In this document: positions 1 through 64,000 of the stretch, one piece after another | How the letters are laid out: each line of letters opens with the position of its first letter | How positions within the stretch are numbered: the first letter of the stretch is position 1 | DNA from: Mycolicibacterium sp. | Lineage (GTDB): Bacteria > Actinomycetota > Actinomycetes > Mycobacteriales > Mycobacteriaceae | Length of the DNA: 64,000 nucleotides | Assembly: GCA_020637165.1 (NCBI GenBank) | Contig: JACJWN010000007.1 | Location: forward strand, 39,611 to 103,610 | Direction of reading: 5' to 3' | The notes under the pieces: generated by a model | The model's input: only the letters and a program-made list of their open reading frames with translations | The model's database searches: none | Told to the model about the DNA's origin: nothing | Translations under genes and position numbers: made by a program

Positions 1-1
1 C

Positions 2-244
2 ACCACCGCGGAGCCGTTGTTCGCCGCCGCCGGGGCCGTCCGGCCGCTTCCGCCGAACACCCGGCTGAGCTACCGTTCGGTCAGCTGCGGGGTGGACGAC
101 GCCGGGGCGGTGGCCTGTTTCAACAGCCGCGATCAGGTGGGCTTCGTCGTCGGCCCGAACGGCACCTACATCAACGCCAGCAACCCCTTGTTGGATCGCC
201 CGGAGGGCACCAACCCGCTGCTGCCCGGGATGCCGCCGGGCTAA
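2..244 (+). CDS. C-terminal end of an unrecognised protein (partial)
   Basis: An open frame enters from the left edge and stops at 242-244, giving about 80 residues. It is rich in Ala, Pro, Gly and Asn, has two cysteines ten residues apart (SCGVDDAGAVAC), and ends in a Pro/Gly-rich tail. This looks like the end of a secreted mycobacterial protein, which is inference. It does not resemble the end of HtpX, the neighbour of gpsA in M. tuberculosis, so the gene is probably accessory. It converges with gpsA, leaving about 40 bases between the stops. Confidence 0.55.
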   Translation, partial: TTAEPLFAAAGAVRPLPPNTRLSYRSVSCGVDDAGAVACFNSRDQVGFVVGPNGTYINASNPLLDRPEGTNPLLPGMPPG

Positions 245-284
245 ACAAGCCGCGTCAGAATCTGCCGCGTCAGAACCCACCGAA

Positions 285-1310
285 TCAAAACGGGGTGCCG
301 TCGACCTCGTGGCCGGGCTTCTGGGCCATCAGGCCGCGGTAGGCCTGCTCGACGGTGGACCCGTGGTTGACCACCGCGTCGACCTCGTGGGCGATCGGCA
401 TGACGATGCCGTACTTCTCGGCGAACTCCATGATGACGCTGGCGGCCTTGACGCCCTCGGCCACCTGATTCATCCCGGAGATGATCTCCTGGACGGTCTT
501 TCCCGAGCCCAGCTCCTCGCCCACGTGACGGTTGCGGCTCCGCTTGGAGGTGCAGGTGACGATCAGGTCGCCCATGCCGGCCAGACCGGCGAAGGTGTCG
601 CGCTGGCCGCCCATGGCCTCGCCGAGCTTGGACATCTCCCGGACCGCACGGGTCATCACCATGGCTCGGGTGTTCTCGCCGATGCCCAGGGCGTAACCCA
701 TGCCCACCGCGATGGCGTAGACGTTCTTCAGCGCTCCGGCGATCTCGACACCGACCACGTCGTCGCTGGTGTAGGTGCGGAACCGGCTGGTGCGGAACAT
801 GCTGGCCAGGTTGGCGGCCAGGTTGCGGTCGGGCATGGCCAGCACGGCCGCGGCGGCGTACCCCTCGGCGACCTCCTTGGCGATGTTGGGTCCGGCCAGG
901 ATGCCCGCGGGATGTCCGGGGAGCACCTCCTCGACGATCTGGCTCATCCGCATGTTGGTGCCCTGTTCCAGGCCCTTGACCAGGCTGACCACCGGCACCC
1001 ACGGCCGCAGTTCCTTGGCCAGTTCGGTCAGCACACTGCGGAAGCCGTGCGAGGGCACGCCCATGACGATCACGTCGGCGCAGTGCGCGGCCTCGTTGAA
1101 ATCGTTGGTCGCTCTCAGGTTCTCGGGCAGTTCGACCTCGTCGCCGAGATACTCGGAGTTGCGGTGGTTGGTGTTGATGTCCTCCGCGGTGTCCTCCGAG
1201 CGCACCCACTGCAGCGTCGGCCCGCGTCGAGCGCAGATGGACGCGACGGTGGTCCCCCAGGAGCCACCGCCGAGGACGACGACTTGCGGTTGCCGGCGAT
1301 CGGATGTCAT
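285..1310 (-). CDS. gpsA: Glycerol-3-phosphate dehydrogenase [NAD(P)+] (GpsA)
   Basis: This 341-residue enzyme reduces dihydroxyacetone phosphate to sn-glycerol 3-phosphate for phospholipid synthesis in the cytoplasm. The N-terminal Rossmann motif GGGSWG lies at residues 14-19. The family lysine motif GALKNVYAIAVGMG and the C-terminal GLAGMGDLIVTC segment followed by RSRNRHVG are both present. The ATG at 1310 gives MTSDRRQP and leaves a normal-length protein; the same frame is open much further upstream, but that is antisense to the next gene. It lies downstream of the monooxygenase gene on the same strand, 59 bases away, as in M. tuberculosis Rv0564c. Confidence 0.95.
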   Translation of the reverse strand: MTSDRRQPQVVVLGGGSWGTTVASICARRGPTLQWVRSEDTAEDINTNHRNSEYLGDEVELPENLRATNDFNEAAHCADVIVMGVPSHGFRSVLTELAKELRPWVPVVSLVKGLEQGTNMRMSQIVEEVLPGHPAGILAGPNIAKEVAEGYAAAAVLAMPDRNLAANLASMFRTSRFRTYTSDDVVGVEIAGALKNVYAIAVGMGYALGIGENTRAMVMTRAVREMSKLGEAMGGQRDTFAGLAGMGDLIVTCTSKRSRNRHVGEELGSGKTVQEIISGMNQVAEGVKAASVIMEFAEKYGIVMPIAHEVDAVVNHGSTVEQAYRGLMAQKPGHEVDGTPF

Positions 1311-1369
1311 GGCGTCCAACGTTAGTGCCGCCGGTGGGCGTTTAGCGCACGTTTGACGGTCCCGGCGGG

Positions 1370-2884
1370 TCAGCCGGTGAGTTCGGCGGGCGCGCGGACC
1401 CGGCCGAACACCATGTCCTCGTCGATCTTGTCGATGAACCGGTAGTCGACGGCGTCGGCCAGGAAGTCCTGACGCACCACCCAGGGGCGCTTGGTGCCCG
1501 ACTTGGGCAGGGCGTGGGCGTTGCGCAGGACGTAGCCGGCCTGCAGGTCCCAGGTCGGCTTCTCGGCCATCGGCCCGCTGGAGATGTGCGGGTAGGCGTG
1601 GGTATAGCCATGGCGCTTCATGTAGCCGAGCAGTTTGGCCGTCGCCCGCGCGGTGATGTCGGCGCGCAGCGTCCAGGAGGCGTTGGTGTAGCCGATGCAC
1701 CAGATCAGGTTCGGCACGTCCTCGAGCATGTGGGCCTTGTAGGAGAAGCGCTCCTGGGGCTTGACCTCGGTGCCGTCCACGCTGATCCGCACCCCGCCGA
1801 GGGCGAGCAGGTTCAGCCCGGTGGCCTTGACGATGACGTCGGCGTCGAGGTGGCGGCCGGATGTCAGCGCGATGCCGGACGCGTCGACGTGGTCGATGTG
1901 GTCGGTGACCACCTCCAGGCGGCCCTTGGAGATCTCGGTGAACACGTCGCCGTCGGCGACCAGGCACATCCGCTGGTCCCACGGGTTGTAGCGCGGCTTG
2001 AAGTCCCGGTCGACCGGATAGCCGGCGGGCAGTTGTTTGGTGTTCTGCCAGCGCACCATCTTCTTCATCCCGGCCGGTAGGCCGCGGGCGAAGATCCAGA
2101 TGATCTTCTCGAAGGACAGCGCGACGCCCCGGACGATCATGTAGGAAGCCTTGTTGGGCAACCACTTTCGGATCGGCTGTAGCCATCGGTTGACCCTCGG
2201 CATGGAGAACAGGTAGCCCGGCGAGCGCTGCAGCATGGTGACGTGGCCGGCCGTGCGGGCCAGTGCGGGCGCCAGCGAGACGGCCGTGGCCCCGGAGCCG
2301 ATGACCACCACGTTCTTGCCCGCGTAGTCGAGGTCCTCGGGCCAGTGCTGGGCGTGCACGACGCGACCGCCGAAGTTCTCGATACCCGGGAAGTCCGGGC
2401 TGTGCGGGCGGTCGTAGTCGTAGTAGCCGGATCCGAAGAACACGAATCGCCCGCGGTAGGTCGTCGGCGTGCCGTTCTCCTGGGCGTGCACCGTCCAGGT
2501 GTCGGTGGCCGAGTCCCAGTCGGCAGAGACGACGGTGGTGTGGAAGCGGATGTGCCCGAAGATGCCGTGCTTGCGGGCGGCGTCCTCCATGTAGTCGCGG
2601 ATGACGTCTCCGTCGGCGACGTACTCCTGGCCGGTCCAGGGTTCCCAGGGCCAGCTCAGGGAGAAAATCGAGGAGTCCGAGCGCACCCCCGGGTAGCGGA
2701 ACAGGTCCCAGGTGCCGCCGACGCGGTCCCGGCGCTCCAGGATGACGTAGCGGGTGGATGGGTCGGCCTCGGCGAGGCGGTAGGCCGCGCCGATCCCGGA
2801 AATGCCGGCGCCGATGATCACGACGTCGTAGTCGCCGCCGTCCTGCTCGACGGGCCGGGTGTCGTCCTGGGGGGTGACGGTCAT
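1370..2884 (-). CDS. Baeyer-Villiger / flavin-containing monooxygenase (Rv0565c-like)
   Basis: This 504-residue FAD/NADPH monooxygenase has an FAD Rossmann motif GAGISG at residues 25-30 and an NADPH Rossmann motif GSGATA at 196-201. The Baeyer-Villiger fingerprint F-x-G-x3-H-x3-W-P occurs as FGGRVVHAQHWP at 171-182. Such enzymes insert oxygen next to ketones or oxidise thioamides; the M. tuberculosis relative Rv0565c belongs to the EthA/MymA group, some members of which activate ethionamide. The GTG start at 2884 gives MTVTPQDD. The position just upstream of gpsA is conserved in mycobacteria. The natural substrate is unknown. Confidence 0.9.
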   Translation of the reverse strand: MTVTPQDDTRPVEQDGGDYDVVIIGAGISGIGAAYRLAEADPSTRYVILERRDRVGGTWDLFRYPGVRSDSSIFSLSWPWEPWTGQEYVADGDVIRDYMEDAARKHGIFGHIRFHTTVVSADWDSATDTWTVHAQENGTPTTYRGRFVFFGSGYYDYDRPHSPDFPGIENFGGRVVHAQHWPEDLDYAGKNVVVIGSGATAVSLAPALARTAGHVTMLQRSPGYLFSMPRVNRWLQPIRKWLPNKASYMIVRGVALSFEKIIWIFARGLPAGMKKMVRWQNTKQLPAGYPVDRDFKPRYNPWDQRMCLVADGDVFTEISKGRLEVVTDHIDHVDASGIALTSGRHLDADVIVKATGLNLLALGGVRISVDGTEVKPQERFSYKAHMLEDVPNLIWCIGYTNASWTLRADITARATAKLLGYMKRHGYTHAYPHISSGPMAEKPTWDLQAGYVLRNAHALPKSGTKRPWVVRQDFLADAVDYRFIDKIDEDMVFGRVRAPAELTG

Positions 2885-2955
2885 CGCTGTCCTCGCTGCG
2901 CTCGTGCCGGAGTGACCCCCACCAGCTTATTCACTCGCCGCAGCTGTGTGCCAGA

Positions 2956-3447
2956 TCAGCGGTAGTTGACGAACTGTAGTGCCACGTCGAGGTCGGCTCC
3001 CTTGAGCATCGCGATGACCGCCTGCAGATCGTCGCGCTTCTTGGAGCTGACCCGGATCTCCTCGCCCTGGATCTGGCTCTTGACGCCCTTGGGGCCGTCA
3101 TCGCGGATCAGTTTGGTGATCTTCTTGGCGTTCTCGCTGCTGATGCCCTGTTTGAGGGTGCCGCTGACCTTGTAGGTCTTGCCGGAGGCCTGCGGCTCGC
3201 CGGCATCGAAGGCCTTCATCGAGATGTCGCGGCGGATGAGCTTCTCCTTGAAGACGTCCACGGCGGCCTTGGCGCGCTCCTCGGTGGAGGAGACGATTTC
3301 GATGACCTCCTCGCCCTTCCAGGCGATGGAGGTGTCGGTGCCGCGGAAGTCGAAGCGGGTGCTCAGTTCCTTTGCCGCCTGGTTGAGGGCGTTGTCGACC
3401 TCCTGGCGGTCGACCTTGCTGACGATGTCGAAGCTGGAATCAGCCAC
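2956..3447 (-). CDS. YajQ-family nucleotide-binding protein (Rv0566c-like)
   Basis: This 163-residue protein begins [17 protein letters not shown] and continues with the conserved [12 protein letters not shown] segment and a C-terminal [15 protein letters not shown], all typical of the YajQ/DUF520 family. Members are small cytoplasmic proteins reported to bind nucleotides or cyclic-di-GMP; the role in mycobacteria is not settled. The frame is open further upstream, but the GTG at 3447 is preceded by GAGGAGAG and gives exactly the length of Rv0566c. It is divergent from the tRNA-Tyr gene. Confidence 0.92.
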
Positions 3448-3543
3448 TGTGGCGCTCTCCTCGGGATCGGCCGGTTGTGTCCGGGGTACATCCTCGTTGT
3501 ACCCTGCTAATCGCATCAAGCCGGGTCGACCGGTTTGACCCCA

Positions 3544-3629
3544 GGCAGGTTGCCCGAGCGGCCAATGGGAGCGGACTGTAAATCCGTCGGCGAAAGCCTA
3601 CACAGGTTCGAATCCTGTACCTGCCACCA
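3544..3629 (+). tRNA. tRNA-Tyr (GTA)
   Basis: This is a long-variable-arm tRNA. The acceptor strand GGCAGGT (3544-3550) pairs with ACCTGCC (3619-3625), followed by A and an encoded CCA (3627-3629). The anticodon loop CTGTAAA contains GTA, and the T-arm carries GGTTCGAATCC. The location beside the YajQ-like gene matches the tyrosine tRNA of M. tuberculosis. Confidence 0.97.
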
Positions 3630-3759
3630 CGAGTTGGGCCAGTTCGGAGAGGGTCTCGGCTCAGGTGTTCGGGAGCGAATCGCCCAAACGTCTCCCTGGA
3701 GTGCAGGCTTCACCGTGGCCGATTTTGGAGGCAATCGGCTGCTGTGGAACCGCAATATC

Positions 3760-3818
3760 CGCGAAGAGTGAGCCCGAGACCCGGCCGGACGACCGTGGCG
3801 CTCGGGCTTCGCGCTTTT
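3760..3818 (+). terminator. Probable rho-independent terminator after tRNA-Tyr
   Basis: AGCCCGAG (3771-3778) pairs with CTCGGGCT (3801-3808). The stem extends outward as CGCGAAG (3760-3766) against CTTCGCG (3806-3812), with a five-base bulge on the left arm. CTTTTCT follows at 3813-3819. The T run is short, as is usual in mycobacteria. Confidence 0.5.
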
Positions 3819-4362
3819 CTAGATCGTCTTGACTGTCACGGCGGGCCGAATCAACTGCCGCCCCTGGCCACCCCTCGCCCAGCACCAGGCGAACGCATCG
3901 GGGTTACCGAGTAGCTGTTCTGCGTTTGACCGCCGGTGCTGATAGTGCAGATCATGCTCGCGACCATTGGCGTGGACGGATCGGTAGAGCAGTCGGCGAT
4001 CGAACTGTATGAGGGTGTCGTCCTGGTCCAACACAATCAAGCTTTCGACGTCGCTGGCGGCGACGTCATCGACGATCGCAGACGAGCACGCTCCACGGGA
4101 CACTGTCGGGCAGATCCCGCGGGGGACCACTCGGATGCCCGACGGCGGTGCATCCCTTTGATCGGCATCCGCGTCACTTTCCATGGGCGGAACGCTCGCG
4201 GTTGGGGGTGACCGCCGGCCTGAACGGCAATACGGCTTTCTCGCCGAGAACTCATCGAAAATCAGGGTGGCGGAGTTCTAGTTCGAGGCCAAGTCCGGCA
4301 GAGGGGGTATTGACCTCGGTTCCCTTGCATACAGACGGGGGTCGGACGTGAAGTGCCCCGCA
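3819..4362. other. Stretch without a convincing gene
   Basis: The longest open frame here, 3819-4184 on the minus strand (121 residues, MESDADADQRDAPPSG start, with a VLDQDDTLIQFDRRLLYRSV core), is not recognised. It has no clear ribosome-binding site and overlaps an open frame on the other strand. The base composition is slightly less GC-rich than the flanks. It may be a decayed gene; no RNA or mobile-element signature was seen. Confidence 0.35.
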
Positions 4363-5043
4363 CTATCCGAGGGTCCATCCCCCGTCGGTGGGGATGATGG
4401 CCCCGAAGACGTAGGACGCCTCGGGGGAGGCGAGCCACCACAGCACCGACGCCGCTTCATCGCCGCTGCCCATCCGCTGTGCCGGAACGTTCCTGCGCAG
4501 GGACTGCTGGAAGCGCGGATCGGCGAGCGTCTCGGGCGGGAAGTACGACGGGTTCTCGATGAAATTCGGGGCGATGCCGTTGACCCGGACGGCGTGCTGG
4601 GCCATTTCGCGGCCGACGCTGTGGACAAGAGCGATCTGGGCCGCCCGCGCGGCCTGGTAGGCGGCGATGGGGTGGGTCGAGCTGCGGATCGCCGTTGCGG
4701 AGGTCGGGACGACGACGGCACCTCCGCCCGCTTCGATCATCGCCGGCAGGCACTCCGCGAACAGCCAGAACAGGGGGTCGACGAGCCGAGTGAAGGCCTC
4801 CCGCACCACCGCGTCGTCGTGCTCGGTGATCGGGGCGACGGTGATCGGAGCTTCAAGGTTGGCGATCACGACCTCGAACGGTCCGTGTTCGGCGACCACC
4901 CGCGCCGCGTGCTCGCGCGATGTCAGCGGCTCGGAGATCGCGGTGACGGCGTCTCCCTGCGCGCGGAACCGCCGCACGGCCGCAGGGCCGACGAACGCGT
5001 CGGCGTCGGTGATCAGCACTGCGCGTGCGTCGCTTGAGGACAC
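4363..5043 (-). CDS. Halohydrin-dehalogenase-like SDR protein
   Basis: This 226-residue protein has the short-chain dehydrogenase fold but lacks the NAD(P) glycine motif. In its place is T-x4-F-x-G (TDADAFVG), the signature of halohydrin dehalogenases, where a halide pocket replaces the cofactor site. The catalytic triad reads Ser-Tyr-Arg (TSATA, then YQAAR) rather than Ser-Tyr-Lys; the Ser-Tyr gap is 13 residues rather than the usual 12. The segment IAPNFIENPSYFPPE corresponds to the halide-site loop of HheC. Family members eliminate halide from vicinal halohydrins to give epoxides, so that is the inferred reaction. The GTG at 5043 follows AAGGAGACCAA and was preferred over the upstream ATG at 5124. 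Confidence 0.7.
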   Translation of the reverse strand: MSSSDARAVLITDADAFVGPAAVRRFRAQGDAVTAISEPLTSREHAARVVAEHGPFEVVIANLEAPITVAPITEHDDAVVREAFTRLVDPLFWLFAECLPAMIEAGGGAVVVPTSATAIRSSTHPIAAYQAARAAQIALVHSVGREMAQHAVRVNGIAPNFIENPSYFPPETLADPRFQQSLRRNVPAQRMGSGDEAASVLWWLASPEASYVFGAIIPTDGGWTLG

Positions 5044-5045
5044 TT

Positions 5046-5114
5046 GGTCTCCTTCGCCGGGGGTCTCCTTCGCCGGGGGTCTCCTTCGCCGGGGGTCTCC
5101 CTCGCCGGGGGTCT
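5046..5114 (-). repeat. Four 16-bp tandem repeats each carrying a Shine-Dalgarno
   Basis: The plus-strand unit GGTCTCCTTCGCCGGG occurs at 5046-5061, 5062-5077, 5078-5093 and, with one T-to-C change, 5094-5109, followed by a partial GGTCT. On the gene strand the unit reads CCCGGCGAAGGAGACC, so GAAGGAGA is repeated upstream of the dehalogenase-like gene. The proximal copy serves the GTG at 5043. The period is not a multiple of three. Confidence 0.9.
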
Positions 5115-5173
5115 GACTGATCACCTTAGTTAGCTAACCCCGCGGCGCGGGGGGATCGTCCGACGCGGCGCGC

Positions 5174-5283
5174 GCTCAGCAGACCACATGTAGTTTTGCC
5201 CACCTTGGAGCGACAAGGGCCGCCCCGCTCCGGTCGTTGTCGCTCCAAGGTGGGCAACAGCAACATGCCCCCCGAACTCGCCG
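5174..5283. repeat. Palindrome-bearing repeat, copy 1
   Basis: This 110-bp unit contains a perfect inverted repeat with 21-bp arms (5196-5216 and 5237-5257) separated by 20 bases. It is repeated 159 bp downstream with only about two differences. Weaker similarity continues upstream of both copies. No open frame of interest crosses it. It resembles REP-type or small non-autonomous palindromic elements; the family is not recognised. Confidence 0.85.
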
Positions 5284-5332
5284 ACGTGCCGGCCGAACCC
5301 AGCGGCGCCGGCGATCGTCGGCCGCGCGGCGG

Positions 5333-5442
5333 GCTCGGCAGACCACATGTAGTTTTGCCCACCTTGGAGCGACAAGGGCCGCTCCGCTCCGGTCGTTGTC
5401 GCTCCAAGGTGGGCAACAGCAACATGCCCCCCGAACTCGCCG
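5333..5442. repeat. Palindrome-bearing repeat, copy 2
   Basis: This is the second copy of the 110-bp unit, with arms at 5355-5375 and 5396-5416. It differs from copy 1 at one base in the loop and one just upstream of the palindrome. It lies 135 bases before the ion-channel gene, so the hairpin could form in a leader RNA or end transcription from upstream. No conventional T-tract follows it. Confidence 0.85.
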
Positions 5443-5576
5443 CCGCGGACGCCCACCGCCGCGGATCGTCGGCGGCGGAGCGTCGGCCGTCAACGGGTTG
5501 AGGTCCTTCGCGTGTCCGCATCCCCCGCCCCGACGCCGACGCTGCTGAAACGGGTCACAGCCCGCTCGGTGGTAGT

Positions 5577-6617
5577 TTGCGGGCCGTGCGACACCGTTTC
5601 ATTAACCCCACACGTCGCCTGCTCGCCCCGCTGAGGGCACTTGTGATGATTCTGGGGTCCCTCGCCGTTCTGGCCGGTGTGTCGCTGGCCGCATCACCGC
5701 AGGCCGCAGCGCAGGATGAGCCCGACAAAGTCGCCATCGGCGTGTACATCAACGACATCTACGACCTCGAGCTGACGTCGAACAGTTTCAACGCCGACAT
5801 CTATGTGTGGCTGCGCTGGAGTAACCGCGACATCGACCCGTCGGCCAGCTTCGAGGTGATGAATCCTTTCGGATTCGACGGCGTGGTAGTGGAACCTCTG
5901 TCCGAGACGCCCGAGGACATGCCCGACGGCTCGAAGTACAGGGCCTTCCGCATCCGGGGCCTCTGGATCTCCAAGATGAACCTGCGCAAATACCCGTTCG
6001 ACGTGCAGAACCTGCTGCTGCAGTTCGAGGACGGCGCCAACGACGCCAGCAAGATCCAATTCGTCCCCGATAAAACACCGGTCGCGATCGACGCCAGCAT
6101 CTCCCTGCCCGGCTTCGTGATCGAACCGCCCACCCTGGCGGTGCGGAACTACGAATACCCGACCGACTTCGGTGATCTGGCGGCCGGCTCACCGGACTAC
6201 TCGAGGGTGACCGTGACGATCCCGGTTGAGCGTGAGGTGCTGCCGCTGGCGATCAAGATCATGCTGCCGGTCACCATCATCATCCTGCTCACCGCGCTGA
6301 TCTACGTGATCCCGGCGCGGCTGGAGGAGGCCCGTACCGGTATCGCCGTGACGGCGATGCTGACGCTGATGGCCCTGCAGTGGACGGTCACCTCCAACCT
6401 GCCAGAGGTCGGCTACCTGATGATGATCGACGTCGTCTACATCCTCTCGATGGTCTACATCCTCATCGCGATGGTCTACACCGTGATCGGTAGCCGGCGC
6501 TCGGTGCACGAGCAGGCGGAAGAGTCCCTGCTGCGAGTCGACCGCCAGGTGGGGGTGGCCTCGCTGGCGGTCTACGCCGTCCTGGTGGTGCTGACGGTCC
6601 TGCTGTACCTGCGGTAG
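5577..6617 (+). CDS. Pentameric ligand-gated ion channel homologue (Cys-loop superfamily)
   Basis: This 346-residue protein has a signal peptide (about 1-46, ending AAAQD), an extracellular beta-sandwich domain (about 48-218) and four membrane helices near 222-245, 255-272, 283-305 and 326-345. That is the architecture of prokaryotic homologues of nicotinic receptors such as GLIC and ELIC. The conserved YPFD motif at 139-142 is followed by QNLLLQFED, matching the family's F/Y-P-F-D core; the Cys-loop cysteines are absent, as usual in bacteria. The TTG at 5577 gives MRAVRHRF; GTG at 5586 is an alternative. The ligand and ion are unknown. The methyltransferase gene follows 30 bases later. Confidence 0.88.
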   Translation: MRAVRHRFINPTRRLLAPLRALVMILGSLAVLAGVSLAASPQAAAQDEPDKVAIGVYINDIYDLELTSNSFNADIYVWLRWSNRDIDPSASFEVMNPFGFDGVVVEPLSETPEDMPDGSKYRAFRIRGLWISKMNLRKYPFDVQNLLLQFEDGANDASKIQFVPDKTPVAIDASISLPGFVIEPPTLAVRNYEYPTDFGDLAAGSPDYSRVTVTIPVEREVLPLAIKIMLPVTIIILLTALIYVIPARLEEARTGIAVTAMLTLMALQWTVTSNLPEVGYLMMIDVVYILSMVYILIAMVYTVIGSRRSVHEQAEESLLRVDRQVGVASLAVYAVLVVLTVLLYLR

Positions 6618-6647
6618 CCGGCGCCGGGGTGTGTTTGGATCGACCGC

Positions 6648-7742
6648 GTGGAACGGCTCTTCAACACCATCCTGGCCCTCAAAGAACGCGGACTACTCCC
6701 GGACGCGGTGATGCGGGCGCTGGTCCGCCTGATGTGCGCCCAGTGGGTCAAGACCTTCGAGTGCGGGGGTGACCTGGACAAGCAGGCCTTCTACAAGAAG
6801 AAGTACTTCGAAAAACTGCGCAGCAGTGCCGGCGCGCTGCACCAGGACGACGCCAACATCCAGCACTACGAGGTGCCCACCGACTTCTTCCACCTCATGC
6901 TCGGGCCCTACCTGAAGTACTCGTGCTGCCTGTTCCCGGAGGCCTCGACGAGCCTGGCCGACGCCGAGGTCGCCATGCTGCACACCTTCATCGAACAGCG
7001 GCTCGAACTGAGCGAAGTGGTCGCGGCCAAAGGCCAGGTGCGGATGCTCGACCTGGGCTGCGGCTGGGGCTCGCACGGCAGCTACGTACTGGACAATTAC
7101 GACGACGTCCACGTCACGTTCCTGTCCAACAGCGCCACCCAGCAGGAGTTCATCGCCTCCCGCAACGAGAAGCACACCGGACGGTTCACCAATGTCAAGG
7201 CCGACGCCAGCACCTTCGACGACCCGGAGTTCCGCGGCGCGTTCGACGTGATCGTCTCCTGCGAAATGCTCGAGCACATGAAGAACTACGACATGGTGCT
7301 GGCCAAGGTCAGCTCCTGGCTCAAGGACGACGGCCGGATGATGGTGCAGATTCTGGGCAACCGCCGCTTCGCCTACGACTTCAAGACCACCGACTGGATG
7401 GGCAAGTACTTCTTCGCCGGCGGCACCATGCCCAGCCGCGACCTGTTCGAGCACTTCCTGCCCGCCGACCTCAAGCAGGCCCGGGTGTGGGACGTCGACG
7501 GCCGGCAGTACAGCAAGACCCTCGACGCCTGGCTGGACCGCCTCGACGCCAACCGCAAACAGTGTCTCGAGATCCTGGAGGGCGGCCCGACAGCGGCCCC
7601 GATCGCACTGGAACGCTGGCGGATGTTCCTGCTGTTCTGCTCGGAGGTCTTCGGCTACCGCGAGGGCAACGAGTGGATGGTGTTCCACTACCTGTTCGAG
7701 AAGGCCGAGCTGTCCGAGAAAGCCGGGCCCGTCAGTCCCTGA
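6648..7742 (+). CDS. CFA-synthase-like SAM-dependent methyltransferase
   Basis: This 364-residue enzyme resembles the cyclopropane-fatty-acid-synthase superfamily branch that includes coclaurine-N-methyltransferase-like proteins. It has HYEVPTDFF at 73-81, typical of the substrate cap, and the SAM-binding motif LDLGCGWGSHG from about residue 134. CEMLEHMKNY (motif IV region) and a C-terminal helical segment follow. The GTG at 6648 begins MERLFNTI. It starts 30 bases after the ion-channel gene on the same strand, so the two may be co-transcribed. The acceptor is unknown; it need not be a lipid. Confidence 0.85.
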   Translation: MERLFNTILALKERGLLPDAVMRALVRLMCAQWVKTFECGGDLDKQAFYKKKYFEKLRSSAGALHQDDANIQHYEVPTDFFHLMLGPYLKYSCCLFPEASTSLADAEVAMLHTFIEQRLELSEVVAAKGQVRMLDLGCGWGSHGSYVLDNYDDVHVTFLSNSATQQEFIASRNEKHTGRFTNVKADASTFDDPEFRGAFDVIVSCEMLEHMKNYDMVLAKVSSWLKDDGRMMVQILGNRRFAYDFKTTDWMGKYFFAGGTMPSRDLFEHFLPADLKQARVWDVDGRQYSKTLDAWLDRLDANRKQCLEILEGGPTAAPIALERWRMFLLFCSEVFGYREGNEWMVFHYLFEKAELSEKAGPVSP

Positions 7743-7763
7743 CGGTGCGCGGCGCCGGCATGC

Positions 7764-8216
7764 TCAACGCCGGCCCGAGGCCAGCAGCCCGGAGGTGGTC
7801 ACGGCATTATTGGGCGCCGCGGCGGCCATCATCGTGCTGTGTGCCCGCTCGGGGTCGGACCCCGGGGGAACCACCAGTACGACGATGCTGGTTCCGCCCA
7901 CTCCGAGAATCTCCACGGTGTTGCGGGGCCGGCGCCGGTACCCGGCCAGTCGGACGGCGCGGTCGCCGACGAGCAATGTGGCCGGCGTCTTGCCCCATTC
8001 GCCGACCTGATAGGCCACGCAGCTGATGGGGCCCAGCCGAACCGACAACACCGCCAGTAGGTCGGGAAGTTCGTTCGTCAGGTCGACGCTTCCCGGCCAC
8101 CAGGCGCCGTCAACGTAACCGGTGGGAAGTGCTTTGGGCTTGAGCCGCAGCCGCGGAGTACGTACCGGCGGGGGCTGGCGCCATCCTGTTTTGGAGCGTG
8201 GTGCTACTCGCGTCAT
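7764..8216 (-). CDS. DUF5994-type protein, paralogue 1
   Basis: This 150-residue protein carries the signature DGAWWPGS...ELPDLLAVL...LG-I...Y-x-VGEW typical of the actinobacterial DUF5994 family of unknown function. The C-terminal half has a short hydrophobic stretch (TSIVVLVVPPG). The ATG at 8216 is preceded by AGGAGCGTCTC, giving MTRVAPRSKTG; an in-frame extension to 8378 has no such site. A second member lies at 11056 on the other strand. The function is unknown; the family often occurs near stress-related genes. Confidence 0.75.
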   Translation of the reverse strand: MTRVAPRSKTGWRQPPPVRTPRLRLKPKALPTGYVDGAWWPGSVDLTNELPDLLAVLSVRLGPISCVAYQVGEWGKTPATLLVGDRAVRLAGYRRRPRNTVEILGVGGTSIVVLVVPPGSDPERAHSTMMAAAAPNNAVTTSGLLASGRR

Positions 8217-8382
8217 GAGACGCTCCTGTCTTGGGCCGACGAAGGGGCCCGAATTGTCCGGCGATGCCACGATCGAGAAACGGTCATGTGCGAGAACCCG
8301 CCGTTCTTCCGACTCTACCCGCACGAACAGCGGGCGGGAAAACCTCACCATCGCAATCGGATCCGTGTCCGCACGCACAGAA

Positions 8383-8412
8383 ATGGGCCGGCAGGTTGCC
8401 CTGCCGGCCCAT
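8383..8412 (-). terminator. Intrinsic terminator of the cold-shock gene
   Basis: ATGGGCCGGCAG (8383-8394) pairs perfectly with CTGCCGGCCCAT (8401-8412); with the inner G-C pair the stem is 13 bp closed by a four-base loop. Read on the minus strand it is followed by TTTCTGTG. It lies 24 bases beyond the csp stop codon, so it is well placed to end that transcript. Confidence 0.8.
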
Positions 8413-8435
8413 ATCGGTGTGTCTCCCGGATGTGG

Positions 8436-8639
8436 CTATTCGGGACGAACTCCGGTCGCCAGGGGGCCCTTGGCGCCCTGGCCGATGTCGAAGGTGACCC
8501 GCTGATTCTCCTCCAGCGACCGGAAGCCGCCTCCGGAGATCTCGGAGTAGTGGACGAAAACGTCCTCAGCCCCGCCGTCGGGTGCGATGAAGCCGAAGCC
8601 CTTTTCGCTGTTGAACCACTTCACAGTTCCCTGTGCCAT
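8436..8639 (-). CDS. Cold-shock protein (CspA family)
   Basis: This 67-residue single-domain OB-fold protein binds single-stranded RNA and DNA. Both RNA-binding motifs are visible: KGFGFI (RNP1) and VFVHYS (RNP2), after the [14 protein letters not shown] start. The ATG at 8639 was chosen; the frame reaches a TTG two codons earlier but this adds only two residues. About 600 bases upstream are free of genes and locally AT-richer, consistent with the long leader typical of regulated cold-shock genes. A strong terminator follows. Confidence 0.95.
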
Positions 8640-9239
8640 TCTCAATTACTCATTTCTTCACACGGATGCCTCAAGCGGACATCGTCGAACCGGCCGACAC
8701 ATTCGCGACCGGCGATTCGGCGCCCGCGTGGCGGACTGCCCGAAACTCATTGATCCCCAACGCGTAGAGCTAGCGCTGTTGATCGGAGAACACCGGGTTT
8801 TCCACCGGCTCAGTGGAATCCACCTCAGTCGGAGCTACGTACTCGGACTCAGTCGGATGGGAAAAAAGGTTGTCAATCAAGAATTTTCTTTCGGATCGGC
8901 CGGGCCAGAACTGAGCTGACCGGCGTGATGACGCGCAATCGCGGAGAGAATGCCGTAATTCGGGCGAAGCGTGGCGTGGCCGCTGGGGCGCGAACACTAT
9001 GACTCCCACGGTACAGGGTTTCCCGCACCGGGGATAGGGCGCCGCCCAGACGGCCCGTTTCCGTTGTCGTCCCAAGCCGCGGCATGCACCACGCCGAATA
9101 CCCGGTCGAGCGCATCAACCGCTGGGACAATCTGGGGTACCTACGGAGAGGGGAGAACTGTGCGCCGACCGGCCATCCTGATCGAACTAATCGGCCCTGC
9201 GTCCCTGCCCACCGCACCACTCCGAGGGAAGGGTCCGAT
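8640..9239. other. 600-bp gene-free region between csp and the NERD-helicase
   Basis: This holds the divergent upstream regions of csp (minus) and the NERD-helicase gene (plus). The csp-proximal part is AT-rich (AATTACTCATTTCTTCA), and a second AT-rich patch lies near 8868-8892 (GGGAAAAAAGG to AAGAATTTTCTTTC). CTCAGT[C/G]G occurs three times between 8810 and 8860. The minus-strand frames here have poor start sites and no recognisable motifs. Promoters are probably present but no element is certain. Confidence 0.5.
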
Positions 9240-10895
9240 ATGGCGATCCTGATTCCGGATCAGCCGCGGCTGGCCAACGCCGCCGAGGCCATGGTCTGGC
9301 AGGCCCTGGCCGAGCAACTCGGCGACGGCGACCTCCTCGTCGTGGGTCGGCGGGTCACCGACCACCTCAAGGACCACGAGATCGACTTTCTGGTGGCCAT
9401 CGAGGGGGCGGGGATCGTCAGCGTCGAGGTCAAGGGCGGCGAGGTGTGGCACGACGGCACCGCCTGGCGCCAACGGCGGGGCGGCCGGGAGTTCACCATC
9501 GAACCGGTGCGTCAGGCCCGCGAAGCCTGCTACGCGCTGCGCGGCTTCGTCGAATCCGACCCGCGCTGGACCCAGGGCCGGCTGCGATGGGATCACCTGG
9601 TGGTCCTTCCGCACAGCGCGCTGCCGCAGGATTTCAACCTCCCGGACTGCCCGCGCTGGAAAGCCGTCGACCGCGACGAACTCGGTTCCCTGGCCGTTCG
9701 GCTCAAAACCGTTCTGAGCCAACAGGAATTGGACCGTCCGCGACTGACGGCCGCGGGTATCGAGCAGCTGCAGACCGCGCTGCGCGGGCGCGGACTCCCG
9801 CAGCGCGACGTCGTCGCCCGCGCCCTGGAGAACGAGAACGCCGCAGACCTCCTCTACGAACAGCAGGCCGTCATCCTCAACGCCGTTCAGCTACTGCCCC
9901 GGGTGGAGATCCGTGGGGGCGCCGGCAGCGGCAAGACTTTCATGGCCGTCGAACAGACCCGCCGGCTGGCCAACGCCGGCCAGCGGGTGGCGCTGATCTG
10001 CTACTCCCACGGCCTGGCCTCCTACCTCAAGCGGATCACCGCCGGCTGGTCGCGCCGGCAGCAGCCCGGCTACGTCGGAGAGTTTCACAGCCTCGGCATC
10101 CGGTGGGGTGCTCCGGAAGGCCCCGCGGAGAACGAGCGCAGCAAGCAGGCCAGCCGGTTCTTCGAGCATGACCTCCCCGAGCAGATGCTCGAACTGGCAA
10201 CCGGACTGCCGGATGGGCAGAAATTCGACGCCATCGTCATCGACGAGGCGCAGGACTTCGCCGACAGTTGGTGGGAACCGGTGCTGGCGGCGCTGCGCGA
10301 CCCCGAGGCCGGCGGGCTGTACGTCTTCATCGACGAGGGCCAGCGGGTGTTCGACCGCCAGGGGACCCCGCCGGTGCCGCTGGTGCCGCTGATCCTCGAC
10401 CAGAACATCCGCAACACCCGGCAGATCGCCAACGCCTTCCAGCCCCTGGTCGACCACCCGATGCGGTTCCTGGGCGGCGACGGACCCGACGTGCGGTTCG
10501 TGGCCTGCCGACAAGCCGACGCGCTGGATGCCGGCGACGACCAGATCGAGGCCCTTCTGGACGAAGGCTGGCGTCCCGAGGACCTCGCGCTGCTGACCAC
10601 CGGCAGCCGGCACCCCGAGCAGGTCGCCCGGCAGGAGGCGGGAAACCAGGCCTACTGGGATTCCTTCTGGGACACCGAGCAGGTGTTCTATGGTCACGTG
10701 CTGGGCTTCAAGGGGCTGGAACGCCGTGCCATCGTTCTCGTGGTCAACGACCGCTATGCCCTCGAACGCGCCCGGGAACGGCTCTACGTGGGGCTCTCTC
10801 GCGCGCGGGACCAACTCGTGGTGTGTGGTGACCCTGAGTTCATCGCCGAGGTGGGAGGACCGGATCTGGCCTGGCGATTGGGTGCCCGGGTCTAG
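9240..10895 (+). CDS. NERD-domain nuclease / UvrD-type helicase fusion
   Basis: This 551-residue protein starts with a NERD domain (about residues 10-110): an acidic residue in HEIDFLVAIEG and the VEVKGG motif form the nuclease-like core. A superfamily-1 helicase module follows, with Walker A GGAGSGKT at 226-233, Walker B VIDEAQDF around 333-340, an arginine-rich motif near DQNIRNTRQ, and motif VI YVGLSRARDQL near the end. It probably acts on DNA or RNA in repair or defence; the exact role is inferred. The ATG at 9240 follows GAGGGAAGGG and was chosen over an open upstream extension to 9084. Confidence 0.85.
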   Translation: MAILIPDQPRLANAAEAMVWQALAEQLGDGDLLVVGRRVTDHLKDHEIDFLVAIEGAGIVSVEVKGGEVWHDGTAWRQRRGGREFTIEPVRQAREACYALRGFVESDPRWTQGRLRWDHLVVLPHSALPQDFNLPDCPRWKAVDRDELGSLAVRLKTVLSQQELDRPRLTAAGIEQLQTALRGRGLPQRDVVARALENENAADLLYEQQAVILNAVQLLPRVEIRGGAGSGKTFMAVEQTRRLANAGQRVALICYSHGLASYLKRITAGWSRRQQPGYVGEFHSLGIRWGAPEGPAENERSKQASRFFEHDLPEQMLELATGLPDGQKFDAIVIDEAQDFADSWWEPVLAALRDPEAGGLYVFIDEGQRVFDRQGTPPVPLVPLILDQNIRNTRQIANAFQPLVDHPMRFLGGDGPDVRFVACRQADALDAGDDQIEALLDEGWRPEDLALLTTGSRHPEQVARQEAGNQAYWDSFWDTEQVFYGHVLGFKGLERRAIVLVVNDRYALERARERLYVGLSRARDQLVVCGDPEFIAEVGGPDLAWRLGARV

Positions 10896-11013
10896 GGGCC
10901 GGCGGGCTCGGCGCGCGGGGGCGCGGGAGGCGCCACGTGTAGAGTCGAAAGTGCCTGCGGTGATCCCTCATTCGCGAGTGCGGCCTCAGTGCCGGTAACG
11001 CGAAGGAACGCCT

Positions 11014-11069
11014 GTGAGTGCATCCCCGTGACGGCATCCCTATGACGGCATTCCCGTGACTGCGCCGCG
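11014..11069 (+). repeat. Four 14-bp tandem repeats of a translation start, with chained mini-ORFs
   Basis: Units begin at 11014, 11028, 11042 and 11056: GTGAGTGCATCCCC, GTGACGGCATCCCT, ATGACGGCATTCCC and GTGACTGCGCCGCG. Each of the first three start codons opens a five-codon frame whose TGA overlaps the next start by four bases. The only good Shine-Dalgarno, GAAGGA at 11002-11007, is spaced for the first start, 42 bases before the start of the DUF5994 gene. Confidence 0.85.
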
Positions 11070-11573
11070 CAGATCGCGCAGGACCGCGAGCCCGGTGCGG
11101 GTATCCCTGGCCGCGGCCCTTGGCAGGGAGATCGACGGAGCGTGGTGGCCGCGGACCGGGTCCATGGTCCCCGAGTTGCCCGATCTGGTCGAGGCGCTGT
11201 TCCCGGCGTTGGGTGAGGTCGTCGACATCAGTCTGAACTGGTCGGCCGGATCGGTCACTCCGGTTCTGAGCGCCATGGCCCCGGCCAACGCGGCCAGGAT
11301 GGGTTGGGCGGCACCCCGGCACCGGCTGATGTTCCTGGTGGGCGATACCGCCTCCGCGCGCATTCTCGTGGTGCCCGCGATGACGGCCGCCGCGCTGGCC
11401 GTGATGGTTCTGCGGCAGGCCGCCTCACGGCACGTCCCCGATCTGGATCAGGGCACCCCAACTTACACGGCGGCCGAACGGGTGGTCCGGGCTGCCAGGA
11501 GCGACAGTGCCGGTTGGACCGCCGAGCGAACCGGCCGGGATCCGGCCGGTTCGTCGGAGACGGCTCGCGACGG

Positions 11574-11577
<4 letters not shown>
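11056..11577 (+). CDS. DUF5994-type protein, paralogue 2
   Basis: This 173-residue protein shares the DGAWWPRT...ELPDLVEALF...LG core with the 7764-8216 gene, so the two are paralogues; this one has a longer C-terminal tail. A mildly hydrophobic stretch (MTAAALAVMVL) lies in the second half. The GTG at 11056 is the first start that leads into the long frame and is the last of four tandem start-codon repeats, so translation may depend on coupling through the mini-ORFs. Its TAG overlaps the stop of the convergent helicase gene in a shared CTAG. The function is unknown. Confidence 0.72.
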
Positions 11578-12956
<1,379 letters not shown>

Positions 12957-13492
12957 TGGTGCCTCTCAGGCATCGGGTTGTGCCGGACGGCATCCGGGTG
13001 TCGGAGGGCGCGGCGGCACAAAGGTGGCGAAATTGCCGGCGGCAATATCGGTTCGCCGCGAGACGTGGTGCTGGAAACGGTTGGTTCCGCACAGTTCATT
13101 CAAGGCGCGGGCCGGAAAGCGGCCGTCGCGAGTGAAGTGAAGGTGTTCCACGACGATGGCCAGAAGCGGTGTCCGCGTCCGGCGTTGCTCCGAAGTCTAG
13201 CAGGCCGGGGCGCCGGCGCCGTCGGCACCGCGTCCGCCGGGACCCGCCGCCGGGGGTGTCGGACTGAATTTTAAGAGATTTTCAGCAAATCTTGCCGGGG
13301 ACGATTCCGGGTGGCCGGAGCCCCACTGCCAGCGCCGACGTCCGGCGGTGTGCCCCCGTCCACAATTGTTTGCTAAATCCGCGCCGGTCGGCCCCGGCCG
13401 TCGTGTGCAGAAGCACTGCCCGAAGTGGCTATGATTGCCCCGTCAGCGTTGATGTCTGGTCCCTCGACGACAGCCCTTTGGAGTGAGTTTCG
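12957..13492. other. Gene-free region between the DEAD-box helicase and the L,D-transpeptidase
   Basis: This is the divergent upstream region of both genes. An AT-rich patch (TTTTAAGAGATTTTCAGCAAATC, 13269-13291) stands out. The hexamer TATGAT at 13430-13435, 57 bases before the transpeptidase start, resembles a mycobacterial SigA -10 box, but no clear -35 is seen. Short open frames here lack ribosome-binding sites and recognisable motifs. Confidence 0.45.
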
Positions 13493-14815
13493 GTGTCCCT
13501 TCCCCGTCGCGCGCGGTCAGCGAGTGCCGTGGTGGTGGCGTTGCTGGCTGGTGTGCTGGTCAGCGATGTCGCCGGGTTCCCGGGCTGCTCCGACGGTTGC
13601 AAGACCCCCACCGCCACCGCGGCGGCCCAGGTGGCGGCCCCGGCCAAGCCCCGGCCACCGTTGCTGGGAGTCTCGCCGTTCGACGGTGCCGAGGATGTCA
13701 ACCCGATGGTCAAGCCCGTCGTCGACGTCGTCGACGGCACGATCACCGAGGTTTCCCTCTACGACGACTGGGGCAACGCCGTGGAGGGCCGGCTGTCGAA
13801 GGATCGCACCTCCTGGGAGCCCACCCGGCGCCTGGACTTCGCCCGGTACTACACCCTGACGGTGGACAGTAAGAGCAGCTCCGGGGTGGCGCTGTCGCGG
13901 ACCACCAACTTCCAAACCCTGGTGCCCAACAACTACGTGCACCCCTACATCGAGGTCCAGGGCGGCTTCGCCCCGAACGAGAACACCCGCTACGGCGTCG
14001 GGACCATCGTCGTCGCGCATTTCGACGAGGCGATCACCAACAAGGCGCTGGCCGAGAAGAACATGATCGTGCGGACCGAACCGCCGGTGCAGGGCTCGTG
14101 GTACTGGGTCAGCGACTCCGTCGCGCACTGGCGGCCGGAGACCTACTACGCGCCGGGCACCCGTATCGACGTGGACCTCAACATGTACGGCCTCGACCTC
14201 GGTCAGGGCATGTACGGCCAGGCCGACGCGCAGGCCACCCTGAACATCGGCGACGCTCACATTGCCGTCGCCAATGACATCACCAAGCAGGTCAGCGTGT
14301 TCGACAACGGGCGGCTGGTGCGGACCATGCCGACCTCGATGGGGCGCGGCGGCACCTCGACCTTCGGTGACAAGACCTTCCACTGGTGGACCCCGTCGGG
14401 CACCTACGTCGTGCTCGACAAGGGTGAGGTGGTCACCATGGATTCCTCCACCTACGGTGTGCCCGCCGGCACCGCCGACAGCTACAAGCGCAAGATCGGC
14501 TGGGCGACGCGCATCAGCACCGACGGCATCTACCTGCACCATCTCGACGACACCATCTGGGCCCAAGGCAACACCAACCTCTCGCACGGCTGCCTGAACC
14601 TCAGCGGCGACAACGCCAGGTGGTACTTCGACATGGTCCAGCCCGGCGACATCGTGGAAGTCCGCTACACCGGTGGCCCGCCGCTGACCCTCGCCCAGGG
14701 CGGCGACTGGTCGGTGCCGTGGACTGACTGGGTCAAGGGCAGCGCGCTGTCGCCCGGTCCCGTCCCGCCCCCGTCGCCGTCGACGGCGGAAACCATGACC
14801 GCGCCCGGTCCCTGA
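13493..14815 (+). CDS. L,D-transpeptidase (LdtMt5-like, YkuD domain)
   Basis: This 440-residue exported enzyme cross-links peptidoglycan stem peptides through 3-3 bonds. A hydrophobic N-terminal segment (about 10-30) is followed by a Cys in the sequence FPGC, an imperfect lipobox. Two Ig-like domains cover roughly 60-260, and the YkuD catalytic domain follows. The active-site motif SHGCLNLS places the nucleophile at Cys367, with the upstream IYLHHLDD histidines. A Pro/Ser-rich tail ends the protein. Overall length and domain order fit the LprQ/LdtMt5 type better than LdtMt2. The GTG at 13493 has GGAG about ten bases upstream. Confidence 0.9.
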   Translation: MSLPRRARSASAVVVALLAGVLVSDVAGFPGCSDGCKTPTATAAAQVAAPAKPRPPLLGVSPFDGAEDVNPMVKPVVDVVDGTITEVSLYDDWGNAVEGRLSKDRTSWEPTRRLDFARYYTLTVDSKSSSGVALSRTTNFQTLVPNNYVHPYIEVQGGFAPNENTRYGVGTIVVAHFDEAITNKALAEKNMIVRTEPPVQGSWYWVSDSVAHWRPETYYAPGTRIDVDLNMYGLDLGQGMYGQADAQATLNIGDAHIAVANDITKQVSVFDNGRLVRTMPTSMGRGGTSTFGDKTFHWWTPSGTYVVLDKGEVVTMDSSTYGVPAGTADSYKRKIGWATRISTDGIYLHHLDDTIWAQGNTNLSHGCLNLSGDNARWYFDMVQPGDIVEVRYTGGPPLTLAQGGDWSVPWTDWVKGSALSPGPVPPPSPSTAETMTAPGP

Positions 14816-14918
14816 CCGCGTTTTCTGTCGGTTCCCGGCGATACCCTGGGGTCGCACGGTGTGAGACGGCGTTCTCCGCATAAAAAGGGCGCCGCCGCCG
14901 GAGAGTTCCACCGCGATG

Positions 14919-14980
14919 AGCGCTCCCGCGAGGGGGGACAAGCGCTCCCGCAAAGGGTTAAGCGATCCCGTTAAGGGGAG
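14919..14980 (+). repeat. Three tandem 20-22-bp repeats covering a ribosome-binding site
   Basis: Units start at 14919, 14941 and 14961, each with AGCG[C/A]TCCCG followed by a G-rich Shine-Dalgarno-like tract (GAGGGGGG, AAAGGG, AAGGGGAGG). Only the last is spaced for the ATG at 14991. The array also creates an in-frame upstream ATG at 14916. Confidence 0.8.
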
Positions 14981-14990
14981 GGGTATCACC

Positions 14991-15980
14991 ATGGCTGGAT
15001 ACGACATCATCGGCGACATCCACGGCTGCGCGGCCGAGTTGACCGCACTGCTGGGCCAACTCGGCTACCGGCCCGACGACGACGGCGTCCACCGCCACCC
15101 GGAGCGGACGGCGGTCTTCGTCGGCGACCTGATCGACCGCGGCCCCGGTCAGCTGGAGGTGCTGCGGACCGTCAAGGCCATGGTCGACGCCGGCGCCGCG
15201 AAGATCACGATGGGCAACCACGAGTTCAACGCGATCGCCTACGCGATGAAGCATCCCGACACCGGGGAACCGCTGCGCCCGAACAACACCAAGAACACCC
15301 GGCAGCACCAGGCTTTCCTGGACCAGCTCAGCCCGGAGCAGCAGGCGTACTACCGGCAGTGGTTCACCACCCTGCCGCTGTGGCTGGACCTCGGGCAGAT
15401 CCGCGTCGTGCACGCCTGCTGGCACGAACCCTCGATGCGGGCGGTCGAGAAGGCCACCAACGGCTCCGGCCGGCTGACCACCCTCGAGCACTACGTCGCC
15501 GCGAGCACGAAGGGCGGCGACCTCTACGACGCGGTGGAGACGCTGCTGAAGGGCCCCGAGATCAGCCTGACCGAGCACGGCGCGCAGCCCTACTGGGACA
15601 AGGACCACCACCGCAGGGAACAGGCGCGCATCCGGTGGTGGGACAGCGACGCCACCACACTGCGGGAGTTGGCCGAGACCCGCGGGGCGCTGACCGAGGA
15701 CGGGCAGCCCTACCCGCCGCCGCCGGCGGTCCCGATCGACCCAACCGAGGGCCGGACCTACCTCTACACCGACGAGGTTCCGCTGTTCTACGGCCACTAC
15801 TGGCGATCCTGGGAGCCCGCACACACCGAGGACTGGACCCGCTACACCGCCTGTGTCGACTTCAGCGCCGTCAAGAGCGGGCACCTGGTCGCCTACCGCT
15901 GGAACGGCGAACCGACCATCCTGCGCGACAACTACGTCCCGCACACCCGCGACGTGGTAGCCCCCTCCCCGTCGGCCTGA
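14991..15980 (+). CDS. Metallophosphoesterase (calcineurin-like, ApaH/PrpE type)
   Basis: This 329-residue protein shows the phosphoesterase metal-binding motifs in order: GDIHGC near residue 8, GDLIDRGP near 45, GNHEFN near 73, and the histidine of VVHACWH near 140. The family includes diadenosine-tetraphosphate hydrolases and serine/threonine phosphatases; the substrate here is unknown. The ATG at 14991 follows AAGGGGAGG; the in-frame ATG at 14916 would only translate the tandem repeat. It lies between the transpeptidase and symporter genes on the same strand. Confidence 0.87.
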   Translation: MAGYDIIGDIHGCAAELTALLGQLGYRPDDDGVHRHPERTAVFVGDLIDRGPGQLEVLRTVKAMVDAGAAKITMGNHEFNAIAYAMKHPDTGEPLRPNNTKNTRQHQAFLDQLSPEQQAYYRQWFTTLPLWLDLGQIRVVHACWHEPSMRAVEKATNGSGRLTTLEHYVAASTKGGDLYDAVETLLKGPEISLTEHGAQPYWDKDHHRREQARIRWWDSDATTLRELAETRGALTEDGQPYPPPPAVPIDPTEGRTYLYTDEVPLFYGHYWRSWEPAHTEDWTRYTACVDFSAVKSGHLVAYRWNGEPTILRDNYVPHTRDVVAPSPSA

Positions 15981-16060
15981 CCGGCAAAGCGCGAAACCGG
16001 CCGGGGAATCGTTTGCGCTGCGGACCCGCCGTCGAGGTGGGACGATTCGCAAATCACGGT

Positions 16061-16084
16061 GCGGAGGTAGCGGCGCGGAGGTAG
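16061..16084 (+). repeat. Duplicated Shine-Dalgarno in front of the symporter gene
   Basis: GCGGAGGTAGC occurs at 16061-16071 and again at 16075-16085, a 14-base period. The second copy is spaced for the ATG at 16088; the first is 14 bases too far upstream. Confidence 0.8.
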
Positions 16085-16087
16085 CCC

Positions 16088-17542
16088 ATGGACTTCATAC
16101 AGGCCAACCTGATCGACCCGGTCAACAAGGCGCTGTACACCTACATCCTGGTCTACCTGCTGGTCGCCGTCGGCATCTACTTCACCATCCGCACCCGCTT
16201 CGTGCAGTTCCGCTACTTCCCGCGGATGCTCAAACAACTGGTGCACTCCCGCACCCACGATGCGGGCATCTCCCCGTTCCAGGCCTTCTGCGTCGGCCTG
16301 GCCTCCCGGGTGGGCACCGGCAACATCGCCGGTGTTGCCATCGCGCTGACCGTCGGCGGGCCGGGCGCGATCTTCTGGATGTGGGTGGTCGCCCTCATCG
16401 GCATGGCCACCGCCCTGATCGAGGCCACCCTCGGCCAGATCTTCAAGGTCCGCGCCGGTGACGGAAGCTTCCGCGGCGGGCCGGCCTTCTACATCCAGCG
16501 GGGCCTGGGTTCGCGGGCCGGCGGCGTGGTCTTCGCGCTGCTGCTGGTGTTCGCCTTCGGATTCGCCTTCAACATGGTGCAGGCCAACGCCATCGCCGAC
16601 GTGCTCAACGCCTCCTACGAGGTCGAGGTGCAATACACCACCATCGGCCTGGTGCTGCTGGCCGCGCCGGTGCTCTTCGGCGGGGTCCGCCGCGTGGCCC
16701 GGGTCGCCGAGATCGTGCTACCGCTGATGGCGCTGGCCTACGTGGCGCTGGCGCTGGTCATCATCGCCCTGCACATCAACTATCTGCCGGAGATGTTCAA
16801 GCAGATCATCGGCGGCGCCTTCGGGCTGACCGAGATGGCCGGCGGCTTCACCGGCGGCATCGCCGCGGCCATGCTCAACGGCGTCAAGCGGGGCCTGTTC
16901 TCCAACGAGGCCGGGATGGGCAGCGTGCCCAACGTCGCCGCCACCGCGACGGTGTCCCACCCGGTCAAGCAGGGGCTGATCCAGTCCCTCGGGGTGTTCG
17001 TCGACACCATGCTGATCTGCACGGCGACGGCGTTCATCATCCTGGTCTCCGGCCCGGAGATCTACGATCCGTCCCAGCCGACCAAGATGGCCGGCGCCTC
17101 GCTGACCGCCGCCGCGGTCGCCAGCGGTCTGGGGGCCTGGACCACCTGGCTGATGACGTTGCTGGTGTTCGTGTTCGCCTTCTCCTCGGTTCTGGGCAAC
17201 TACGTCTACGCCGAGGTCAACCTGTTCTACCTCGGCGCGCGCAACGGCACCATCACCGGATTCCGGATGGCCGTGCTCGCCGGTATTGCGATCGGAGGGC
17301 TGGCGGCCCTGGATGCGGTCTGGGATCTGGCCGATGTGGCGATGGGCCTGATGGCCATCGTGAACCTGACCGCGATCGTGCTGCTGGGCCGCTGGGCGCT
17401 GGCCGCCCTGCGCGACTTCGCCCGCCAGGCCGACCAGGGCCGCGACCCGGTGTTCATCGCCGAGGACGCCGGTCTGCCCGGCCACCTCGACGGGGACATC
17501 TGGAACCGGCAGACTGCACCGGAGAAGGAAGTCTCTGCTTAG
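16088..17542 (+). CDS. Sodium:alanine/glycine symporter (AGCS family)
   Basis: This 484-residue permease has about eleven hydrophobic helices and the AGCS signatures [15 protein letters not shown] near residues 73-87, [18 protein letters not shown] near 265-281, and the preceding [10 protein letters not shown]. The family imports alanine or glycine with sodium. The N-terminal segment [23 protein letters not shown] starts the first helix. The ATG at 16088 follows GGAGGTAGCC. The haloalkane dehalogenase starts eight bases after the stop, so co-transcription is likely. Confidence 0.93.
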
Positions 17543-17550
17543 CTGGACGT

Positions 17551-18453
17551 ATGGACGTCCTGCGCACCCCCGATGCACGGTTCGCCGCGCTGGAGGGCTA
17601 CCCGTTCGCCCCGCACTACCTCGAGGTCACCGCCGCCGGCACCCCGTCGCTGCGCATGCACTACCTCGACGAAGGCCCGCGCGACGGCTCCCCGATCCTG
17701 CTGCTGCACGGCGAGCCGACCTGGAGTTACCTGTACCGCACCATGATCGGCCCGCTGGCCGCCGCCGGGCACCGGGTGCTGGCACCGGATCTGATCGGTT
17801 TCGGCCGCTCCGACAAGCCCACCCGGATCACCGACTACACCTATCAGCGCCACGTCGACTGGGTCACCTCCTGGATGAAAACCCTTGACCTGCAGGACAT
17901 CACGGTCGTGGTGCAGGACTGGGGCTCGTTGATCGGACTACGGATCGCCGCCGAGAACCCCGATCGTTTCGCAAAGTTGTTCATCGCCAACGGATTTCTG
18001 CCCACCGCCGATCGTTCCGTCCCGGCGGCGTTCAAGATCTGGCGGGGTTTCGCCAAGTACTCGCCGCTGTTCAGCGCGGGGAGGATCGTCGGGGCCGGGA
18101 CGGTGGGCAAGCTGAGCAGCGCGGTGCGCGCCGGATACGACGCGCCGTTTCCCGACCGCCGCTATCTGGCCGGAGCCCGGGCCTTCCCGCAACTGGTGCC
18201 CACCTCGCCGGCCGATCCCGCCGTCCCGGCCAACCGTGCGGCCTGGGCGGCGCTGGCCGGCTGGACCAAACCCACACTGTGCGTGTTCGGTGACCGGGAC
18301 CCGATCCTGGGCAAGGCCGACGGTCCGCTGATCGCCCACATCCCGGGCGCGGCGGGCCAGCCGCACGCCCGCATCACCGCCGGCCACTTCATCCAGGAGG
18401 ACGCCGGGCCCGAACTCGCCCGCCGTCTGCTGGCCTGGGACGCCGCGGGGTAG
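17551..18453 (+). CDS. Haloalkane dehalogenase (DhmA/Rv2296-like, HLD-I)
   Basis: This 300-residue alpha/beta-hydrolase hydrolyses carbon-halogen bonds. The nucleophile is Asp123 in [11 protein letters not shown], next to the halide-binding Trp124; [10 protein letters not shown] (53-62) forms the oxyanion region with Glu55; the acid is Asp250 in FGDRDPILG; and His279 lies in [12 protein letters not shown]. That set and the length match the HLD-I subfamily, including mycobacterial DhmA. The natural substrate is not known for most mycobacterial members. The ATG at 17551 lies eight bases after the symporter stop. Confidence 0.92.
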
Positions 18454-18469
18454 GTGTAAGACTGGAACC

Positions 18470-18838
18470 ATGATCGATTACCACCTCGACCTTGACACCT
18501 CGATCCTGACGCTGCGCCCGGAGTCGGCGCTGACGAAAAACGACTTCGCCGAAGTGGCGGCGGCGCTGGACCCGCAGATCGAACAGCACGGCGATCTGGC
18601 CGGTCTGATCCTGGCGGCGCCGAGCTTCCCGGGCTGGGACAGCTTCGGAGCCCTGGTGACGCACCTGCGGTTCATCAGCGACCACCACAAGCACGTCAAG
18701 AAGATCGCCGTGGTCACCGACTCGCCGCTGGGCGACCTCGCCGAGCACCTGGTGTCGCACTTCGTCTCGGCGAAGATTCGCCACTTCCCGGCCGGTGAGG
18801 GCGAGGAAGCCCGCAGCTGGATCCTCTCGGGGTCTTAG
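18470..18838 (+). CDS. STAS-like protein (SpoIIAA-like family)
   Basis: This 122-residue protein matches the SpoIIAA-like (DUF3478) family. It has the short beta-strand start YHLDLDTSILTLRPE, a predicted helix KNDFAEVAAALDPQI, and FPGWDSFGALVTHLRFISDHHKHVKKIAVVTD, typical of these stand-alone STAS-like domains. Family members may bind lipids or act in protein-protein contacts; the role here is unknown. It starts 16 bases after the dehalogenase and is probably the last gene of the 16.1-18.8 kb unit. Confidence 0.82.
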   Translation: MIDYHLDLDTSILTLRPESALTKNDFAEVAAALDPQIEQHGDLAGLILAAPSFPGWDSFGALVTHLRFISDHHKHVKKIAVVTDSPLGDLAEHLVSHFVSAKIRHFPAGEGEEARSWILSGS

Positions 18839-19097
18839 CGCATACAAGCACCGGCTTCCACTCGCCTCCTCGCGGTACCCGGTCCGCCGACCGGCGTCCC
18901 CCCAATTGGTCACGCAGAGGGCTCTCGCCTCCAAGTGGTAGAGGTCAGGGCGCGGTTACTCGCGGTGGGCGCCTGGTCGAGAGTGTCCGGCGTGAGGGGC
19001 TGTTGACCGGCTCGGCAAGACCTGCCCATCTCGCTCGTCTGGTGTTTCGCAGTCGTCGGAGTCGCTGAGCAGGTGCGCCTTGGAGGTTCCGGTCCTC

Positions 19098-20402
19098 CTA
19101 GTTTCGTCCGGCCCGACCGGCGCGAGCCGATGTCGAGGTCTTGTCCGCACGCTGCGCCGAGGGTGTGCTGCTGACGCTTCTTGTTGGTCCCGTCGCGACC
19201 GTCGCGGTGGGCGATGGTGTCGCGTCGCCGATGGTGGTTGCTGCTGCTGCGGCGGGCGGGGCGGTCGCCGTGCCGCGTTGGGCTGCACCTCGTTCGCGCC
19301 TGTTCGGCGAGACGATCGGTACCGATATCTGTGCGGTGTTTGCGAGCACGGGCTCCGTCGTTGCCGCAGACACCTCACTGTCTGCCGTGACGCTGTGCGC
19401 TGCTGCCGCTGATTGCGTTGCGGCCAGCTCCGGGACGCTCGGCGGGAACACGACTTCTCCAAGCCTGAAGGGGAAGCTCAACCACTTGCCGAAATTGCTG
19501 AGGGTGTTGAAGGCGCTGAAAATACCTGAGGGATCGAGGAATGGCGGGTTGTATCCGTACAGCGACCCCAAGCCTTGCGTAATAGGGAATGCGAGGTACC
19601 AGACCGGGGACAGCAGAGCGCCGACAAGGTTGAGTGCAACACGCCCGACCGCGCTGAGGAGGTCATCGGCGCCCGTCGCGGTGGCGGTGGCAGCAGCAGA
19701 AACGGCGTCCGTGGTCAGCGGCGAGTTTGGTTCCGAAGCAATGGCAGCAACCGGAGAGACGATCGACGCGGGCCCATCCGTCTGCTCACCAACCGTATTG
19801 GACTCGGGAGTCGTCCCCGGAGCAACCGCTGCGGACGGGGAAGGGAGAGCCGCCGCGGCTGAGACTGATGAGGGGCCAAAGAGCGACGAAAGAGCACCGA
19901 CGGCCAAGGCGGGGGGGCCGACGGCGAACGCGCCCAGGCCGAGAAGGGCTCCGATGAGACTCAATGTGATCGGGTCTCCTTGCCCACCTCCGCCGAAACC
20001 GAGTGGAAGTCCGTTCAAGAAATTGAAAAACGCTATGCCGCCGATCACACTCAACGGCAGGGTCACCGGAAACGCCAGGTACCACAACGGGGTCGCCGCG
20101 AGGGCGATCGCGGCGGTCGCGATCGCGGTCACCGCATCGGTGCCAGCAGTGGCGGAAGCTTGCGGACTCGCGGAGCCGACTGCCGAGGCCGTCGCGGCTC
20201 CGGAGGGGGTGGTGGTCGTCGCCGCCGCGTTGGCCAACGCAGCTACTTGGGTCGAGACGGCGGCCTGAAGTTGGATGGCGGCCAATTCGGTGCGGGTGAT
20301 CACGGGTTCGTAGCGTTCCGGTGATGCCGTGACCAAGCCCAAGGCGAGCACGGACGCGGTGGCTACTGCGCCGATATTGTGGGCGCGAACAAAGGTTGTC
20401 AT
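19098..20402 (-). CDS. Ala-rich exported mycobacterial protein with duplicated WYLAFP motif
   Basis: This 434-residue protein has an export signal at the N-terminus (VRAHNIGAVATASVLALGLVTA) and then TRTELAAIQLQAAVSTQVAAL. Two copies of P-x-WYLAFP-[VI]-T (about residues 107 and 266) each begin a hydrophobic, Gly/Leu-rich segment. They are separated by Ala/Ser/Thr-rich linkers, and the C-terminus is Arg/Thr-rich. The overall character resembles low-complexity mycobacterial surface proteins, and the xIQLxx start is shared with the genes at 26670 and 27552. It is not a PE or PPE protein by motif. The function is unknown. The start GTT-to-ATG region at 20402 reads MTTFVRAHN. Confidence 0.65.
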   Translation of the reverse strand: MTTFVRAHNIGAVATASVLALGLVTASPERYEPVITRTELAAIQLQAAVSTQVAALANAAATTTTPSGAATASAVGSASPQASATAGTDAVTAIATAAIALAATPLWYLAFPVTLPLSVIGGIAFFNFLNGLPLGFGGGGQGDPITLSLIGALLGLGAFAVGPPALAVGALSSLFGPSSVSAAAALPSPSAAVAPGTTPESNTVGEQTDGPASIVSPVAAIASEPNSPLTTDAVSAAATATATGADDLLSAVGRVALNLVGALLSPVWYLAFPITQGLGSLYGYNPPFLDPSGIFSAFNTLSNFGKWLSFPFRLGEVVFPPSVPELAATQSAAAAHSVTADSEVSAATTEPVLANTAQISVPIVSPNRRERGAAQRGTATAPPAAAAATTIGDATPSPTATVATGPTRSVSSTPSAQRADKTSTSARAGRAGRN

Positions 20403-20699
20403 GTCGAAAAATCCCCCCGAAACAATGTGACTGATCGGCCCGCTTGACTGAGCACGCGACGATGTCGGCTCGGCTCAATCAGTGAGGCAGTTCGGGGGGC
20501 AACTTAACATGAAAACGGTTCTGTGCCAGGACATCCTGGAGGATGCAGGGGCTTTGTCGCTGTTGAATACGCCCTTCGGCGTACAGGATTTGAGTGAAAC
20601 GGGATTCCTTCGGCGCGGGCTGGGCGACAGGTCGGGTCCAGCTGATTCGCACTCATTTCATTGCCTGTGCAGAGTTATCCGGTCGATTTTCGACGTCGT
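20403..20699. other. Upstream region of the exported-protein gene
   Basis: Gene-free. CGAAACAATG and other AT-richer words occur just upstream of 20402, where the promoter of the minus-strand gene should lie. Nothing else is recognisable before the transposase remnant. Confidence 0.4.
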
Positions 20700-21094
20700 G
20701 CAGATGGTGAGTAGGGACCGTCACGCGGGACCAGGCGGCGTTCGCGACGTCATCGATCATCTTCAAGTTGAGGGCGGCCCGGGCCGGCCCGCACCCGTCC
20801 CGACAAAGTGCGCGGTGACAAGGCGTACTCCTCCAACGCGATCCGCGAGTTGCTGCGGTCGAGGGGGATCCAGGCGGTGATCCCGCAGCCCGCCGACCAG
20901 ATAGGCCACCGCCAACGCCGGGCTTCGATGCCGCGGACTGCAGGGGCCGCAACGTCGTTGAACGTAGCTTCCAACGCGCCAAACAATGGCGCGGCATCGC
21001 CACTCGGTATGACAAACACAACCTCAACTACCGCGGTGGAGCCGTCCTCAACGCCATTTTCCTCTGGCTCAAACGGTTATGGAACACGCCATAG
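20700..21094 (+). pseudogene. IS5-type transposase remnant (C-terminal part)
   Basis: In shifting frames the sequence encodes a typical IS5-group ending: GPGRP-x-R-x-DKVRGDKAYSS around 20780-20830, then NAIRELLRSRGIQAVIPQP. After a frame change near 20915 come GFDAADCRGRNVVERSF, QRAKQWRGIATRYDK and LNAIFLWLKRLWNTP, stopping near 21094. The N-terminal half and both inverted repeats are missing, so it is inactive. It sits between the exported protein gene and echA3 and marks an old insertion at that boundary. Confidence 0.8.
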
Positions 21095-21154
21095 GAGCCC
21101 GAGGCGGCCCATGGCCGATCCCGTCGACGCGGGACTGTGCGGCCGGGGTTCGGC

Positions 21155-21847
21155 TCAGTCCAGGCCGAATTCCTTGTGGACGTTGGCCGCGGCGGTCTTG
21201 ATGGCCTCCAGGGTCTGCTCGCGGCCGCGGATCTTGCAGCCGTAGTGGGCCTTGGCGGGCAGCTTGGCGAACTCGTGGGCAGCCTCGGTCGCCCGCGCCA
21301 GCACCTGCTCGGGCGCCACGAGCTCGTCGACCCATCCGGCGGCCAGCGCGGCCTCGCCGGCGAAGGGCTTGGCCAGGCCGACCGCCTGCTGGTAGGCCGA
21401 CGGGGTCAGCCGCAGCTTCATCACCTCCAGGGCGGCGTACGGCAGCACCATTCCGATGATCACCTCGTTGGCCTGGAAGGTGTAGGCGGGTGCGGCGATC
21501 CGGTGGTCGGTGCTGCAGGCCAAAAACGAGCCCATCGCGATCGCGGGCCCGGTGCAGGCCGAGACCACCGGCGCCGGGAACGACAGCAGCCGGTGGGACA
21601 GTTCGAAGCCGGTCCGCAGCATGTCGATCGAGGCTTGGGCGTCTCCGGAGCGGAACACCTTGAGGTCGAAACCACCGCTGAACACCCGCTCGTTCCCGGC
21701 GATCAGCACCGCGCCGGCGCCCTCGCTCTCGGCCTGGTCGAGCGCGCCGTTGATCTCGGCCAGCATGGCCGGCCCGAGCGCGTTGACCTTGCCGTCGTCC
21801 ATGGTGATCACGGCGATCGACTCGTCGCGGCGGTAGGTCACGCTCAT
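21155..21847 (-). CDS. echA3: Enoyl-CoA hydratase/isomerase family protein (EchA3-like)
   Basis: This 230-residue crotonase-fold protein begins MSVTYRRDESIAVITMDDGKVNAL. It has the oxyanion-hole segments FSGGFDLKVF and ACTGPAIAMGSFLA, and FQANEVIIGMVLPYAALEVM in the active-site region. Crotonases act on acyl-CoA thioesters, often in beta-oxidation. Length and position upstream of the glyoxalase II-like, tRNA and had genes match Rv0632c (echA3), on which the symbol rests. GGAGTAG lies just upstream of the ATG at 21847. Whether it acts as a hydratase or an isomerase cannot be decided here. Confidence 0.88.
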   Translation of the reverse strand: MSVTYRRDESIAVITMDDGKVNALGPAMLAEINGALDQAESEGAGAVLIAGNERVFSGGFDLKVFRSGDAQASIDMLRTGFELSHRLLSFPAPVVSACTGPAIAMGSFLACSTDHRIAAPAYTFQANEVIIGMVLPYAALEVMKLRLTPSAYQQAVGLAKPFAGEAALAAGWVDELVAPEQVLARATEAAHEFAKLPAKAHYGCKIRGREQTLEAIKTAAANVHKEFGLD

Positions 21848-21988
21848 GGCTACTCCTTAGAGGGGTTCCGTCGGTAGAGGGTTCCGTCGGTATCGGGCTG
21901 GGCCATGACGTTACCGATCCTGCGCAGGGCCGTCCCCGGCCCCCCGGAGCGGGTTCAAACCAGCAAATGGTTCGGCTAGGATCCGGGG

Positions 21989-24900
21989 GTGACGCGCGCA
22001 TCGGCCTCTGTCGGCCGCGTCGGAGGATTGGCGGTCGCGCTGGGAGTCGGGGCGGCAGTAGCCACCGGCGGGTCTGGTGCTGCGTGGGCCGACCCCGGAG
22101 AGTCTCCGTCATCCAACAGTTCTGACTCGACGTCTGCTGGGACGGCCACCGGCCCCGCCTCCCGCACGCCCTCGGCCGGCAACTCCCGAACCCGCCCGGC
22201 CCGCGCCAGGGGTCAGGCCGTCAGCCGCCCCACTGCGGCCGCCCCGCAGCCACCGGCGAATCAGGCCGCGGCGCGCAATGACGATCCCGTCGGCCCAGCC
22301 CTGGCCGCAGCCGCCCGTCCGCCCTCGTTCGCACCCGCTGCGGCGGTCTCGTCACCGTCGGCCGGCCTCGGCGCGCTCACGTCGCCCGACGTGCAGGTGA
22401 CGACATTCGACTCCGCGCCGACCGTGAAGGCCCCGTTCGCCGTCGCGATCACCCCGGTCGCGGTGCCCGCCCCGGCAGCGACGCCGGAGGCCGCCCGTAT
22501 CAGCGCCGCAGCGCTCGGAACCGTGCGGGCGGCGCCGTCCCGCTACAGCAGGACCTCCGGGCCCGCAGCCCCGGCGCAGTCCACGGCCAGCTGGGTGGTG
22601 CTGGCCGCGGTGCGGCGGCTCGGCCGGCCCGAGCAGTCCGGGGCGGTGGCCGCGACGGTGTCCACCGGGCAGACCCTGACGGCGTCGGCGTCGGCGACCA
22701 GCGCAAATCCGTTCGCCACGTTCTTCTTCAACACCACCCCGGCGCAGTCCTCCGCCCAGACCGGGCAGAGCGCCGTCGGTGTGGTCAGCGGAACGATCCT
22801 GGTCACCGACCCGGACAGCGACGTCTTCACCTACACCGTCACCACCGGCCCCTCCCACGGCACCGTGGCGGTCGACTCCAGCGGCAACTTCACCTACACG
22901 CCCGAGGCCGCCTCCGCGCACACCGGCGTCACCGACTCCTTTACCGTCACCGTCAGCGACGCCGACAGCGGGTTCCACCTCCACGGCATCGGCGGCCTGC
23001 TCAACCTGCTCACCTTCGGTCTGCTCGGCGACAGCGGCCACACCAGCGCCCACGCGGTGACGGTGACCGTCACGCCGGTCAACAACGATCCGAGCGCGAC
23101 CGCCACCGCCGGCGCCCCCGACGCCGGGACCGGCGTGGTCATCGGGCAGATCGACGCCGTCGACCCCGACGGTGACCCGTTGACCTACACCGGATCGGGC
23201 ACCACCGCCAAGGGGTCGGTCGTCGTCGGTGCCGACGGCGGGTTCACCTACACCCCGACCGCCGAGGCCCGGCACACCGCGGCCGCTCTGACCGCCACCG
23301 CCGCGGACAAGACCGACACCTTCACCCTCACCGTCACCGACTCCTACGACGGCTCCACCAACGTCCTGGTCAGCGTCGGGGTCAGCCCCGCCAACGCCGC
23401 CCCCACCGCCGGCTCCACGACCGGTACCCCCAATCCCTCGACCGGGGTGGTGCTCGGCGCCATCGCCGCCACCGACGCCGACGGCGACGCGTTGACCTAC
23501 AGCGCCCCGGCGAGCACCGACAAGGGCACCGTGGCCCTCGGCGCGGACGGCAGCTTCACCTACACCCCGACCGCCGAGGCCCGGCACACCGCGGCCGCGC
23601 TGAGCGCCACCGCCGCCGACAAGTCCGACGCCTTCACCGTGACGGTCACCGACGGCCACGGCGGTTCCACACCCGTGCCGGTTAGCATCACCATCGCCCC
23701 GGCCAACGCCGCACCCGTCGGCGCGGTCACCGTCGGGGTTCCCGACCGGGACACCGGCGTGGTCGCCGGGTCGGCCTCGGCCGCCGACTCCGATGGCGAC
23801 ACGCTGACCTACACCGGCTCCACCACGACCGCCAAGGGCGCGGTGGTCGTCGGCGCCGACGGCGGTTTCGTCTACACCCCGACCGAGGACGCCCGGCACG
23901 CCGCCGGCTCGCCGACGGCCACCGAGGCCGACAAGTCCGATGCGTTCACCATCACGGTGACCGACGGCCACGGCGGCTCCCTGGCGCTGCCGGTGAGCGT
24001 CCCGATCGGCGCGGCCAACACCGCGCCCAGCGGCCTCGCGGTGGTCGGCAGCCCCGACCCGAGCACCGGGGTGGTGGCGGGTTCGGTGATCGGCAGCGAC
24101 GCCGACGGCGACCCGCTGACCTACACCGGGTCGACCACCACGGCCAAGGGCACCGTCGTGGTCGCCGCCGGCGGTGGTTTCACCTACACGCCCACCGCCG
24201 CGGCCCGCCACGCCGCGGCCGACCTCACGGCCACCAGCGCCGACACCACCGATACGTTCACCGTCACGATCGCCGACACCCACGGCGGGGTCACCGAGGT
24301 GCCGGTGATCTTCGCCATCAGCCCGGCCAACACCGCACCGACGGCCACCGCGAACGTCGGCACCCCCAACGTCTCCACCGGCGTGGTCACCGGCACCATC
24401 ACCGGCAGCGACGCCGACGGCGACCCGCTGACCTACACCGGCTCGATCAGCACCGCCAAGGGCACGGTCGTCGTCGTCGCCGGCGGTGGTTTCACCTACA
24501 CGCCCACCGCCGACGCGCGGCACGCCGCGGCCAAACTGACCGCCACCGCCGCCGAGAAGGTCGACGGCTTCACGGTGACCGTCAGCGACGGCCACGGCGG
24601 CACGGTGGCCGTGCCGGTCAGCGTGAGCATCGCCCCGGCCAACGCGGTCCCGACCGCCACCACCAACGTCGGCCTGCCGGATGTCACCACGGGGGTGGTG
24701 GCCGGGGCGCTGCTGGGCGCCGACGCCGACGGCGACGCGCTGAGCTACGGCGGCTCCCAGACCACGACCAAGGGCTCGGTCACCGTCGCCGCCAACGGAA
24801 CCTTCAGCTATACGCCGACCGCGCTGGCCCGGCACCTGGCGGCGGCCACCGGCGCCACCGCGACCGACACCACCGACACCTTCACCCTCACCGTCGCCGA

Positions 24901-25774
24901 CGGCTACGGCGGCACCCGCAACGTCCCGGTCACCGTCACGGTCTCCCCGGCCGAAGTCAGCTTCGTCTTCACCTACGGCACCGGGTCGCAGTACTGGACG
25001 CCGGAGGCGCGCGCGGGGCTGGAGGCCGCGGCCGACCGGCTGGCGTCCTACATCGTCGTCGACGCCCCGGTCACCGTCACCTTCGACGTGATCGGCGAGA
25101 ACAATTCCTCATCGGGCTGGCTGGCCACCGCACTGGCGAAGTTCAGCAGCGGCAGCGCCGGCTACTACGACACCGTGGTGCAGAAGAAGATCATCACCGG
25201 CACCGATCCGAACGGTTCGGCCGCCGACAGCCAGCTCACGGTGAACTTCGCCTACCCGTGGGCGTTCGGCGACACCGTCAACCGGCGCCAGTACGACTTC
25301 CAGGCGGTGATGATGCACGAACTGCTGCACACCGTCGGCTTCATGAGCGGCTTCGGCACCGACCCGGCCGCCACCGACCGCAACTGGACCACCTACGACA
25401 GCTTCCTGGCCACCGCCGGCGGCACCTCGCCGATCAGCGGCACCTACGTCTGGGACGCCACCTACGCGCCCAATCTGACCGGATCCAACGGCGGGCTGTA
25501 CTTCGCCGGGCCCAACGCGGTAGCGGCCTACGGCGGGCTGGTCCCGCTCTACACCCCCGATCCGTGGACGCCCGGCAGCTCGCTGACCCATCTGGACCCC
25601 GACTTCGCGCCCCCGGGCACCATCTATCTGATGGACCCCTCCGACGGGTTCGGCCTCGGGGTTCGGGTGCTGACACCGGTGGAGCAGGCCATGCTGACCG
25701 ACCTGGGCTTCACCGTGCACGCGTTCGTGTTCGTCGGCTTCGGGCTGCTGCGGCCCCGGCGGCGTCGGGACTGA
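21989..25774 (+). CDS. Giant VCBS/cadherin-like repeat protein with C-terminal HExxH domain
   Basis: This 1261-residue exported protein has a signal peptide (about 1-34, ending AAWA), a Ser/Pro/Ala-rich linker to about 230, and one divergent repeat (about 232-366). Six strongly similar repeats of about 104 residues follow, each with D-x-DGD-x-LTY, FTYTPT, ARH and T-x-T-DG-x-GG elements typical of VCBS/cadherin-like beta-sandwiches. The last 270 residues form a different domain with HELLHTVGF (His1110, Glu1111, His1114), a zinc-metallopeptidase motif. The tail ends GFGLLRPRRRRD. The third ligand of a metzincin (HExxHxxGxxH) is absent, so the peptidase class is uncertain. The GTG at 21989 is used. 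Confidence 0.85.
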   Translation: MTRASASVGRVGGLAVALGVGAAVATGGSGAAWADPGESPSSNSSDSTSAGTATGPASRTPSAGNSRTRPARARGQAVSRPTAAAPQPPANQAAARNDDPVGPALAAAARPPSFAPAAAVSSPSAGLGALTSPDVQVTTFDSAPTVKAPFAVAITPVAVPAPAATPEAARISAAALGTVRAAPSRYSRTSGPAAPAQSTASWVVLAAVRRLGRPEQSGAVAATVSTGQTLTASASATSANPFATFFFNTTPAQSSAQTGQSAVGVVSGTILVTDPDSDVFTYTVTTGPSHGTVAVDSSGNFTYTPEAASAHTGVTDSFTVTVSDADSGFHLHGIGGLLNLLTFGLLGDSGHTSAHAVTVTVTPVNNDPSATATAGAPDAGTGVVIGQIDAVDPDGDPLTYTGSGTTAKGSVVVGADGGFTYTPTAEARHTAAALTATAADKTDTFTLTVTDSYDGSTNVLVSVGVSPANAAPTAGSTTGTPNPSTGVVLGAIAATDADGDALTYSAPASTDKGTVALGADGSFTYTPTAEARHTAAALSATAADKSDAFTVTVTDGHGGSTPVPVSITIAPANAAPVGAVTVGVPDRDTGVVAGSASAADSDGDTLTYTGSTTTAKGAVVVGADGGFVYTPTEDARHAAGSPTATEADKSDAFTITVTDGHGGSLALPVSVPIGAANTAPSGLAVVGSPDPSTGVVAGSVIGSDADGDPLTYTGSTTTAKGTVVVAAGGGFTYTPTAAARHAAADLTATSADTTDTFTVTIADTHGGVTEVPVIFAISPANTAPTATANVGTPNVSTGVVTGTITGSDADGDPLTYTGSISTAKGTVVVVAGGGFTYTPTADARHAAAKLTATAAEKVDGFTVTVSDGHGGTVAVPVSVSIAPANAVPTATTNVGLPDVTTGVVAGALLGADADGDALSYGGSQTTTKGSVTVAANGTFSYTPTALARHLAAATGATATDTTDTFTLTVADGYGGTRNVPVTVTVSPAEVSFVFTYGTGSQYWTPEARAGLEAAADRLASYIVVDAPVTVTFDVIGENNSSSGWLATALAKFSSGSAGYYDTVVQKKIITGTDPNGSAADSQLTVNFAYPWAFGDTVNRRQYDFQAVMMHELLHTVGFMSGFGTDPAATDRNWTTYDSFLATAGGTSPISGTYVWDATYAPNLTGSNGGLYFAGPNAVAAYGGLVPLYTPDPWTPGSSLTHLDPDFAPPGTIYLMDPSDGFGLGVRVLTPVEQAMLTDLGFTVHAFVFVGFGLLRPRRRRD
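23090..24958 (+). repeat. Six tandem ~312-bp coding repeats
   Basis: This DNA encodes six consecutive ~104-residue beta-sandwich repeats of the 21989 gene. Long stretches recur nearly unchanged between units, such as the segments encoding GDPLTYTGS and FTYTPTA. Copies 4 and 5 are the most alike, so copy number could change by recombination or collapse in assembly. Confidence 0.9.
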
Positions 25775-25786
25775 CAGCCGGCGGTT

Positions 25787-26497
25787 TCAGCCGCCCATCA
25801 GGGCGCGCCACTGCGGCAGGTTCGAGGCCCGGTAGACGTAGTTGGTGGCCTTGACCTCCTCCAGACCGGCGCTGGGCTCGGCGGAGTACCAGTGACCCGG
25901 AAACACCGTGGGGTTACCGGAGAGCGCGGCGAGCTGCTGCAGGCTGCGGAACATCTCGTCGGCGTCGCCGCCCGGGAAATCGGTGCGCCCGCAGCCGTCC
26001 AGGAACAGGGTGTCACCGGCCACCAGGCGGCCGTCGAGCAGGAAGCACTGGCTGCCCGGGGTGTGGCCCGGGGTGTGCAGCAGTTCGATCTCGATATCGC
26101 CGACGTTCACTTTGTCGCCGTGGTGGTGTGCGGTGAGGTCGCTCATCGGGATGCCGGTGACCCGCGAAACCCATTGCGCCTCATGGGTGTTGACATGCAC
26201 CGGCACGCTGACCCGCTCCAGCAGTTCGGCCAGGCCCTTGAGGGTGAAACCCATCATCGACCCGCCGACGTGGTCGGGGTGGTGGTGGGTGACCAGCACC
26301 CCGGACAGCGTCATCCCGTCGGCCTCGAGGGTGTCGAGCAGGTCCCCGGCGGCGTAGGCCGGATCCACCATCACCGCCTCGCCGGTCTCGCGGTCACCGA
26401 TCAGATAGGCGAAGTTGCGCATCTGCGCGGCGATCGGGTCGGCGGCGGCGAAATCGCGCCCGGAGAGCAGTTGACGGAAATAGAGACGCTCGGCCAT
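25787..26497 (-). CDS. Metallo-beta-lactamase-fold hydrolase (Rv0634c / glyoxalase II-like)
   Basis: This 236-residue protein has the binuclear metal site of the fold: THHHPDH, LLHTPGHTPGS, VAGDTLFLDGCGRTDFPGG and VFPGHWYS. The family includes glyoxalase II (S-lactoyl-thiol hydrolase) and persulfide dioxygenases; mycobacteria use mycothiol, so the exact thiol substrate is uncertain. The ATG at 26497 (MAERLYFRQLL) gives the length of Rv0634c; the open upstream extension to 26572 is not supported. It converges closely with the giant repeat protein gene, 12 bases between stops. Confidence 0.9.
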   Translation of the reverse strand: MAERLYFRQLLSGRDFAAADPIAAQMRNFAYLIGDRETGEAVMVDPAYAAGDLLDTLEADGMTLSGVLVTHHHPDHVGGSMMGFTLKGLAELLERVSVPVHVNTHEAQWVSRVTGIPMSDLTAHHHGDKVNVGDIEIELLHTPGHTPGSQCFLLDGRLVAGDTLFLDGCGRTDFPGGDADEMFRSLQQLAALSGNPTVFPGHWYSAEPSAGLEEVKATNYVYRASNLPQWRALMGG

Positions 26498-26669
26498 GGC
26501 CCCCACTGTAGGGGTGGCTTCGGAGGGTTCTGAAACCGGGTTTTTGCTGGAAAAAACAAGGCCCCGGTTCAAGCTGGAATAGAGCCGTGACCAGGACTTT
26601 ATCTTCTTTGCCAGGCGGCGGATCGGGTGTCATCATCGAGCCAACGCCGATCACTTCAGGAGGATTTTC

Positions 26670-27509
26670 GTGAACATCTCGATTCGCCCGCTGCTGGTTC
26701 CGGGAGTGGCCCTGGCGGCCGTCGGCGCGGTCGCCCTGGCCCCGTCGGTGGTGGCGCCCACCGCACTGCAGGCAGCGCTGCCCACCGTGGCCGCACCCGC
26801 CGTCCACGTCGAGGCCGTGCAGCTGGCCGGCTTCGCCCAGGATCTGTTCTACGCCCTGGACGGTTGGGTGCAGTTCGGCGTGCAGGTGGCCCAGGACTTC
26901 TTCTTCTGGGCCCCGGAGATCGGCGCCGCGATCGGCACGCTCTACGAGACGCTGCAGCCGGTCGTCGAGATGGTGGTCAACGTCGTGGCCACCATCCTCG
27001 AGGGCCCGATGGACCTGGTGAGCATCGTCACCACGCTGGCCTCCAACATCTTCGGCCTGCCGGTGTTCTCGGGGGTCTCGGCGGCCGCTGCGGCCGCCCC
27101 GGGTGTCGCGCCGCGCGCCGCTTCCGCTCCGAGTGCCGCCGCTGCCACCGTCGCGGCCCCGGCGCGGGCGGACGTCGAGCCGGCCGCCGTGCCTGCCGAG
27201 GCGCCCGCCGAAGCTCCTGCCGAGGCTGCCGCCGAGATCGCCGAGGTCGTCGTGGAGGCGCCCAGCTCGGCCCGGGTGACCCGGGGTGCGGTGGGCCGCG
27301 CGACTCGCTCCGCCGCCGGCTCCGATGCCGTCGCGCGGGCTGCCGCCGCCGAGGTGCCCGCTGCCGCTGCCGCCGCGCCCGTTGCGGCCGCGCCCGAGAG
27401 TGCGGGCGTCGAGGCCCGGAGCAATGCCCGGGCGTCCCGGGGTGCCGCGGACGGCGCCGCCAAGGGTGCCCGTGCCTCGGCCAGGACCGGTGCCGGTTCG
27501 GGCAGGTGA
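26670..27509 (+). CDS. Exported Ala-rich protein, paralogue A
   Basis: This 279-residue protein has a signal-like N-terminus (residues 1-40, rich in Val/Ala/Pro). It is followed by VHVEAVQLAGFAQDLFYALDG and hydrophobic segments around WAPEIGAAIGTLYETLQPVVEMVV, then a low-complexity Ala/Arg-rich half. The GTG at 26670 follows AGGAGGATTTTC, a strong ribosome-binding site. It is followed 42 bases later by a paralogue sharing the same block order. The function is unknown; the family appears to be secreted and mycobacterium-specific, which is inference. Confidence 0.7.
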   Translation: MNISIRPLLVPGVALAAVGAVALAPSVVAPTALQAALPTVAAPAVHVEAVQLAGFAQDLFYALDGWVQFGVQVAQDFFFWAPEIGAAIGTLYETLQPVVEMVVNVVATILEGPMDLVSIVTTLASNIFGLPVFSGVSAAAAAAPGVAPRAASAPSAAAATVAAPARADVEPAAVPAEAPAEAPAEAAAEIAEVVVEAPSSARVTRGAVGRATRSAAGSDAVARAAAAEVPAAAAAAPVAAAPESAGVEARSNARASRGAADGAAKGARASARTGAGSGR

Positions 27510-27551
27510 GGCTGGGTTAAGCTCCGACGAACACTCGTCGTAGGAGAGCTG

Positions 27552-28331
27552 ATGAGCACGTCCTCGCTGCTGGCCCCCGGCGTCGCCCTGGCGGTGGCCC
27601 TGGGGCCGGCGGTGGTGGCGCCGCCCGCGCCGAGCGATCCGCTGCCGAGGGTGGTGCTGCCGTCGGTCCACATCGAGGAGATCCAGCTGGCGGGGATCGG
27701 CCAGGACATCTATTACGCCATCACGCCGTACGTGCAGTACGCCGTCGGCGGGGTGTCCTACCTGATCAACTTCATCCCGCTCATCGGCGGGCCGATCGCC
27801 GCCCAGATCAACATCAACTATTTCCAGGGTGTGCAGCCGATCGTCGAGGCGACGGTGAATTACCTGGCCGCCGTCGTGCAGGACCCGTTCAATTTCCCGG
27901 CGGCCACCGGCGCCTACGGCCGGCAGCTCTACGGCATCGGCTACAACTGGGTCGACGCCGAATTGCAGTTCTTCGGCCTGCCCCCGCTGGCGCCGCTTGC
28001 TCCGGCCGCATCGGTCGGCGGGGTGGGGCGACCGGATCGTGTTGCCGCGGCTTCTGCGGCGGCGGTTCGTCCCGAGGTGGCGACGCCGGTCGCCGTTGAC
28101 GAGACCGCTCTGCTTCCGGTTGGTGACGACGCTGCCGGTCCGGCCGTCGATGTGCCCGCCGTTGACGTCTCGGCCGTTGCTGCCGGTGCCGATGGCGGTG
28201 CGGCGAATGCCCGGGAGCGGGCTGGTGATGGCGGGGTGGCCCGTCAGCGGGGCCGTAGCGCCGGGTCGGCGAATCGGTCCGAGGCGGCCGGAGAGCGCGC
28301 TTCGGCGCGGGCCTCACGGGCAAGCGCTTAG
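27552..28331 (+). CDS. Exported Ala-rich protein, paralogue B
   Basis: This 259-residue protein begins MSTSSLLAPGVALAVALGPAVVAPP and has VHIEEIQLAGIGQDIYYAITP, aligning with VHVEAVQLAGFAQDLFYALDG of the preceding gene, then a shared VQPIVEATVNYLAA block. The C-terminal 100 residues are Ala/Val/Arg-rich and ordered differently. The ATG at 27552 follows TAGGAGAGCTG. It is probably co-transcribed with paralogue A and with the TauE permease, whose predicted start lies four bases after this stop. The function is unknown. Confidence 0.7.
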   Translation: MSTSSLLAPGVALAVALGPAVVAPPAPSDPLPRVVLPSVHIEEIQLAGIGQDIYYAITPYVQYAVGGVSYLINFIPLIGGPIAAQININYFQGVQPIVEATVNYLAAVVQDPFNFPAATGAYGRQLYGIGYNWVDAELQFFGLPPLAPLAPAASVGGVGRPDRVAAASAAAVRPEVATPVAVDETALLPVGDDAAGPAVDVPAVDVSAVAAGADGGAANARERAGDGGVARQRGRSAGSANRSEAAGERASARASRASA

Positions 28332-28335
28332 TCGC

Positions 28336-29226
28336 TTGTCGCTCATCGACGTAGACCTACTGCTGGCCGTCGGCGGGTTGTTCGCGGGGCTTCTCGTCGG
28401 ACTCACCGGAATGGGCGGGGCAGTCATCGTCACGCCGATGCTGGTGCTGCTGTTCGGTGTGCCGCCGGCGGCGGCCATCTCGGCCGATCTCGTCGCCGGT
28501 GCGGTGGTCAAACCCGTCGGGTCCTGGGTGCATATCCGTGCCAGGACCGTGCACTGGAGGCTCGTGCTCTGGATTTCGGTGGGATCGGTTCCCGGCGTAC
28601 TCCTAGGGACCTGGCTGTTCACCCGCGTGCGGGCCACACCGAACGCCGAAGCCACCCTTCGCACCCTCATCGGCGTGGTGGTTCTCATCGCCATCGCCGC
28701 GATGCTGGCCAAGAAATGGGTGGAACGCCGCGCGGCTCGCACCCGGCAGGTTGCCCACGTTCAGCAGGGCACCGATATGCCGATCCGAATTCCGCCGGCG
28801 GTCCTCATCGGCGCCGTCGTCGGCGTGGTCGTCGGTCTGACCAGTGTGGGATCGGGCTCCCTTGTGGTCACGGCGTTACTGCTGGCTTACCCGCTACTGC
28901 GGCCGTCAGTGGTAGTCGGGACCGACCTCACCCAGGCGGTGCCGATGCTCGTGGTCGGGGCCATCGCCCACGCCGGATTCGGCGAGATCCTTCTCCCCGT
29001 GGTGCTTTCGCTGCTGCTCGGGCAGATCCCTGGGGTATGGATCGGGGCGCGGATGTCGGCCCGCTACGACGGCTCGGCGCTGCGGTGGTTGTTGATGGTG
29101 ATTTTGGCGGCCACGTCGGCGAAATTATTGGGAGCGCCGAGTTGGGCGGCGGGGGTGGTCGGTGTGGTGGGCGCCGTGGTGGTGGGAGCTGTTGTGGTGA
29201 CTGACCGCAGAGGACAGCCGAACTAA
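28336..29226 (+). CDS. TauE/SafE-family anion permease
   Basis: This 296-residue protein has about eight hydrophobic helices and two related halves, each with a glycine-rich start (GLLVGLTGMGGAVIVTPML and VVVGLTSVGSGSLVVTALLL), typical of sulfite/sulfonate exporters. The first part of the long open frame overlaps the previous gene, so the TTG at 28336 (MSLIDVDLLLAVGG) was chosen because it gives a normal first helix just after the upstream stop. A non-ATG start is therefore inferred. The substrate is unknown. Its stop overlaps the convergent glycosyltransferase by four bases. Confidence 0.8.
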   Translation: MSLIDVDLLLAVGGLFAGLLVGLTGMGGAVIVTPMLVLLFGVPPAAAISADLVAGAVVKPVGSWVHIRARTVHWRLVLWISVGSVPGVLLGTWLFTRVRATPNAEATLRTLIGVVVLIAIAAMLAKKWVERRAARTRQVAHVQQGTDMPIRIPPAVLIGAVVGVVVGLTSVGSGSLVVTALLLAYPLLRPSVVVGTDLTQAVPMLVVGAIAHAGFGEILLPVVLSLLLGQIPGVWIGARMSARYDGSALRWLLMVILAATSAKLLGAPSWAAGVVGVVGAVVVGAVVVTDRRGQPN

Positions 29227-30497
29227 TCGAGCGAACGGGGTCTAGGTGGATCCATCGGGGGTAGCTGGGGTTCTCGCCCTTCTTCGATCAAATCCGACCA
29301 TTTGCGTATCGCTGATCGCTGGTCGAGAACAGATTCCCGATAACGCTGGCCGCTACTTCCGAAGCGGTCCGCAGCCTCGGGGTCACTTCCCAGGTCCAGG
29401 ATCGCGTGAAGCAACGATTCTGGGTCGCCGGCGGGAACGACAACCCCGGCTTGGGCGGCACGCACCTCGGCTGCGGTGATTCCACCAGGATCGGTCGCCG
29501 CCACCACCGGACGTCCAGCAGCGAAGTAGGACGTCAACTTGCTCGGCACCGCCATGTTCGCGACCCCCGGCTTCTCATTGACTAGGAGCACGTCCGCAGC
29601 GGCGAGGGCTAGGCCATAGTCGTCGTCGTCCAGTGGATCGATGAACGTCACGTTCGCCACGCCCTGCGCAGATTCTTCGAGTGCTCGGCGCTCACCCCCG
29701 TCGCCGATCAGAAGGAACTGCACCTTCGCGCCCCGCCGACCGGCGATACGCGCTGCCTCGACGATGTTCTCGAGACCTTGCTTGGCCCCCATGTTGCCGG
29801 TGTGGACCGCGAGCGTCTTTCCGCTGGGCCAGCCGAGCTTCTCCTTGGCTTCGGCAGATTCGACGGGCTCCCAGGTCGGCAGGTGCGTCCAGTTGCGGAT
29901 TACCACCACACGATCGGCGGGAACGCCAAGTTCGCGCGTTACGAAGTCCTTGAATCGGTCGTGTACGACGACGACGCGGTCCGCGGTGCGCAGGGTCCGT
30001 GATTCGACCCACCGAGTGATGCGTTGGACCAAGCCGCCACCCTCGCCAATCTCCGCCAGTCCAAGGGTGTAGATGTCTTGGACCCAAACCGCCACCCGTC
30101 GCCTTCGTGGAGCGAGTCGAACCCGCAGAACGGCCAATGCTGTGGAGAACAAAGAAGGTGAAACGGCGATGACGAGGCGGGGGTGGCCGACGCGGCAGAA
30201 CATCAGGCGCAGGCCGAAGCTCAATTCCGACAGCAACCGCCAGATTCCGCGTGGTTTCGCGGGTATGTAATGACGCAGACGGTGGACTTGGACGCCATCG
30301 TGTTGCTCGGTGCGACTCCAGCCGCCGTAGCCCGGCCGGATCGTCCACTCGGGGTAGTGCGGATGCGCGACATTTGCTGTGACGTCATATCCGAGTTGGG
30401 CCAACCCGACGGCGAGTGAGCCCGTGTAGGGCGCATTGCCTGTTGGCTCGGGTGGGTAGTTCAGTCCGAGGATAAGAACATCGGGCGACCGGGCCAT
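29223..30497 (-). CDS. GT4-family glycosyltransferase (WbuB-like)
   Basis: This 424-residue GT-B enzyme has an N-terminal acceptor domain starting VLILGLNYPPEPTGNAPY and a C-terminal GT4 donor domain with HTGNMGAKQGLENIVEAA, LIGDGGERRALEE and the E-x7-E region NEKPGVANMAVPSKLTSYF. Similar enzymes add sugars such as N-acetyl-fucosamine or fucose during polysaccharide or glycolipid assembly; the sugar here cannot be assigned. It lies downstream of fcl and gmd on the same strand, which suggests GDP-fucose use. The start at 30497 reads MARSPDVLILG. Confidence 0.88.
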   Translation of the reverse strand: MARSPDVLILGLNYPPEPTGNAPYTGSLAVGLAQLGYDVTANVAHPHYPEWTIRPGYGGWSRTEQHDGVQVHRLRHYIPAKPRGIWRLLSELSFGLRLMFCRVGHPRLVIAVSPSLFSTALAVLRVRLAPRRRRVAVWVQDIYTLGLAEIGEGGGLVQRITRWVESRTLRTADRVVVVHDRFKDFVTRELGVPADRVVVIRNWTHLPTWEPVESAEAKEKLGWPSGKTLAVHTGNMGAKQGLENIVEAARIAGRRGAKVQFLLIGDGGERRALEESAQGVANVTFIDPLDDDDYGLALAAADVLLVNEKPGVANMAVPSKLTSYFAAGRPVVAATDPGGITAAEVRAAQAGVVVPAGDPESLLHAILDLGSDPEAADRFGSSGQRYRESVLDQRSAIRKWSDLIEEGREPQLPPMDPPRPRSLD

Positions 30498-30517
30498 CTG
30501 AGTGATGGTAGCGATGG

Positions 30518-31492
30518 CTATCCGCGCAGTGAATCGACGTGCTCCCGGTACCAGGCCACGGTGCGCTCAATGCCTTCCTGAAGGCCGATCTTGGCCGTCC
30601 AACCCAGTTGTGCGAGTTTGGAGACATCCATCAGTTTCTGATGGGTGCCATCAGGCTTGCTGGTGTCCCAGAATGTCGCCCCGGTGAATCCGACGACACC
30701 GGCGATGGTCTCGGCGATCGCACGGATGGTGAGATCGGTGCCACTGCCGACGTTGACGTGCTGCGCGCCGTCGTAGTGCTCCAGTAGATGAAGACACGCG
30801 TCGGCGAGGTCGTCGGAGTGCAGGAATTCTCGTCGCGGTGACCCAGTACCCCAGTTGGTGACCGAGGCCGCATCCGAGCGTGTGGCCTCGTCGTAGCGAC
30901 GAATCAAGGCGGGCAGAACGTGCGAACCGGTCGGAGAGAAATTGTCATTGGGTCCGTACAGGTTGGTCGGCATCGCCGAAATCCACGGCAGCCCGTACTG
31001 CCTCCGCACGGCCTGGACGTGCAGAATGCCGCCGATCTTCGCGATCGCGTAGGCGTCGTTGGTCGGCTCGAGAGGACCGGTCAGCAGGGCGTCCTCCCGG
31101 ATCGGTTGCTCGGCGAACTTCGGGTAGATGCACGATGAGCCCAAGAACAGCAGGCGCTCCACGCCTGCCTCGCGGGCGGCGTCAAGGACGTTGACCTGAA
31201 TCCGGAGGTTGTCGCTGAGAAAGTCCACCGGGTAGGTGCTGTTGGCCAGGATGCCCCCGACTTTCGCGGCGGCGAGCACGACATAGCGTGGGCGGGTTGC
31301 CGCGAAGAATTCGAAAACGGGATCCCGGTCTCGCAGATCCAGTTCGCCGGAAGTCCTGGTGACGATGTTGTCGAACCCCGCCTGCTGAAGCCGTCGGACT
31401 ACCGCCGATCCGGCCAGTCCGCGGTGGCCGGCGACATAAAAGGCGCCTCGCCGGTCGAGTTCGCCGGGGGTAAACGACACGTCGTCGGTCAC
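30518..31492 (-). CDS. fcl: GDP-L-fucose synthase (GDP-4-keto-6-deoxymannose epimerase/reductase)
   Basis: This 324-residue extended SDR converts GDP-4-keto-6-deoxy-D-mannose to GDP-L-fucose. It has the NADP motif GHRGLAGSA near residue 22, the family [15 protein letters not shown] segment, and the active-site YAIAKIGG with [10 protein letters not shown]. The GTG start at 31492 overlaps the gmd stop as GTGA, so translational coupling is likely. The M. tuberculosis homologue is epiA (Rv1512), which lies elsewhere on that chromosome. Confidence 0.92.
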
Positions 31493-32544
31493 AGCGAGGC
31501 AACTCCGGGGATCGACGGTGTCTGCCAGGAAGGCAACTGCACGGTATCGATCCAGTGGCTCCCCGCGTGCTTGAGCGCTTCGATGTCCGCGTCTAACATC
31601 AGGCGGGCCAAATCTCGCCCATCTACAGTCGCCTCCCAGCCGAGCTTTTGACGGGCCTTGGATGCGTCGCCGATCAGGGCGTCGACCTCAGTGGGACGCA
31701 GGTAGCGCTCATCGAACCGCACATGGTCCTCCCAGTTGAGTCCCGCGTGCTCGAAGGCGATCTGGAGAAACTCACGAACCGTGATCCCGGTTCCGGTTGC
31801 CAGGACATAATCGTCGGGCTCGTCGGCCTGCAGCATGCGCCACATGCCTTCCACGTATTCCGGTGCGTATCCCCAGTCGCGGATCGAATCGAGATTTCCC
31901 ATGTAGACATGCTCTTGGCGACCCGCCTTGATCGCGGCCACCGCACGAGTGATCTTGCGGGTAACGAAGGTTTCTCCGCGGCGTGGCGATTCGTGATTGA
32001 ACAGGATGCCGTTCACGGCGAATAGGCCGTAGGCCTCCCGGTAATTCTTGGTGATCCAATAGCTGTACAACTTCGCTGCGGCATAAGGCGAGCGGGGCTG
32101 GAATGGCGTGCACTCGCCCTGCGGCGGGGGTGTCGATCCGTACAGCTCCGACGACGAAGCCTGATAAAAGCGTGTTGTGATGCCGGACAGTCGGACGGCC
32201 TCGAGCATGCGGACGGTTCCGGTACCGGTGGTGTCCGCGGTGTGTTCGGGTTCCTCGAAAGACACCCTCACGTGGGATTGTGCGGCGAGGTTGTAGACCT
32301 CGTCGGGAGCCACCTCGGCGAGCAAGGTCACCAAACGGGTGCCGTCGCTGAGGTCGCCGTAGTGCAGGAAAAGCTTGGCATCGGGCGAGTGGGGATCGAC
32401 GTAGAGGTGGTCGATCCGCGCGGTGTTGAACGTCGAAGCGCGACGGATAAGACCGTGGACCTCATAGCCCTTGCTCAATAGCAACTCGGCCAGGTACGAA
32501 CCGTCCTGCCCGGTGATTCCGGTGATGAATGCGCGCTTGGTCAC
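31489..32544 (-). CDS. gmd: GDP-mannose 4,6-dehydratase
   Basis: This 351-residue SDR enzyme turns GDP-D-mannose into GDP-4-keto-6-deoxy-D-mannose, the first step to GDP-L-fucose and related deoxysugars. Signatures are the NADP motif [16 protein letters not shown] at the start, [17 protein letters not shown], the catalytic [10 protein letters not shown], and [16 protein letters not shown]. The GTG at 32544 begins MTKRAFITG. The downstream fcl and GT4 genes complete a deoxysugar synthesis-and-transfer unit. About 110 bases separate it from the phosphatase gene upstream. Confidence 0.94.
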
Positions 32545-32652
32545 GTCTTAGTCTCCTGGTTCGCGATGCCGCGGCGACAACCGGGACACGCTCAAGGAGG
32601 CTACCAACGACCGACTGCCTCCCTCGGATTGATTCCGGCCTCGGTGCAGGTA

Positions 32653-33180
32653 TCACGGACTGGAGACGTCCCGGCAGAACTCGATGATCGGCCGCACCAG
32701 TTCGGCGATCTGTGAGCCGACCTGATCGAAGAACTCCTGATCCTGCCCGATGGGGTCCGGGACATCGGGTGATTGTTCGGCTCGCAGCCTTGAGCGCAGC
32801 GTGGCGAGTTCTTTAACGTCGGCGGGATCGAACTCGGTGACCAGCTGGGCGGCCTCAGTGAGGGTGAAGGTCCGGTGCAACTGCCGCGGGGCGAGTTCGA
32901 GGACGGCGTCCCGGTGCGCCTTGGTCATGGCGATGACCAGATCAGCGTCGTTCGCGATGTTCGCCGTGAGCTGACGCGCAGCGAAGCCGGCGGCATCGCC
33001 CCCAAGGCCCTCCAGGACGCGGGCGGCATCCGGGTGAACGGGGTGGCCGATCACCGCGCGGGTCCCTGCGCTGGACGCCCGGAACTCCGGGATCGCGTTC
33101 TCATTGCCGATCGCGGCGGCCAGGCGTTCGGCGCTCGGGGAGCGGCAGATATTGCCCGTGCAGACGAAAAGGATGTGCAC
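32653..33180 (-). CDS. Low-molecular-weight protein tyrosine phosphatase
   Basis: This 175-residue phosphatase has the P-loop CTGNICRS (C-x5-R-S) near the start, MTKAHRDAVL in the middle and the general-acid loop DVPDPIG. LMW-PTPs of the Wzb/PtpA type dephosphorylate tyrosine kinases that steer polysaccharide export, which fits the adjacent gmd-fcl-GT4 genes; that link is inferred. The GTG at 33180 (MHILFVCTGN) gives the compact family start. A GTG at 33204 is possible; neither has a convincing ribosome-binding site. Confidence 0.85.
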   Translation of the reverse strand: MHILFVCTGNICRSPSAERLAAAIGNENAIPEFRASSAGTRAVIGHPVHPDAARVLEGLGGDAAGFAARQLTANIANDADLVIAMTKAHRDAVLELAPRQLHRTFTLTEAAQLVTEFDPADVKELATLRSRLRAEQSPDVPDPIGQDQEFFDQVGSQIAELVRPIIEFCRDVSSP

Positions 33181-33293
33181 GGCTCCATTGTCTACCGTTG
33201 CCACGTCGGGGCTGTCTAATTGCGCCGGCACTCGGGGTTTGGCTCGGCTGGCCGGGAGGCTGTACTCTCTACAGGGCTCGCAGCGCGGGCCAG

Positions 33294-33366
33294 GCCCCCT
33301 TAGCTCAGTCGGCAGAGCGTTTCCATGGTAAGGAAAAGGTCAACGGTTCGATTCCGTTAGGGGGCT
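33294..33366 (+). tRNA. thrT: tRNA-Thr (GGT)
   Basis: The acceptor strand GCCCCCT (33294-33300) pairs with AGGGGGC (33359-33365), and T is the discriminator. The anticodon loop ATGGTAA contains GGT, and the T-loop is GGTTCGATTCC. No CCA is encoded. Its place before tRNA-Met and rpmG2 matches thrT of M. tuberculosis. Confidence 0.97.
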
Positions 33367-33401
33367 CGGTCGTCGCCGCACCCGCGCGGCGCAACCGGCA
33401 A

Positions 33402-33475
33402 GGCGGTGTAGCTCAGCTGGTTAGAGCGCACGACTCATAATCGTGAGGTCGGGGGATCGAGCCCCCCCACCGCTA
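33402..33475 (+). tRNA. metT: tRNA-Met (CAT)
   Basis: The acceptor strand GGCGGTG (33402-33408) pairs with CACCGCT (33468-33474), with one terminal G-T. The anticodon loop CTCATAA contains CAT, and the T-loop is GGATCGAGCC. The strong A-U/G-U terminal pairing and position match the elongator metT. A CAT anticodon modified to read isoleucine cannot be excluded from sequence. Confidence 0.95.
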
Positions 33476-33510
33476 CGCAGACACAACGAGTGTGAAAGAG
33501 GGCAGTTGAC

Positions 33511-33678
33511 GTGGCCTCCAGTACAGATGTTCGGCCGAAGATCACCATGGCCTGCGAGGTGTGCAAGCACCGCAACTACATCACCAAGAAGAACCGCCGC
33601 AATGATCCCGACCGGCTGGAACTGAAGAAGTTCTGCCCCAACTGCGGATCGCACCAGCCGCACAAAGAGTCCCGCTGA
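33511..33678 (+). CDS. rpmG2: 50S ribosomal protein L33 (RpmG2 type)
   Basis: This 55-residue ribosomal protein begins [25 protein letters not shown]. It has two CxxC pairs (CEVC and CPNC), so this is the zinc-binding form of L33 rather than the zinc-free copy that mycobacteria carry elsewhere. The GTG at 33511 follows AGAGGGCAGTTGAC. The hadA start is two bases after the stop, so it is co-transcribed with hadABC. Confidence 0.95.
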
Positions 33679-33680
33679 CC

Positions 33681-34160
33681 TTGGGCCTCGCCGAGAAGAT
33701 CGTCGGACGCCATTTTCGCTACCCCGACCACTATCGGGTGGAGCGGGAGAAGATTCGTGAGTACGCCGGGGCGGTGAAGAACACCGATCCCGCGTACTTC
33801 AGCGACGGGGCGGCCGCAGAACTCGGCTACCCGGGTGTGGTGTCCCCGCTGACCTTCATCTCGGTGTTCGGCTACTGCGCGCAGACGGCGTTCTTCGCCG
33901 ACGCGGGAATCGGGCTGACCGACAAGCAGATCGTCCAGGTCGATCAGGCGCTGAAGTTCCTCAAGCCGGTCACCGCCGGGGACACGCTCTACTGCGACGT
34001 CTACGGCCACGAGGTTCGCCAGGCCCACGGCACCGACATCATCGTCACCAAAAACATCATCACCAACCAGAACGGTGAGGTAGTACAGGAGAACTACACG
34101 ACGCTGGCCGGGCGGAGTGAGGAAGACGGAGAGAGTGGCTTCAACGATGGCACTGCGTGA
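33681..34160 (+). CDS. hadA: (3R)-hydroxyacyl-ACP dehydratase subunit HadA
   Basis: This 159-residue hot-dog-fold subunit pairs with HadB in the FAS-II cycle that elongates mycolic-acid precursors. It begins MGLAEKIVGRHFRYPDHY and has the long central SPLTFISVFGYCAQ and QVDQALKF segments of HadA; the catalytic Asp/His are supplied by HadB. A TTG at 33681 is the start, two bases after rpmG2. The end overlaps hadB by 14 bases, typical of this operon. Confidence 0.95.
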   Translation: MGLAEKIVGRHFRYPDHYRVEREKIREYAGAVKNTDPAYFSDGAAAELGYPGVVSPLTFISVFGYCAQTAFFADAGIGLTDKQIVQVDQALKFLKPVTAGDTLYCDVYGHEVRQAHGTDIIVTKNIITNQNGEVVQENYTTLAGRSEEDGESGFNDGTA

Positions 34161-34575
34161 GTTCAGTTCGATCAAGGTCGGCGACGAATTGCCCGAACGG
34201 GTCATCACCCTGACCCGGGCGGACTTGGTCAACTACGCCGGGGTGTCCGGTGACCTCAACCCCATCCACTGGGACGACGAGATCGCCAAGCAGGTAGGCC
34301 TGGACACCGCGATCGCCCACGGGATGCTCACGATGGGCCTTGGCGGCGGGTATGTGACGGAGTGGATCGGTGATCCGGGTGCGGTCACCGAGTACAACGT
34401 GCGGTTCACCTCCATCGTGCCGGTGCCCAACGACGGTGTCGGCGCCGACATCGTCTTCAACGGCCGGGTCAAGTCGGTCGATCCCGAATCCAAGTCGGCG
34501 ACGATCGCGCTGACCGCCACCCACGGGGGAAAGAAGATCTTCGGCCGCGCCGTGGCGATCGCGAAGTTGGCGTAA
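34147..34575 (+). CDS. hadB: (3R)-hydroxyacyl-ACP dehydratase catalytic subunit HadB
   Basis: This 142-residue hot-dog protein carries the R-hydratase motif SGDLNPIHWDDE with Asp36 and His41 as the catalytic pair. It forms HadAB and HadBC, the targets of thiacetazone and isoxyl in M. tuberculosis. The ATG at 34147 (MALREFSSIKVGDELPE) gives the same length as Rv0636; the frame opens slightly earlier, inside hadA. GGAGAGAG lies just upstream. Confidence 0.97.
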   Translation: MALREFSSIKVGDELPERVITLTRADLVNYAGVSGDLNPIHWDDEIAKQVGLDTAIAHGMLTMGLGGGYVTEWIGDPGAVTEYNVRFTSIVPVPNDGVGADIVFNGRVKSVDPESKSATIALTATHGGKKIFGRAVAIAKLA

Positions 34576-34577
34576 CC

Positions 34578-35093
34578 ATGGCACTGAAAACCGACATCCG
34601 CGGCATGGTCTGGCGCTACCCCGACACCTTCACGGTGGGCCGCGAGCAGATCCGCCAGTACGCCAACTCGGTCAAGGCCCATGATCCGGCCAGCATCGAC
34701 CCGGCCGCCGCCGCCGAACTGGGTCACGACGGCCTGGTGGCGCCACTGACCTTCATGTCGATCCTGGCGGTGATGATCCAGCGACATTTCTTCCAGCACG
34801 TCGACGTGGGCTTCGAGACGATGCAGATCGTTCAGGTGGACCAGAAGTTCAAGTTCTACCGGCCGATCGTCGAGGGCGACGAGGTGCGCGGCACGATGTA
34901 CATCGACTCCGTCGACGAACGGTTCGGCGCTGACATCGTCACCTCCCGCAATGTGCTGACCGACGAGAAGACCGGCGAGGTCATCATGGAGTCGTTCACC
35001 ACACTGATGGGCCATGAGGGCGACAACTCCATCTCGGCCGGCTGGGACCCCGAGACCGGACAGGTGCTGCGCAAGCCCGTCGTGCACGATTAG
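34578..35093 (+). CDS. hadC: (3R)-hydroxyacyl-ACP dehydratase subunit HadC
   Basis: This 171-residue hot-dog subunit pairs with HadB for longer mycolic-acid precursors. It begins MALKTDIRGMVWRYPDTFTV and has VAPLTFMSILAVMIQRHFFQ and QVDQKFKFYRPI, close in pattern to HadA. It starts three bases after the hadB stop. The end at 35093 is about 150 bases before tRNA-Trp. Confidence 0.96.
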   Translation: MALKTDIRGMVWRYPDTFTVGREQIRQYANSVKAHDPASIDPAAAAELGHDGLVAPLTFMSILAVMIQRHFFQHVDVGFETMQIVQVDQKFKFYRPIVEGDEVRGTMYIDSVDERFGADIVTSRNVLTDEKTGEVIMESFTTLMGHEGDNSISAGWDPETGQVLRKPVVHD

Positions 35094-35245
35094 CAAGTCC
35101 GACGGGTGTCGCGCTACACTCGGAACCCGGGAATTGCCCACGTGAGCGCGCTGTCCGTCGGTTCGGCTGGACCGACGAGGCGGCGCGCGAACTATGTGGG
35201 GTCTCGGTGCGCAGTTTGGGCTGCCAACCGCAGCGGCAAACACCG

Positions 35246-35318
<73 letters not shown>

Positions 35319-35371
35319 CTCAACTGAATAGACTAGACAGCGAACACCCGGTGGACGAGAAGGAGCGTGCG

Positions 35372-35797
35372 GTGAGCGACGAGCGCGATGATTCCGACGC
35401 CCCAGGCGAGGGCGGCGAGAACACCGCTGCGCTGACCCAACCGCTGCGGCCGACCGGCAAACGGTCGCGGCAGCGCACCGGCGGCACCGCGCTGGCCGAG
35501 GTCGACGACGTCGAGACCACCGCCCTCGAACTCGGGATCGACGACGAGGACGGGGACGGCAAGACGCCGAAGAAGTCCAAGAAAGCCCCGAAGGACGGCC
35601 CCACCCGCAACCCGTTCCTGTTCGTCTGGAACTACCTCAAGCAGGTCGCCGCGGAGTTGCGCAAGGTCATCTGGCCCAATCGCAAGCAGATGGTCAGCTA
35701 CACCAGCGTCGTGCTGGTCTTCCTGGTGTTCATGGTGACCCTGATCGGCCTGGCGGATCTGGGCCTGGCCAAACTGGTGCTGCTGGTCTTCGGCTAG
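35372..35797 (+). CDS. secE: Preprotein translocase subunit SecE
   Basis: This 141-residue protein has a long acidic/polar N-terminal extension typical of mycobacterial SecE, followed by the conserved NYLKQVAAELRKVIWPNRKQ amphipathic helix and a single C-terminal membrane helix (YTSVVLVFLVFMVTLIGLA). It is part of the SecYEG channel in the cytoplasmic membrane. The GTG at 35372 was chosen because AAGGAG lies seven bases before it; GTG at 35351 is an in-frame alternative. The nusG gene follows after 27 bases. Confidence 0.93.
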   Translation: MSDERDDSDAPGEGGENTAALTQPLRPTGKRSRQRTGGTALAEVDDVETTALELGIDDEDGDGKTPKKSKKAPKDGPTRNPFLFVWNYLKQVAAELRKVIWPNRKQMVSYTSVVLVFLVFMVTLIGLADLGLAKLVLLVFG

Positions 35798-36520
<723 letters not shown>

Positions 36521-36582
36521 TCATTCGGGCTTAACCCCGTCATTCGGGCCGAGCAGGCCCACAGGAAAGGAACACACCAGCC

Positions 36583-37011
36583 ATGGCTCCCAAGAAAAAA
36601 ATCACCGGGATGATCAAGCTGCAGATCCAGGCCGGCCAGGCCAACCCGGCCCCGCCGGTCGGTCCCGCGCTCGGCCAGCACGGCGTCAACATTATGGAGT
36701 TCTGCAAGGCCTACAACGCCGCCACGGAGAACCAGCGCGGCAACGTGATCCCCGTGGAGATCACCGTCTACGAGGACCGCAGCTTTACCTTCGCCCTCAA
36801 GACCCCGCCCGCTGCCAAGCTGCTGCTCAAGGCCGCCGGCGTGCAGAAGGGTTCGGCCGAGCCGCACAAGACCAAGGTCGCCAAGGTGAGCTGGGATCAG
36901 GTGCGCGAGATCGCCGAGACCAAGAAGGCCGACCTCAACGCCAATGACATCGACCAGGCCGCCAAGATCATCGCCGGCACCGCCCGGTCGATGGGCATCA
37001 CGGTCGAGTAA
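36583..37011 (+). CDS. rplK: 50S ribosomal protein L11
   Basis: This 142-residue protein begins [34 protein letters not shown] in pattern, with the proline-rich hinge of the thiostrepton-binding region, and a C-terminal rRNA-binding domain ending ARSMGITVE. It is part of the GTPase-associated centre. GGAAAGGAAC precedes the ATG at 36583. Confidence 0.97.
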
Positions 37012-37063
37012 GACTTTCGGCGCCAGCCCTGGCGTCGAGTGGGAGGGCCCGCTTCGGCCCGTA

Positions 37064-37092
37064 GATCAGCGTTCGCACAAAGAGCGTTGATC
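37064..37092 (+). promoter_or_regulatory. Stem-loop in the rplK-rplA spacer
   Basis: GATCAGCG (37064-37071) pairs with CGTTGATC (37085-37092), with one G-T pair, around a 13-base loop; a second hairpin CGCCAG/CTGGCG lies at 37021-37034. The pair sits between rplK and rplA where L1 autoregulation acts in other bacteria, but resemblance to an L1 target is not established. Confidence 0.35.
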
Positions 37093-37127
37093 GAGCACCA
37101 CAACCCAACAACCGATTGGATTCCACA

Positions 37128-37838
37128 ATGAGCAAGAACAGCAAGGCCTACCGCGAAGCCGCCGCCAAGGTGGACCGCGACAAGCTCTACACCCCGATGG
37201 AGGCCGCCAAGCTGGCCAAGGAGACCTCCTCGAAGAAGCAGGACGCCACCGTCGAGGTCGCCATCCGCCTCGGGGTGGACCCCCGTAAGGCCGACCAGAT
37301 GGTCCGCGGCACCGTGAGCCTGCCGCACGGCACCGGCAAGACCGCCCGCGTCGCGGTTTTCGCGGTGGGGGAGAAGGCCGAGCAGGCCATTGCCGCCGGC
37401 GCCGACGTGGTGGGCAGCGACGACCTGATCGTGAAGATCCAGGGCGGATTCCTGGATTTCGACGCCGCGATCGCCACCCCGGACCAGATGGCCAAGGTCG
37501 GCAGGATCGCGCGCGTTCTCGGCCCGCGCGGCCTGATGCCCAACCCGAAGACCGGGACCGTCACCCCGGATGTGGCCAAGGCCGTCACCGACATCAAGGG
37601 CGGCAAGATCAACTTCCGTGTCGACAAGCAGGCCAACTTGCACTTCATCATCGGCAAAGCCTCCTTCGACGAGAAGAAACTCGCCGAGAACTACGGCGCC
37701 GCTTTGGACGAGATTCTGCGGGCCAAGCCGTCCTCGTCGAAGGGGCGCTACCTTAAGAAGGTCACTGTTTCGACGACCACTGGGCCGGGGATTCCGGTGG
37801 ATCCTGCGGTGACGCGGAACTTCACCGAAGAGGCGTAA
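37128..37838 (+). CDS. rplA: 50S ribosomal protein L1
   Basis: This 236-residue protein begins [21 protein letters not shown] and contains the L1 rRNA-binding motifs [14 protein letters not shown] and the [19 protein letters not shown] segment. L1 binds 23S rRNA in the stalk and represses its own operon in many bacteria. The ATG at 37128 was chosen over a TTG four codons upstream. It ends the conserved core block. Confidence 0.96.
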
Positions 37839-37850
37839 GGGGCGCAGCGG

Positions 37851-38615
37851 ATGGCTAACTCCGGGAAAGGGCGGCCCAATCCATTCGAGGAGACGATTGA
37901 CGAAGGCCTCGGTACCGGGGTCGTCGAGTCCGAGGAAGGCGCTGCATTGGTCGATACTAAGGCCGCGGACAAGCCATGGTTCCGAAAACCGCGTGCTCTC
38001 ACTGTCCTCGGACTGATCGCCGCCGCAGTTATCGCAGCGCTGTTCCTCGGGGTCTTTCGCGACTCGTCGTCAAGCGGTGGTTCATCCGGTTCGGGAGTTA
38101 CGATGCCGCAGTATTTCGCCGAGCATAGTATCACCGCGACCCCGGTCAAACGGGGCGATCCGGGAACTCCCGTCATCAGCTTCACCCTGCCTACGGGCTG
38201 GTCGGACGCCGGACCTGAAGCGCTTGACGGAGCGTACGGGGCGGCCTTCTACGACAGTTCAATCGACGTCGACTACCCGTCGAGCATCGTCGCGGTGCTC
38301 TCCAAGCTGTCCGGTGAGGCCGACCCGGCGAAGATCCTTGAGGCCGCGCCAGGGGAGTTGGAGGCGCTGCCTGACTACACGGTGGTCTCCAAACCCAAGG
38401 CCAGCAAAATGAGTGGCTTCGATGCGATCCAACTCAGTGGTTTCTACACCCGGGAGGATGGCGAAGAGCGGATCATCGCCCAGAAGACGGTCGTCATTCC
38501 GGCTCAGGATGGGTTGTACGTGCTCCAGATGAACGCCGACGGGCCGAAGGATGAGGCGCGTGTGATCCAGGAGGCGACCTCCGTGCTCGATGGGCAGTCG
38601 AGGATCATCCCATAG
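37851..38615 (+). CDS. LpqN/LpqT-family membrane-anchored protein
   Basis: This 254-residue protein has a charged N-terminal tail, one membrane helix (ALTVLGLIAAAVIAALFLGVF, about 49-69), and a Ser/Gly linker. Its exported domain (VMPQYFAEH...GTPVISFTLPTGWSDAG...) has the GW and GFDAIQLSGFYTREDGEERIIAQKTV features of the mycobacterial LpqN/LpqT lipoprotein family, here with a membrane helix and no lipobox. Related M. tuberculosis proteins are cell-surface, one being reported to bind a host ubiquitin ligase. It starts 12 bases after rplA. Confidence 0.8.
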   Translation: MANSGKGRPNPFEETIDEGLGTGVVESEEGAALVDTKAADKPWFRKPRALTVLGLIAAAVIAALFLGVFRDSSSSGGSSGSGVTMPQYFAEHSITATPVKRGDPGTPVISFTLPTGWSDAGPEALDGAYGAAFYDSSIDVDYPSSIVAVLSKLSGEADPAKILEAAPGELEALPDYTVVSKPKASKMSGFDAIQLSGFYTREDGEERIIAQKTVVIPAQDGLYVLQMNADGPKDEARVIQEATSVLDGQSRIIP

Positions 38616-38869
38616 GCGTCAGCGGTCCTCGGGGGATTTGGCTTGTCTCCGCTGTTTCGGGGCGTCGGTAGGCTCGGCGGCGCTTGCCTCGACCCCGAGC
38701 GCCGCTTGTGACACAGTGGCGACCGTGTGGGGACGGTAAGGTGCGGAGGTGTCCGGAAATCGTGAGGTGTCATTCGGCTGAACTGGACTGGTTCTCTGGG
38801 GCCGCCCACTAGTCCCAACGTGAATATAGTTTCTGAACCTGTGTTCCCCCAGAATTGAGGTCTCCGACG

Positions 38870-40306
38870 GTGAAGCTGAAAAATGCGCGCATCAGAGCCA
38901 CCGCGAGTATTGATGATGCTTTCCGTCAGCTGAATTCGAACGGCTTAGGCATCCTGTTTGTTGAAGATGCCCGTTCGCGAACCATCGGCTGTGTGACGGA
39001 CGGTGACATCCGGCGCCAATTACTGCGGAATGGCGATCTGAGCGTTCCGTTGTCTACTTTTATGAATACGAAGTTCGTCTGGGCACTTGCCGGCACACCC
39101 CGCGAACGGATCCTCAAGCTTCTCGACCACCGAGTGCATTTCGTTCCCATTCTTGATGCCGAACGTCATCTGGTTGACGTCTGTAGTCGTGACGACTTCG
39201 CCGTCGATTCGGAGTCTGAGGTTTTTGCCCGCGGCCGTGCACCTGCGCGAATCACATTCGGCGGCGGCGGAACAGACCTCACCCACTTTTTCGTCGATCA
39301 GGGTGGAATGGTTATCAACGCAACGATCAATAAGTACGCCCATGCGATGCTGCGTAAACGTGCGGACTCCTCGGTCAGGATCTACTCTCACGACCTACGG
39401 AAAACGGTGGAGGCGGCATCGCCCGCGGACCTAGAACTTGATGGAGCCCTCGATCTCCTTGTCTCCGTCGTTAGGCTAGTTCAGCCTTCCTTTGGATTCG
39501 AGATGGAAGTTGCTACGGACTTTCCCGTCGGATCAGGTCTCGGTGGATCGGCGTCGGTCGCCGCGGCTGTGATTGGTTGTTTCAACGAGTTCAGGTCGGA
39601 CCCATGGGATCGCCACCAAATCTCAGAAATGGCGTTCCAGGCAGAAAGGCTGATCCTGAATATCCCTGGCGGCTGGCAAGATCAGTATGCAACAGTCTTC
39701 GGTGGTTTCAACTTCATGGAATTTACTGCCGATCAAAATATGATCTTCCCACTGCGACTCGACCAGAAGGCGACCGCCGAGCTTGAGGAAGCTCTCGTGC
39801 TCTGCTATACCGGGCGTAGCCACGACTCTGGAGTGATTCACCGTAATCAGCGCGCGAGGTCATCAGCTCACGAATCTAAGACGGCGGATAGCGGCAGGAG
39901 GAAGAAAGAACTGACCCTTGACATGAAGCGCAAGTTGCTGAGAGGAGATGTCTACGGATACGGGAAGCTGTTGCACAAAGCTTGGCTGTTGAAGAGGCAC
40001 GACAGCCCCATGACTACGGACAAAGAGCTCGATCAGATCTACACGTGTGCAGTGTCGAACGGAGCACTAGGAGGCAAAATCCTAGGGGCTGGCGGTGGCG
40101 GATACTTCCTATTTTTCGTGCCGCCGTTTCAGCAGTACAGAGTTGTTGATGCACTCTCGCAGCAAGGTTATAGGTGTGAGCGCGTCATGTTCGACGAGCA
40201 CGGATTGAATTCGTGGCGAACTCGGATCGAAGACCTTGCGGAATCGACTGACCATTCGGTGGAGCTAGCCGGGGATCACTCTTGCACGCAAGGAGTCTCG
40301 CCGTGA
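38870..40306 (+). CDS. CBS-domain / GHMP sugar kinase fusion (HddA-like)
   Basis: This protein of about 478 residues starts with two CBS motifs (about 1-118; GILFVEDARSRTIGCVTDGDIRR, then FVPILDAERHLVDVCSRDD). A GHMP kinase follows: PARITFGGGGTDLTHFF near 127-143, the ATP loop PVGSGLGGSASVAAAV near 215-230, and GKILGAGGGGYFLFF near 400. The kinase half resembles heptose-7-phosphate kinase HddA. The CBS pair probably senses a nucleotide or sugar nucleotide; both sense and substrate are inferred. The GTG at 38870 is nine bases after GAGG; TTG at 38855 is possible. The GC content is visibly lower than in the ribosomal genes. The stop overlaps the next start. Confidence 0.82.
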   Translation: MKLKNARIRATASIDDAFRQLNSNGLGILFVEDARSRTIGCVTDGDIRRQLLRNGDLSVPLSTFMNTKFVWALAGTPRERILKLLDHRVHFVPILDAERHLVDVCSRDDFAVDSESEVFARGRAPARITFGGGGTDLTHFFVDQGGMVINATINKYAHAMLRKRADSSVRIYSHDLRKTVEAASPADLELDGALDLLVSVVRLVQPSFGFEMEVATDFPVGSGLGGSASVAAAVIGCFNEFRSDPWDRHQISEMAFQAERLILNIPGGWQDQYATVFGGFNFMEFTADQNMIFPLRLDQKATAELEEALVLCYTGRSHDSGVIHRNQRARSSAHESKTADSGRRKKELTLDMKRKLLRGDVYGYGKLLHKAWLLKRHDSPMTTDKELDQIYTCAVSNGALGGKILGAGGGGYFLFFVPPFQQYRVVDALSQQGYRCERVMFDEHGLNSWRTRIEDLAESTDHSVELAGDHSCTQGVSP

Positions 40307-42237
40307 CACATAAAAATCCCCCCGTCGTCAGTAGGAAGATGCGTATCGGCGGCCGCGATATTGGACCGTCGGAGCCGTGTTTCGTCATTGCAGAGATCGG
40401 AAACAACCACAATGGGGATTTCGACCGAGCCGTTGCGCTTGTAGACGCTGCGATCGCTAGTCAAGCGGACTGCGTCAAGTTCCAGATGCGGAAACTTGAC
40501 GAAGTCTATCGAAGCACCAGCCTTGCCGGCGGCGAGGATGACTTATCTGTCGAGTACACAATCGATCTGCTGCGGCGGTTCGAACTGCTTCCGGATGATC
40601 ATCGTCGACTGAAGGACTATTGCAGCAATCGGGGCATCGCGTACTTATGCACGCCTTGGGACATCAGCAGCGTGCGGGTCCTCGACTCATTCGGTGTAGA
40701 GGGATACAAGGTTGCGTCTGCCGATCTCACCAACCTGCCGCTGCTCGCGGCCATGGTGGACACGGGGAAACCGTTCATCGTGTCCACTGGAATGTCCCGC
40801 ATGGAGGAGATTCGGACGGTCGTCGAGTTTCTTCACTCGAGGCAGGCGAATTTCGCTCTCCTGCATTGCCAGAGTACTTACCCCGCCGCGTTCCACAATG
40901 TCAATCTGCGTTTTATGGAGACCCTGAAGGAGCTCCACCCCTTCTTCGGATACTCCGGTCACGAGCGCGGGATCTCGGTCACGATTGCTGCGGTTGCCCT
41001 CGGAGCTCAGATTGTGGAGCGACACATCACCCTTGATCGGACGATGGAAGGTCCAGACCACGCTGCAAGCCTTGAGCGGAGTGAATTTGCGGCACTGGTG
41101 GCAGGCATACGCGAAACCGAGGCTGCACTGGGAGTGTCGAGCGTTAATGGCGAACGCCCACTGAGCCAGGGAGAGTTGATCAACCGCGAGAATTTGGCAA
41201 AGAGTCTAGTGGCCAGTCGCGACATCGCCACCGGCATTGTGATAACGGAAGCGGACGTCATCGTGCGCAGTCCGGGGCAGGGTTTGTCGCCGATCCACCT
41301 ACCTGAACTTTTGGGGCGTCGCATCAGTCGATCGATGAAGATGGACGACTACTTCTTCCCTTCGGATCTCCAAAACGATGCTGCGAGGCCCCGAGCTTAC
41401 TCGTTCCGTCGTCCTTGGGGTGTACCGGTGCGATTTCACGATGCGCTCGACTTCATGAGGCGCAGCGAACCGGACATCGTTGAGTTCCACCTCAGCTACC
41501 AAGATATGGAGCGCGACTTATCCACCTACTTCTCCGGCACGTACGAGGCCGGATTTGTCGTCCATGCGCCTGAATTGTTTTCAGGAAGTCGACTAATGGA
41601 TCTGGCTTCTGCTGACGAAGAATACCGGGAATTCTCGATACGCGAGACGCAGAAAGTTATCGAAATAACGCGGGCACTCAAACGATACTTTCCTAACACC
41701 GAGCAGCCACTGATTGTGCTAAATATTGGTGGGATTTCGACTCACGAGATTCTGCCGGAATCGGCAAAGCCCAAGCTCTATGACACATTCGCCCGTAGCC
41801 TCGAGGAGCTCGATGCCGAGGGGGTCGAGCTAACCCCCCAAACCATGGCGCCATTCCCCTGGCACTTTGGCGGTCAGCGTCATCAGAATTTGTTTATCTA
41901 CCCGGAAGAATCTGCACGCGTATGCCGGGAATTGGGCCTGCGCATGACCGTTGATGTTTCGCACACCAGGCTGGCGTCGAATCACCTGAACTTCGACTTC
42001 TATTCGGGAATCGCGACTCTTGGTCCCTACACTGCCCACTATCATCTTGGCGATGCCAAGGGCGTTGACGGAGAAGGCCTGCAGATAGGCGAGGGGGATA
42101 TCGACTTCGCATTGCTCGGAAGAACGATGGCGATGCATGCCCCCGCCGCGAGTTTCATTCCGGAAATCTGGCAGGGGCACAAGAACTTCGGTGAGGGCTT
42201 CTGGATTGCGCTCGCGCGTTTAGAGACGTTCCTGTGA
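40303..42237 (+). CDS. NeuB-type synthase fused to a sugar-phosphate-isomerase TIM barrel
   Basis: This 644-residue protein combines a NeuB domain (about 10-280; FVIAEIGNNHNGD, VKFQMRK, STGMSRMEEI, and GYSGHERGISVTIAAVALGA) with an SAF-type antifreeze-like domain (about 285-340; RSPGQGLSPIHLPELLGRRI). A C-terminal xylose-isomerase-like TIM barrel (about 355-640) follows, with FHLSYQDMERD, VVHAPELF, VDVSHTRLASNH and HYHLGDAKGVDGEGLQIGEG. NeuB enzymes condense phosphoenolpyruvate with a hexosamine to form nine-carbon nonulosonic acids. The GTG at 40303 forms a GTGA overlap with the kinase stop. The fusion partner's role is inferred as isomerase or epimerase. Low GC suggests transfer. Confidence 0.85.
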   Translation: MTHKNPPVVSRKMRIGGRDIGPSEPCFVIAEIGNNHNGDFDRAVALVDAAIASQADCVKFQMRKLDEVYRSTSLAGGEDDLSVEYTIDLLRRFELLPDDHRRLKDYCSNRGIAYLCTPWDISSVRVLDSFGVEGYKVASADLTNLPLLAAMVDTGKPFIVSTGMSRMEEIRTVVEFLHSRQANFALLHCQSTYPAAFHNVNLRFMETLKELHPFFGYSGHERGISVTIAAVALGAQIVERHITLDRTMEGPDHAASLERSEFAALVAGIRETEAALGVSSVNGERPLSQGELINRENLAKSLVASRDIATGIVITEADVIVRSPGQGLSPIHLPELLGRRISRSMKMDDYFFPSDLQNDAARPRAYSFRRPWGVPVRFHDALDFMRRSEPDIVEFHLSYQDMERDLSTYFSGTYEAGFVVHAPELFSGSRLMDLASADEEYREFSIRETQKVIEITRALKRYFPNTEQPLIVLNIGGISTHEILPESAKPKLYDTFARSLEELDAEGVELTPQTMAPFPWHFGGQRHQNLFIYPEESARVCRELGLRMTVDVSHTRLASNHLNFDFYSGIATLGPYTAHYHLGDAKGVDGEGLQIGEGDIDFALLGRTMAMHAPAASFIPEIWQGHKNFGEGFWIALARLETFL

Positions 42238-42297
42238 ACGGCATCTTTACGAACAGTACCTACCCTCTTTGCAGTTGAAACAACGGGGAGAACCCTC

Positions 42298-43128
42298 ATG
42301 CCTCTTTCCAAGCTTCCCGTATTCGACTTGTCAGGGAGAAGCGCGCTCGTCACGGGGGGCGGTGGGATGCTGGGGCCGCAGCATGCGGCCGCACTCGCTG
42401 TGCTTGGCGCGCGGGTGTTTGTCGCTGACGTGGTCGAAGAGAGCGCCAAGGCGGCGGCTCAGAATGTTATCGCCGAGACTGGAAATGACGACGTGGTGGG
42501 TTGCTATTTGGACGTCACGAATGCGACGCAGATCCAAGATTTCAGCGCTAGGATCGGCCCCTTAGACATTCTTGTTAACAATGCTGCAATCGATGCAAAA
42601 GTTACGGCCACCCCGGGCGTGGCCAACGGAACGCGCCTAGAGGTACTTCCACTGGAGCAATGGCGCGTTGAAATTGATGTGGGCCTGACTGGGGCGATGC
42701 TCTGTTCTCGGACATTTGGAGCTTTGATGGCAGCTAGGGGCCGTGGCGTCATTCTTAACATTGCATCGGATCTTTCCGTGATTGCACCGGACCAACGTTT
42801 GTATCGCCGGCCTGATGTCCTGAGAGAAAGCCAGCAACCCGTCAAGCCTGTCACTTACTCCGTAATCAAACACGGGCTCATAGGCCTCACGAAGTACCTC
42901 GCAACCTACTGGGCGCACTGCGGTGTGCGGGCTAACGCCCTTTCTCCTGGCGGCGTTTTCAATGGTCAGGGGGATGACTTCACGCGGAGGCTTTCGGACC
43001 TCATTCCGATGGGGCGCATGGCGCAGGTGGACGAGTACCGTTCTGCCGTCCAGTTCTTGTGTTCTGATGCCTCCAGCTATATGAACGGTCAGAATATCGT
43101 TATGGATGGCGGTCGCAGCGTGCTTTGA
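42298..43128 (+). CDS. SDR oxidoreductase of the sugar cassette (PtmA-like)
   Basis: This 276-residue classical SDR has the cofactor motif TGGGGMLG, NNAAID, an IASDLS serine, and the active-site YSVIKHG in the order of the family. It starts 60 bases after the NeuB fusion and shares its low GC. Flagellar legionaminic-acid loci contain a similar oxidoreductase (PtmA) next to a CBS protein and a NeuB-type synthase, so a nonulosonate role is plausible but inferred. The ATG at 42298 is preceded by GGGGAGAACCCTC. The first IS remnant begins 49 bases after its stop. Confidence 0.85.
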   Translation: MPLSKLPVFDLSGRSALVTGGGGMLGPQHAAALAVLGARVFVADVVEESAKAAAQNVIAETGNDDVVGCYLDVTNATQIQDFSARIGPLDILVNNAAIDAKVTATPGVANGTRLEVLPLEQWRVEIDVGLTGAMLCSRTFGALMAARGRGVILNIASDLSVIAPDQRLYRRPDVLRESQQPVKPVTYSVIKHGLIGLTKYLATYWAHCGVRANALSPGGVFNGQGDDFTRRLSDLIPMGRMAQVDEYRSAVQFLCSDASSYMNGQNIVMDGGRSVL

Positions 43129-43176
43129 CACGAAGATTGGATGCTCAGATCGGGTGACCGGCGCCCCGCGTGTCAG

Positions 43177-43412
43177 ATAGGAGGATCCGGAACTACGCCC
43201 CGTCAGTATTCGCCGGAGTTTCGGCAGCGTGCGTCGCGGTCGTTGTATACCACGATGGAGGCTTCGGATACTTCCGAGTCTGAGGCTATTGACTAGGTGG
43301 CCAGCAAACTGGGTGTCTCGGAGGGGTCGGTGCCGTTGGCGGCGCAAGGACCAAGTCGGTGCCGGACAGCTCCCCGGCATGACCAGCGCTGACCTGAGTT
43401 TGTGAGGTGAGC
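43177..43412 (+). pseudogene. Left remnant of an IS3-type element (orfA part), outermost shell
   Basis: The sequence from ATAGGAGGATCCGG on is a degenerate copy of the orfA of the intact element at 62709-63026 (PRQYSPEF...ESSE...VASKLGVSE), with several stops and substitutions, and lacks the left end TGAACTACCCC. It stops where the next IS3 begins. The matching right end, CTAGGAACGAAACC to TAGTTCA, is at 52243-52284. The middle of the element is deleted, so no target duplication is seen. Confidence 0.82.
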
Positions 43413-43483
43413 TGACCTGTTCCCGCTTTCCCGGACACCGAGGTTGAGGCGATGATCGTCTCAACGGAAGGAGTCTGAGAAGT

Positions 43484-43771
43484 ATGCCTGCTGCTCACCC
43501 CGAGGAGTTCTGCCGCCGTGCGGTGGAGTTGGCCCGGCTGCGGGAGAAGCCGATCGCCCAGATCGCCAAGGACATCGGGATCAGCGAGTCCTGCCTTCGC
43601 CGCTGGATGGGCCAGGCCGACGTCGAGGAAGGCCACAAGGAGGGCCTGACCAAAGACGAGCGTGCCGAGCTGGTTCGGCTGCGCCGGGAGAAACGGGTCC
43701 TGGAGATGGAAGTGGAGATTCTCAAACGGGCCAGCGCCTATTTCGCCCGGGAGAATATCCTCCCAAAATAG
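43484..43771 (+). CDS. IS3 transposase OrfA
   Basis: This 95-residue helix-turn-helix protein (MPAAHPEEFCRRAVELARL, IGISESCLRRWMGQAD) ends with a leucine-zipper-like RLRREKRVLEMEVEILKRA. It binds the element ends. Its stop lies within CCCAAAATAG, where a -1 slip on the A run would fuse it to OrfB (CCC AAA ATA GCG), the usual IS3 arrangement. Confidence 0.88.
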   Translation: MPAAHPEEFCRRAVELARLREKPIAQIAKDIGISESCLRRWMGQADVEEGHKEGLTKDERAELVRLRREKRVLEMEVEILKRASAYFARENILPK

Positions 43772-44583
43772 CGTTCCGGCTGGTCCACGAGCTTGCCGCT
43801 GACGGGTTCCCCGTCGCGGTGGCCTGCCGGATCCTGAAGAAGGTGTCGACCTCGGGCTTCTACGAATGGCGCAGCCAGCCGGCCAGCGCCCGTGACCGCG
43901 ATGATGCGGAGTTGGCCAACACTATCGCCGCGATCCACACCGCATCCCGGCAGACCTACGGAGTGCGCCGTATCCATGCCGAGCTGCGCCACGGCCAGTG
44001 CCGCCGGGTCAGCCGCAAGCGGGTCTGGCGCTGCATGAAGCTCATCGGCCTGAAAGGGGTGCACCGACGCCGGTGGCGCCAGCCCAGGCCTGCGGCCGCC
44101 TCGTGGCCGGACCTGGTCCAACGCAAGTTCCGCGCCGAGGGCCCCGGACCGCTTATGGGTCACCGACATCACCCAACACCGCACCGGTGAGGGCTGGGGT
44201 GTACGCCGCGGTCGTCCTCGATGTGTTCTCCCGCCGAGTGGTGGGCTGGTCGATCGCCGATCATCTGCGTACCGACCTGGTCGCCGACGCCCTCGATATG
44301 GCCCGGCTGCGCCGCAAACCCGTTGGGACAGTAGTTCATTCGGACCGCGGCACGCAATACACCTCCTGGCTCTTCGGTCACCGGCTGCGCGAAGCCGGCC
44401 TGCTCGGGTCTATGGGCAAAGTGGCTTCGGCGTTTGATAACGCGATGATCGAATCGTTCTTCGGCTCGATGCAGATCGAACTGCTCGACCGCCGAATCTG
44501 GACCACCCGAGCCGAGCTGGCATCAGCGATCTTCGAGTACATCGAGGCCTTCTACAACCCAGTGCGCCGCCACAGCGCCCTGG
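43766..44583 (+). pseudogene. IS3 transposase OrfB, N-terminal part, frameshifted
   Basis: The frame reads FRLVHELAADGFPVAVACRIL..., the HTH_21 region and rve catalytic domain. Two single-G additions, near 44150 (CCCCGGACC) and 44195 (GGCTGGGGTG), break it; after correction it reads RLWVTDITQHRTGEGWVYAAVVLDVFSRR and continues to HSDRGTQYTSWLFG and the glutamate of NAMIESFFGSMQIELL. It ends in HSAL at the IS21 insertion, and the last 20 codons lie at 52140-52202. Confidence 0.82.
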
Positions 44584-44654
44584 TGATGGCGCTCACTGAA
44601 AATCCCCACTGACGCTCGCTGAAATTCCCCACCCGTGTGGCTCCGCCGAGAAGG

Positions 44655-44714
44655 GCGGGCCTCCTTCGATGCTTCTGGTGTCTGACGCCAGTTGCTTCGT
44701 TGAAGGAGGCCCGC
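44655..44714 (+). other. Long hairpin in the istA leader of IS21 element 1
   Basis: GCGGGCCTCCTTC (44655-44667) pairs perfectly with GAAGGAGGCCCGC (44702-44714), enclosing a loop that itself has a CTGG/CCAG stem. It ends six bases before the istA ATG at 44720. The right arm carries GAAGGAGG, so the start region's Shine-Dalgarno would be sequestered in the stem. Confidence 0.6.
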
Positions 44715-44719
44715 TTTCT

Positions 44720-44800
44720 CATGCTCACATGGGAGGACGATGTGGAACTACATGCCCTGCGCAAGCGGGGTTGGACGATCACGGCGATCGCCAACCACGC
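44720..44800 (+). pseudogene. IstA of IS21 element 1, first fragment
   Basis: This encodes MLTWEDDVELHALRKRGWTI TAIANHA in pattern, the DNA-binding N-terminus of IstA. It is cut by IS21 element 2 after ATCGCCAACCACGC. The reading frame resumes at 48783 with CACGCCAAGCTCGACCGT, rebuilding IANHAKLDRKTVRKYLAG. Confidence 0.85.
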
Positions 44801-44875
44801 TGTCAATGGCCAAGTTGATGTCCCCGCTGGTGGCCAGGTAAAAGTCGCCACCCTGTGCGGTAGTTCTGGGGTTCG

Positions 44876-45679
44876 TTAGGGGCGCTCCTTTCGGTGTTGG
44901 GCGTCTTTCATGCGGTAGGACTGGCCGTCGGTGATGACGACGGTGGCGTGGTGCAGGAGGCGGTCGAGGATGCTGACGGCGGTGGTCTGTTCGGGCAGGA
45001 ATCGGCCCCATTGTTCGAAGGGCCAGTGTGATCCGATCGCCAGGGATCGGCGTTCGTAGGCGCCGGCGACGAGGCGGAACAGTAGCTGGGTGCCGGTGTC
45101 GTCGAGCGGGGCGAAGCCGAGCTCGTCGAGGATGATCAGGTCGACCCGCAGCAGGGATTCGATGATCTTGCCGACGGTGTTGTCGGCCAGGCCGCGGTAG
45201 AGGCTTTCCACGAGGTCGGCGGCGGTGAAGTAGCGGACCTTGTGCCCGGCGTGGATCGCGGCGGTTCCCAGGGCGATCAGGGTGTGGGATTTACCGGTGC
45301 CGGCGGGTCCGATGATCGCCAGATTCTGTTGGGCGGGTATCCATTCCAAACTGGCCAGGTAGTCGAACACCTTGGGTGGGATGGAGGAGGCAGCGACGTC
45401 GAAGGACTCCAGGGTCTTGGCGACCGGGAACCCGGCGGCTTTGAGCCGGTTGACGACGTTGGAGGCGTCCCGGGCGGCGATTTCGGTTTCGACCAGGGTG
45501 CGCAGCACTTCCTCGGGGGTCCACCGCTGTGTCTTGGCGGTGAGCAGCACCTCGGGTGCGGTGCGGCGGATCGCCGCGAGTTTGAGCCGGCGCAGCCCGG
45601 TATCAAGGTCGGCTGCCAGTTCGGGAACCGACCGCGGTGCAACCACTTTGGCACCCTGGGAGGGGTTGGTGGTGGTCAT
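44876..45679 (-). CDS. istB: IS21 helper ATPase IstB
   Basis: This 267-residue AAA+ ATPase has Walker A IIGPAGTGKSHT near residue 122 and Walker B LIILDELGF near 182, with an IstB C-terminal domain ending TDGQSYRMKDAQHRKER. It works with IstA in IS21 transposition. The start overlaps the istA end as ATGA (istA stop at 45676-45678), the normal IS21 coupling. The gene looks intact. Confidence 0.92.
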   Translation of the reverse strand: MTTTNPSQGAKVVAPRSVPELAADLDTGLRRLKLAAIRRTAPEVLLTAKTQRWTPEEVLRTLVETEIAARDASNVVNRLKAAGFPVAKTLESFDVAASSIPPKVFDYLASLEWIPAQQNLAIIGPAGTGKSHTLIALGTAAIHAGHKVRYFTAADLVESLYRGLADNTVGKIIESLLRVDLIILDELGFAPLDDTGTQLLFRLVAGAYERRSLAIGSHWPFEQWGRFLPEQTTAVSILDRLLHHATVVITDGQSYRMKDAQHRKERP

Positions 45680-46844
45680 GAGATCACCTCCCCGTCGGCG
45701 ACTGGGCTGACCTTGTAGGCGTCCAGGGAACGGGTCGGCGCGATCGGCAGGTCCAGGACCAACGCCTGCCCGGCCGGGCGGGGCTGCGGTGTTCCGGTGC
45801 CGGCGGCCAGGATGGACCGCACGTCAGCGGCGCGGAAACGCCGAAACGCGACCGCTCGGTGCAGTGCGGCGATCAGGGCCGCCTCGCCGTGGGCGGCGCC
45901 CAGGGCCAGCAGGATCTCCAACTCCGATCCCAGCCGGGTGTTGCCGATCGCGGCGGCCCCGACCAGGAACGCCTCGGCGTCAGGCCCGAGGGCACAGAAC
46001 TGTTTCTCGACAGTGGTTTTCGGGCGTGGTCCGCGATCGGGTGCCGGGCGGGCACCGTTGTAATGATCGTCGAGGATCGAGGCGCTGCCCGGGGCGCCCA
46101 ACCGGTGTTCGGCCACCACCTCCCCGGTGGCCGACTCCAACAGGGCGACGGTGTCGTGATCGACCACCACGGTGACAGTGGCCCCGATCAGCCGGGTGGG
46201 TACCGAATAGCGGGCCGAGGCATATCGGACACAGGAGAGCCGGTCGACCTTGCGGGTCACTGGCGGTGGTCCGATCTGCAGGCGCAGCGAGGGCAGCGGC
46301 CGCAGCAGCTCGGCTTCGATGACCAGCCGCTCATCAGGGATCACGCAGATCTCCGAATGGACCGTGGCGTTGACCTCGGCACACCAGTCCCGTGCTGCGG
46401 CGTTGGCGGTGCCTAGATCCAGCGTGCGTCCGGTGATGGCGGCCTCGGTGAGCAGCGGGACGGCCAGGTCGCGTTGGGCGTAGCCACACAGGTTCTCCAC
46501 GATGCCCTTGGACTGCGGGTCCTCGGCGTGGCAGAAGTCCGGGGCGAACCCGTAATGGGCGGCCAGGCGCACGTAGTCCGCGGTGGGGACCACGACGCCT
46601 GCGACCACCCCGCCCTTGAGGCAGGCCATTCGGTCGGCCAGCACCCGGGCCGGCACGCCCCCGATCGCGGCGAAGGCTTCGGCGATCAACGCCAAAGTGG
46701 TGGATGCCCGCTGGTCAGTGGCGAAAGCCACGAACCGCCAGCGGGAGAACGCCAGCACCGCGCAGAACAGGAACAACCCCGGTGCGGCCTGGGCCCAGTC
46801 GATGACCAGATACTGCCCCGGTGACCACACCGCCGGGCGGCGGC
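45676..46844 (-). pseudogene. istA: IstA transposase of IS21 element 2, C-terminal part
   Basis: This part of the istA frame encodes VWSPGQYLVIDWAQAA with the first catalytic Asp, LADRMACLKGG, then HYGFAPDFCHAEDPQSKGIVENL with the catalytic Glu, and a C-terminal Mu-type domain. It is cut at 46844 by IS256. Joined to 48262-48666 with one GCGGCGGC copy removed, it gives one uninterrupted 521-residue protein. Confidence 0.88.
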
Positions 46845-48261
46845 GGTCACGTCCCGTGGCGTGGTGTAAGAGCGGTCGCGTGTTCGCGTGAGGCTCTGTG
46901 GTTGTCACTATGCCGTGAGAGCGGTTGTGGGGGCAACGGTTTCGCTGCTGGGGTCGCTGATCTGGAGTAGAGCGAGGCTGGTTTCGGACAGGTAGCGTTT
47001 GTCGGCGACTTGCCATTCGTCGTGGGCCTCGACCAGGACCGAGCCGGCCAGGCGTAGCAGGGCGGCGGGGTTGGGAAAGACCCCGACGACGTCGGTGCGG
47101 CGCTTGATTTCCTTGTTCAACCGCTCCAAGGGATTGGTCGACCAGATCTTCTTCCAATGCGGCACGGGGAAGTCGGCGAAGGCGGTGATGTCGGTGGCGG
47201 CCTCCCGCAGCATGGTTTCGACTTTGGGGAATTGCCGCCCGAGCATGCCGGCGATGGTGTCGAGTTGTTCCCCGGACGTGCTCGGCGTCGGTTGGGCGAA
47301 GATGGTGCGGATCGCCGCGGCCACCATTTCGCCGATCCCTTGGGGACCTGGGGCCAGCAGGTTGCGCAGGAAATGGACCCGGCATCGTTGCCACGAGGAT
47401 CCGATCAGCACGGCCTCGATGGCGGCCCGTAGCCCGGCGTGGGCGTCGGAGATGACCAGCTGGACTCCGGTTAGGCCGCGGGACTTCAGCGACCGCAGAA
47501 ACGCCGTCCAGAACGCCCCGTCCTCGCTGTCGCCGACGTCAAAGCCCAGCACCTCGCGGCGGCCGTCGGCGGCGACTCCGGTGGGCGATGACCACCGCCT
47601 GGGAGACCACGCGGTGGTTGACCCGGGCCTTGCAGTAGGTGGCATCGAGGAACACATAGGGGAAGCGCTGCTCACCCAGCGGCCGGTCGCGGAAGGCGGC
47701 GACCTCGGTGTCGAGGTCCCCGCAGATCCGGGACACCTCGCTCTTGGGAGATCCCGCTATCGGCGCCGAGGGCCTTGACCAGATCGTCGACCTTGCGGGT
47801 CGAGGTGCCATGCAGGTAGGGCTCCATCACCACCGCGAACAGGCACCGATCGACCTGGCGGCGCCGCTCGAGCAGCGCCACGGAAGAACGACCCGCTGCG
47901 CAGCGTGGGGGATCCGCAACCCAGGTCCCCGGCGACGGTGGACAAGGTGCGCGGCCGTGAGCCGTTGCGCTGATTGGTGCGGGTCTGGGTGCGCTCATGG
48001 GCGGCGGCGCCGATCTTGGCGGTCAGCTCGGCGTCGATCAGCGCTTGATAGACGACCTCGCAGGCTTGGGTGATCCGCTCACCGGCATCGGCGGTGCGCA
48101 GTGCATCGAGCACCTCCAACAAGGCAGACTGATCAAGGGCCATCGCGGTGTTCCTCTCGGTAGTGATTCTTGGTCGTTTCACCACAGAGACTCCCGCGAT
48201 GGCCCTCTCACATCACGACCGACACGCCGCCACTACTTACACCACACCCCGGGACATGAAC
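46845..48261 (-). mobile_element. IS256-family element, copy 1
   Basis: The ends GGTCACGTCCCGTGGCG (46845 on) and, inverted, GTTCATGTCCCGGGGTG (to 48261) match those of the copy at 60097-61510. Eight-base target duplications GCGGCGGC flank it at 46837-46844 and 48262-48269. It interrupts istA of IS21 element 2. About 420 bp at the left end are identical to the other copy, but the centre has many single-base indels. Confidence 0.9.
46908..48143 (-). pseudogene. IS256 transposase, frameshifted copy
   Basis: This is the same mutator-type transposase as at 60160-61392 but broken by several indels between about 47268 and 48139, for example GGTGGGCGATG for GGTGGCGATG near 47583 and CTCTTGGGAG for CTCTTGGAG near 47743. 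The reading frame is lost twice. Most changes are in homopolymer runs, so sequence error is possible. Confidence 0.85.
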
Positions 48262-48666
48262 GCGGCGGCCTCGGTGATGTTCCCGGCGCCACAACGCTTT
48301 CGCCTCGGCGACCAGGCGACGGAAGTTGCGATCCGACCCGGTGTATCCCGCGGCGCGGGCGATCGGCAACATCCGCTTGGCCGACATCCGGCCCTCGGAC
48401 TTGGCAACCCGCTCGGCGACCAGATCGGCCACCACGTCGTAGTTGTGTTCCCGCTCAGCTCGCACAGCCGGCGGATCCCCGGCCTGCTCGGCATGGAATT
48501 TCTCCATAACCCGCTTGACGGTCTTGTGGGTCGTGCTGCACACATCGGCGGCAGCTCGATACGACCCGAGTTCTTGATAGGCGGCAATGATGTCCATACG
48601 GTCCTTCGCAGACTTCAATGGAACTCCCCGGTGGTGGTGATGAATGGTTGGCACCTTCACCGTCAC
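48262..48666 (-). pseudogene. istA: IstA transposase of IS21 element 2, N-terminal part
   Basis: The frame begins at 48666 with MTVKVPTIHHHHRGVPLKS and includes the helix-turn-helix AAADVCSTTHKTVKRVMEKF, ending HHRGRR at the IS256 insertion. It continues at 46836 on the other side of IS256, giving HHRGRRPAVWSPGQ. The start codon is inferred. Confidence 0.82.
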
Positions 48667-48782
48667 CGCCGGGGCCCTCAGTTCCTGATCAACACGACGA
48701 ACACAGGGTGGGGACTTTCATCTGGCCAAAACTGGGGACCTCCACCTGGCCACCAGTGGGGACTTTGTCATGGCCACGGACA

Positions 48783-50082
48783 CACGCCAAGCTCGACCGT
48801 AAGACGGTCCGCAAGTATTTGGCCGGTGACGGCACGCCCGGGGTCCGGGCGCGGTCCGGACCGGATCCGTTTGAGCCGTTCGCCGACTACGTCACCGCCC
48901 GGTTGGTCGAGGACCCGCACCTGTGGGTCCGCACCCTGTTTGACGAGTTGGAGGACCTGGGGTTCGGACTGTCGTATCAGAGCCTGACCCGCATCATCCG
49001 GGAGCGGGGCCTGCGCCCGGTGTGCCACGCATGCCGGACCGCGACCGACCGGCCCAACGCGGTGATCGAACACACCCCTGGTGATGAAACCCAATGGGAC
49101 TGGCTGGAATTGCCGAATCCACCCACATCATGGGGGTGGGGCAAATCGGCCGATCTGTTGGTCGGCTCGCTGGCGCATTCGGGCAAGTGGCGGGCGGTGC
49201 TGTCGGCCTCCCAGGACCAGCCGCACCTGATCGCCGGGTTGGGTGCATCACCTCACCCTGGGCGGCGGTGCGAGCCGGGGGTGGCGGTTCGACCGGATGC
49301 TGGCCGCCGTGTGATCCGGCCTCCGGGAGGTCAGCGCCTCGTTCGCCGGGCAGGCCAAGCACTACGGGTGTCGGTCGCGATCACTGCTCCGCCCCGGCGC
49401 GGCAAACTGCAAGGGCGTGGTGGAGAAGGTCAACCACACCGCCGCCCAGCGGTGGTGGCGCATCCCTGGCCGATGAGCTGACCGTCGAGGAAACACAGGC
49501 CAGCCTGGACCGGTTCGCCTGCGCTGCGGGGACACCCGGTTACGGGCCACTGCCGACGCCGACGCTCACTCGGTCGCGGTGGTTGCCGCAGCCAGCCAAC
49601 CGCTGGCCACGGCACCGCCGCCGCACCCGGTGGTGATCCGCGAGGCCTGCACCGCGCCCCGGCAGGCGTTGGTGTCCTACCGCGGCAACTGGCCACTCGG
49701 TGCCCCCTGAAATTGGCCGGCGCGGCGGTGGTCGTCTCCCACCCGATCGGCGGGCAGGACGTCGATATCGCCACCGCCGTGGGCATCGTGATCGCCTGCC
49801 ACCGGCTGGCCGCCGACGGCCTGGGCGTCGCGGTGCGCGACAAAGGCCACGTCCTGGCGCTCACCACGCCGCAGCCATGGCCACCGCCACCAGCGGGCAC
49901 CCGCATCGGCGCACAGGAACGCATCCCACCGGGCCAGGCAGCCAAGGCCGCAGACACCAAAATCCTCGCCGCCCAGGCCGGCGAGACCGACAACATCCAA
50001 CCCCTCAACCAGCACAAGTTGGTCGATTCCACCTGTCATCGACCTGGCCGCCTACGAGCGGGCAGCCCAGAAAGGACCCTGA
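48783..50082 (+). pseudogene. IstA of IS21 element 1, second fragment, multiply frameshifted
   Basis: After the CACGC duplication the frame continues KLDRKTVRKYLAGDGTPGVR, then SYQSLTRIIRERGL and the catalytic DETQWDWLELP. From about 49240 on, single-base changes shift the frame several times (HLTLGGGASRG, GVVEKVNHTAAQRWW, RLRATADADAHSVAVVA). The end IDLAAYERAAQKGP stops at 50080-50082. It is inactive as read. Confidence 0.78.
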
Positions 50083-50935
50083 TCAGAAGCCAGCACACCC
50101 TGCACGGGCCAAGACCAGCCCCTGCACCCATCGACGACTCGCCCGCCACCGCGGCCCGGCGTCTATCAACAGCGCGCGCTCGCACCTGGCTGGAGCTCAA
50201 ACTCCACGACGCCGCCCAAGCGCTGCCCGCGGTCCTGGACCAGGCCAACGCCGAGGGCCTGTCGGTGCCGACCGCCTGCCCTGCAACGACTGCTGGCAGT
50301 CGAGGTCGACGCCTCCACCGCCCGCCGGCTCGCCATGGCGGGGCTGCGCCTCGCCTGCCGCGCCCTATTCCCGGCCACCTCGCCGACTTCGCCGTCGACG
50401 CGCCCGTGGGCATCGCACTGATCCCCGAGCCGATCTGGGCAGCTGCCGTCGAGACCGCCACCAACAGGCCTGCCCATCGGCCCACCGGTTCGCCGCGCAA
50501 AACCCACCCGGTCGGTGATCGGCCCGGCCGCCGCCCACGCCGGCTACCGCACCGCACCACTGCCGCCGACCTGGCAGCCCGCTGCCACCGCGCCGCGATC
50601 GAGGGCCACTGGGCCGCCGCCATACGCGGTGGTGATCCGCGGGCCGACCCTGCACGGTGCCGACGAGGCGGGCTACCTGCCACGCCCGCGAAGCCGCCTC
50701 AGCGCTGTTTCAGGTTGCCCCAACGGATTTGTTAAAAACCAGCGCGGCGGTGGTCCACTCAACCGATCGGCGTGGGGTCGTGGGGAGAAATATCGCCACC
50801 ACCCGCCGCCGGCATCGTGATCGCCTGCTACACCGGCTCGCGGCCTCGACCTGAGCGTCTACCGGCGCGCGACACGCCGCTGCGTCCTGCACCGAACCAA
50901 CGCCGGCAGCCACAACCGCCACCAGCAGAGCACCC
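50083..50935 (+). pseudogene. Degenerate istB, copy a
   Basis: Pieces of an IstB ATPase appear in changing frames: VYQQRARTWLELKLHDAAQ near 50160, LPAVLDQANAEGLSVPTA, TTAADLAARCHRAAIEGHW near 50560, and a Walker-B-like DEAGYLPRPREAASALFQV near 50660. The Walker A region is not intact. It belongs to IS21 element 1. A second, differently damaged istB follows at 51186-52078. Confidence 0.6.
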
Positions 50936-51185
50936 GCAGGCGAGGAATTTCATGAGCCACCGGGCCCGGCAGCCCGAACCGCATCACTGGACTACCGCAG
51001 CCCTCGCCGCCCGAGGCCTTCTCGCGACCACCAACACGGCCGCAACCCTCAACCAACACCAACCGTCCGGGAAAGCGGGATCGACCTGGCCAGGCCTACG
51101 CAGCCAACCTAGGAACGAAACCTGGGGCAAGTTCACCCCTGAGCCCGTCTTCACCAGCGCACACCCGCACTTACGGACCAGCCTT
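50936..51185 (+). repeat. Diverged extra copy of the IS21 right end plus IS3 tail
   Basis: GCGAGGAATTTCATGAGC, then CATCACTGGACTACCGCAGCC, CGTCCGGGAAAGCGGGA and TAGGAACGAAACCTGGGG occur here in the same order as at 52090-52284. Together with the flanking istB copies this makes the stretch 50157-51185 a diverged tandem duplicate of 51230-52330. Confidence 0.7.
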
Positions 51186-52078
51186 AGTGCACGCCATCGA
51201 CATCAGCGCCCGCAAACCGCGGCTCAGCGCCCTCTATCAACAGCTGCGCTCGCAAGTGGCCGAGCTCAAACTCACGACGCCACCCAGCATGCGGCCACCG
51301 GTCCGGAGGCAGGCCAGTAACCGAGGGGCACTGTCGTTGACCGCCGCCCTGCAACGAGCGGCCTGGCAGTCGAGGTCGTGATCCGGTGCCGAAGCCTACC
51401 GGAGGGCCGGGCAGCGCGCTGTTCGGCGGTGCCTGTAGCGGCAATGTCGATCCAGGCGCTCACGGCCATCTTGCCTCGCCGACTGGCGACGTTGACGCCG
51501 CCGTTGGCAAAACTCGATTTCCTGGTCGACGAAGCCTCCTGCAGCTGCCGCTACCGGTACGCCCGACGGCCACCAACACGTTGCCTCGTCGGCGACCGCA
51601 ACCAGCTGGGCCCTGGTCTCGGTCGGACAGCCCCAGTCGGCGCCGACGATCACCCCGGCGTGGGCACCCGGTCACCACCGCCGCCGACCCACCGCCCGCC
51701 GGAGTGCGGTCCTGCGCCGCGATCGGGGTGCTGGACCACCACCATGAATGCTTCGCCGAGCACCCGGCGCGAACAGCCATCGCGAACGGCGGCTTACCTG
51801 CCACTGCCCGGTGCAGATAGCCGATGTCAGCGGTCCAGACCAGGTTGTCTCCCAACGATATTTGAAAACCAGCATCGTCATCACCACCAACCGCGGCGTG
51901 GGGTCCTGGGGAGAAATCCTCGGCGACACCACCGTCGCCGCCGCCATGCTCGACCGCCTGCTACACCGCTCCATCGCGGTCAACCTCGACGGTGAGTCCT
52001 ACCGCCTCCGCGACCACCACGCCGCCGCGGAAACCCTGCACCGAACCACCACCGGCAACCGCCAACCGCTACGCTGAC
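51186..52078 (+). pseudogene. Degenerate istB, copy b
   Basis: The N-terminal part (LSALYQQLRSQVAELKL, near 51220) and an intact-looking C-terminus (LKTSIVITTNRGVGSWGEIL, LDRLLHRSIAVNLDG, ESYRLRDHHAAAETLHR) to a stop at 52076-52078 are clear. Between 51300 and 51850 the expected ATPase core is scrambled and no Walker A is readable. This copy adjoins the real right end of IS21 element 1. Confidence 0.65.
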
Positions 52079-52139
52079 AGAGCCCCGCAGGTGAGGAATT
52101 TCGATGAGCACACCTGGGGACTTTCAACGAACCTCATCA

Positions 52140-52202
52140 CTGGACTACCGCAGCCCCATCGACTACGAAAGACTTCACACGACCACCAACACGGCCGCGT
52201 GA
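52140..52202 (+). pseudogene. IS3 OrfB, last 20 codons
   Basis: After the CTGG duplication the OrfB frame finishes as DYRSPIDYERLHTTTNTAA followed by TGA (52200-52202). Joined to HSAL at 44583, it restores the usual IS3 C-terminal motif NPxRRHSALDYRSPIDYE. This is direct evidence that IS21 element 1 landed in this orfB. Confidence 0.88.
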
Positions 52203-52242
52203 ACACCCAACACCAGCCGTCCGGGAAAGCGGGAACAGGTCA

Positions 52243-52284
52243 GGCCCCTCGCAACCAACTAGGAACGAAACCTGGGGTAGTTCA
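52243..52284 (+). mobile_element. Right-end remnant of the outermost IS3-type element
   Basis: CTCGCAACCAACTAGGAACG and AAACCTGGGGTAGTTCA (ending at 52284) match the right end of the intact IS3 at 63931-63969. The partner left part is at 43177-43412. Confidence 0.85.
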
Positions 52285-52566
52285 CTCCCGAGCCCGTCTT
52301 CACGGTGCGCACGTAGGCCACCACCGCACACTACGGACCCCGCCTTAGTGCGCAAATCCCCACCATCAGCGCCGCAAACCCGCAGCTCACCGCCCCGCAA
52401 CCCGACAAGGGCCGCCCGAGTGACAAAAGTCAGGTACTACACCCAGCATGCGGCCACCAAGACGGAGGCACGCCAGTAACCGAGTGGGCATGAAAGCCGG
52501 GGCAGTTCAGGTGGACCGACTATCGGGGATCGCTCAGACCCCACCATCCGGATGAAGCCCGTCGCA
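52285..52566. other. Spacer between the IS stack and the beta-helix gene
   Basis: This gene-free sequence includes segments resembling 51135-51420 (for example ACCCAGCATGCGGCCACC and GCCAGTAACCGAG), so part of it belongs to the duplicated zone. No promoter or terminator is evident at the beta-helix gene's 3' end. Confidence 0.5.
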
Positions 52567-55449
52567 TTATGACGCGATATGGATATGAACGAGTGGGAGG
52601 TTACCGCGAGAGCCGTAGGTAGTCGTAAAAGTCGAGGGCAGCTGCCCGGTCACATTATTTTGTACGTATCCACAGTTGTTTGCCGTCGTGACTGCGCCGC
52701 TCCCAACCATTGGATTGTCGCCACTGACAACAGTGACATCTGGCGCTGCGGTCTGCGCCACGAACGAAAGCCAATACAGACCAGGGTTGAGAGTAGCCGT
52801 CAGAGTGGCGTCCTCTTTGTATCCGATCGAATCTGTGGCTACAACCCCCGCCGATCCAGCAACCAGATCTCCTGGATAGCCGCCATAGCCATCCCTAACA
52901 TCCTCGTATATACCTACGCGCCCTTTTGATCCGGCAGTGCCCGACTCCGTAACCACTGTGACGCCAATGCGGTCGATCTTTACCCGCTGCGGAACAAAAA
53001 TCGGCACTGCTGACAGACAGTTGAGTTTGGTGGGCATCGAAGATCTCGTAGCGCCGACCGTGCAGTAGTAAAGGCCTGGGCGCATCCGCGCACCCGCCTC
53101 CTGCCCCACCCCTAACGGCTGGGCGGCTCTCCCATAACCGTGAACCCCGAAATAGGGCGGCACGATGAAGCTCGATTCCGTTAGCAGGACCGCTTCCGTG
53201 TCTTCTGTTTCATTACTGTGGACTGTTATATTCAAGCCGTAGTAGCCGTTGTTCAAATTTATAGGTGTCGTCCCACAAGCACCGATGCGGTTCGCAATGA
53301 TCCAGAGATCGTCGCTGACGGCGCTTTCGGCAGAACCGCCTGCGATATAAACGCCGCTGTCCTGAGCCCCAGTCAAATGATTTCGGTCGATGGTGATATC
53401 GGTCTGGATGTTCGCAGTGGCCGCTTGTAACGGTTTCAGGCAAATGCCCATTTTGCTGGTGCCGATCTGGCCAGAGCAGTCCAGCCTATTCCCGGTGATC
53501 TCCGCACCGGTATTGGTGTCGCCGGCGATCCAAATGCCGTGGGCCGGAAAGCCTTGGATAGTGTTATTGGTGATCCTTGCGTTTTTGAGTGGATCGTTCA
53601 CAAGAATGCCGTGATGCCCAGAGACATCACCTTCGCCACCGACCGTGTAGGCGGGTCCGCTGAGGTCGATAAAATTTCCATCGATCACAAGGTTAGTGCC
53701 GGCGTTGCCGTCATAAGAATGACTTCCATTTCCAACTATGATTCCAGAACGAAATGTTTCATTGTTGCTCTCAGCGTTTAGCCTCGAACCCAAAATATGG
53801 TTTCCCCGAACCATGGTATTCGAGCCCCGAACTATTATCCCTCCACCGCACTCCCTCACGGTGCAGTTGACTACCTTGACCACATCAGAATTGTGGGTTG
53901 AGATTCCCGGCGCATTACAATTCTCCGCGGTGCATCCCAGATACAGCACGTCGCGACCGTCGTTGACATCGAATGTATGACGGTTGCGGCGACCATAGCA
54001 ACCGATCCACTTCACCATGTGAACCTCTGAGGCAGAGAAGCCCTTACCGAGGCCGGTTCTATTGCAATTATCGACGCGGCAGTCCTCGGCGGTGAAGTTC
54101 ATACCCACCCAGCAGTCGATTCCTCCCGTGGGGCATCCATCGACATTGATGTTGAATAACCTAACGCCGTCAAAGTACCGGACATTCAGTCCCAGCTGGT
54201 CGGTCGTACCGTCACCTGCGCCGAGGATTTTGAGGTCGCGGATGGTGAGGTTCCTGATCGGATTATGGTGCTGGACCTCGACGGCGAAACCGCTAAGCGA
54301 GTAGGTATTCCAAGTCCGCGAGTCCAACACTACGGTGTTACCGTCCGGTACGGACTCAATTCGCGCGATCTCTTGTCGGGCGTCACTAACGCCGCTGTTG
54401 AGGCTGAAGGGCTCGGCGTCTGAGCGAATTGCCAAGAGATCACCTGGCTTCCAGCCTGCGGTACTCTCCACAGCCAGGATATTCGTCCGCGACGTTACAA
54501 CCGCCGTGAGTGGCGTAGAAGCGGACCTAGACCCCGCCAGCCACAAAACCGTAATTGGAGCACTTGGAGCGTATAACGTCGCGCCTTGGCCATCAATTAG
54601 AACGTCCGGCTTATCCGTTAACCAAAATTGCAATTGCTCATCAATCGTGTAGGTCACCCCCTGGCCGAACTTGATTTCGCCGCCCGCTTTGAGCGCATCG
54701 AAGGCGGCGGCGATAAGCTCGTTGTCTGTCCGTACACCATCCCGGAAGTCCTCCACGAAAACCGTCTGCGCTAGACCAACAGTGCCGCGCTGCGCTAGTG
54801 CATTTTGCGCAGGAAGATCCTTTCCCGCCTTTGTGACCGAATCGGCAGTCCCTGCCGTGGGGGGCACATGCGGATTCCGCGGGGCGAGTGCGTTTCGGTA
54901 GGTGCTTGGGCGGTTAGACATAGCACCGGCAACCCCGCCGGCCAAGCCAGCCGTCGCGAAGCCAAGGGTTAGCAGAGAGATCCGTCGACTCGGATCGACC
55001 ACATCGGCCCGTGCGGTATCGACCACGTCGGCCCGCGCGGTAGCGTCTTTAATCGGGACGGAAGCCAGCAGGCGGAGCACCGCGATTGCGCACCCAGCCC
55101 CCACGAGGGTCGGAACTATGTCAGCGAGGCGTGCTTCCGGCTGAGCCAGCACCGCCGCGCAGCCGGCCGCTCCGGCAACAAGGAAGCTGGCCCGCAAAAC
55201 GCGTGACCGCTTCACCATCGCAACGACTGCGGCGACTAGTGCCAAGACCTCCAGCACCATTAACGAAACGAATATCTTGGAGGAAGAACCGAACTCTTGG
55301 ACTGACCATTCCCTGACCGGACCAGGAATAAGGTTCATCACGTCGGCGGCGGGCGAAAAGAAGGCCGACAGCAACTGCGCGACCCCAAAGCCTACTAGGG
55401 CAGCAGCAACTCCAACGGCCATCCGGCGGGTCGTCAAGATATCGGCCAC
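52567..55449 (-). CDS. Membrane-anchored right-handed beta-helix protein
   Basis: This 960-residue protein has four membrane helices in its first 130 residues, then a spacer with the repeat ARADVVD and a fifth hydrophobic segment (about 155-175; LTLGFATAGLAGGVAGAM). A pectate-lyase-like beta-helix covers about 240-740 (repeating N-x-V-I-x-N, GIxV and C-x-V elements; VEDFRDGVRTDNELIAAAFDAL start), and a beta-sandwich-like C-terminal domain ends it. The membrane part resembles the anchor of actinobacterial molybdopterin oxidoreductases, which is inference. Such beta-helices usually bind or cut polysaccharides. The GTG at 55449 starts it; the GC content is low for the window. Confidence 0.78.
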   Translation of the reverse strand: MADILTTRRMAVGVAAALVGFGVAQLLSAFFSPAADVMNLIPGPVREWSVQEFGSSSKIFVSLMVLEVLALVAAVVAMVKRSRVLRASFLVAGAAGCAAVLAQPEARLADIVPTLVGAGCAIAVLRLLASVPIKDATARADVVDTARADVVDPSRRISLLTLGFATAGLAGGVAGAMSNRPSTYRNALAPRNPHVPPTAGTADSVTKAGKDLPAQNALAQRGTVGLAQTVFVEDFRDGVRTDNELIAAAFDALKAGGEIKFGQGVTYTIDEQLQFWLTDKPDVLIDGQGATLYAPSAPITVLWLAGSRSASTPLTAVVTSRTNILAVESTAGWKPGDLLAIRSDAEPFSLNSGVSDARQEIARIESVPDGNTVVLDSRTWNTYSLSGFAVEVQHHNPIRNLTIRDLKILGAGDGTTDQLGLNVRYFDGVRLFNINVDGCPTGGIDCWVGMNFTAEDCRVDNCNRTGLGKGFSASEVHMVKWIGCYGRRNRHTFDVNDGRDVLYLGCTAENCNAPGISTHNSDVVKVVNCTVRECGGGIIVRGSNTMVRGNHILGSRLNAESNNETFRSGIIVGNGSHSYDGNAGTNLVIDGNFIDLSGPAYTVGGEGDVSGHHGILVNDPLKNARITNNTIQGFPAHGIWIAGDTNTGAEITGNRLDCSGQIGTSKMGICLKPLQAATANIQTDITIDRNHLTGAQDSGVYIAGGSAESAVSDDLWIIANRIGACGTTPINLNNGYYGLNITVHSNETEDTEAVLLTESSFIVPPYFGVHGYGRAAQPLGVGQEAGARMRPGLYYCTVGATRSSMPTKLNCLSAVPIFVPQRVKIDRIGVTVVTESGTAGSKGRVGIYEDVRDGYGGYPGDLVAGSAGVVATDSIGYKEDATLTATLNPGLYWLSFVAQTAAPDVTVVSGDNPMVGSGAVTTANNCGYVQNNVTGQLPSTFTTTYGSRGNLPLVHIHIAS

Positions 55450-55818
55450 GCCCCCAATCTACCGATTGTAGACCCGCGAGCGGCTGCCGGTCGGTTGACG
55501 ATTTGGCGTCACTGTAAGGCCCGAGTCCAGTTGGGCACCGCCGACGCCAGTGTGGTCGGGGCAACAAGCCGGGCGCGTGCTGGATGACCCGGGCAAGCAA
55601 CCGCCTACCCAACGCCGCCCAGGCGATTCAAGGCGCCACTGAGGCTGATGCTCTTATCGGTGTTGCAGGTCAACCCGCCGCCTTTCATCGGCTGCGCCAG
55701 AGGTTTTTGACCTGCTCGGTTGCCCGCAACTAGTGTCGGCCCTTGCAGAAAGATTCCTAAAGAAGTTTTCATTAACGGAGAGCGGCCGGTTTCAGAGAGG
55801 GCACAGGGCTCAGGGTAG
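55450..55818. other. Divergent intergenic region (beta-helix / acyltransferase)
   Basis: This 369-bp stretch separates two divergently transcribed surface-glycan genes and should hold both promoters. AT-rich words occur at 55750-55780 (AAAGATTCCTAAAGAAGTTTTC). No clear -10/-35 pair, hairpin or mobile-element end was seen; short open frames have no recognisable motifs. Confidence 0.5.
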
Positions 55819-56438
55819 ATGATCGTCCAACACCAGCGACACGGGAGCGACAAGAACGCTATCCGTGGACATAGCCGTCCGGACCTTCAGGGAATGCGAG
55901 CGGTCGCCGTACTAGCGGTGTTCGCCGACCATTTGTTCGGCTGGCCATCAGGCGGATTCGTCGGCGTTGACATATTTTTCGTCCTTAGCGGTTTCTTCAT
56001 TACCGGGCTCCTGATCCGGGAGAGGACGGCTACAGGAACGATTTCCTTCCAAGACTTCTATGTCCGCCGCGTGAAGCGCATCCTCCCGTCCGCCGTGCTA
56101 GTACTCGTCGTAACCGTGATCCTCTCCTACCTGCTGTTGCCCGCAATCCGCGCTAGAAGCACTCTCCTCGACTCTCTGTACGCCGCTCTGTTTGTCGCCA
56201 ACTTCCGGTTCGAAGCCCTGGGGGCAGACTACTTCCAACAGGGGCAGCCGCCGTCACCTCTGCAGCATTACTGGTCATTGTCCATCGAAGAGCAGTTTTA
56301 TTTCGTGTGGCCCGCCTTGCTTGCGCTTCTGTTCATTCTCCCGAGGCGTGGCCATCGCCGCGGGAACACGCAGGCCCACCAAAAATGGTTGTTCGCCGCA
56401 ATGGCGACCGTCGTCTCTGCCTCTTTTGGTTGGGGACT
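55819..56438 (+). pseudogene. O-acyltransferase (OafA/YrhL type), N-terminal fragment
   Basis: The frame opens with MIVQHQRHG and shows the acyltransferase-3 start RPDLQGMRAVAVLAVFADHLFG, the VDIFFVLSGFFITGLL helix, FYVRRVKRILPS and LQHYWSLSIEEQFYFVWP. These are the catalytic-histidine and substrate-entry regions of the membrane domain. It is cut near 56438 by an IS3 element and continues at 57765. Confidence 0.88.
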
Positions 56439-56504
56439 TGACCCCATGTGTTGGACACGCTCAATCCCGGGATGTTCCTGGGGGAAGCGAGATGATTCAA
56501 CGCG

Positions 56505-56837
56505 ATGGCAAGGAAAAACTATCCAGACGAGTTCAAGCGTGACGCGGTCGCGCTGTACCAGGACACCGAGGGCGCGACGATCAAGGTGATCGCCGCTGAT
56601 CTCGGTGTCAGCGAGGCGACGCTGTCGGCGTGGTGCAAGACCGCCGGGGTGCCGATCCGGCACCGCAACCCCACCGCGGCAGCCCAGCTGGCCCACGGCG
56701 GCGAGACTGCAGAGCAGGAGCTGGCCCGGCTGCGAGCCGAGAACAAGGCGTTACGTGCCACCGAGGCTCGGTTGTCCACCGAGCGGGACATTCTGCGGTC
56801 GGCGGCGAAATATTTCGCCGGGGAGACGAACTGGTGA
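56505..56837 (+). CDS. IS3 transposase OrfA
   Basis: This 110-residue protein (MARKNYPDEFKRDAVALYQD, VSEATLSAWCKTAG) ends with a coiled-coil LARLRAENKALRATEARLS. It differs from the OrfA at 43484 and that at 62709, so this is a third type of IS3 in the window. Its TGA overlaps the GTG of orfB. Confidence 0.9.
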   Translation: MARKNYPDEFKRDAVALYQDTEGATIKVIAADLGVSEATLSAWCKTAGVPIRHRNPTAAAQLAHGGETAEQELARLRAENKALRATEARLSTERDILRSAAKYFAGETNW

Positions 56838-57733
56838 GCCGCTTCCAGTTCGTCGCCGACCACCTGCACGCCTTCGAGGTGAAGTGGCTGTGTGCGATCG
56901 TGGAGGTCGCACGGTCGTCGTTCTACGCATGGTTGGCCGGCGCTGAGGGCCGGGCGGCTCGTCAGGCCGCTGATGAGGCGTTGGCCGAGCGGATCCGCGT
57001 GGTGCACGACGAGGACAACACCTACGGGGCGCCGCGGATCACCGCCGAGCTCAACGACGGTGTGCCCGACGGTGAGCGGGTCAACCACAAGCGGGTGGCC
57101 CGGGTGATGCGCACCAACGGGATCGCCGGCTACCGGCGCCGCCGGCGGGTCACGACCACCACGCCGGATCCGGCAAACCAGAAGGTCCCCGACCTGCTCA
57201 AACGGGACTTCACCGCCACGCAGATCAACACCCGCTATGTCGGGGACATCACCTACCTGCCGTTGGCGACCGGCGGCAACCTGTACCTGGCCACGGTGAT
57301 CGACTGCTGCTCGCGGCGGGTGGCGGGGTGGGCGATCGCCGAGCACATGCGCGCCGACCTCGTCACCGACGCCCTGAAAGCCGCTGCCGGGTTGCGGGGC
57401 AGCCTGGCCGGTGCTGTGTTCCATGCCGATCACGGGAGCCAGTACACCTCAAAGGATTTCGCGAAACTCTGCGCCGATCTGGGGGTCACCCAATCCATGG
57501 GCGCAGTGGGGTCAAGTGCCGATAACGCCCTGGCGGAATCGTTCAACGCCGCCCTCAAACGCGAGATCTTGCAAGACCGGTCCTGCTGGCCGGACGCGGC
57601 GAGTTGCCGCCGCGAGGTGTTCCGATGGCTGGCCCGCTACAACACCAAACGACGGCACTCCCGATGCCGCCATTCCAGCCCCGCCACCCACGAAAGGAAC
57701 CTCACGACCGCTACGCTGCCCGAAGCCGCCTAA
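56834..57733 (+). CDS. IS3 transposase OrfB (DDE integrase)
   Basis: This 299-residue rve-domain transposase is intact: YVGDITYLPL (first Asp), FHADHGSQYTS (second Asp) and NALAESFNAALKREIL (Glu). The HTH_21 segment is RVVHDEDNTYGAPRI. GTG at 56834 overlaps the orfA stop (GTGA); the frame is open upstream, so an OrfAB fusion by -1 slippage is also possible. The element therefore looks competent. Confidence 0.9.
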   Translation: MSRFQFVADHLHAFEVKWLCAIVEVARSSFYAWLAGAEGRAARQAADEALAERIRVVHDEDNTYGAPRITAELNDGVPDGERVNHKRVARVMRTNGIAGYRRRRRVTTTTPDPANQKVPDLLKRDFTATQINTRYVGDITYLPLATGGNLYLATVIDCCSRRVAGWAIAEHMRADLVTDALKAAAGLRGSLAGAVFHADHGSQYTSKDFAKLCADLGVTQSMGAVGSSADNALAESFNAALKREILQDRSCWPDAASCRREVFRWLARYNTKRRHSRCRHSSPATHERNLTTATLPEAA

Positions 57734-57764
57734 CCACAAATCCCGTGTCCACTACATGGGGGCA

Positions 57765-59265
57765 AGGCCCTTGGGCCGTTTTTCTGTCGTCGAATGACCC
57801 AAATGCTGCCTACTTCTCGACGTTTACACGGGTGTGGGAACTCGGAGTCGGCGCACTTATTGCCATCGCCGGACCATGGCTAACGAACATCCCATCTGCC
57901 GCCCGCCCATGGATGGCGTACACGGGTCTCGCGGGTGTTCTCGGGTCGCTGTTCGTCATCGACTCGACGGTGCAGTTCCCCGCGCCTTGGGCGGCGTTTC
58001 CTGTTCTGGCGACGGCACTCGTAGTGGCCTCTTTTCACGGCGCCAAAGTCTGCGGCATGTTCCCTCTGACCAACCCAGTCTCCCGCTACTTCGGCGACAC
58101 CAGCTACACTCTCTACCTCTGGCACTGGCCAATAATTGTTATTTTGACCGCCGCCATTCCAAGGGGGCCGCTGTTCTACGGCTTCGCGCTTACGCTCGTG
58201 ATGGGGTTCACCGCAGTCACGTACCGCTTCTACGAGAACCCCATCAGGAAGTCGGATTGGTTGCTTGATAAGCCCGCCCCCGTCAACCGCCGGTTGCCAA
58301 CCCTGAGTCGGGCGAGTTGGGCGACCGTCGGCAGCCTCGGGGCCGCGGTGGTTTTTGTGTCGATCCTCGGTATCGGCTATTCCGAAAAAATTTCTGCGGC
58401 AAAAATGTCTGTAGCGCAAGAATTATCCAAATCGCATGATCAAACCAAGCCAATCGGCGATCAGGCCGATCCGTGCTTCGGCGCGCCTGCGATGTTGGAA
58501 CCGGATTGCGTCTTACGGAACCCCGACGTGCCGTTGCGGCCGAGCATCGATCAACTCGCCAATGACGGCTACGCAGCACCGTGTTACCGAGGATCCAAAG
58601 AAATAGAGCGGGACGAACAGTATGTGAAGTCATGCACCTACGGCTATGCGGGACAGGATGCTACCAGAATCGCGATAATAGGTGACTCACACGCGGCCCA
58701 GATCATGCCTGCGCTTCTGCCTGTTCTCGACGCCAACAAATGGCGTCTGACGACCTATCTTGGAACGGGGTGTAAGTGGCGAATGCCACCCGCTCCGGGA
58801 GGTTGCCCGATTGACGCGATACAAAAGGAGCTTATAGCAGAGCCGTACGACCTCGTGCTGACGACATCGGTTCGGGGTGGCGATGCCGCTGGCTACGTGG
58901 ATGCGTGGGCACCGGTTGCCGCCGCTGGCAGTAAAATAGCGGTGATCGCTGACAATCCTGCAAACAGCGAGGATTCGTACGCTTGCCTGACGAGAGTTAG
59001 CTTGGGTGGTGACCGAACCGTCGACTGCAGTACGGCGTGGTCAGAGGCCTTCGCGAAACCCGATCCACTCGTTGCCGCCGCAGATACGTTCCCCGGCGTT
59101 ACAACAATCGACCTCACTCGATACTACTGTCGAGATGACCGTTGCCCATCGGTCATTGGCAATGTCATTGTCTACCGTGATATCAAAGGCCATTTAAGCT
59201 CTACGTTCGCTGGTACCCTCGCACCGGCCGTCGAAGAGGGTGTGCAACGCGCCTTGGGTGGGTGA
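57765..59265 (+). pseudogene. O-acyltransferase, C-terminal fragment with SGNH domain
   Basis: The frame resumes with PWAVFLSSNDPNAAYFSTFT, then RVWELGVGALIAIAG, more membrane helices and SYTLYLWHWPIIV. A linker and an SGNH-hydrolase-like domain follow: IIGDSHAAQIMPALLP (Ser block) and, near the end, a DxxH-like VYRDIKGHLSST. With the 55819 fragment it is the usual 650-700-residue OafA-SGNH fusion that acetylates surface polysaccharide. Translation from an internal start is unlikely to give a functional enzyme. Confidence 0.85.
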
Positions 59266-59436
59266 CTGAACCTTGGTCCCAGAATCGGTCTTGACTGTGC
59301 CCACGCAGGCCACTGCAGCGGCTTTCGGACACCGATTCTCTGCGTCGCTATGTGCCCTCATGGGTCTGTCGCTCCGACTTGGGTCACTTTAGACATTTTC
59401 TGGGAGCTGCAGGTCGTTGAACTGCAGTGATATTGT
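59266..59436. other. Spacer between acyltransferase and IS3 stack
   Basis: Gene-free. CTTGGTCCCAGAATCGGTCTTG and following sequence show no end, terminator or open frame that could be assigned. Confidence 0.4.
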
Positions 59437-59533
59437 GAACTACCCCAGGTTTCGTTCCGATCCGTATAGGAGGATCAGGAACTATGCCCCGTCAGTATTC
59501 GCCGGAGTTCCGGCCTGAGTTAGGACATTTGGC

Positions 59534-60096
59534 TTAGTAAGCCATGTTGATGCCGAGGGCGGCCAGGATTTTCCGTTGGCGTTCGGGGACGTCGGGTGGG
59601 AAGGTCTGGGTCGCGCCGTTGATCGTGATGGTCGCTGACCGCAGGGGCCGCAGCTGTTTGATGACGTTGGCGATGGCCAGGCCGCTGCGTTCCTGGATGC
59701 AGTGCGCCACGGCCAGGGCGGTGAACACAATAATCAGGTGGGCTTCGATGGCGTCGCGGGTGCGGTGGAACATGGGTCGGGCCGCGAGGTCGGTCTTGGG
59801 CATGCGAAACGACTTCTCGACGTGCCAGAGGTCGTGGTATTTCGCGATGACTTCGGTGGCGGGCATGACGGCGGCCGGCAGGTTGGTGACATAGCCCTTC
59901 AGCCCGACCAGGGATTGGGCGCGGGCCAGGCTGGCCTCGTCAAGGACGCGGTCCCCGGCGTGGGTTTTGACGAAGCGGGTGGACTTGACGGTGCGCTCGC
60001 CGTTGATCACCTCCCGGGCGCGGGTCTCCTGGGCGTAGAGGGTCTTCTGATCGCGCCGGGCGCGTTTGGCCGAGTAGGCCCAGATCGCCCGCCACG
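59534..60096 (-). pseudogene. IS1634-type transposase, C-terminal part
   Basis: This encodes WAYSAKRARRDQKTLYAQE, VLDEASLARAQSLVGLKGYV and the C-terminal ATEVIAKYHDLWHVEKSFRM with the Y-(2)-R/E-type catalytic glutamate region of the IS4 superfamily, ending LAALGINMAY. It is cut at 60096 by IS256. Joining it to the other part at 61511, with one CCCGCCACG removed, reads TAAWRAIWAYSAK without a stop. Confidence 0.88.
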
Positions 60097-61510
60097 GGTC
60101 ACGTCCCGTGGCGTGGTGTAAGAGCGGTCGCGTGTTCGCGTGAGGCTCTGTGGTTGTCACTATGCCGTGAGAGCGGTTGTGGGGGCAACGGTTTCGCTGC
60201 TGGGGTCGCTGATCTGGAGTAGAGCGAGGCTGGTTTCGGACAGGTAGCGTTTGTCGGCGACTTGCCATTCGTCGTGGGCCTCGACCAGGACCGAGCCGGC
60301 CAGGCGTAGCAGGGCGGCGGGGTTGGGAAAGACCCCGACGACGTCGGTGCGGCGCTTGATTTCCTTGTTCAACCGCTCCAAGGGATTGGTCGACCAGATC
60401 TTCTTCCAATGCGGCACGGGGAAGTCGGCGAAGGCGGTGATGTCGGTGGCGGCCTCCCGCAGCATGGTTTCGACTTTGGGGAATTGCCGCCCGAGCATGC
60501 CGGCGATGGTGTCGAGTTGTTCCCGGACGTGCTCGGCGTCGGGTTGGGCGAAGATGGTGCGGATCGCCGCGGCCACCATTTCCGCCGATCCCTTGGGGAC
60601 CTGGGCCAGCAGGTTGCGCAGGAAATGGACCCGGCATCGTTGCCACGAGGATCCGATCAGCACGGCCTCGATGGCGGCCCGTAGCCCGGCGTGGGCGTCG
60701 GAGATGACCAGCTGGACTCCGGTTAGGCCGCGGGACTTCAGCGACCGCAGAAACGCCGTCCAGAACGCCCCGTCCTCGCTGTCGCCGACGTCAAAGCCCA
60801 GCACCTCGCGGCGGCCGTCGGCGGCGACTCCGGTGGCGATGACCACCGCCTGGGAGACCACGCGGTGGTTGACCCGGGCCTTGCAGTAGGTGGCATCGAG
60901 GAACACATAGGGGAAGCGCTGCTCACCCAGCGGCCGGTCGCGGAAGGCGGCGACCTCGGTGTCGAGGTCCTTGCAGATCCGGGACACCTCGCTCTTGGAG
61001 ATCCCGCTATCGGCGCCGAGGGCCTTGACCAGATCGTCGACCTTGCGGGTCGAGGTGCCATGCAGGTAGGCCTCCATCACCACCGCGAACAGGCACTGAT
61101 CGACCCGGCGGCGCCGCTCGAGCAGCGCCGGGAAGAACGACCCGCTGCGCAGCTTGGGGATCCGCAACTCCAGGTCCCCGGCGACGGTGGACAAGGTGCG
61201 CGGCCGTGAGCCGTTGCGCTGATTGGTGCGGGTCTGGGTGCGCTCATGGGCGGCGGCGCCGATCTTGGCGGTCAGCTCGGCGTCGATCAGCGCTTGATAG
61301 ACGACCTCGCAGGCTTGGGTGATCCGCTCACCGGCATCGGCGGTGCGCAGTGCATCGAGCACCTCCAACAAGGCAGACTGATCCAGGGCCATCGCGGTGT
61401 TCCTCTCGGTAGTGATTCTTGGTCGTTTCACCACAGAGACTCCCGCGATGGCCCTCTCACATCACGACCGACACGCCGCCACTACTTACACCACACCCCG
61501 GGACATGAAC
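60097..61510 (-). mobile_element. IS256-family element, copy 2 (intact)
   Basis: The ends GGTCACGTCCCGTGGCG and, inverted, GTTCATGTCCCGGGGTG bound a 1414-bp element. Nine-base target duplications CCCGCCACG are at 60088-60096 and 61511-61519. It lies in the transposase gene of the IS1634-type element and is nearly identical to copy 1 at its ends. Confidence 0.93.
60160..61392 (-). CDS. IS256-family (mutator) transposase
   Basis: This 410-residue transposase begins MALDQSALLEVLDAL at ATG 61392, preceded by GAGAGGAACACCGCG. Catalytic motifs are GFDVGDSEDGAFW (first Asp), LVISDAHAGLRAAI (second Asp) and TNPLERLNKEIKRRTDVVG (Glu), the last being the IS256 signature. No frameshift is seen. It probably moves both copies of the element in the window. 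Confidence 0.94.
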   Translation of the reverse strand: MALDQSALLEVLDALRTADAGERITQACEVVYQALIDAELTAKIGAAAHERTQTRTNQRNGSRPRTLSTVAGDLELRIPKLRSGSFFPALLERRRRVDQCLFAVVMEAYLHGTSTRKVDDLVKALGADSGISKSEVSRICKDLDTEVAAFRDRPLGEQRFPYVFLDATYCKARVNHRVVSQAVVIATGVAADGRREVLGFDVGDSEDGAFWTAFLRSLKSRGLTGVQLVISDAHAGLRAAIEAVLIGSSWQRCRVHFLRNLLAQVPKGSAEMVAAAIRTIFAQPDAEHVREQLDTIAGMLGRQFPKVETMLREAATDITAFADFPVPHWKKIWSTNPLERLNKEIKRRTDVVGVFPNPAALLRLAGSVLVEAHDEWQVADKRYLSETSLALLQISDPSSETVAPTTALTA

Positions 61511-62585
61511 CCCGCCACGCAGCTGTGTCGGTCTCGGGGTTCCAGACCGGCTCGGCGCGATGGGCGGTGTCGTTGACCTTGCTTCGGGCGTGCCGGGGTG
61601 TGACGGTGTCAATGATCTGCCCGTCGGTGAAAACATCACCGTTCCAATGGAAGTGCGGTTCCAGATCGATCGGCGCCTTGACGGCTCGGGAGCCGACGAT
61701 GAACCCCAGACCGGCCTCATCCAGGGCGGTGAGGTTGGTCGCCGAGAGCATGCCGGCATCGGCAGCGACGACGATCGGGGTGCCGGTCAGGTCGTGGCGA
61801 TCGGCGAAGGCGGTGATGGTCGGCACCAAGGTGGTGGTCTCGGCGGTGTTGCCCTCAAAGCAGCCGATTTCCAGGGGGAATCCGGTGCGATCGACCAGCA
61901 GGCCGACCACGATCTGCGGGTCGACTCTGCGCTCTTTGGAGTAGCCGACCTTGCGCAGGGCGTCTTCGTTCTCGGCCTCGAAGTACAAGGTGGTGACGTC
62001 GTAGAGCAGAAGGCTCAACCCGCCCCGGTTTGCGGCGTGTTCAAAGCAGCGTGCGGCGATCACGTCGCGGTACTTGCCGGTGACGACCTTGCCCAGGTGA
62101 CGCTGGATTGTTCTGTACGACATGGCTTCTGCACCCAGATCGGCCAGCACCCGCAAGGAGTCGACCTTGCTGGTGGGTTCCACGATCCGGGCGATCACCA
62201 AGTCCCGGAACACCGCATCACCGACGCAGTCGAATCCGACCCAGTCATAGATCGCACCGAGCACGTCATAGAGCAGCCGCGAGCTGGTGGCCGCGGTGCG
62301 ACCGGGAGCAACGACCGCTCCCTTGGGGACACCGGCCGCCAACGTCAACGTGCCGGTCCGCCAGTCCGCCACGTCGGCGACCCGCTGCACGCGAGCCGGC
62401 ACCTCGAAGTCCAGCGCCTCTTGGTCGCCGGTAGCGATCCGGCGGGCACGCTCCAACAGAATCCCCAGCTCAGCATCGGTATGGGCGGAACCGACATGCT
62501 CGACCAGCACGTCACGGCGGCCTACCTTGCGCATCACCTGCACCGCCACCGCGCCCGAGGCGGTGCGCACTTTGCGCACGAACAC
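61511..62585 (-). pseudogene. IS1634-type transposase, N-terminal part
   Basis: This begins at GTG 62585 with MFVRKVRTASGAVAVQVM and includes LLLYDVTTLYFEAE with the first catalytic Asp, and IVVAADAGMLSATNLTAL with the second. It ends in DTAAWRG at the IS256 insertion. The rejoined protein would have about 542 residues, typical of the family. Confidence 0.88.
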
Positions 62586-62708
62586 CCACCGGACCCTACC
62601 CGCTTAGTAAGCCAAAACGCCCCGCCCGACAAACAAACGCAAAGTTCAGAGCGATTTCGCCTCTGGAATTCCGCGGAAGTGTCCTAAGTCAGGGGAGGAT
62701 CAGGAACC

Positions 62709-63026
62709 ATGCCCCGTCAGTATTCGCCGGAGTTCCGGCAGCGTGCGTTGCGGTTGTTGGACACGATGATGGAGTCCTCGGAAACTTCGGAGTTCGAGGC
62801 CATCAAGTCCGTGGCCAGCAAACTGGGTGTCTCGGAGGAGTCGGTGCGCCGGTGGCGGCGTAAAGCTCAAGTCGATGCCGGCGAGCGGCCCGGAATGACC
62901 AGCGTGGAGCACGCCGAGATTCGGCGCCTGAAGCGGGAGGTCGCCGAACTACGCAGAGCGAATGAGATTTTGAAGTCTGCGTCTGCGTTTTTCGCAGCGG
63001 AGCTCGACCGCCCCGCGACGAAATGA
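62709..63026 (+). CDS. IS3 transposase OrfA
   Basis: This 105-residue helix-turn-helix protein (MPRQYSPEFRQRALRLLDTM, VASKLGVSEESVRRWRRKAQ) has a C-terminal leucine-rich coil (IRRLKREVAELRRANEILK). Degenerate relatives lie at 43177-43412, and its first 45 bp are duplicated at 59469-59513. The TGA overlaps the orfB ATG as ATGA, downstream of an A run (CGAAATGA). Confidence 0.92.
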   Translation: MPRQYSPEFRQRALRLLDTMMESSETSEFEAIKSVASKLGVSEESVRRWRRKAQVDAGERPGMTSVEHAEIRRLKREVAELRRANEILKSASAFFAAELDRPATK

Positions 63027-63949
63027 TCGCGTTCATCGACATGCATCGCGATCAGTTCGGGGTCGAGCTCATCTGCCGGATTTTGCGGGCAGCAATCCCT
63101 GGCTTTCTCACCTCCCGGGGCTACCGCGCCGCCCGGACCCGTCCGGCCAGTGACCGGGAGATCCGCGATGAACAGCTGATCGCCGAGCTGCGCACCGTCC
63201 ACGAGAAGAACTTCTCGGTCTACGGGGTCAAGAAGATGCACGTGGCGATGCCCCGGCGGGGCTGGCAGCTGGGTCGCGAACAAACCCGCAGGTTGATGCG
63301 CAAAGCCGGGCTACGGGGCGTTCATCGGGGAAAGCCGGTGTTCACCACCGTGACCGACCCGGCCGATCAGCGGCCGGCCGATCTGGTCAACCGCCAGTTC
63401 AGCGCCCCGGCACCGAACCGGCTGTGGGTTGCCGGCATCACCTACGCGCGGACCTGGCAGGGGTTCTGCTACACCGCTTTCGTCACCGACGTCTGCACTC
63501 GCAAGATCGTCGGCTGGGCAGTGGCCGCGTCGATGCGCACCGAAGATCCGCCCTTGCAGGCATTCGAACATGCTGTCTGGCAGGCCAATTCGGACCTGTC
63601 TGAGTTGGTGCATCACAGCGACCGCGGGTCGCAATATGTCTCTTTGGCCTACACCGACAGGCTCGCCGAGCTCAGGATCGCCCCCTCGGTTGGTTCCCGC
63701 GGCGATAGCTATGACAACGCCCTCGCCGAGACGGTCAACGCCGCTTACAAGAGCGAGGTGATCCACCGCTGTAAGCCCTGGCGCAGCGTCGCCGATGTCG
63801 AACTGGCAACCGCGCAATGGGTGGCCTGGTACAACCAGGAACGCCTGCATGAAGCCCTCGGCTACGTCCCACCAGCCGAGTACGAGGCCGCCCTCACCGG
63901 CGCCTCACACCCCGCGAGCCAGCCAACCCCGGCCCTCGCAACCAACTAG
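63023..63949 (+). CDS. IS3 transposase OrfB with a missing catalytic Asp
   Basis: This 308-residue rve-type transposase has HTH_21 and DDE regions: VHHSDRGSQYVS (second Asp) and NALAETVNAAYKSE (Glu). In the first catalytic block the usual W-V-A-D-[IL]-T reads WVAGITYA, so Asp is replaced by Gly (GGC at about 63435). Without that metal ligand the protein should be inactive unless the base is a sequence error. It starts at ATG 63023, overlapping orfA. Confidence 0.9.
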   Translation: MIAFIDMHRDQFGVELICRILRAAIPGFLTSRGYRAARTRPASDREIRDEQLIAELRTVHEKNFSVYGVKKMHVAMPRRGWQLGREQTRRLMRKAGLRGVHRGKPVFTTVTDPADQRPADLVNRQFSAPAPNRLWVAGITYARTWQGFCYTAFVTDVCTRKIVGWAVAASMRTEDPPLQAFEHAVWQANSDLSELVHHSDRGSQYVSLAYTDRLAELRIAPSVGSRGDSYDNALAETVNAAYKSEVIHRCKPWRSVADVELATAQWVAWYNQERLHEALGYVPPAEYEAALTGASHPASQPTPALATN

Positions 63950-64000
63950 GAACGAAACCTGGGGTAGTTCAGGGGTGGTTCAACCACCGCGCAGTTGCCC

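Follow-up and report, generated by a model that had tools for sequence, protein, structure and literature searches.

A stretch of Mycolicibacterium DNA (the window, 64,000 nucleotides that were analysed as a whole) raises the question of what is made by three coupled genes that resemble part of a sialic-acid pathway in a mycobacterium. They encode a CBS-domain kinase, a NeuB-type synthase fused to a TIM barrel, and a short-chain dehydrogenase. The reading developed here, held with about even confidence, is that the trio forms the front end of an operon that was acquired horizontally and then broken apart by IS elements; its product would be a CMP-activated 3-deoxy-2-ulosonic acid, built on a non-acetamido aldose acceptor and used in a surface glycan.

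Three intact co-directional ORFs are present at the locus (Table 1), as a preliminary description had claimed, and Pfam confirms the domains assigned there: CBS with GHMP kinase N and C domains, then NeuB, SAF and AP_endonuc_2, then a classical SDR. The low GC content is likewise borne out, at 55.0, 56.4 and 57.5% for genes 1–3 compared to 64.9% for the ribosomal pair at 36583–37838, which we take by eye to be rplK-rplA. Pathway genes overall range from 48 to 57.5%. A likely GTG start of gene 2 shares bases with the stop codon of gene 1 in the motif GTGA, and because of this overlap gene 2 probably starts at 40303 and not at 40282. For the SDR, called PtmA-like in the preliminary description, the 25 best NCBIfam matches shown are all to general models and below cut-off. 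Where at least 8 kb of downstream DNA was available, an SDR_A match at 38% identity or more follows the fusion at all 31 Bradyrhizobium loci and at 25 of the 28 others. IS remnants do follow gene 3 directly, the transposase genes beginning at 43484.

Table 1. Features of the window, with positions counted from its first nucleotide
Feature	Position	Strand	Remark
CBS + HddA-type GHMP kinase, 483 aa	38855–40306	+	alternative start GTG 38870 possible
NeuB-SAF-AP_endonuc_2 TIM-barrel fusion, about 644 aa	40303–42237	+	ORF-list start TTG 40282, 651 aa
SDR_A, classical short-chain dehydrogenase, 276 aa	42298–43128	+	Pfam adh_short_C2, 132.9 bits
HTH transposase ORF	43484–43771		transposase domain match
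IstB	44876–45679		transposase domain match
rve/Mu-transpos_C_2 ORF	45676–47394		transposase domain match
IS elements or remnants and a few other genes	43129–64000		separate the window trio from the remaining pathway genes

The fusion is a NeuB family member by its domains, which score 271 bits for NeuB (PF03102, cut-off 22.1), 39 bits for SAF (cut-off 21) and 68 bits for AP_endonuc_2; the barrel domain alone reaches 70.7 bits for PF01261 (cut-off 31.1). An AlphaFold2 model (pLDDT 89.6, pTM 0.77) matches NeuB structures 4ipj and 1xuu in Foldseek with a TM(target) of 0.87, and UlaE 3cqj with 0.70. Loss of the NeuB active-site residues had been named as a point on which a nonulosonate-type pathway could fail. 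In meningococcal numbering, the PEP and metal residues E25, K53, Q55, T110, K129, S132, S154, Y186, S213, H215, E234, H236 and D247 are identical in all 53 fusions compared, and on this sequence point the pathway is not refuted. In the barrel, E516 is found in 52/53 fusions and D558, H588 and E628 in 53/53; these are presumably the metal ligands, a role assigned by motif and by analogy with the AP_endonuc_2 family. The data support a pathway of nonulosonate type, foreign to its host and built around a NeuB-isomerase fusion.

The acceptor side of the NeuB half is different. Its scores against the equivalog models for N-acetylneuraminate synthase (TIGR03569, NeuB_NnaB; 319 bits, cut-off 399.65) and pseudaminic acid synthase (TIGR03586, PseI; 224.5 bits, cut-off 340.25) fall below both cut-offs. 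Arg314 is replaced by Ser and Phe112 by Trp in 53/53 fusions, and both replacements are also found in three distant relatives, one of which, L117, has Ser at T110. It has been reported that Arg314 positions the N-acetyl group of ManNAc and that R314A is inactive (PMC6795526). Among control non-fusion NeuBs, Arg314 is kept in 6 of the 9 that cover the site (L041 has Ser and two mycobacterial NeuBs have Ile), and Trp112 occurs in 0/12. Four other changed positions are kept in none or only some of the controls that cover them (N184 in 0/11, F288 in 0/10, E134 in 6/12, T285 in 2/9), and since they vary among ordinary synthases their changes are weak evidence. As far as residue comparison can indicate, the acceptor-side argument rests on R314S and F112W.

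The preliminary description had noted the lack of a typical CMP-transferase. None was found within the 64-kb window, but a search beyond it finds a PF02348 (CTP_transf_3) cytidylyltransferase (68.2 bits), which we take by eye to be SpsF-type, further along this contig at C30:112132–112887, 29 kb beyond gene 3. The idea of a missing CMP-transferase was dropped on this ground, and an activating enzyme of NeuA/PseF/SpsF type is present. In 7/80 loci a relative of it (75–81% identical) is part of an operon of this type. A search of the genome for the NeuA type that the sister mycobacterium has, run without a positive control, gave no match, and the SpsF type is therefore the candidate CMP-transferase. 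Within about 30 kb on this contig are found the SpsF type, an aminotransferase, a second barrel protein, a second SDR, GmhA, GmhB and a methyltransferase, the pathway genes beyond the window occupying C30:103706–112887. Counterparts exist for 10 of the 11 genes of an intact proteobacterial operon (L072), and none of the ten pathway ORFs is interrupted, each being about as long as its relatives. An HddC-like NTP6 gene was not found in the cluster. The TIGR04331 transferase gave no match in the genome, in a search that gave none in any control.

Other organisms have the fusion too. It was recovered at 80 loci, in at least 79 genomes besides this one, and the operon recurs in Pseudomonadota, Bacteroidota, Chlorobiota, Nitrospirota, Cyanobacteriota and Actinomycetota. 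A CMP-transferase is present in 59/59 loci with 8 kb of downstream DNA, a few being divergent or displaced; in 53 of these 59 it lies at most 4.5 kb from the fusion at 30% identity or more. An epimerase/dehydratase-like cluster is found in 31/82 sources. Smaller relatives consist of NeuA with CBS-NeuB-SAF-TIM (Ensifer canadensis), CBS-NeuB-TIM with NeuA and SDR_A (L116), and NeuA with NeuB-TIM (L117). The stretches read around distant fusions gave no kinase or GmhA match. Among the titles and abstracts listed from one literature collection, none describes a NeuB-isomerase fusion or such an operon.

A second Mycobacterium assembly carries a fusion 84% identical over the portion kept on its contig. 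The mycobacterial pair is nested in a set that is otherwise alphaproteobacterial (100/99 and 98/85). The closest matches of the fusion and SDR_A by identity are L037 and Bradyrhizobium, while those of the SpsF type and AT4 are other Proteobacteria, for AT4 also Bacteroidota; judged by nearest relatives, the gene set is a mosaic. The best reading is that the operon, whose fusion is nearest to alphaproteobacterial ones, is foreign to its host and was acquired horizontally. Contamination was rejected as an explanation because the genes lie on a 330-kb contig (C30) with ribosomal genes (identified by eye) and an LpqN-type gene immediately preceding gene 1, assembly contamination is 0.17%, and the second Mycobacterium assembly also has the fusion. 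Phage or plasmid cargo was rejected as well. A search of viral contigs returned 0 relatives, and 89 plasmid records matched, of which, among the 25 listed, a single one (Ensifer) covers at least 80% of the query and the other 24 cover 45–57%.

The pathway genes form three blocks over about 34 kb, on two strands, and near-identical IS copies flank and separate these blocks. IS segments of 1.2–1.4 kb are 98.7–100% identical to copies in L085 and L086, other copies being 80–93% identical. The island also contains an acyltransferase that is broken into two parts.

The kinase has Pfam scores of 38.2 bits for CBS and 66 bits for GHMP_kinases_N, and matches PDB entries 4n3o, 4usk and 3k85 at E ≤1.2e-57. 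Against the HddA model NF049969 it scores about 246 bits (245.6–246.8), under the cut-off of 600, which 0 of 14 controls pass. Residues R13, D22, Q162 and D163, required for activity in WcbL, are identical in 62/62 aligned family members, and the CBS-kinase lies upstream of the fusion at all 73 loci for which 2 kb on that side is available. The Mycobacterium nzgw95 genome gave no kinase match; its fusion sits at a contig end.

Heptose genes are linked to the fusion and are not universal, which leaves the heptose half of the preliminary description standing as to linkage, with GmhA-, GmhB- and HddA-like genes present, and not as to generality. Of 46 loci outside Bradyrhizobium, 32 have GmhA no more than 3.6 kb downstream of where the fusion begins, and for this reason heptose may matter there. 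In 11 of 30 pairs GmhA starts 3 bases before the fusion ends, and an HddC-like NTP6 is found in 31 of 38 loci counted. On the other side, a TIGR00441 search for GmhA gave no match in G403, G405, G406 and G419 among 25 genomes with the fusion, and a repeat gave 0/5 (three of those plus G738, 98% complete, and G756, 77% complete); three Bradyrhizobium genomes that carry the operon are among those with no match. The mycobacterial GmhA passes NF010547 (352.5 bits, cut-off 320), whereas the operon-type GmhA of L069 is below the cut-offs of other GmhA models (176 against 276, 175 against 209), and the mycobacterial GmhB shares only 34% identity with its L072 counterpart. These differences from the operon type suggest that the mycobacterial GmhA and GmhB may belong to another heptose cluster.

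From these elements a pathway can be proposed, with an order of steps that we infer. The NeuB half would condense PEP with an aldose whose C2 bears no N-acetyl group. The fused AP_endonuc_2 barrel, by family a metal-dependent ketose/aldose isomerase or epimerase, most likely prepares this aldose in the same protein. That proposal, made in the preliminary description, stays plausible in view of distant fusions accompanied by NeuA and little else, and of the UDP-GlcNAc 2-epimerase (PF02350), which was not found in this genome (G000, 94% complete) by a search that detects it in 11/14 control genomes. A source of a ManNAc-type acceptor through a UDP- or GDP-sugar 2-epimerase is thus not seen. The SpsF-type enzyme would activate the product with CTP, and the SDRs, second barrel protein, aminotransferase and methyltransferase may tailor it or supply variants. 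The CBS domain is probably a nucleotide sensor, the HddA-like kinase with GmhA and GmhB may feed a linked heptose branch, and the product would be destined for a surface glycan, if the scattered genes still cooperate.

Several other explanations draw on the same data. An ordinary N-acetylated nonulosonate pathway (Neu5Ac, legionaminic or pseudaminic acid), with the barrel and residue changes incidental, is unlikely. The scores of the NeuB domain, the variation of N184, F288, E134 and T285 in ordinary relatives and the PseB/PseC/PseF-like genes adjoining some relatives (labels from clustering and by eye, hence presumptive) would fit it, but both equivalog cut-offs are missed, R314S and F112W occur in every fusion compared, the 2-epimerase was not detected, and L041, L045 and L074 have a second, non-fusion NeuB among those Pse-like neighbours. 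It is decidedly unlikely that the acceptor is heptose-derived and the product a decaulosonate. Such an acceptor would call for GmhA in every fusion genome, and GmhA was not found in the three Bradyrhizobium genomes, G738 or G756; the stretches read around distant fusions gave neither a kinase nor a GmhA match, Mycobacterium nzgw95 gave no kinase match (with its fusion at a contig end), and HddA, GmhB and HddC would yield an NDP-heptose that NeuB does not need. The close and overlapping GmhA genes, the conserved kinase, the HddC-like NTP6 and the loss of Arg314 speak in its favour.

A purely heptose role for the genes, leaving the NeuB-like protein with another function, is highly improbable: HddA-like kinase, GmhA and GmhB are present, but so are a complete PEP/metal site and a CMP-transferase at every assessable locus, and no kinase was seen next to the distant fusions. 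A quite unlikely extension holds that the operon makes an undescribed ulosonic acid, its GmhA-bearing members a C10 3-deoxy-decaulosonate from heptose and its minimal members a C9 acid from a barrel-isomerised hexose, one polypeptide converting ketose phosphate and PEP directly to ulosonate. Compatible with any of these is decay. The three blocks with intervening IS copies that reach 100% identity, the NTP6 not found in the cluster and the split acyltransferase could mark a scattered remnant that makes no ulosonate, a somewhat unlikely outcome given that all ten ORFs are open at about their relatives' length and the three window genes still overlap or adjoin.

If the reading of a CMP-activated ulosonic acid on a non-acetamido acceptor is right, a recurrent, uncharacterised operon in six phyla appears to make an activated ulosonic acid and to define a new biosynthetic branch among sialic-acid-like sugars. 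Its annotation signature would be Ser for Arg314, Trp for Phe112 and the C-terminal barrel, and sialic-acid-like sugars could reach the mycobacterial envelope via gene transfer. Bradyrhizose was suggested as the product by its ten carbons and by the many Bradyrhizobium hits and was dropped, as no link to NeuB was seen. Its genes are described as unknown, with a dTDP-glucose 4,6-dehydratase cluster in photosynthetic strains as a pointer (PMC4743980). PtmF as a barrel protein was not borne out, a table in PMC4481668 giving it as an oxidoreductase.

Among known systems, Neisseria meningitidis NeuB/SiaC (1xuu, 4ipj) and Campylobacter jejuni PseI (8h2c) share the NeuB barrel, SAF domain and PEP/metal residues, PseI matching the fusion model with a TM(target) of 0.81–0.86. 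The fusion differs from both in Ser314, Trp112 and the second, C-terminal TIM barrel. The GDP-heptose pathway (GmhA, HddA/WcbL, GmhB, HddC) has GmhA, GmhB and an HddA-like kinase in common with this genome, whereas the kinase here carries a CBS domain and has G-S-A in place of the WcbL Ser118–120 run, the best HddC match (106 bits) is on another contig, and the operon includes NeuB and a CMP-transferase. Legionaminic pathways (Campylobacter ptm/leg, Bacillus subtilis sps) share a NeuB-type synthase and a CTP_transf_3 cytidylyltransferase, and spsF is reported to be required for transfer of legionaminic acid to the spore surface (PMC7439481); they differ in the PF02350 2-epimerase, undetected in this genome. 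In Leptospira, NeuB is reported to be fused to a phosphatase (PMC3438082). Both proteins thus join NeuB to a second sugar enzyme, the partner being a phosphatase there and an AP_endonuc_2 barrel here.

Three adjacent ORFs on one strand of the window encode a CBS-HddA-like kinase, a NeuB-SAF-TIM-barrel fusion and the dehydrogenase SDR_A. An LpqN-type lipoprotein gene and two ribosomal-protein genes (the latter recognized by eye) lie upstream, and the first transposase gene 3′ of gene 3 is at 43484. GC content is 55.0–57.5% in the three genes versus 64.9% in the ribosomal pair. The genome contains a single NeuB and a single HddA-like kinase.

Coordinates of the pathway genes, repeats, flanking genes and compared loci
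Feature	Position	Strand	Content
Gene 1	window 38855–40306	+	CBS domain, then GHMP kinase; best solved relatives HddA/WcbL heptokinases
Gene 2	window, likely GTG start 40303, overlapping the TGA of gene 1	+	NeuB, SAF and AP_endonuc_2 in one protein
Gene 3	window 42298–43128	+	classical SDR
Heptose block	C30 103706–106060	+	methyltransferase, GmhA, GmhB; past the window end
Cytidylyltransferase block	C30 109505–112887	-	SDR_B, stand-alone AP_endonuc_2 barrel, AT4 (class IV aminotransferase), SpsF-type cytidylyltransferase; beyond transposase-like ORFs
1.4 kb segment copies	window 46845–48261, 60097–61510; L085 6089–7504; L086 10225–11639		transposase-like
Split gene	window 55819–56589 and 57604–59265		acyltransferase-3/SGNH halves
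Island gene	window 52567–55449	-	right-handed beta-helix protein, 960 aa, GC 57%
Upstream side	window 29223–32544	-	glycosyltransferase, NDP-sugar epimerase/dehydratase
Downstream side	L085 15610–18674; L086 16064–18448		hexapeptide transferase, PIG-L deacetylase, UDP-sugar dehydrogenase, FkbM methyltransferase; membrane protein weakly resembling O-antigen ligase
L090	G112:C7 68003–68905		NeuB homologue
L091	G354:C119 28166–29104		NeuB homologue
L096 (Ensifer canadensis)	11611–13965		784-aa CBS-NeuB-SAF-TIM protein
L116 (actinobacterial)	about 2349–4556		CBS-NeuB-TIM in one frame

The remainder of the pathway is scattered along the same 330 kb contig (C30), of which the window occupies 39611–103610. 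These outlying genes have 54–57% GC, and the methyltransferase 48%. In a gammaproteobacterial MAG (L072), the order is GmhB, NTP6 (an HddC-like nucleotidyltransferase), CBS-HddA, NeuB-TIM, GmhA, SpsF, methyltransferase, AT4, TIM, SDR_B, SDR_A. Ten of these 11 genes have a counterpart in the window's genome, at 34% (GmhB) to 78% (AT4) identity; NTP6 alone has none, its nearest match there (106 bits) being on another contig. Repeated segments of 1.2–1.4 kb within and between the blocks are 98.7–100% identical, while other copies are 80–93% identical, which makes recent IS activity the likely cause of the dispersal. Four near-identical copies (98.7–100%) of a 1.4 kb segment, in both orientations, surround the scattered genes. 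Between the acyltransferase-3/SGNH halves lies an ORF with the appearance of a transposase, and the beta-helix gene belongs to the same island. The flanking gene content looks like that of a surface-polysaccharide region.

A genome_contigs scan returned 347 relatives, possibly including NeuBs without a barrel. The best 80 of the 347, representing at least 79 genomes (one MAG supplies both L040 and L051), were retained, and both fusion halves were matched in all 80, although in the sister mycobacterial locus L037 only from residue 195, at a contig end. By title, 33 of the 80 are Bradyrhizobium/Bradyrhizobiaceae; the remainder come from elsewhere in the Proteobacteria, from Bacteroidota and from several more phyla. 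CBS-HddA (37–61% identity) lies directly 5′ of the fusion in all 73 loci where 2 kb of upstream sequence is available, seven loci not being assessable. With 8 kb downstream, SDR_A, SDR_B, TIM and NeuA are all present in 31/31 Bradyrhizobium loci; among 28 others, SDR_A (≥38%) is found in 25, SDR_B (≥30%) in 19 and TIM (≥30%) in 20, or, counted more loosely, SDR_B and TIM in 23 each. A CMP-transferase (≥30% identity) occurs within 4.5 kb of the fusion start in 31/31 Bradyrhizobium and 22/28 other loci. Of the six missed, L064 has NeuA (48%) 5.4 kb on, L073 has NeuA (54%) 8 kb upstream, and L077 has a CMP-transferase at 29%. The remaining three encode divergent SpsF-like proteins, as Pfam confirms for L047 and clustering for L063 and L081. 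Part of these CMP-transferase matches could come from a neighbouring pathway. Seven loci encode an SpsF that exceeds 60% identity to the mycobacterial one; six of these also have AT4 (the seventh, L053, stops at a contig edge), and AT4 occurs without this SpsF type in four more. Gene clustering of L005–L084 also places NDP-sugar epimerase/dehydratase-like and DegT-like clusters near the fusion in 31 and 22 of 82 sources, respectively. Among 401 Mycobacteriaceae genomes, the fusion is found only in the present one, with the NeuB half alone in two others and the barrel alone in one. Across a phylum sample it occurs in 3/396 genomes, which are among the 45 with any match at E ≤ 1e-40.

A tree built from 55 fusions places both mycobacterial proteins together as a sister pair (100/100). 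Bradyrhizobium and Devosia join this pair in a set of 11 rows (100/99), and the next set, of 12 rows (98/85), adds a Kiloniellaceae MAG. A closer mycobacterial-Bradyrhizobium grouping (96/71) is not firm. The SpsF (75–81%) and AT4 (66–83%) of the window's genome instead resemble those of other Proteobacteria, and AT4 also those of Bacteroidota, while L037 has NeuA as its CMP-transferase. Judged from these sequence affinities, the cluster is a mosaic. Its GmhA scores above the NF010547 cut-off (352.5 bits vs 320) and the operon-type GmhA of L069 falls under its cut-offs, so GmhA and GmhB may derive from another heptose cluster.

The NeuB active site was compared in 53 fusions from the 80 (8 Bradyrhizobium ORFs, 44 others and the window's own), with K53, S132, E134, S154, H236, D247 and T285 counted among its positions (meningococcal numbering). 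Lining residues listed in one NeuB study are E25, Q55, N74, T110, F112, K129, N184, Y186, S213, H215, E234, F288 and R314 (PMC6795526). Thirteen PEP, metal and catalytic positions are identical in 53/53 fusions. F112W, E134D, N184S, T285N, F288N and R314S are changed in all 53, and N74 is also lost in all, within a poorly conserved stretch. Among 12 non-fusion NeuBs (two of them mycobacterial, the other 10 encoded in the fusion loci), N184 is kept in 0/11, F288 in 0/10, T285 in 2/9 and E134 in 6/12. Arg314 is present in 6 of the 9 covering the site (Ser in L041, Ile in both mycobacterial proteins), and Trp112 in 0/12. Since the other four positions vary in controls, R314S and F112W are, on this alignment, the only changes distinguishing the fusions from ordinary NeuBs. 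L090 and L091, same-genus NeuB homologues without a barrel match (33–35% identical), have D247 changed to Asn and Arg314 to Ile, and are perhaps something other than nonulosonate synthases.

Arg314 positions the N-acetyl group of ManNAc, and R314A is inactive, according to the same study (PMC6795526). The PF02350 2-epimerase has no match in the mycobacterial genome, while the same search is positive in 11/14 control genomes, so the usual ManNAc-type acceptor source appears absent unless it lies within the missing 6% of the genome. Both this result and the Arg314 replacement favour a NeuB acceptor that carries no N-acetyl group. The linked heptose genes point to a heptose acceptor: 32/46 non-Bradyrhizobium loci have GmhA no more than 3.6 kb downstream of the fusion start, and in 11/30 pairs it starts 3 bases ahead of the fusion end. 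However, TIGR00441, which has some match in 21 of 25 fusion genomes and one above cut-off in 6, was not found in three operon-bearing Bradyrhizobium genomes (6.0–8.7 Mb), the small MAG G419, G738 (98% complete) or G756 (77% complete). The Mycobacterium nzgw95 genome, where the fusion sits at a contig end, has TIGR00441 at 8e-4 only and no kinase match. Heptose thus does not look necessary for the fusion family as a whole.

The kinase retains WcbL R13, D22, Q162 and D163 in 62/62 members; mutating any of these, or all of S118–S120, is reported to have abolished WcbL activity (PMC4691232). The window kinase reads G-S-A at the S118–S120 run. In the fused barrel, D558, H561, H588, D591, E598 and E628 are kept in 53/53 fusions and E516 in 52/53. 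The AlphaFold2 model of the fusion (pLDDT 89.6, pTM 0.77) matches meningococcal NeuB best by Foldseek (4ipj, 1xuu; TM(target) 0.87). It also matches UlaE, an L-xylulose-5-phosphate 3-epimerase (3cqj; TM(target) 0.70), presumably over the C-terminal barrel, as the output gives no ranges. The NeuB product would lack a C3 hydroxyl, making the 3-epimerase or aldose-ketose chemistry that is usual in the barrel's family impossible beside the keto group; on chemical grounds the barrel would more likely act on the acceptor, ahead of condensation. The proposal of the preliminary description that the fused barrel supplies the NeuB substrate is thus retained with moderate confidence.

More distant relatives have fewer genes. 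In Ensifer canadensis, NeuA precedes the fusion, and the kinase is absent from the 26 kb read around it. In actinobacterial L116 (53% identity) the fusion is followed by NeuA and SDR_A, and L117 (41%), also actinobacterial, has NeuA and NeuB-TIM, its contig stopping at the fusion. The smallest set seen is therefore the fusion plus a CMP-transferase. In Ensifer and L116, CBS runs straight into NeuB-SAF-TIM, with none of the kinase sequence that separates CBS from NeuB in the main group.
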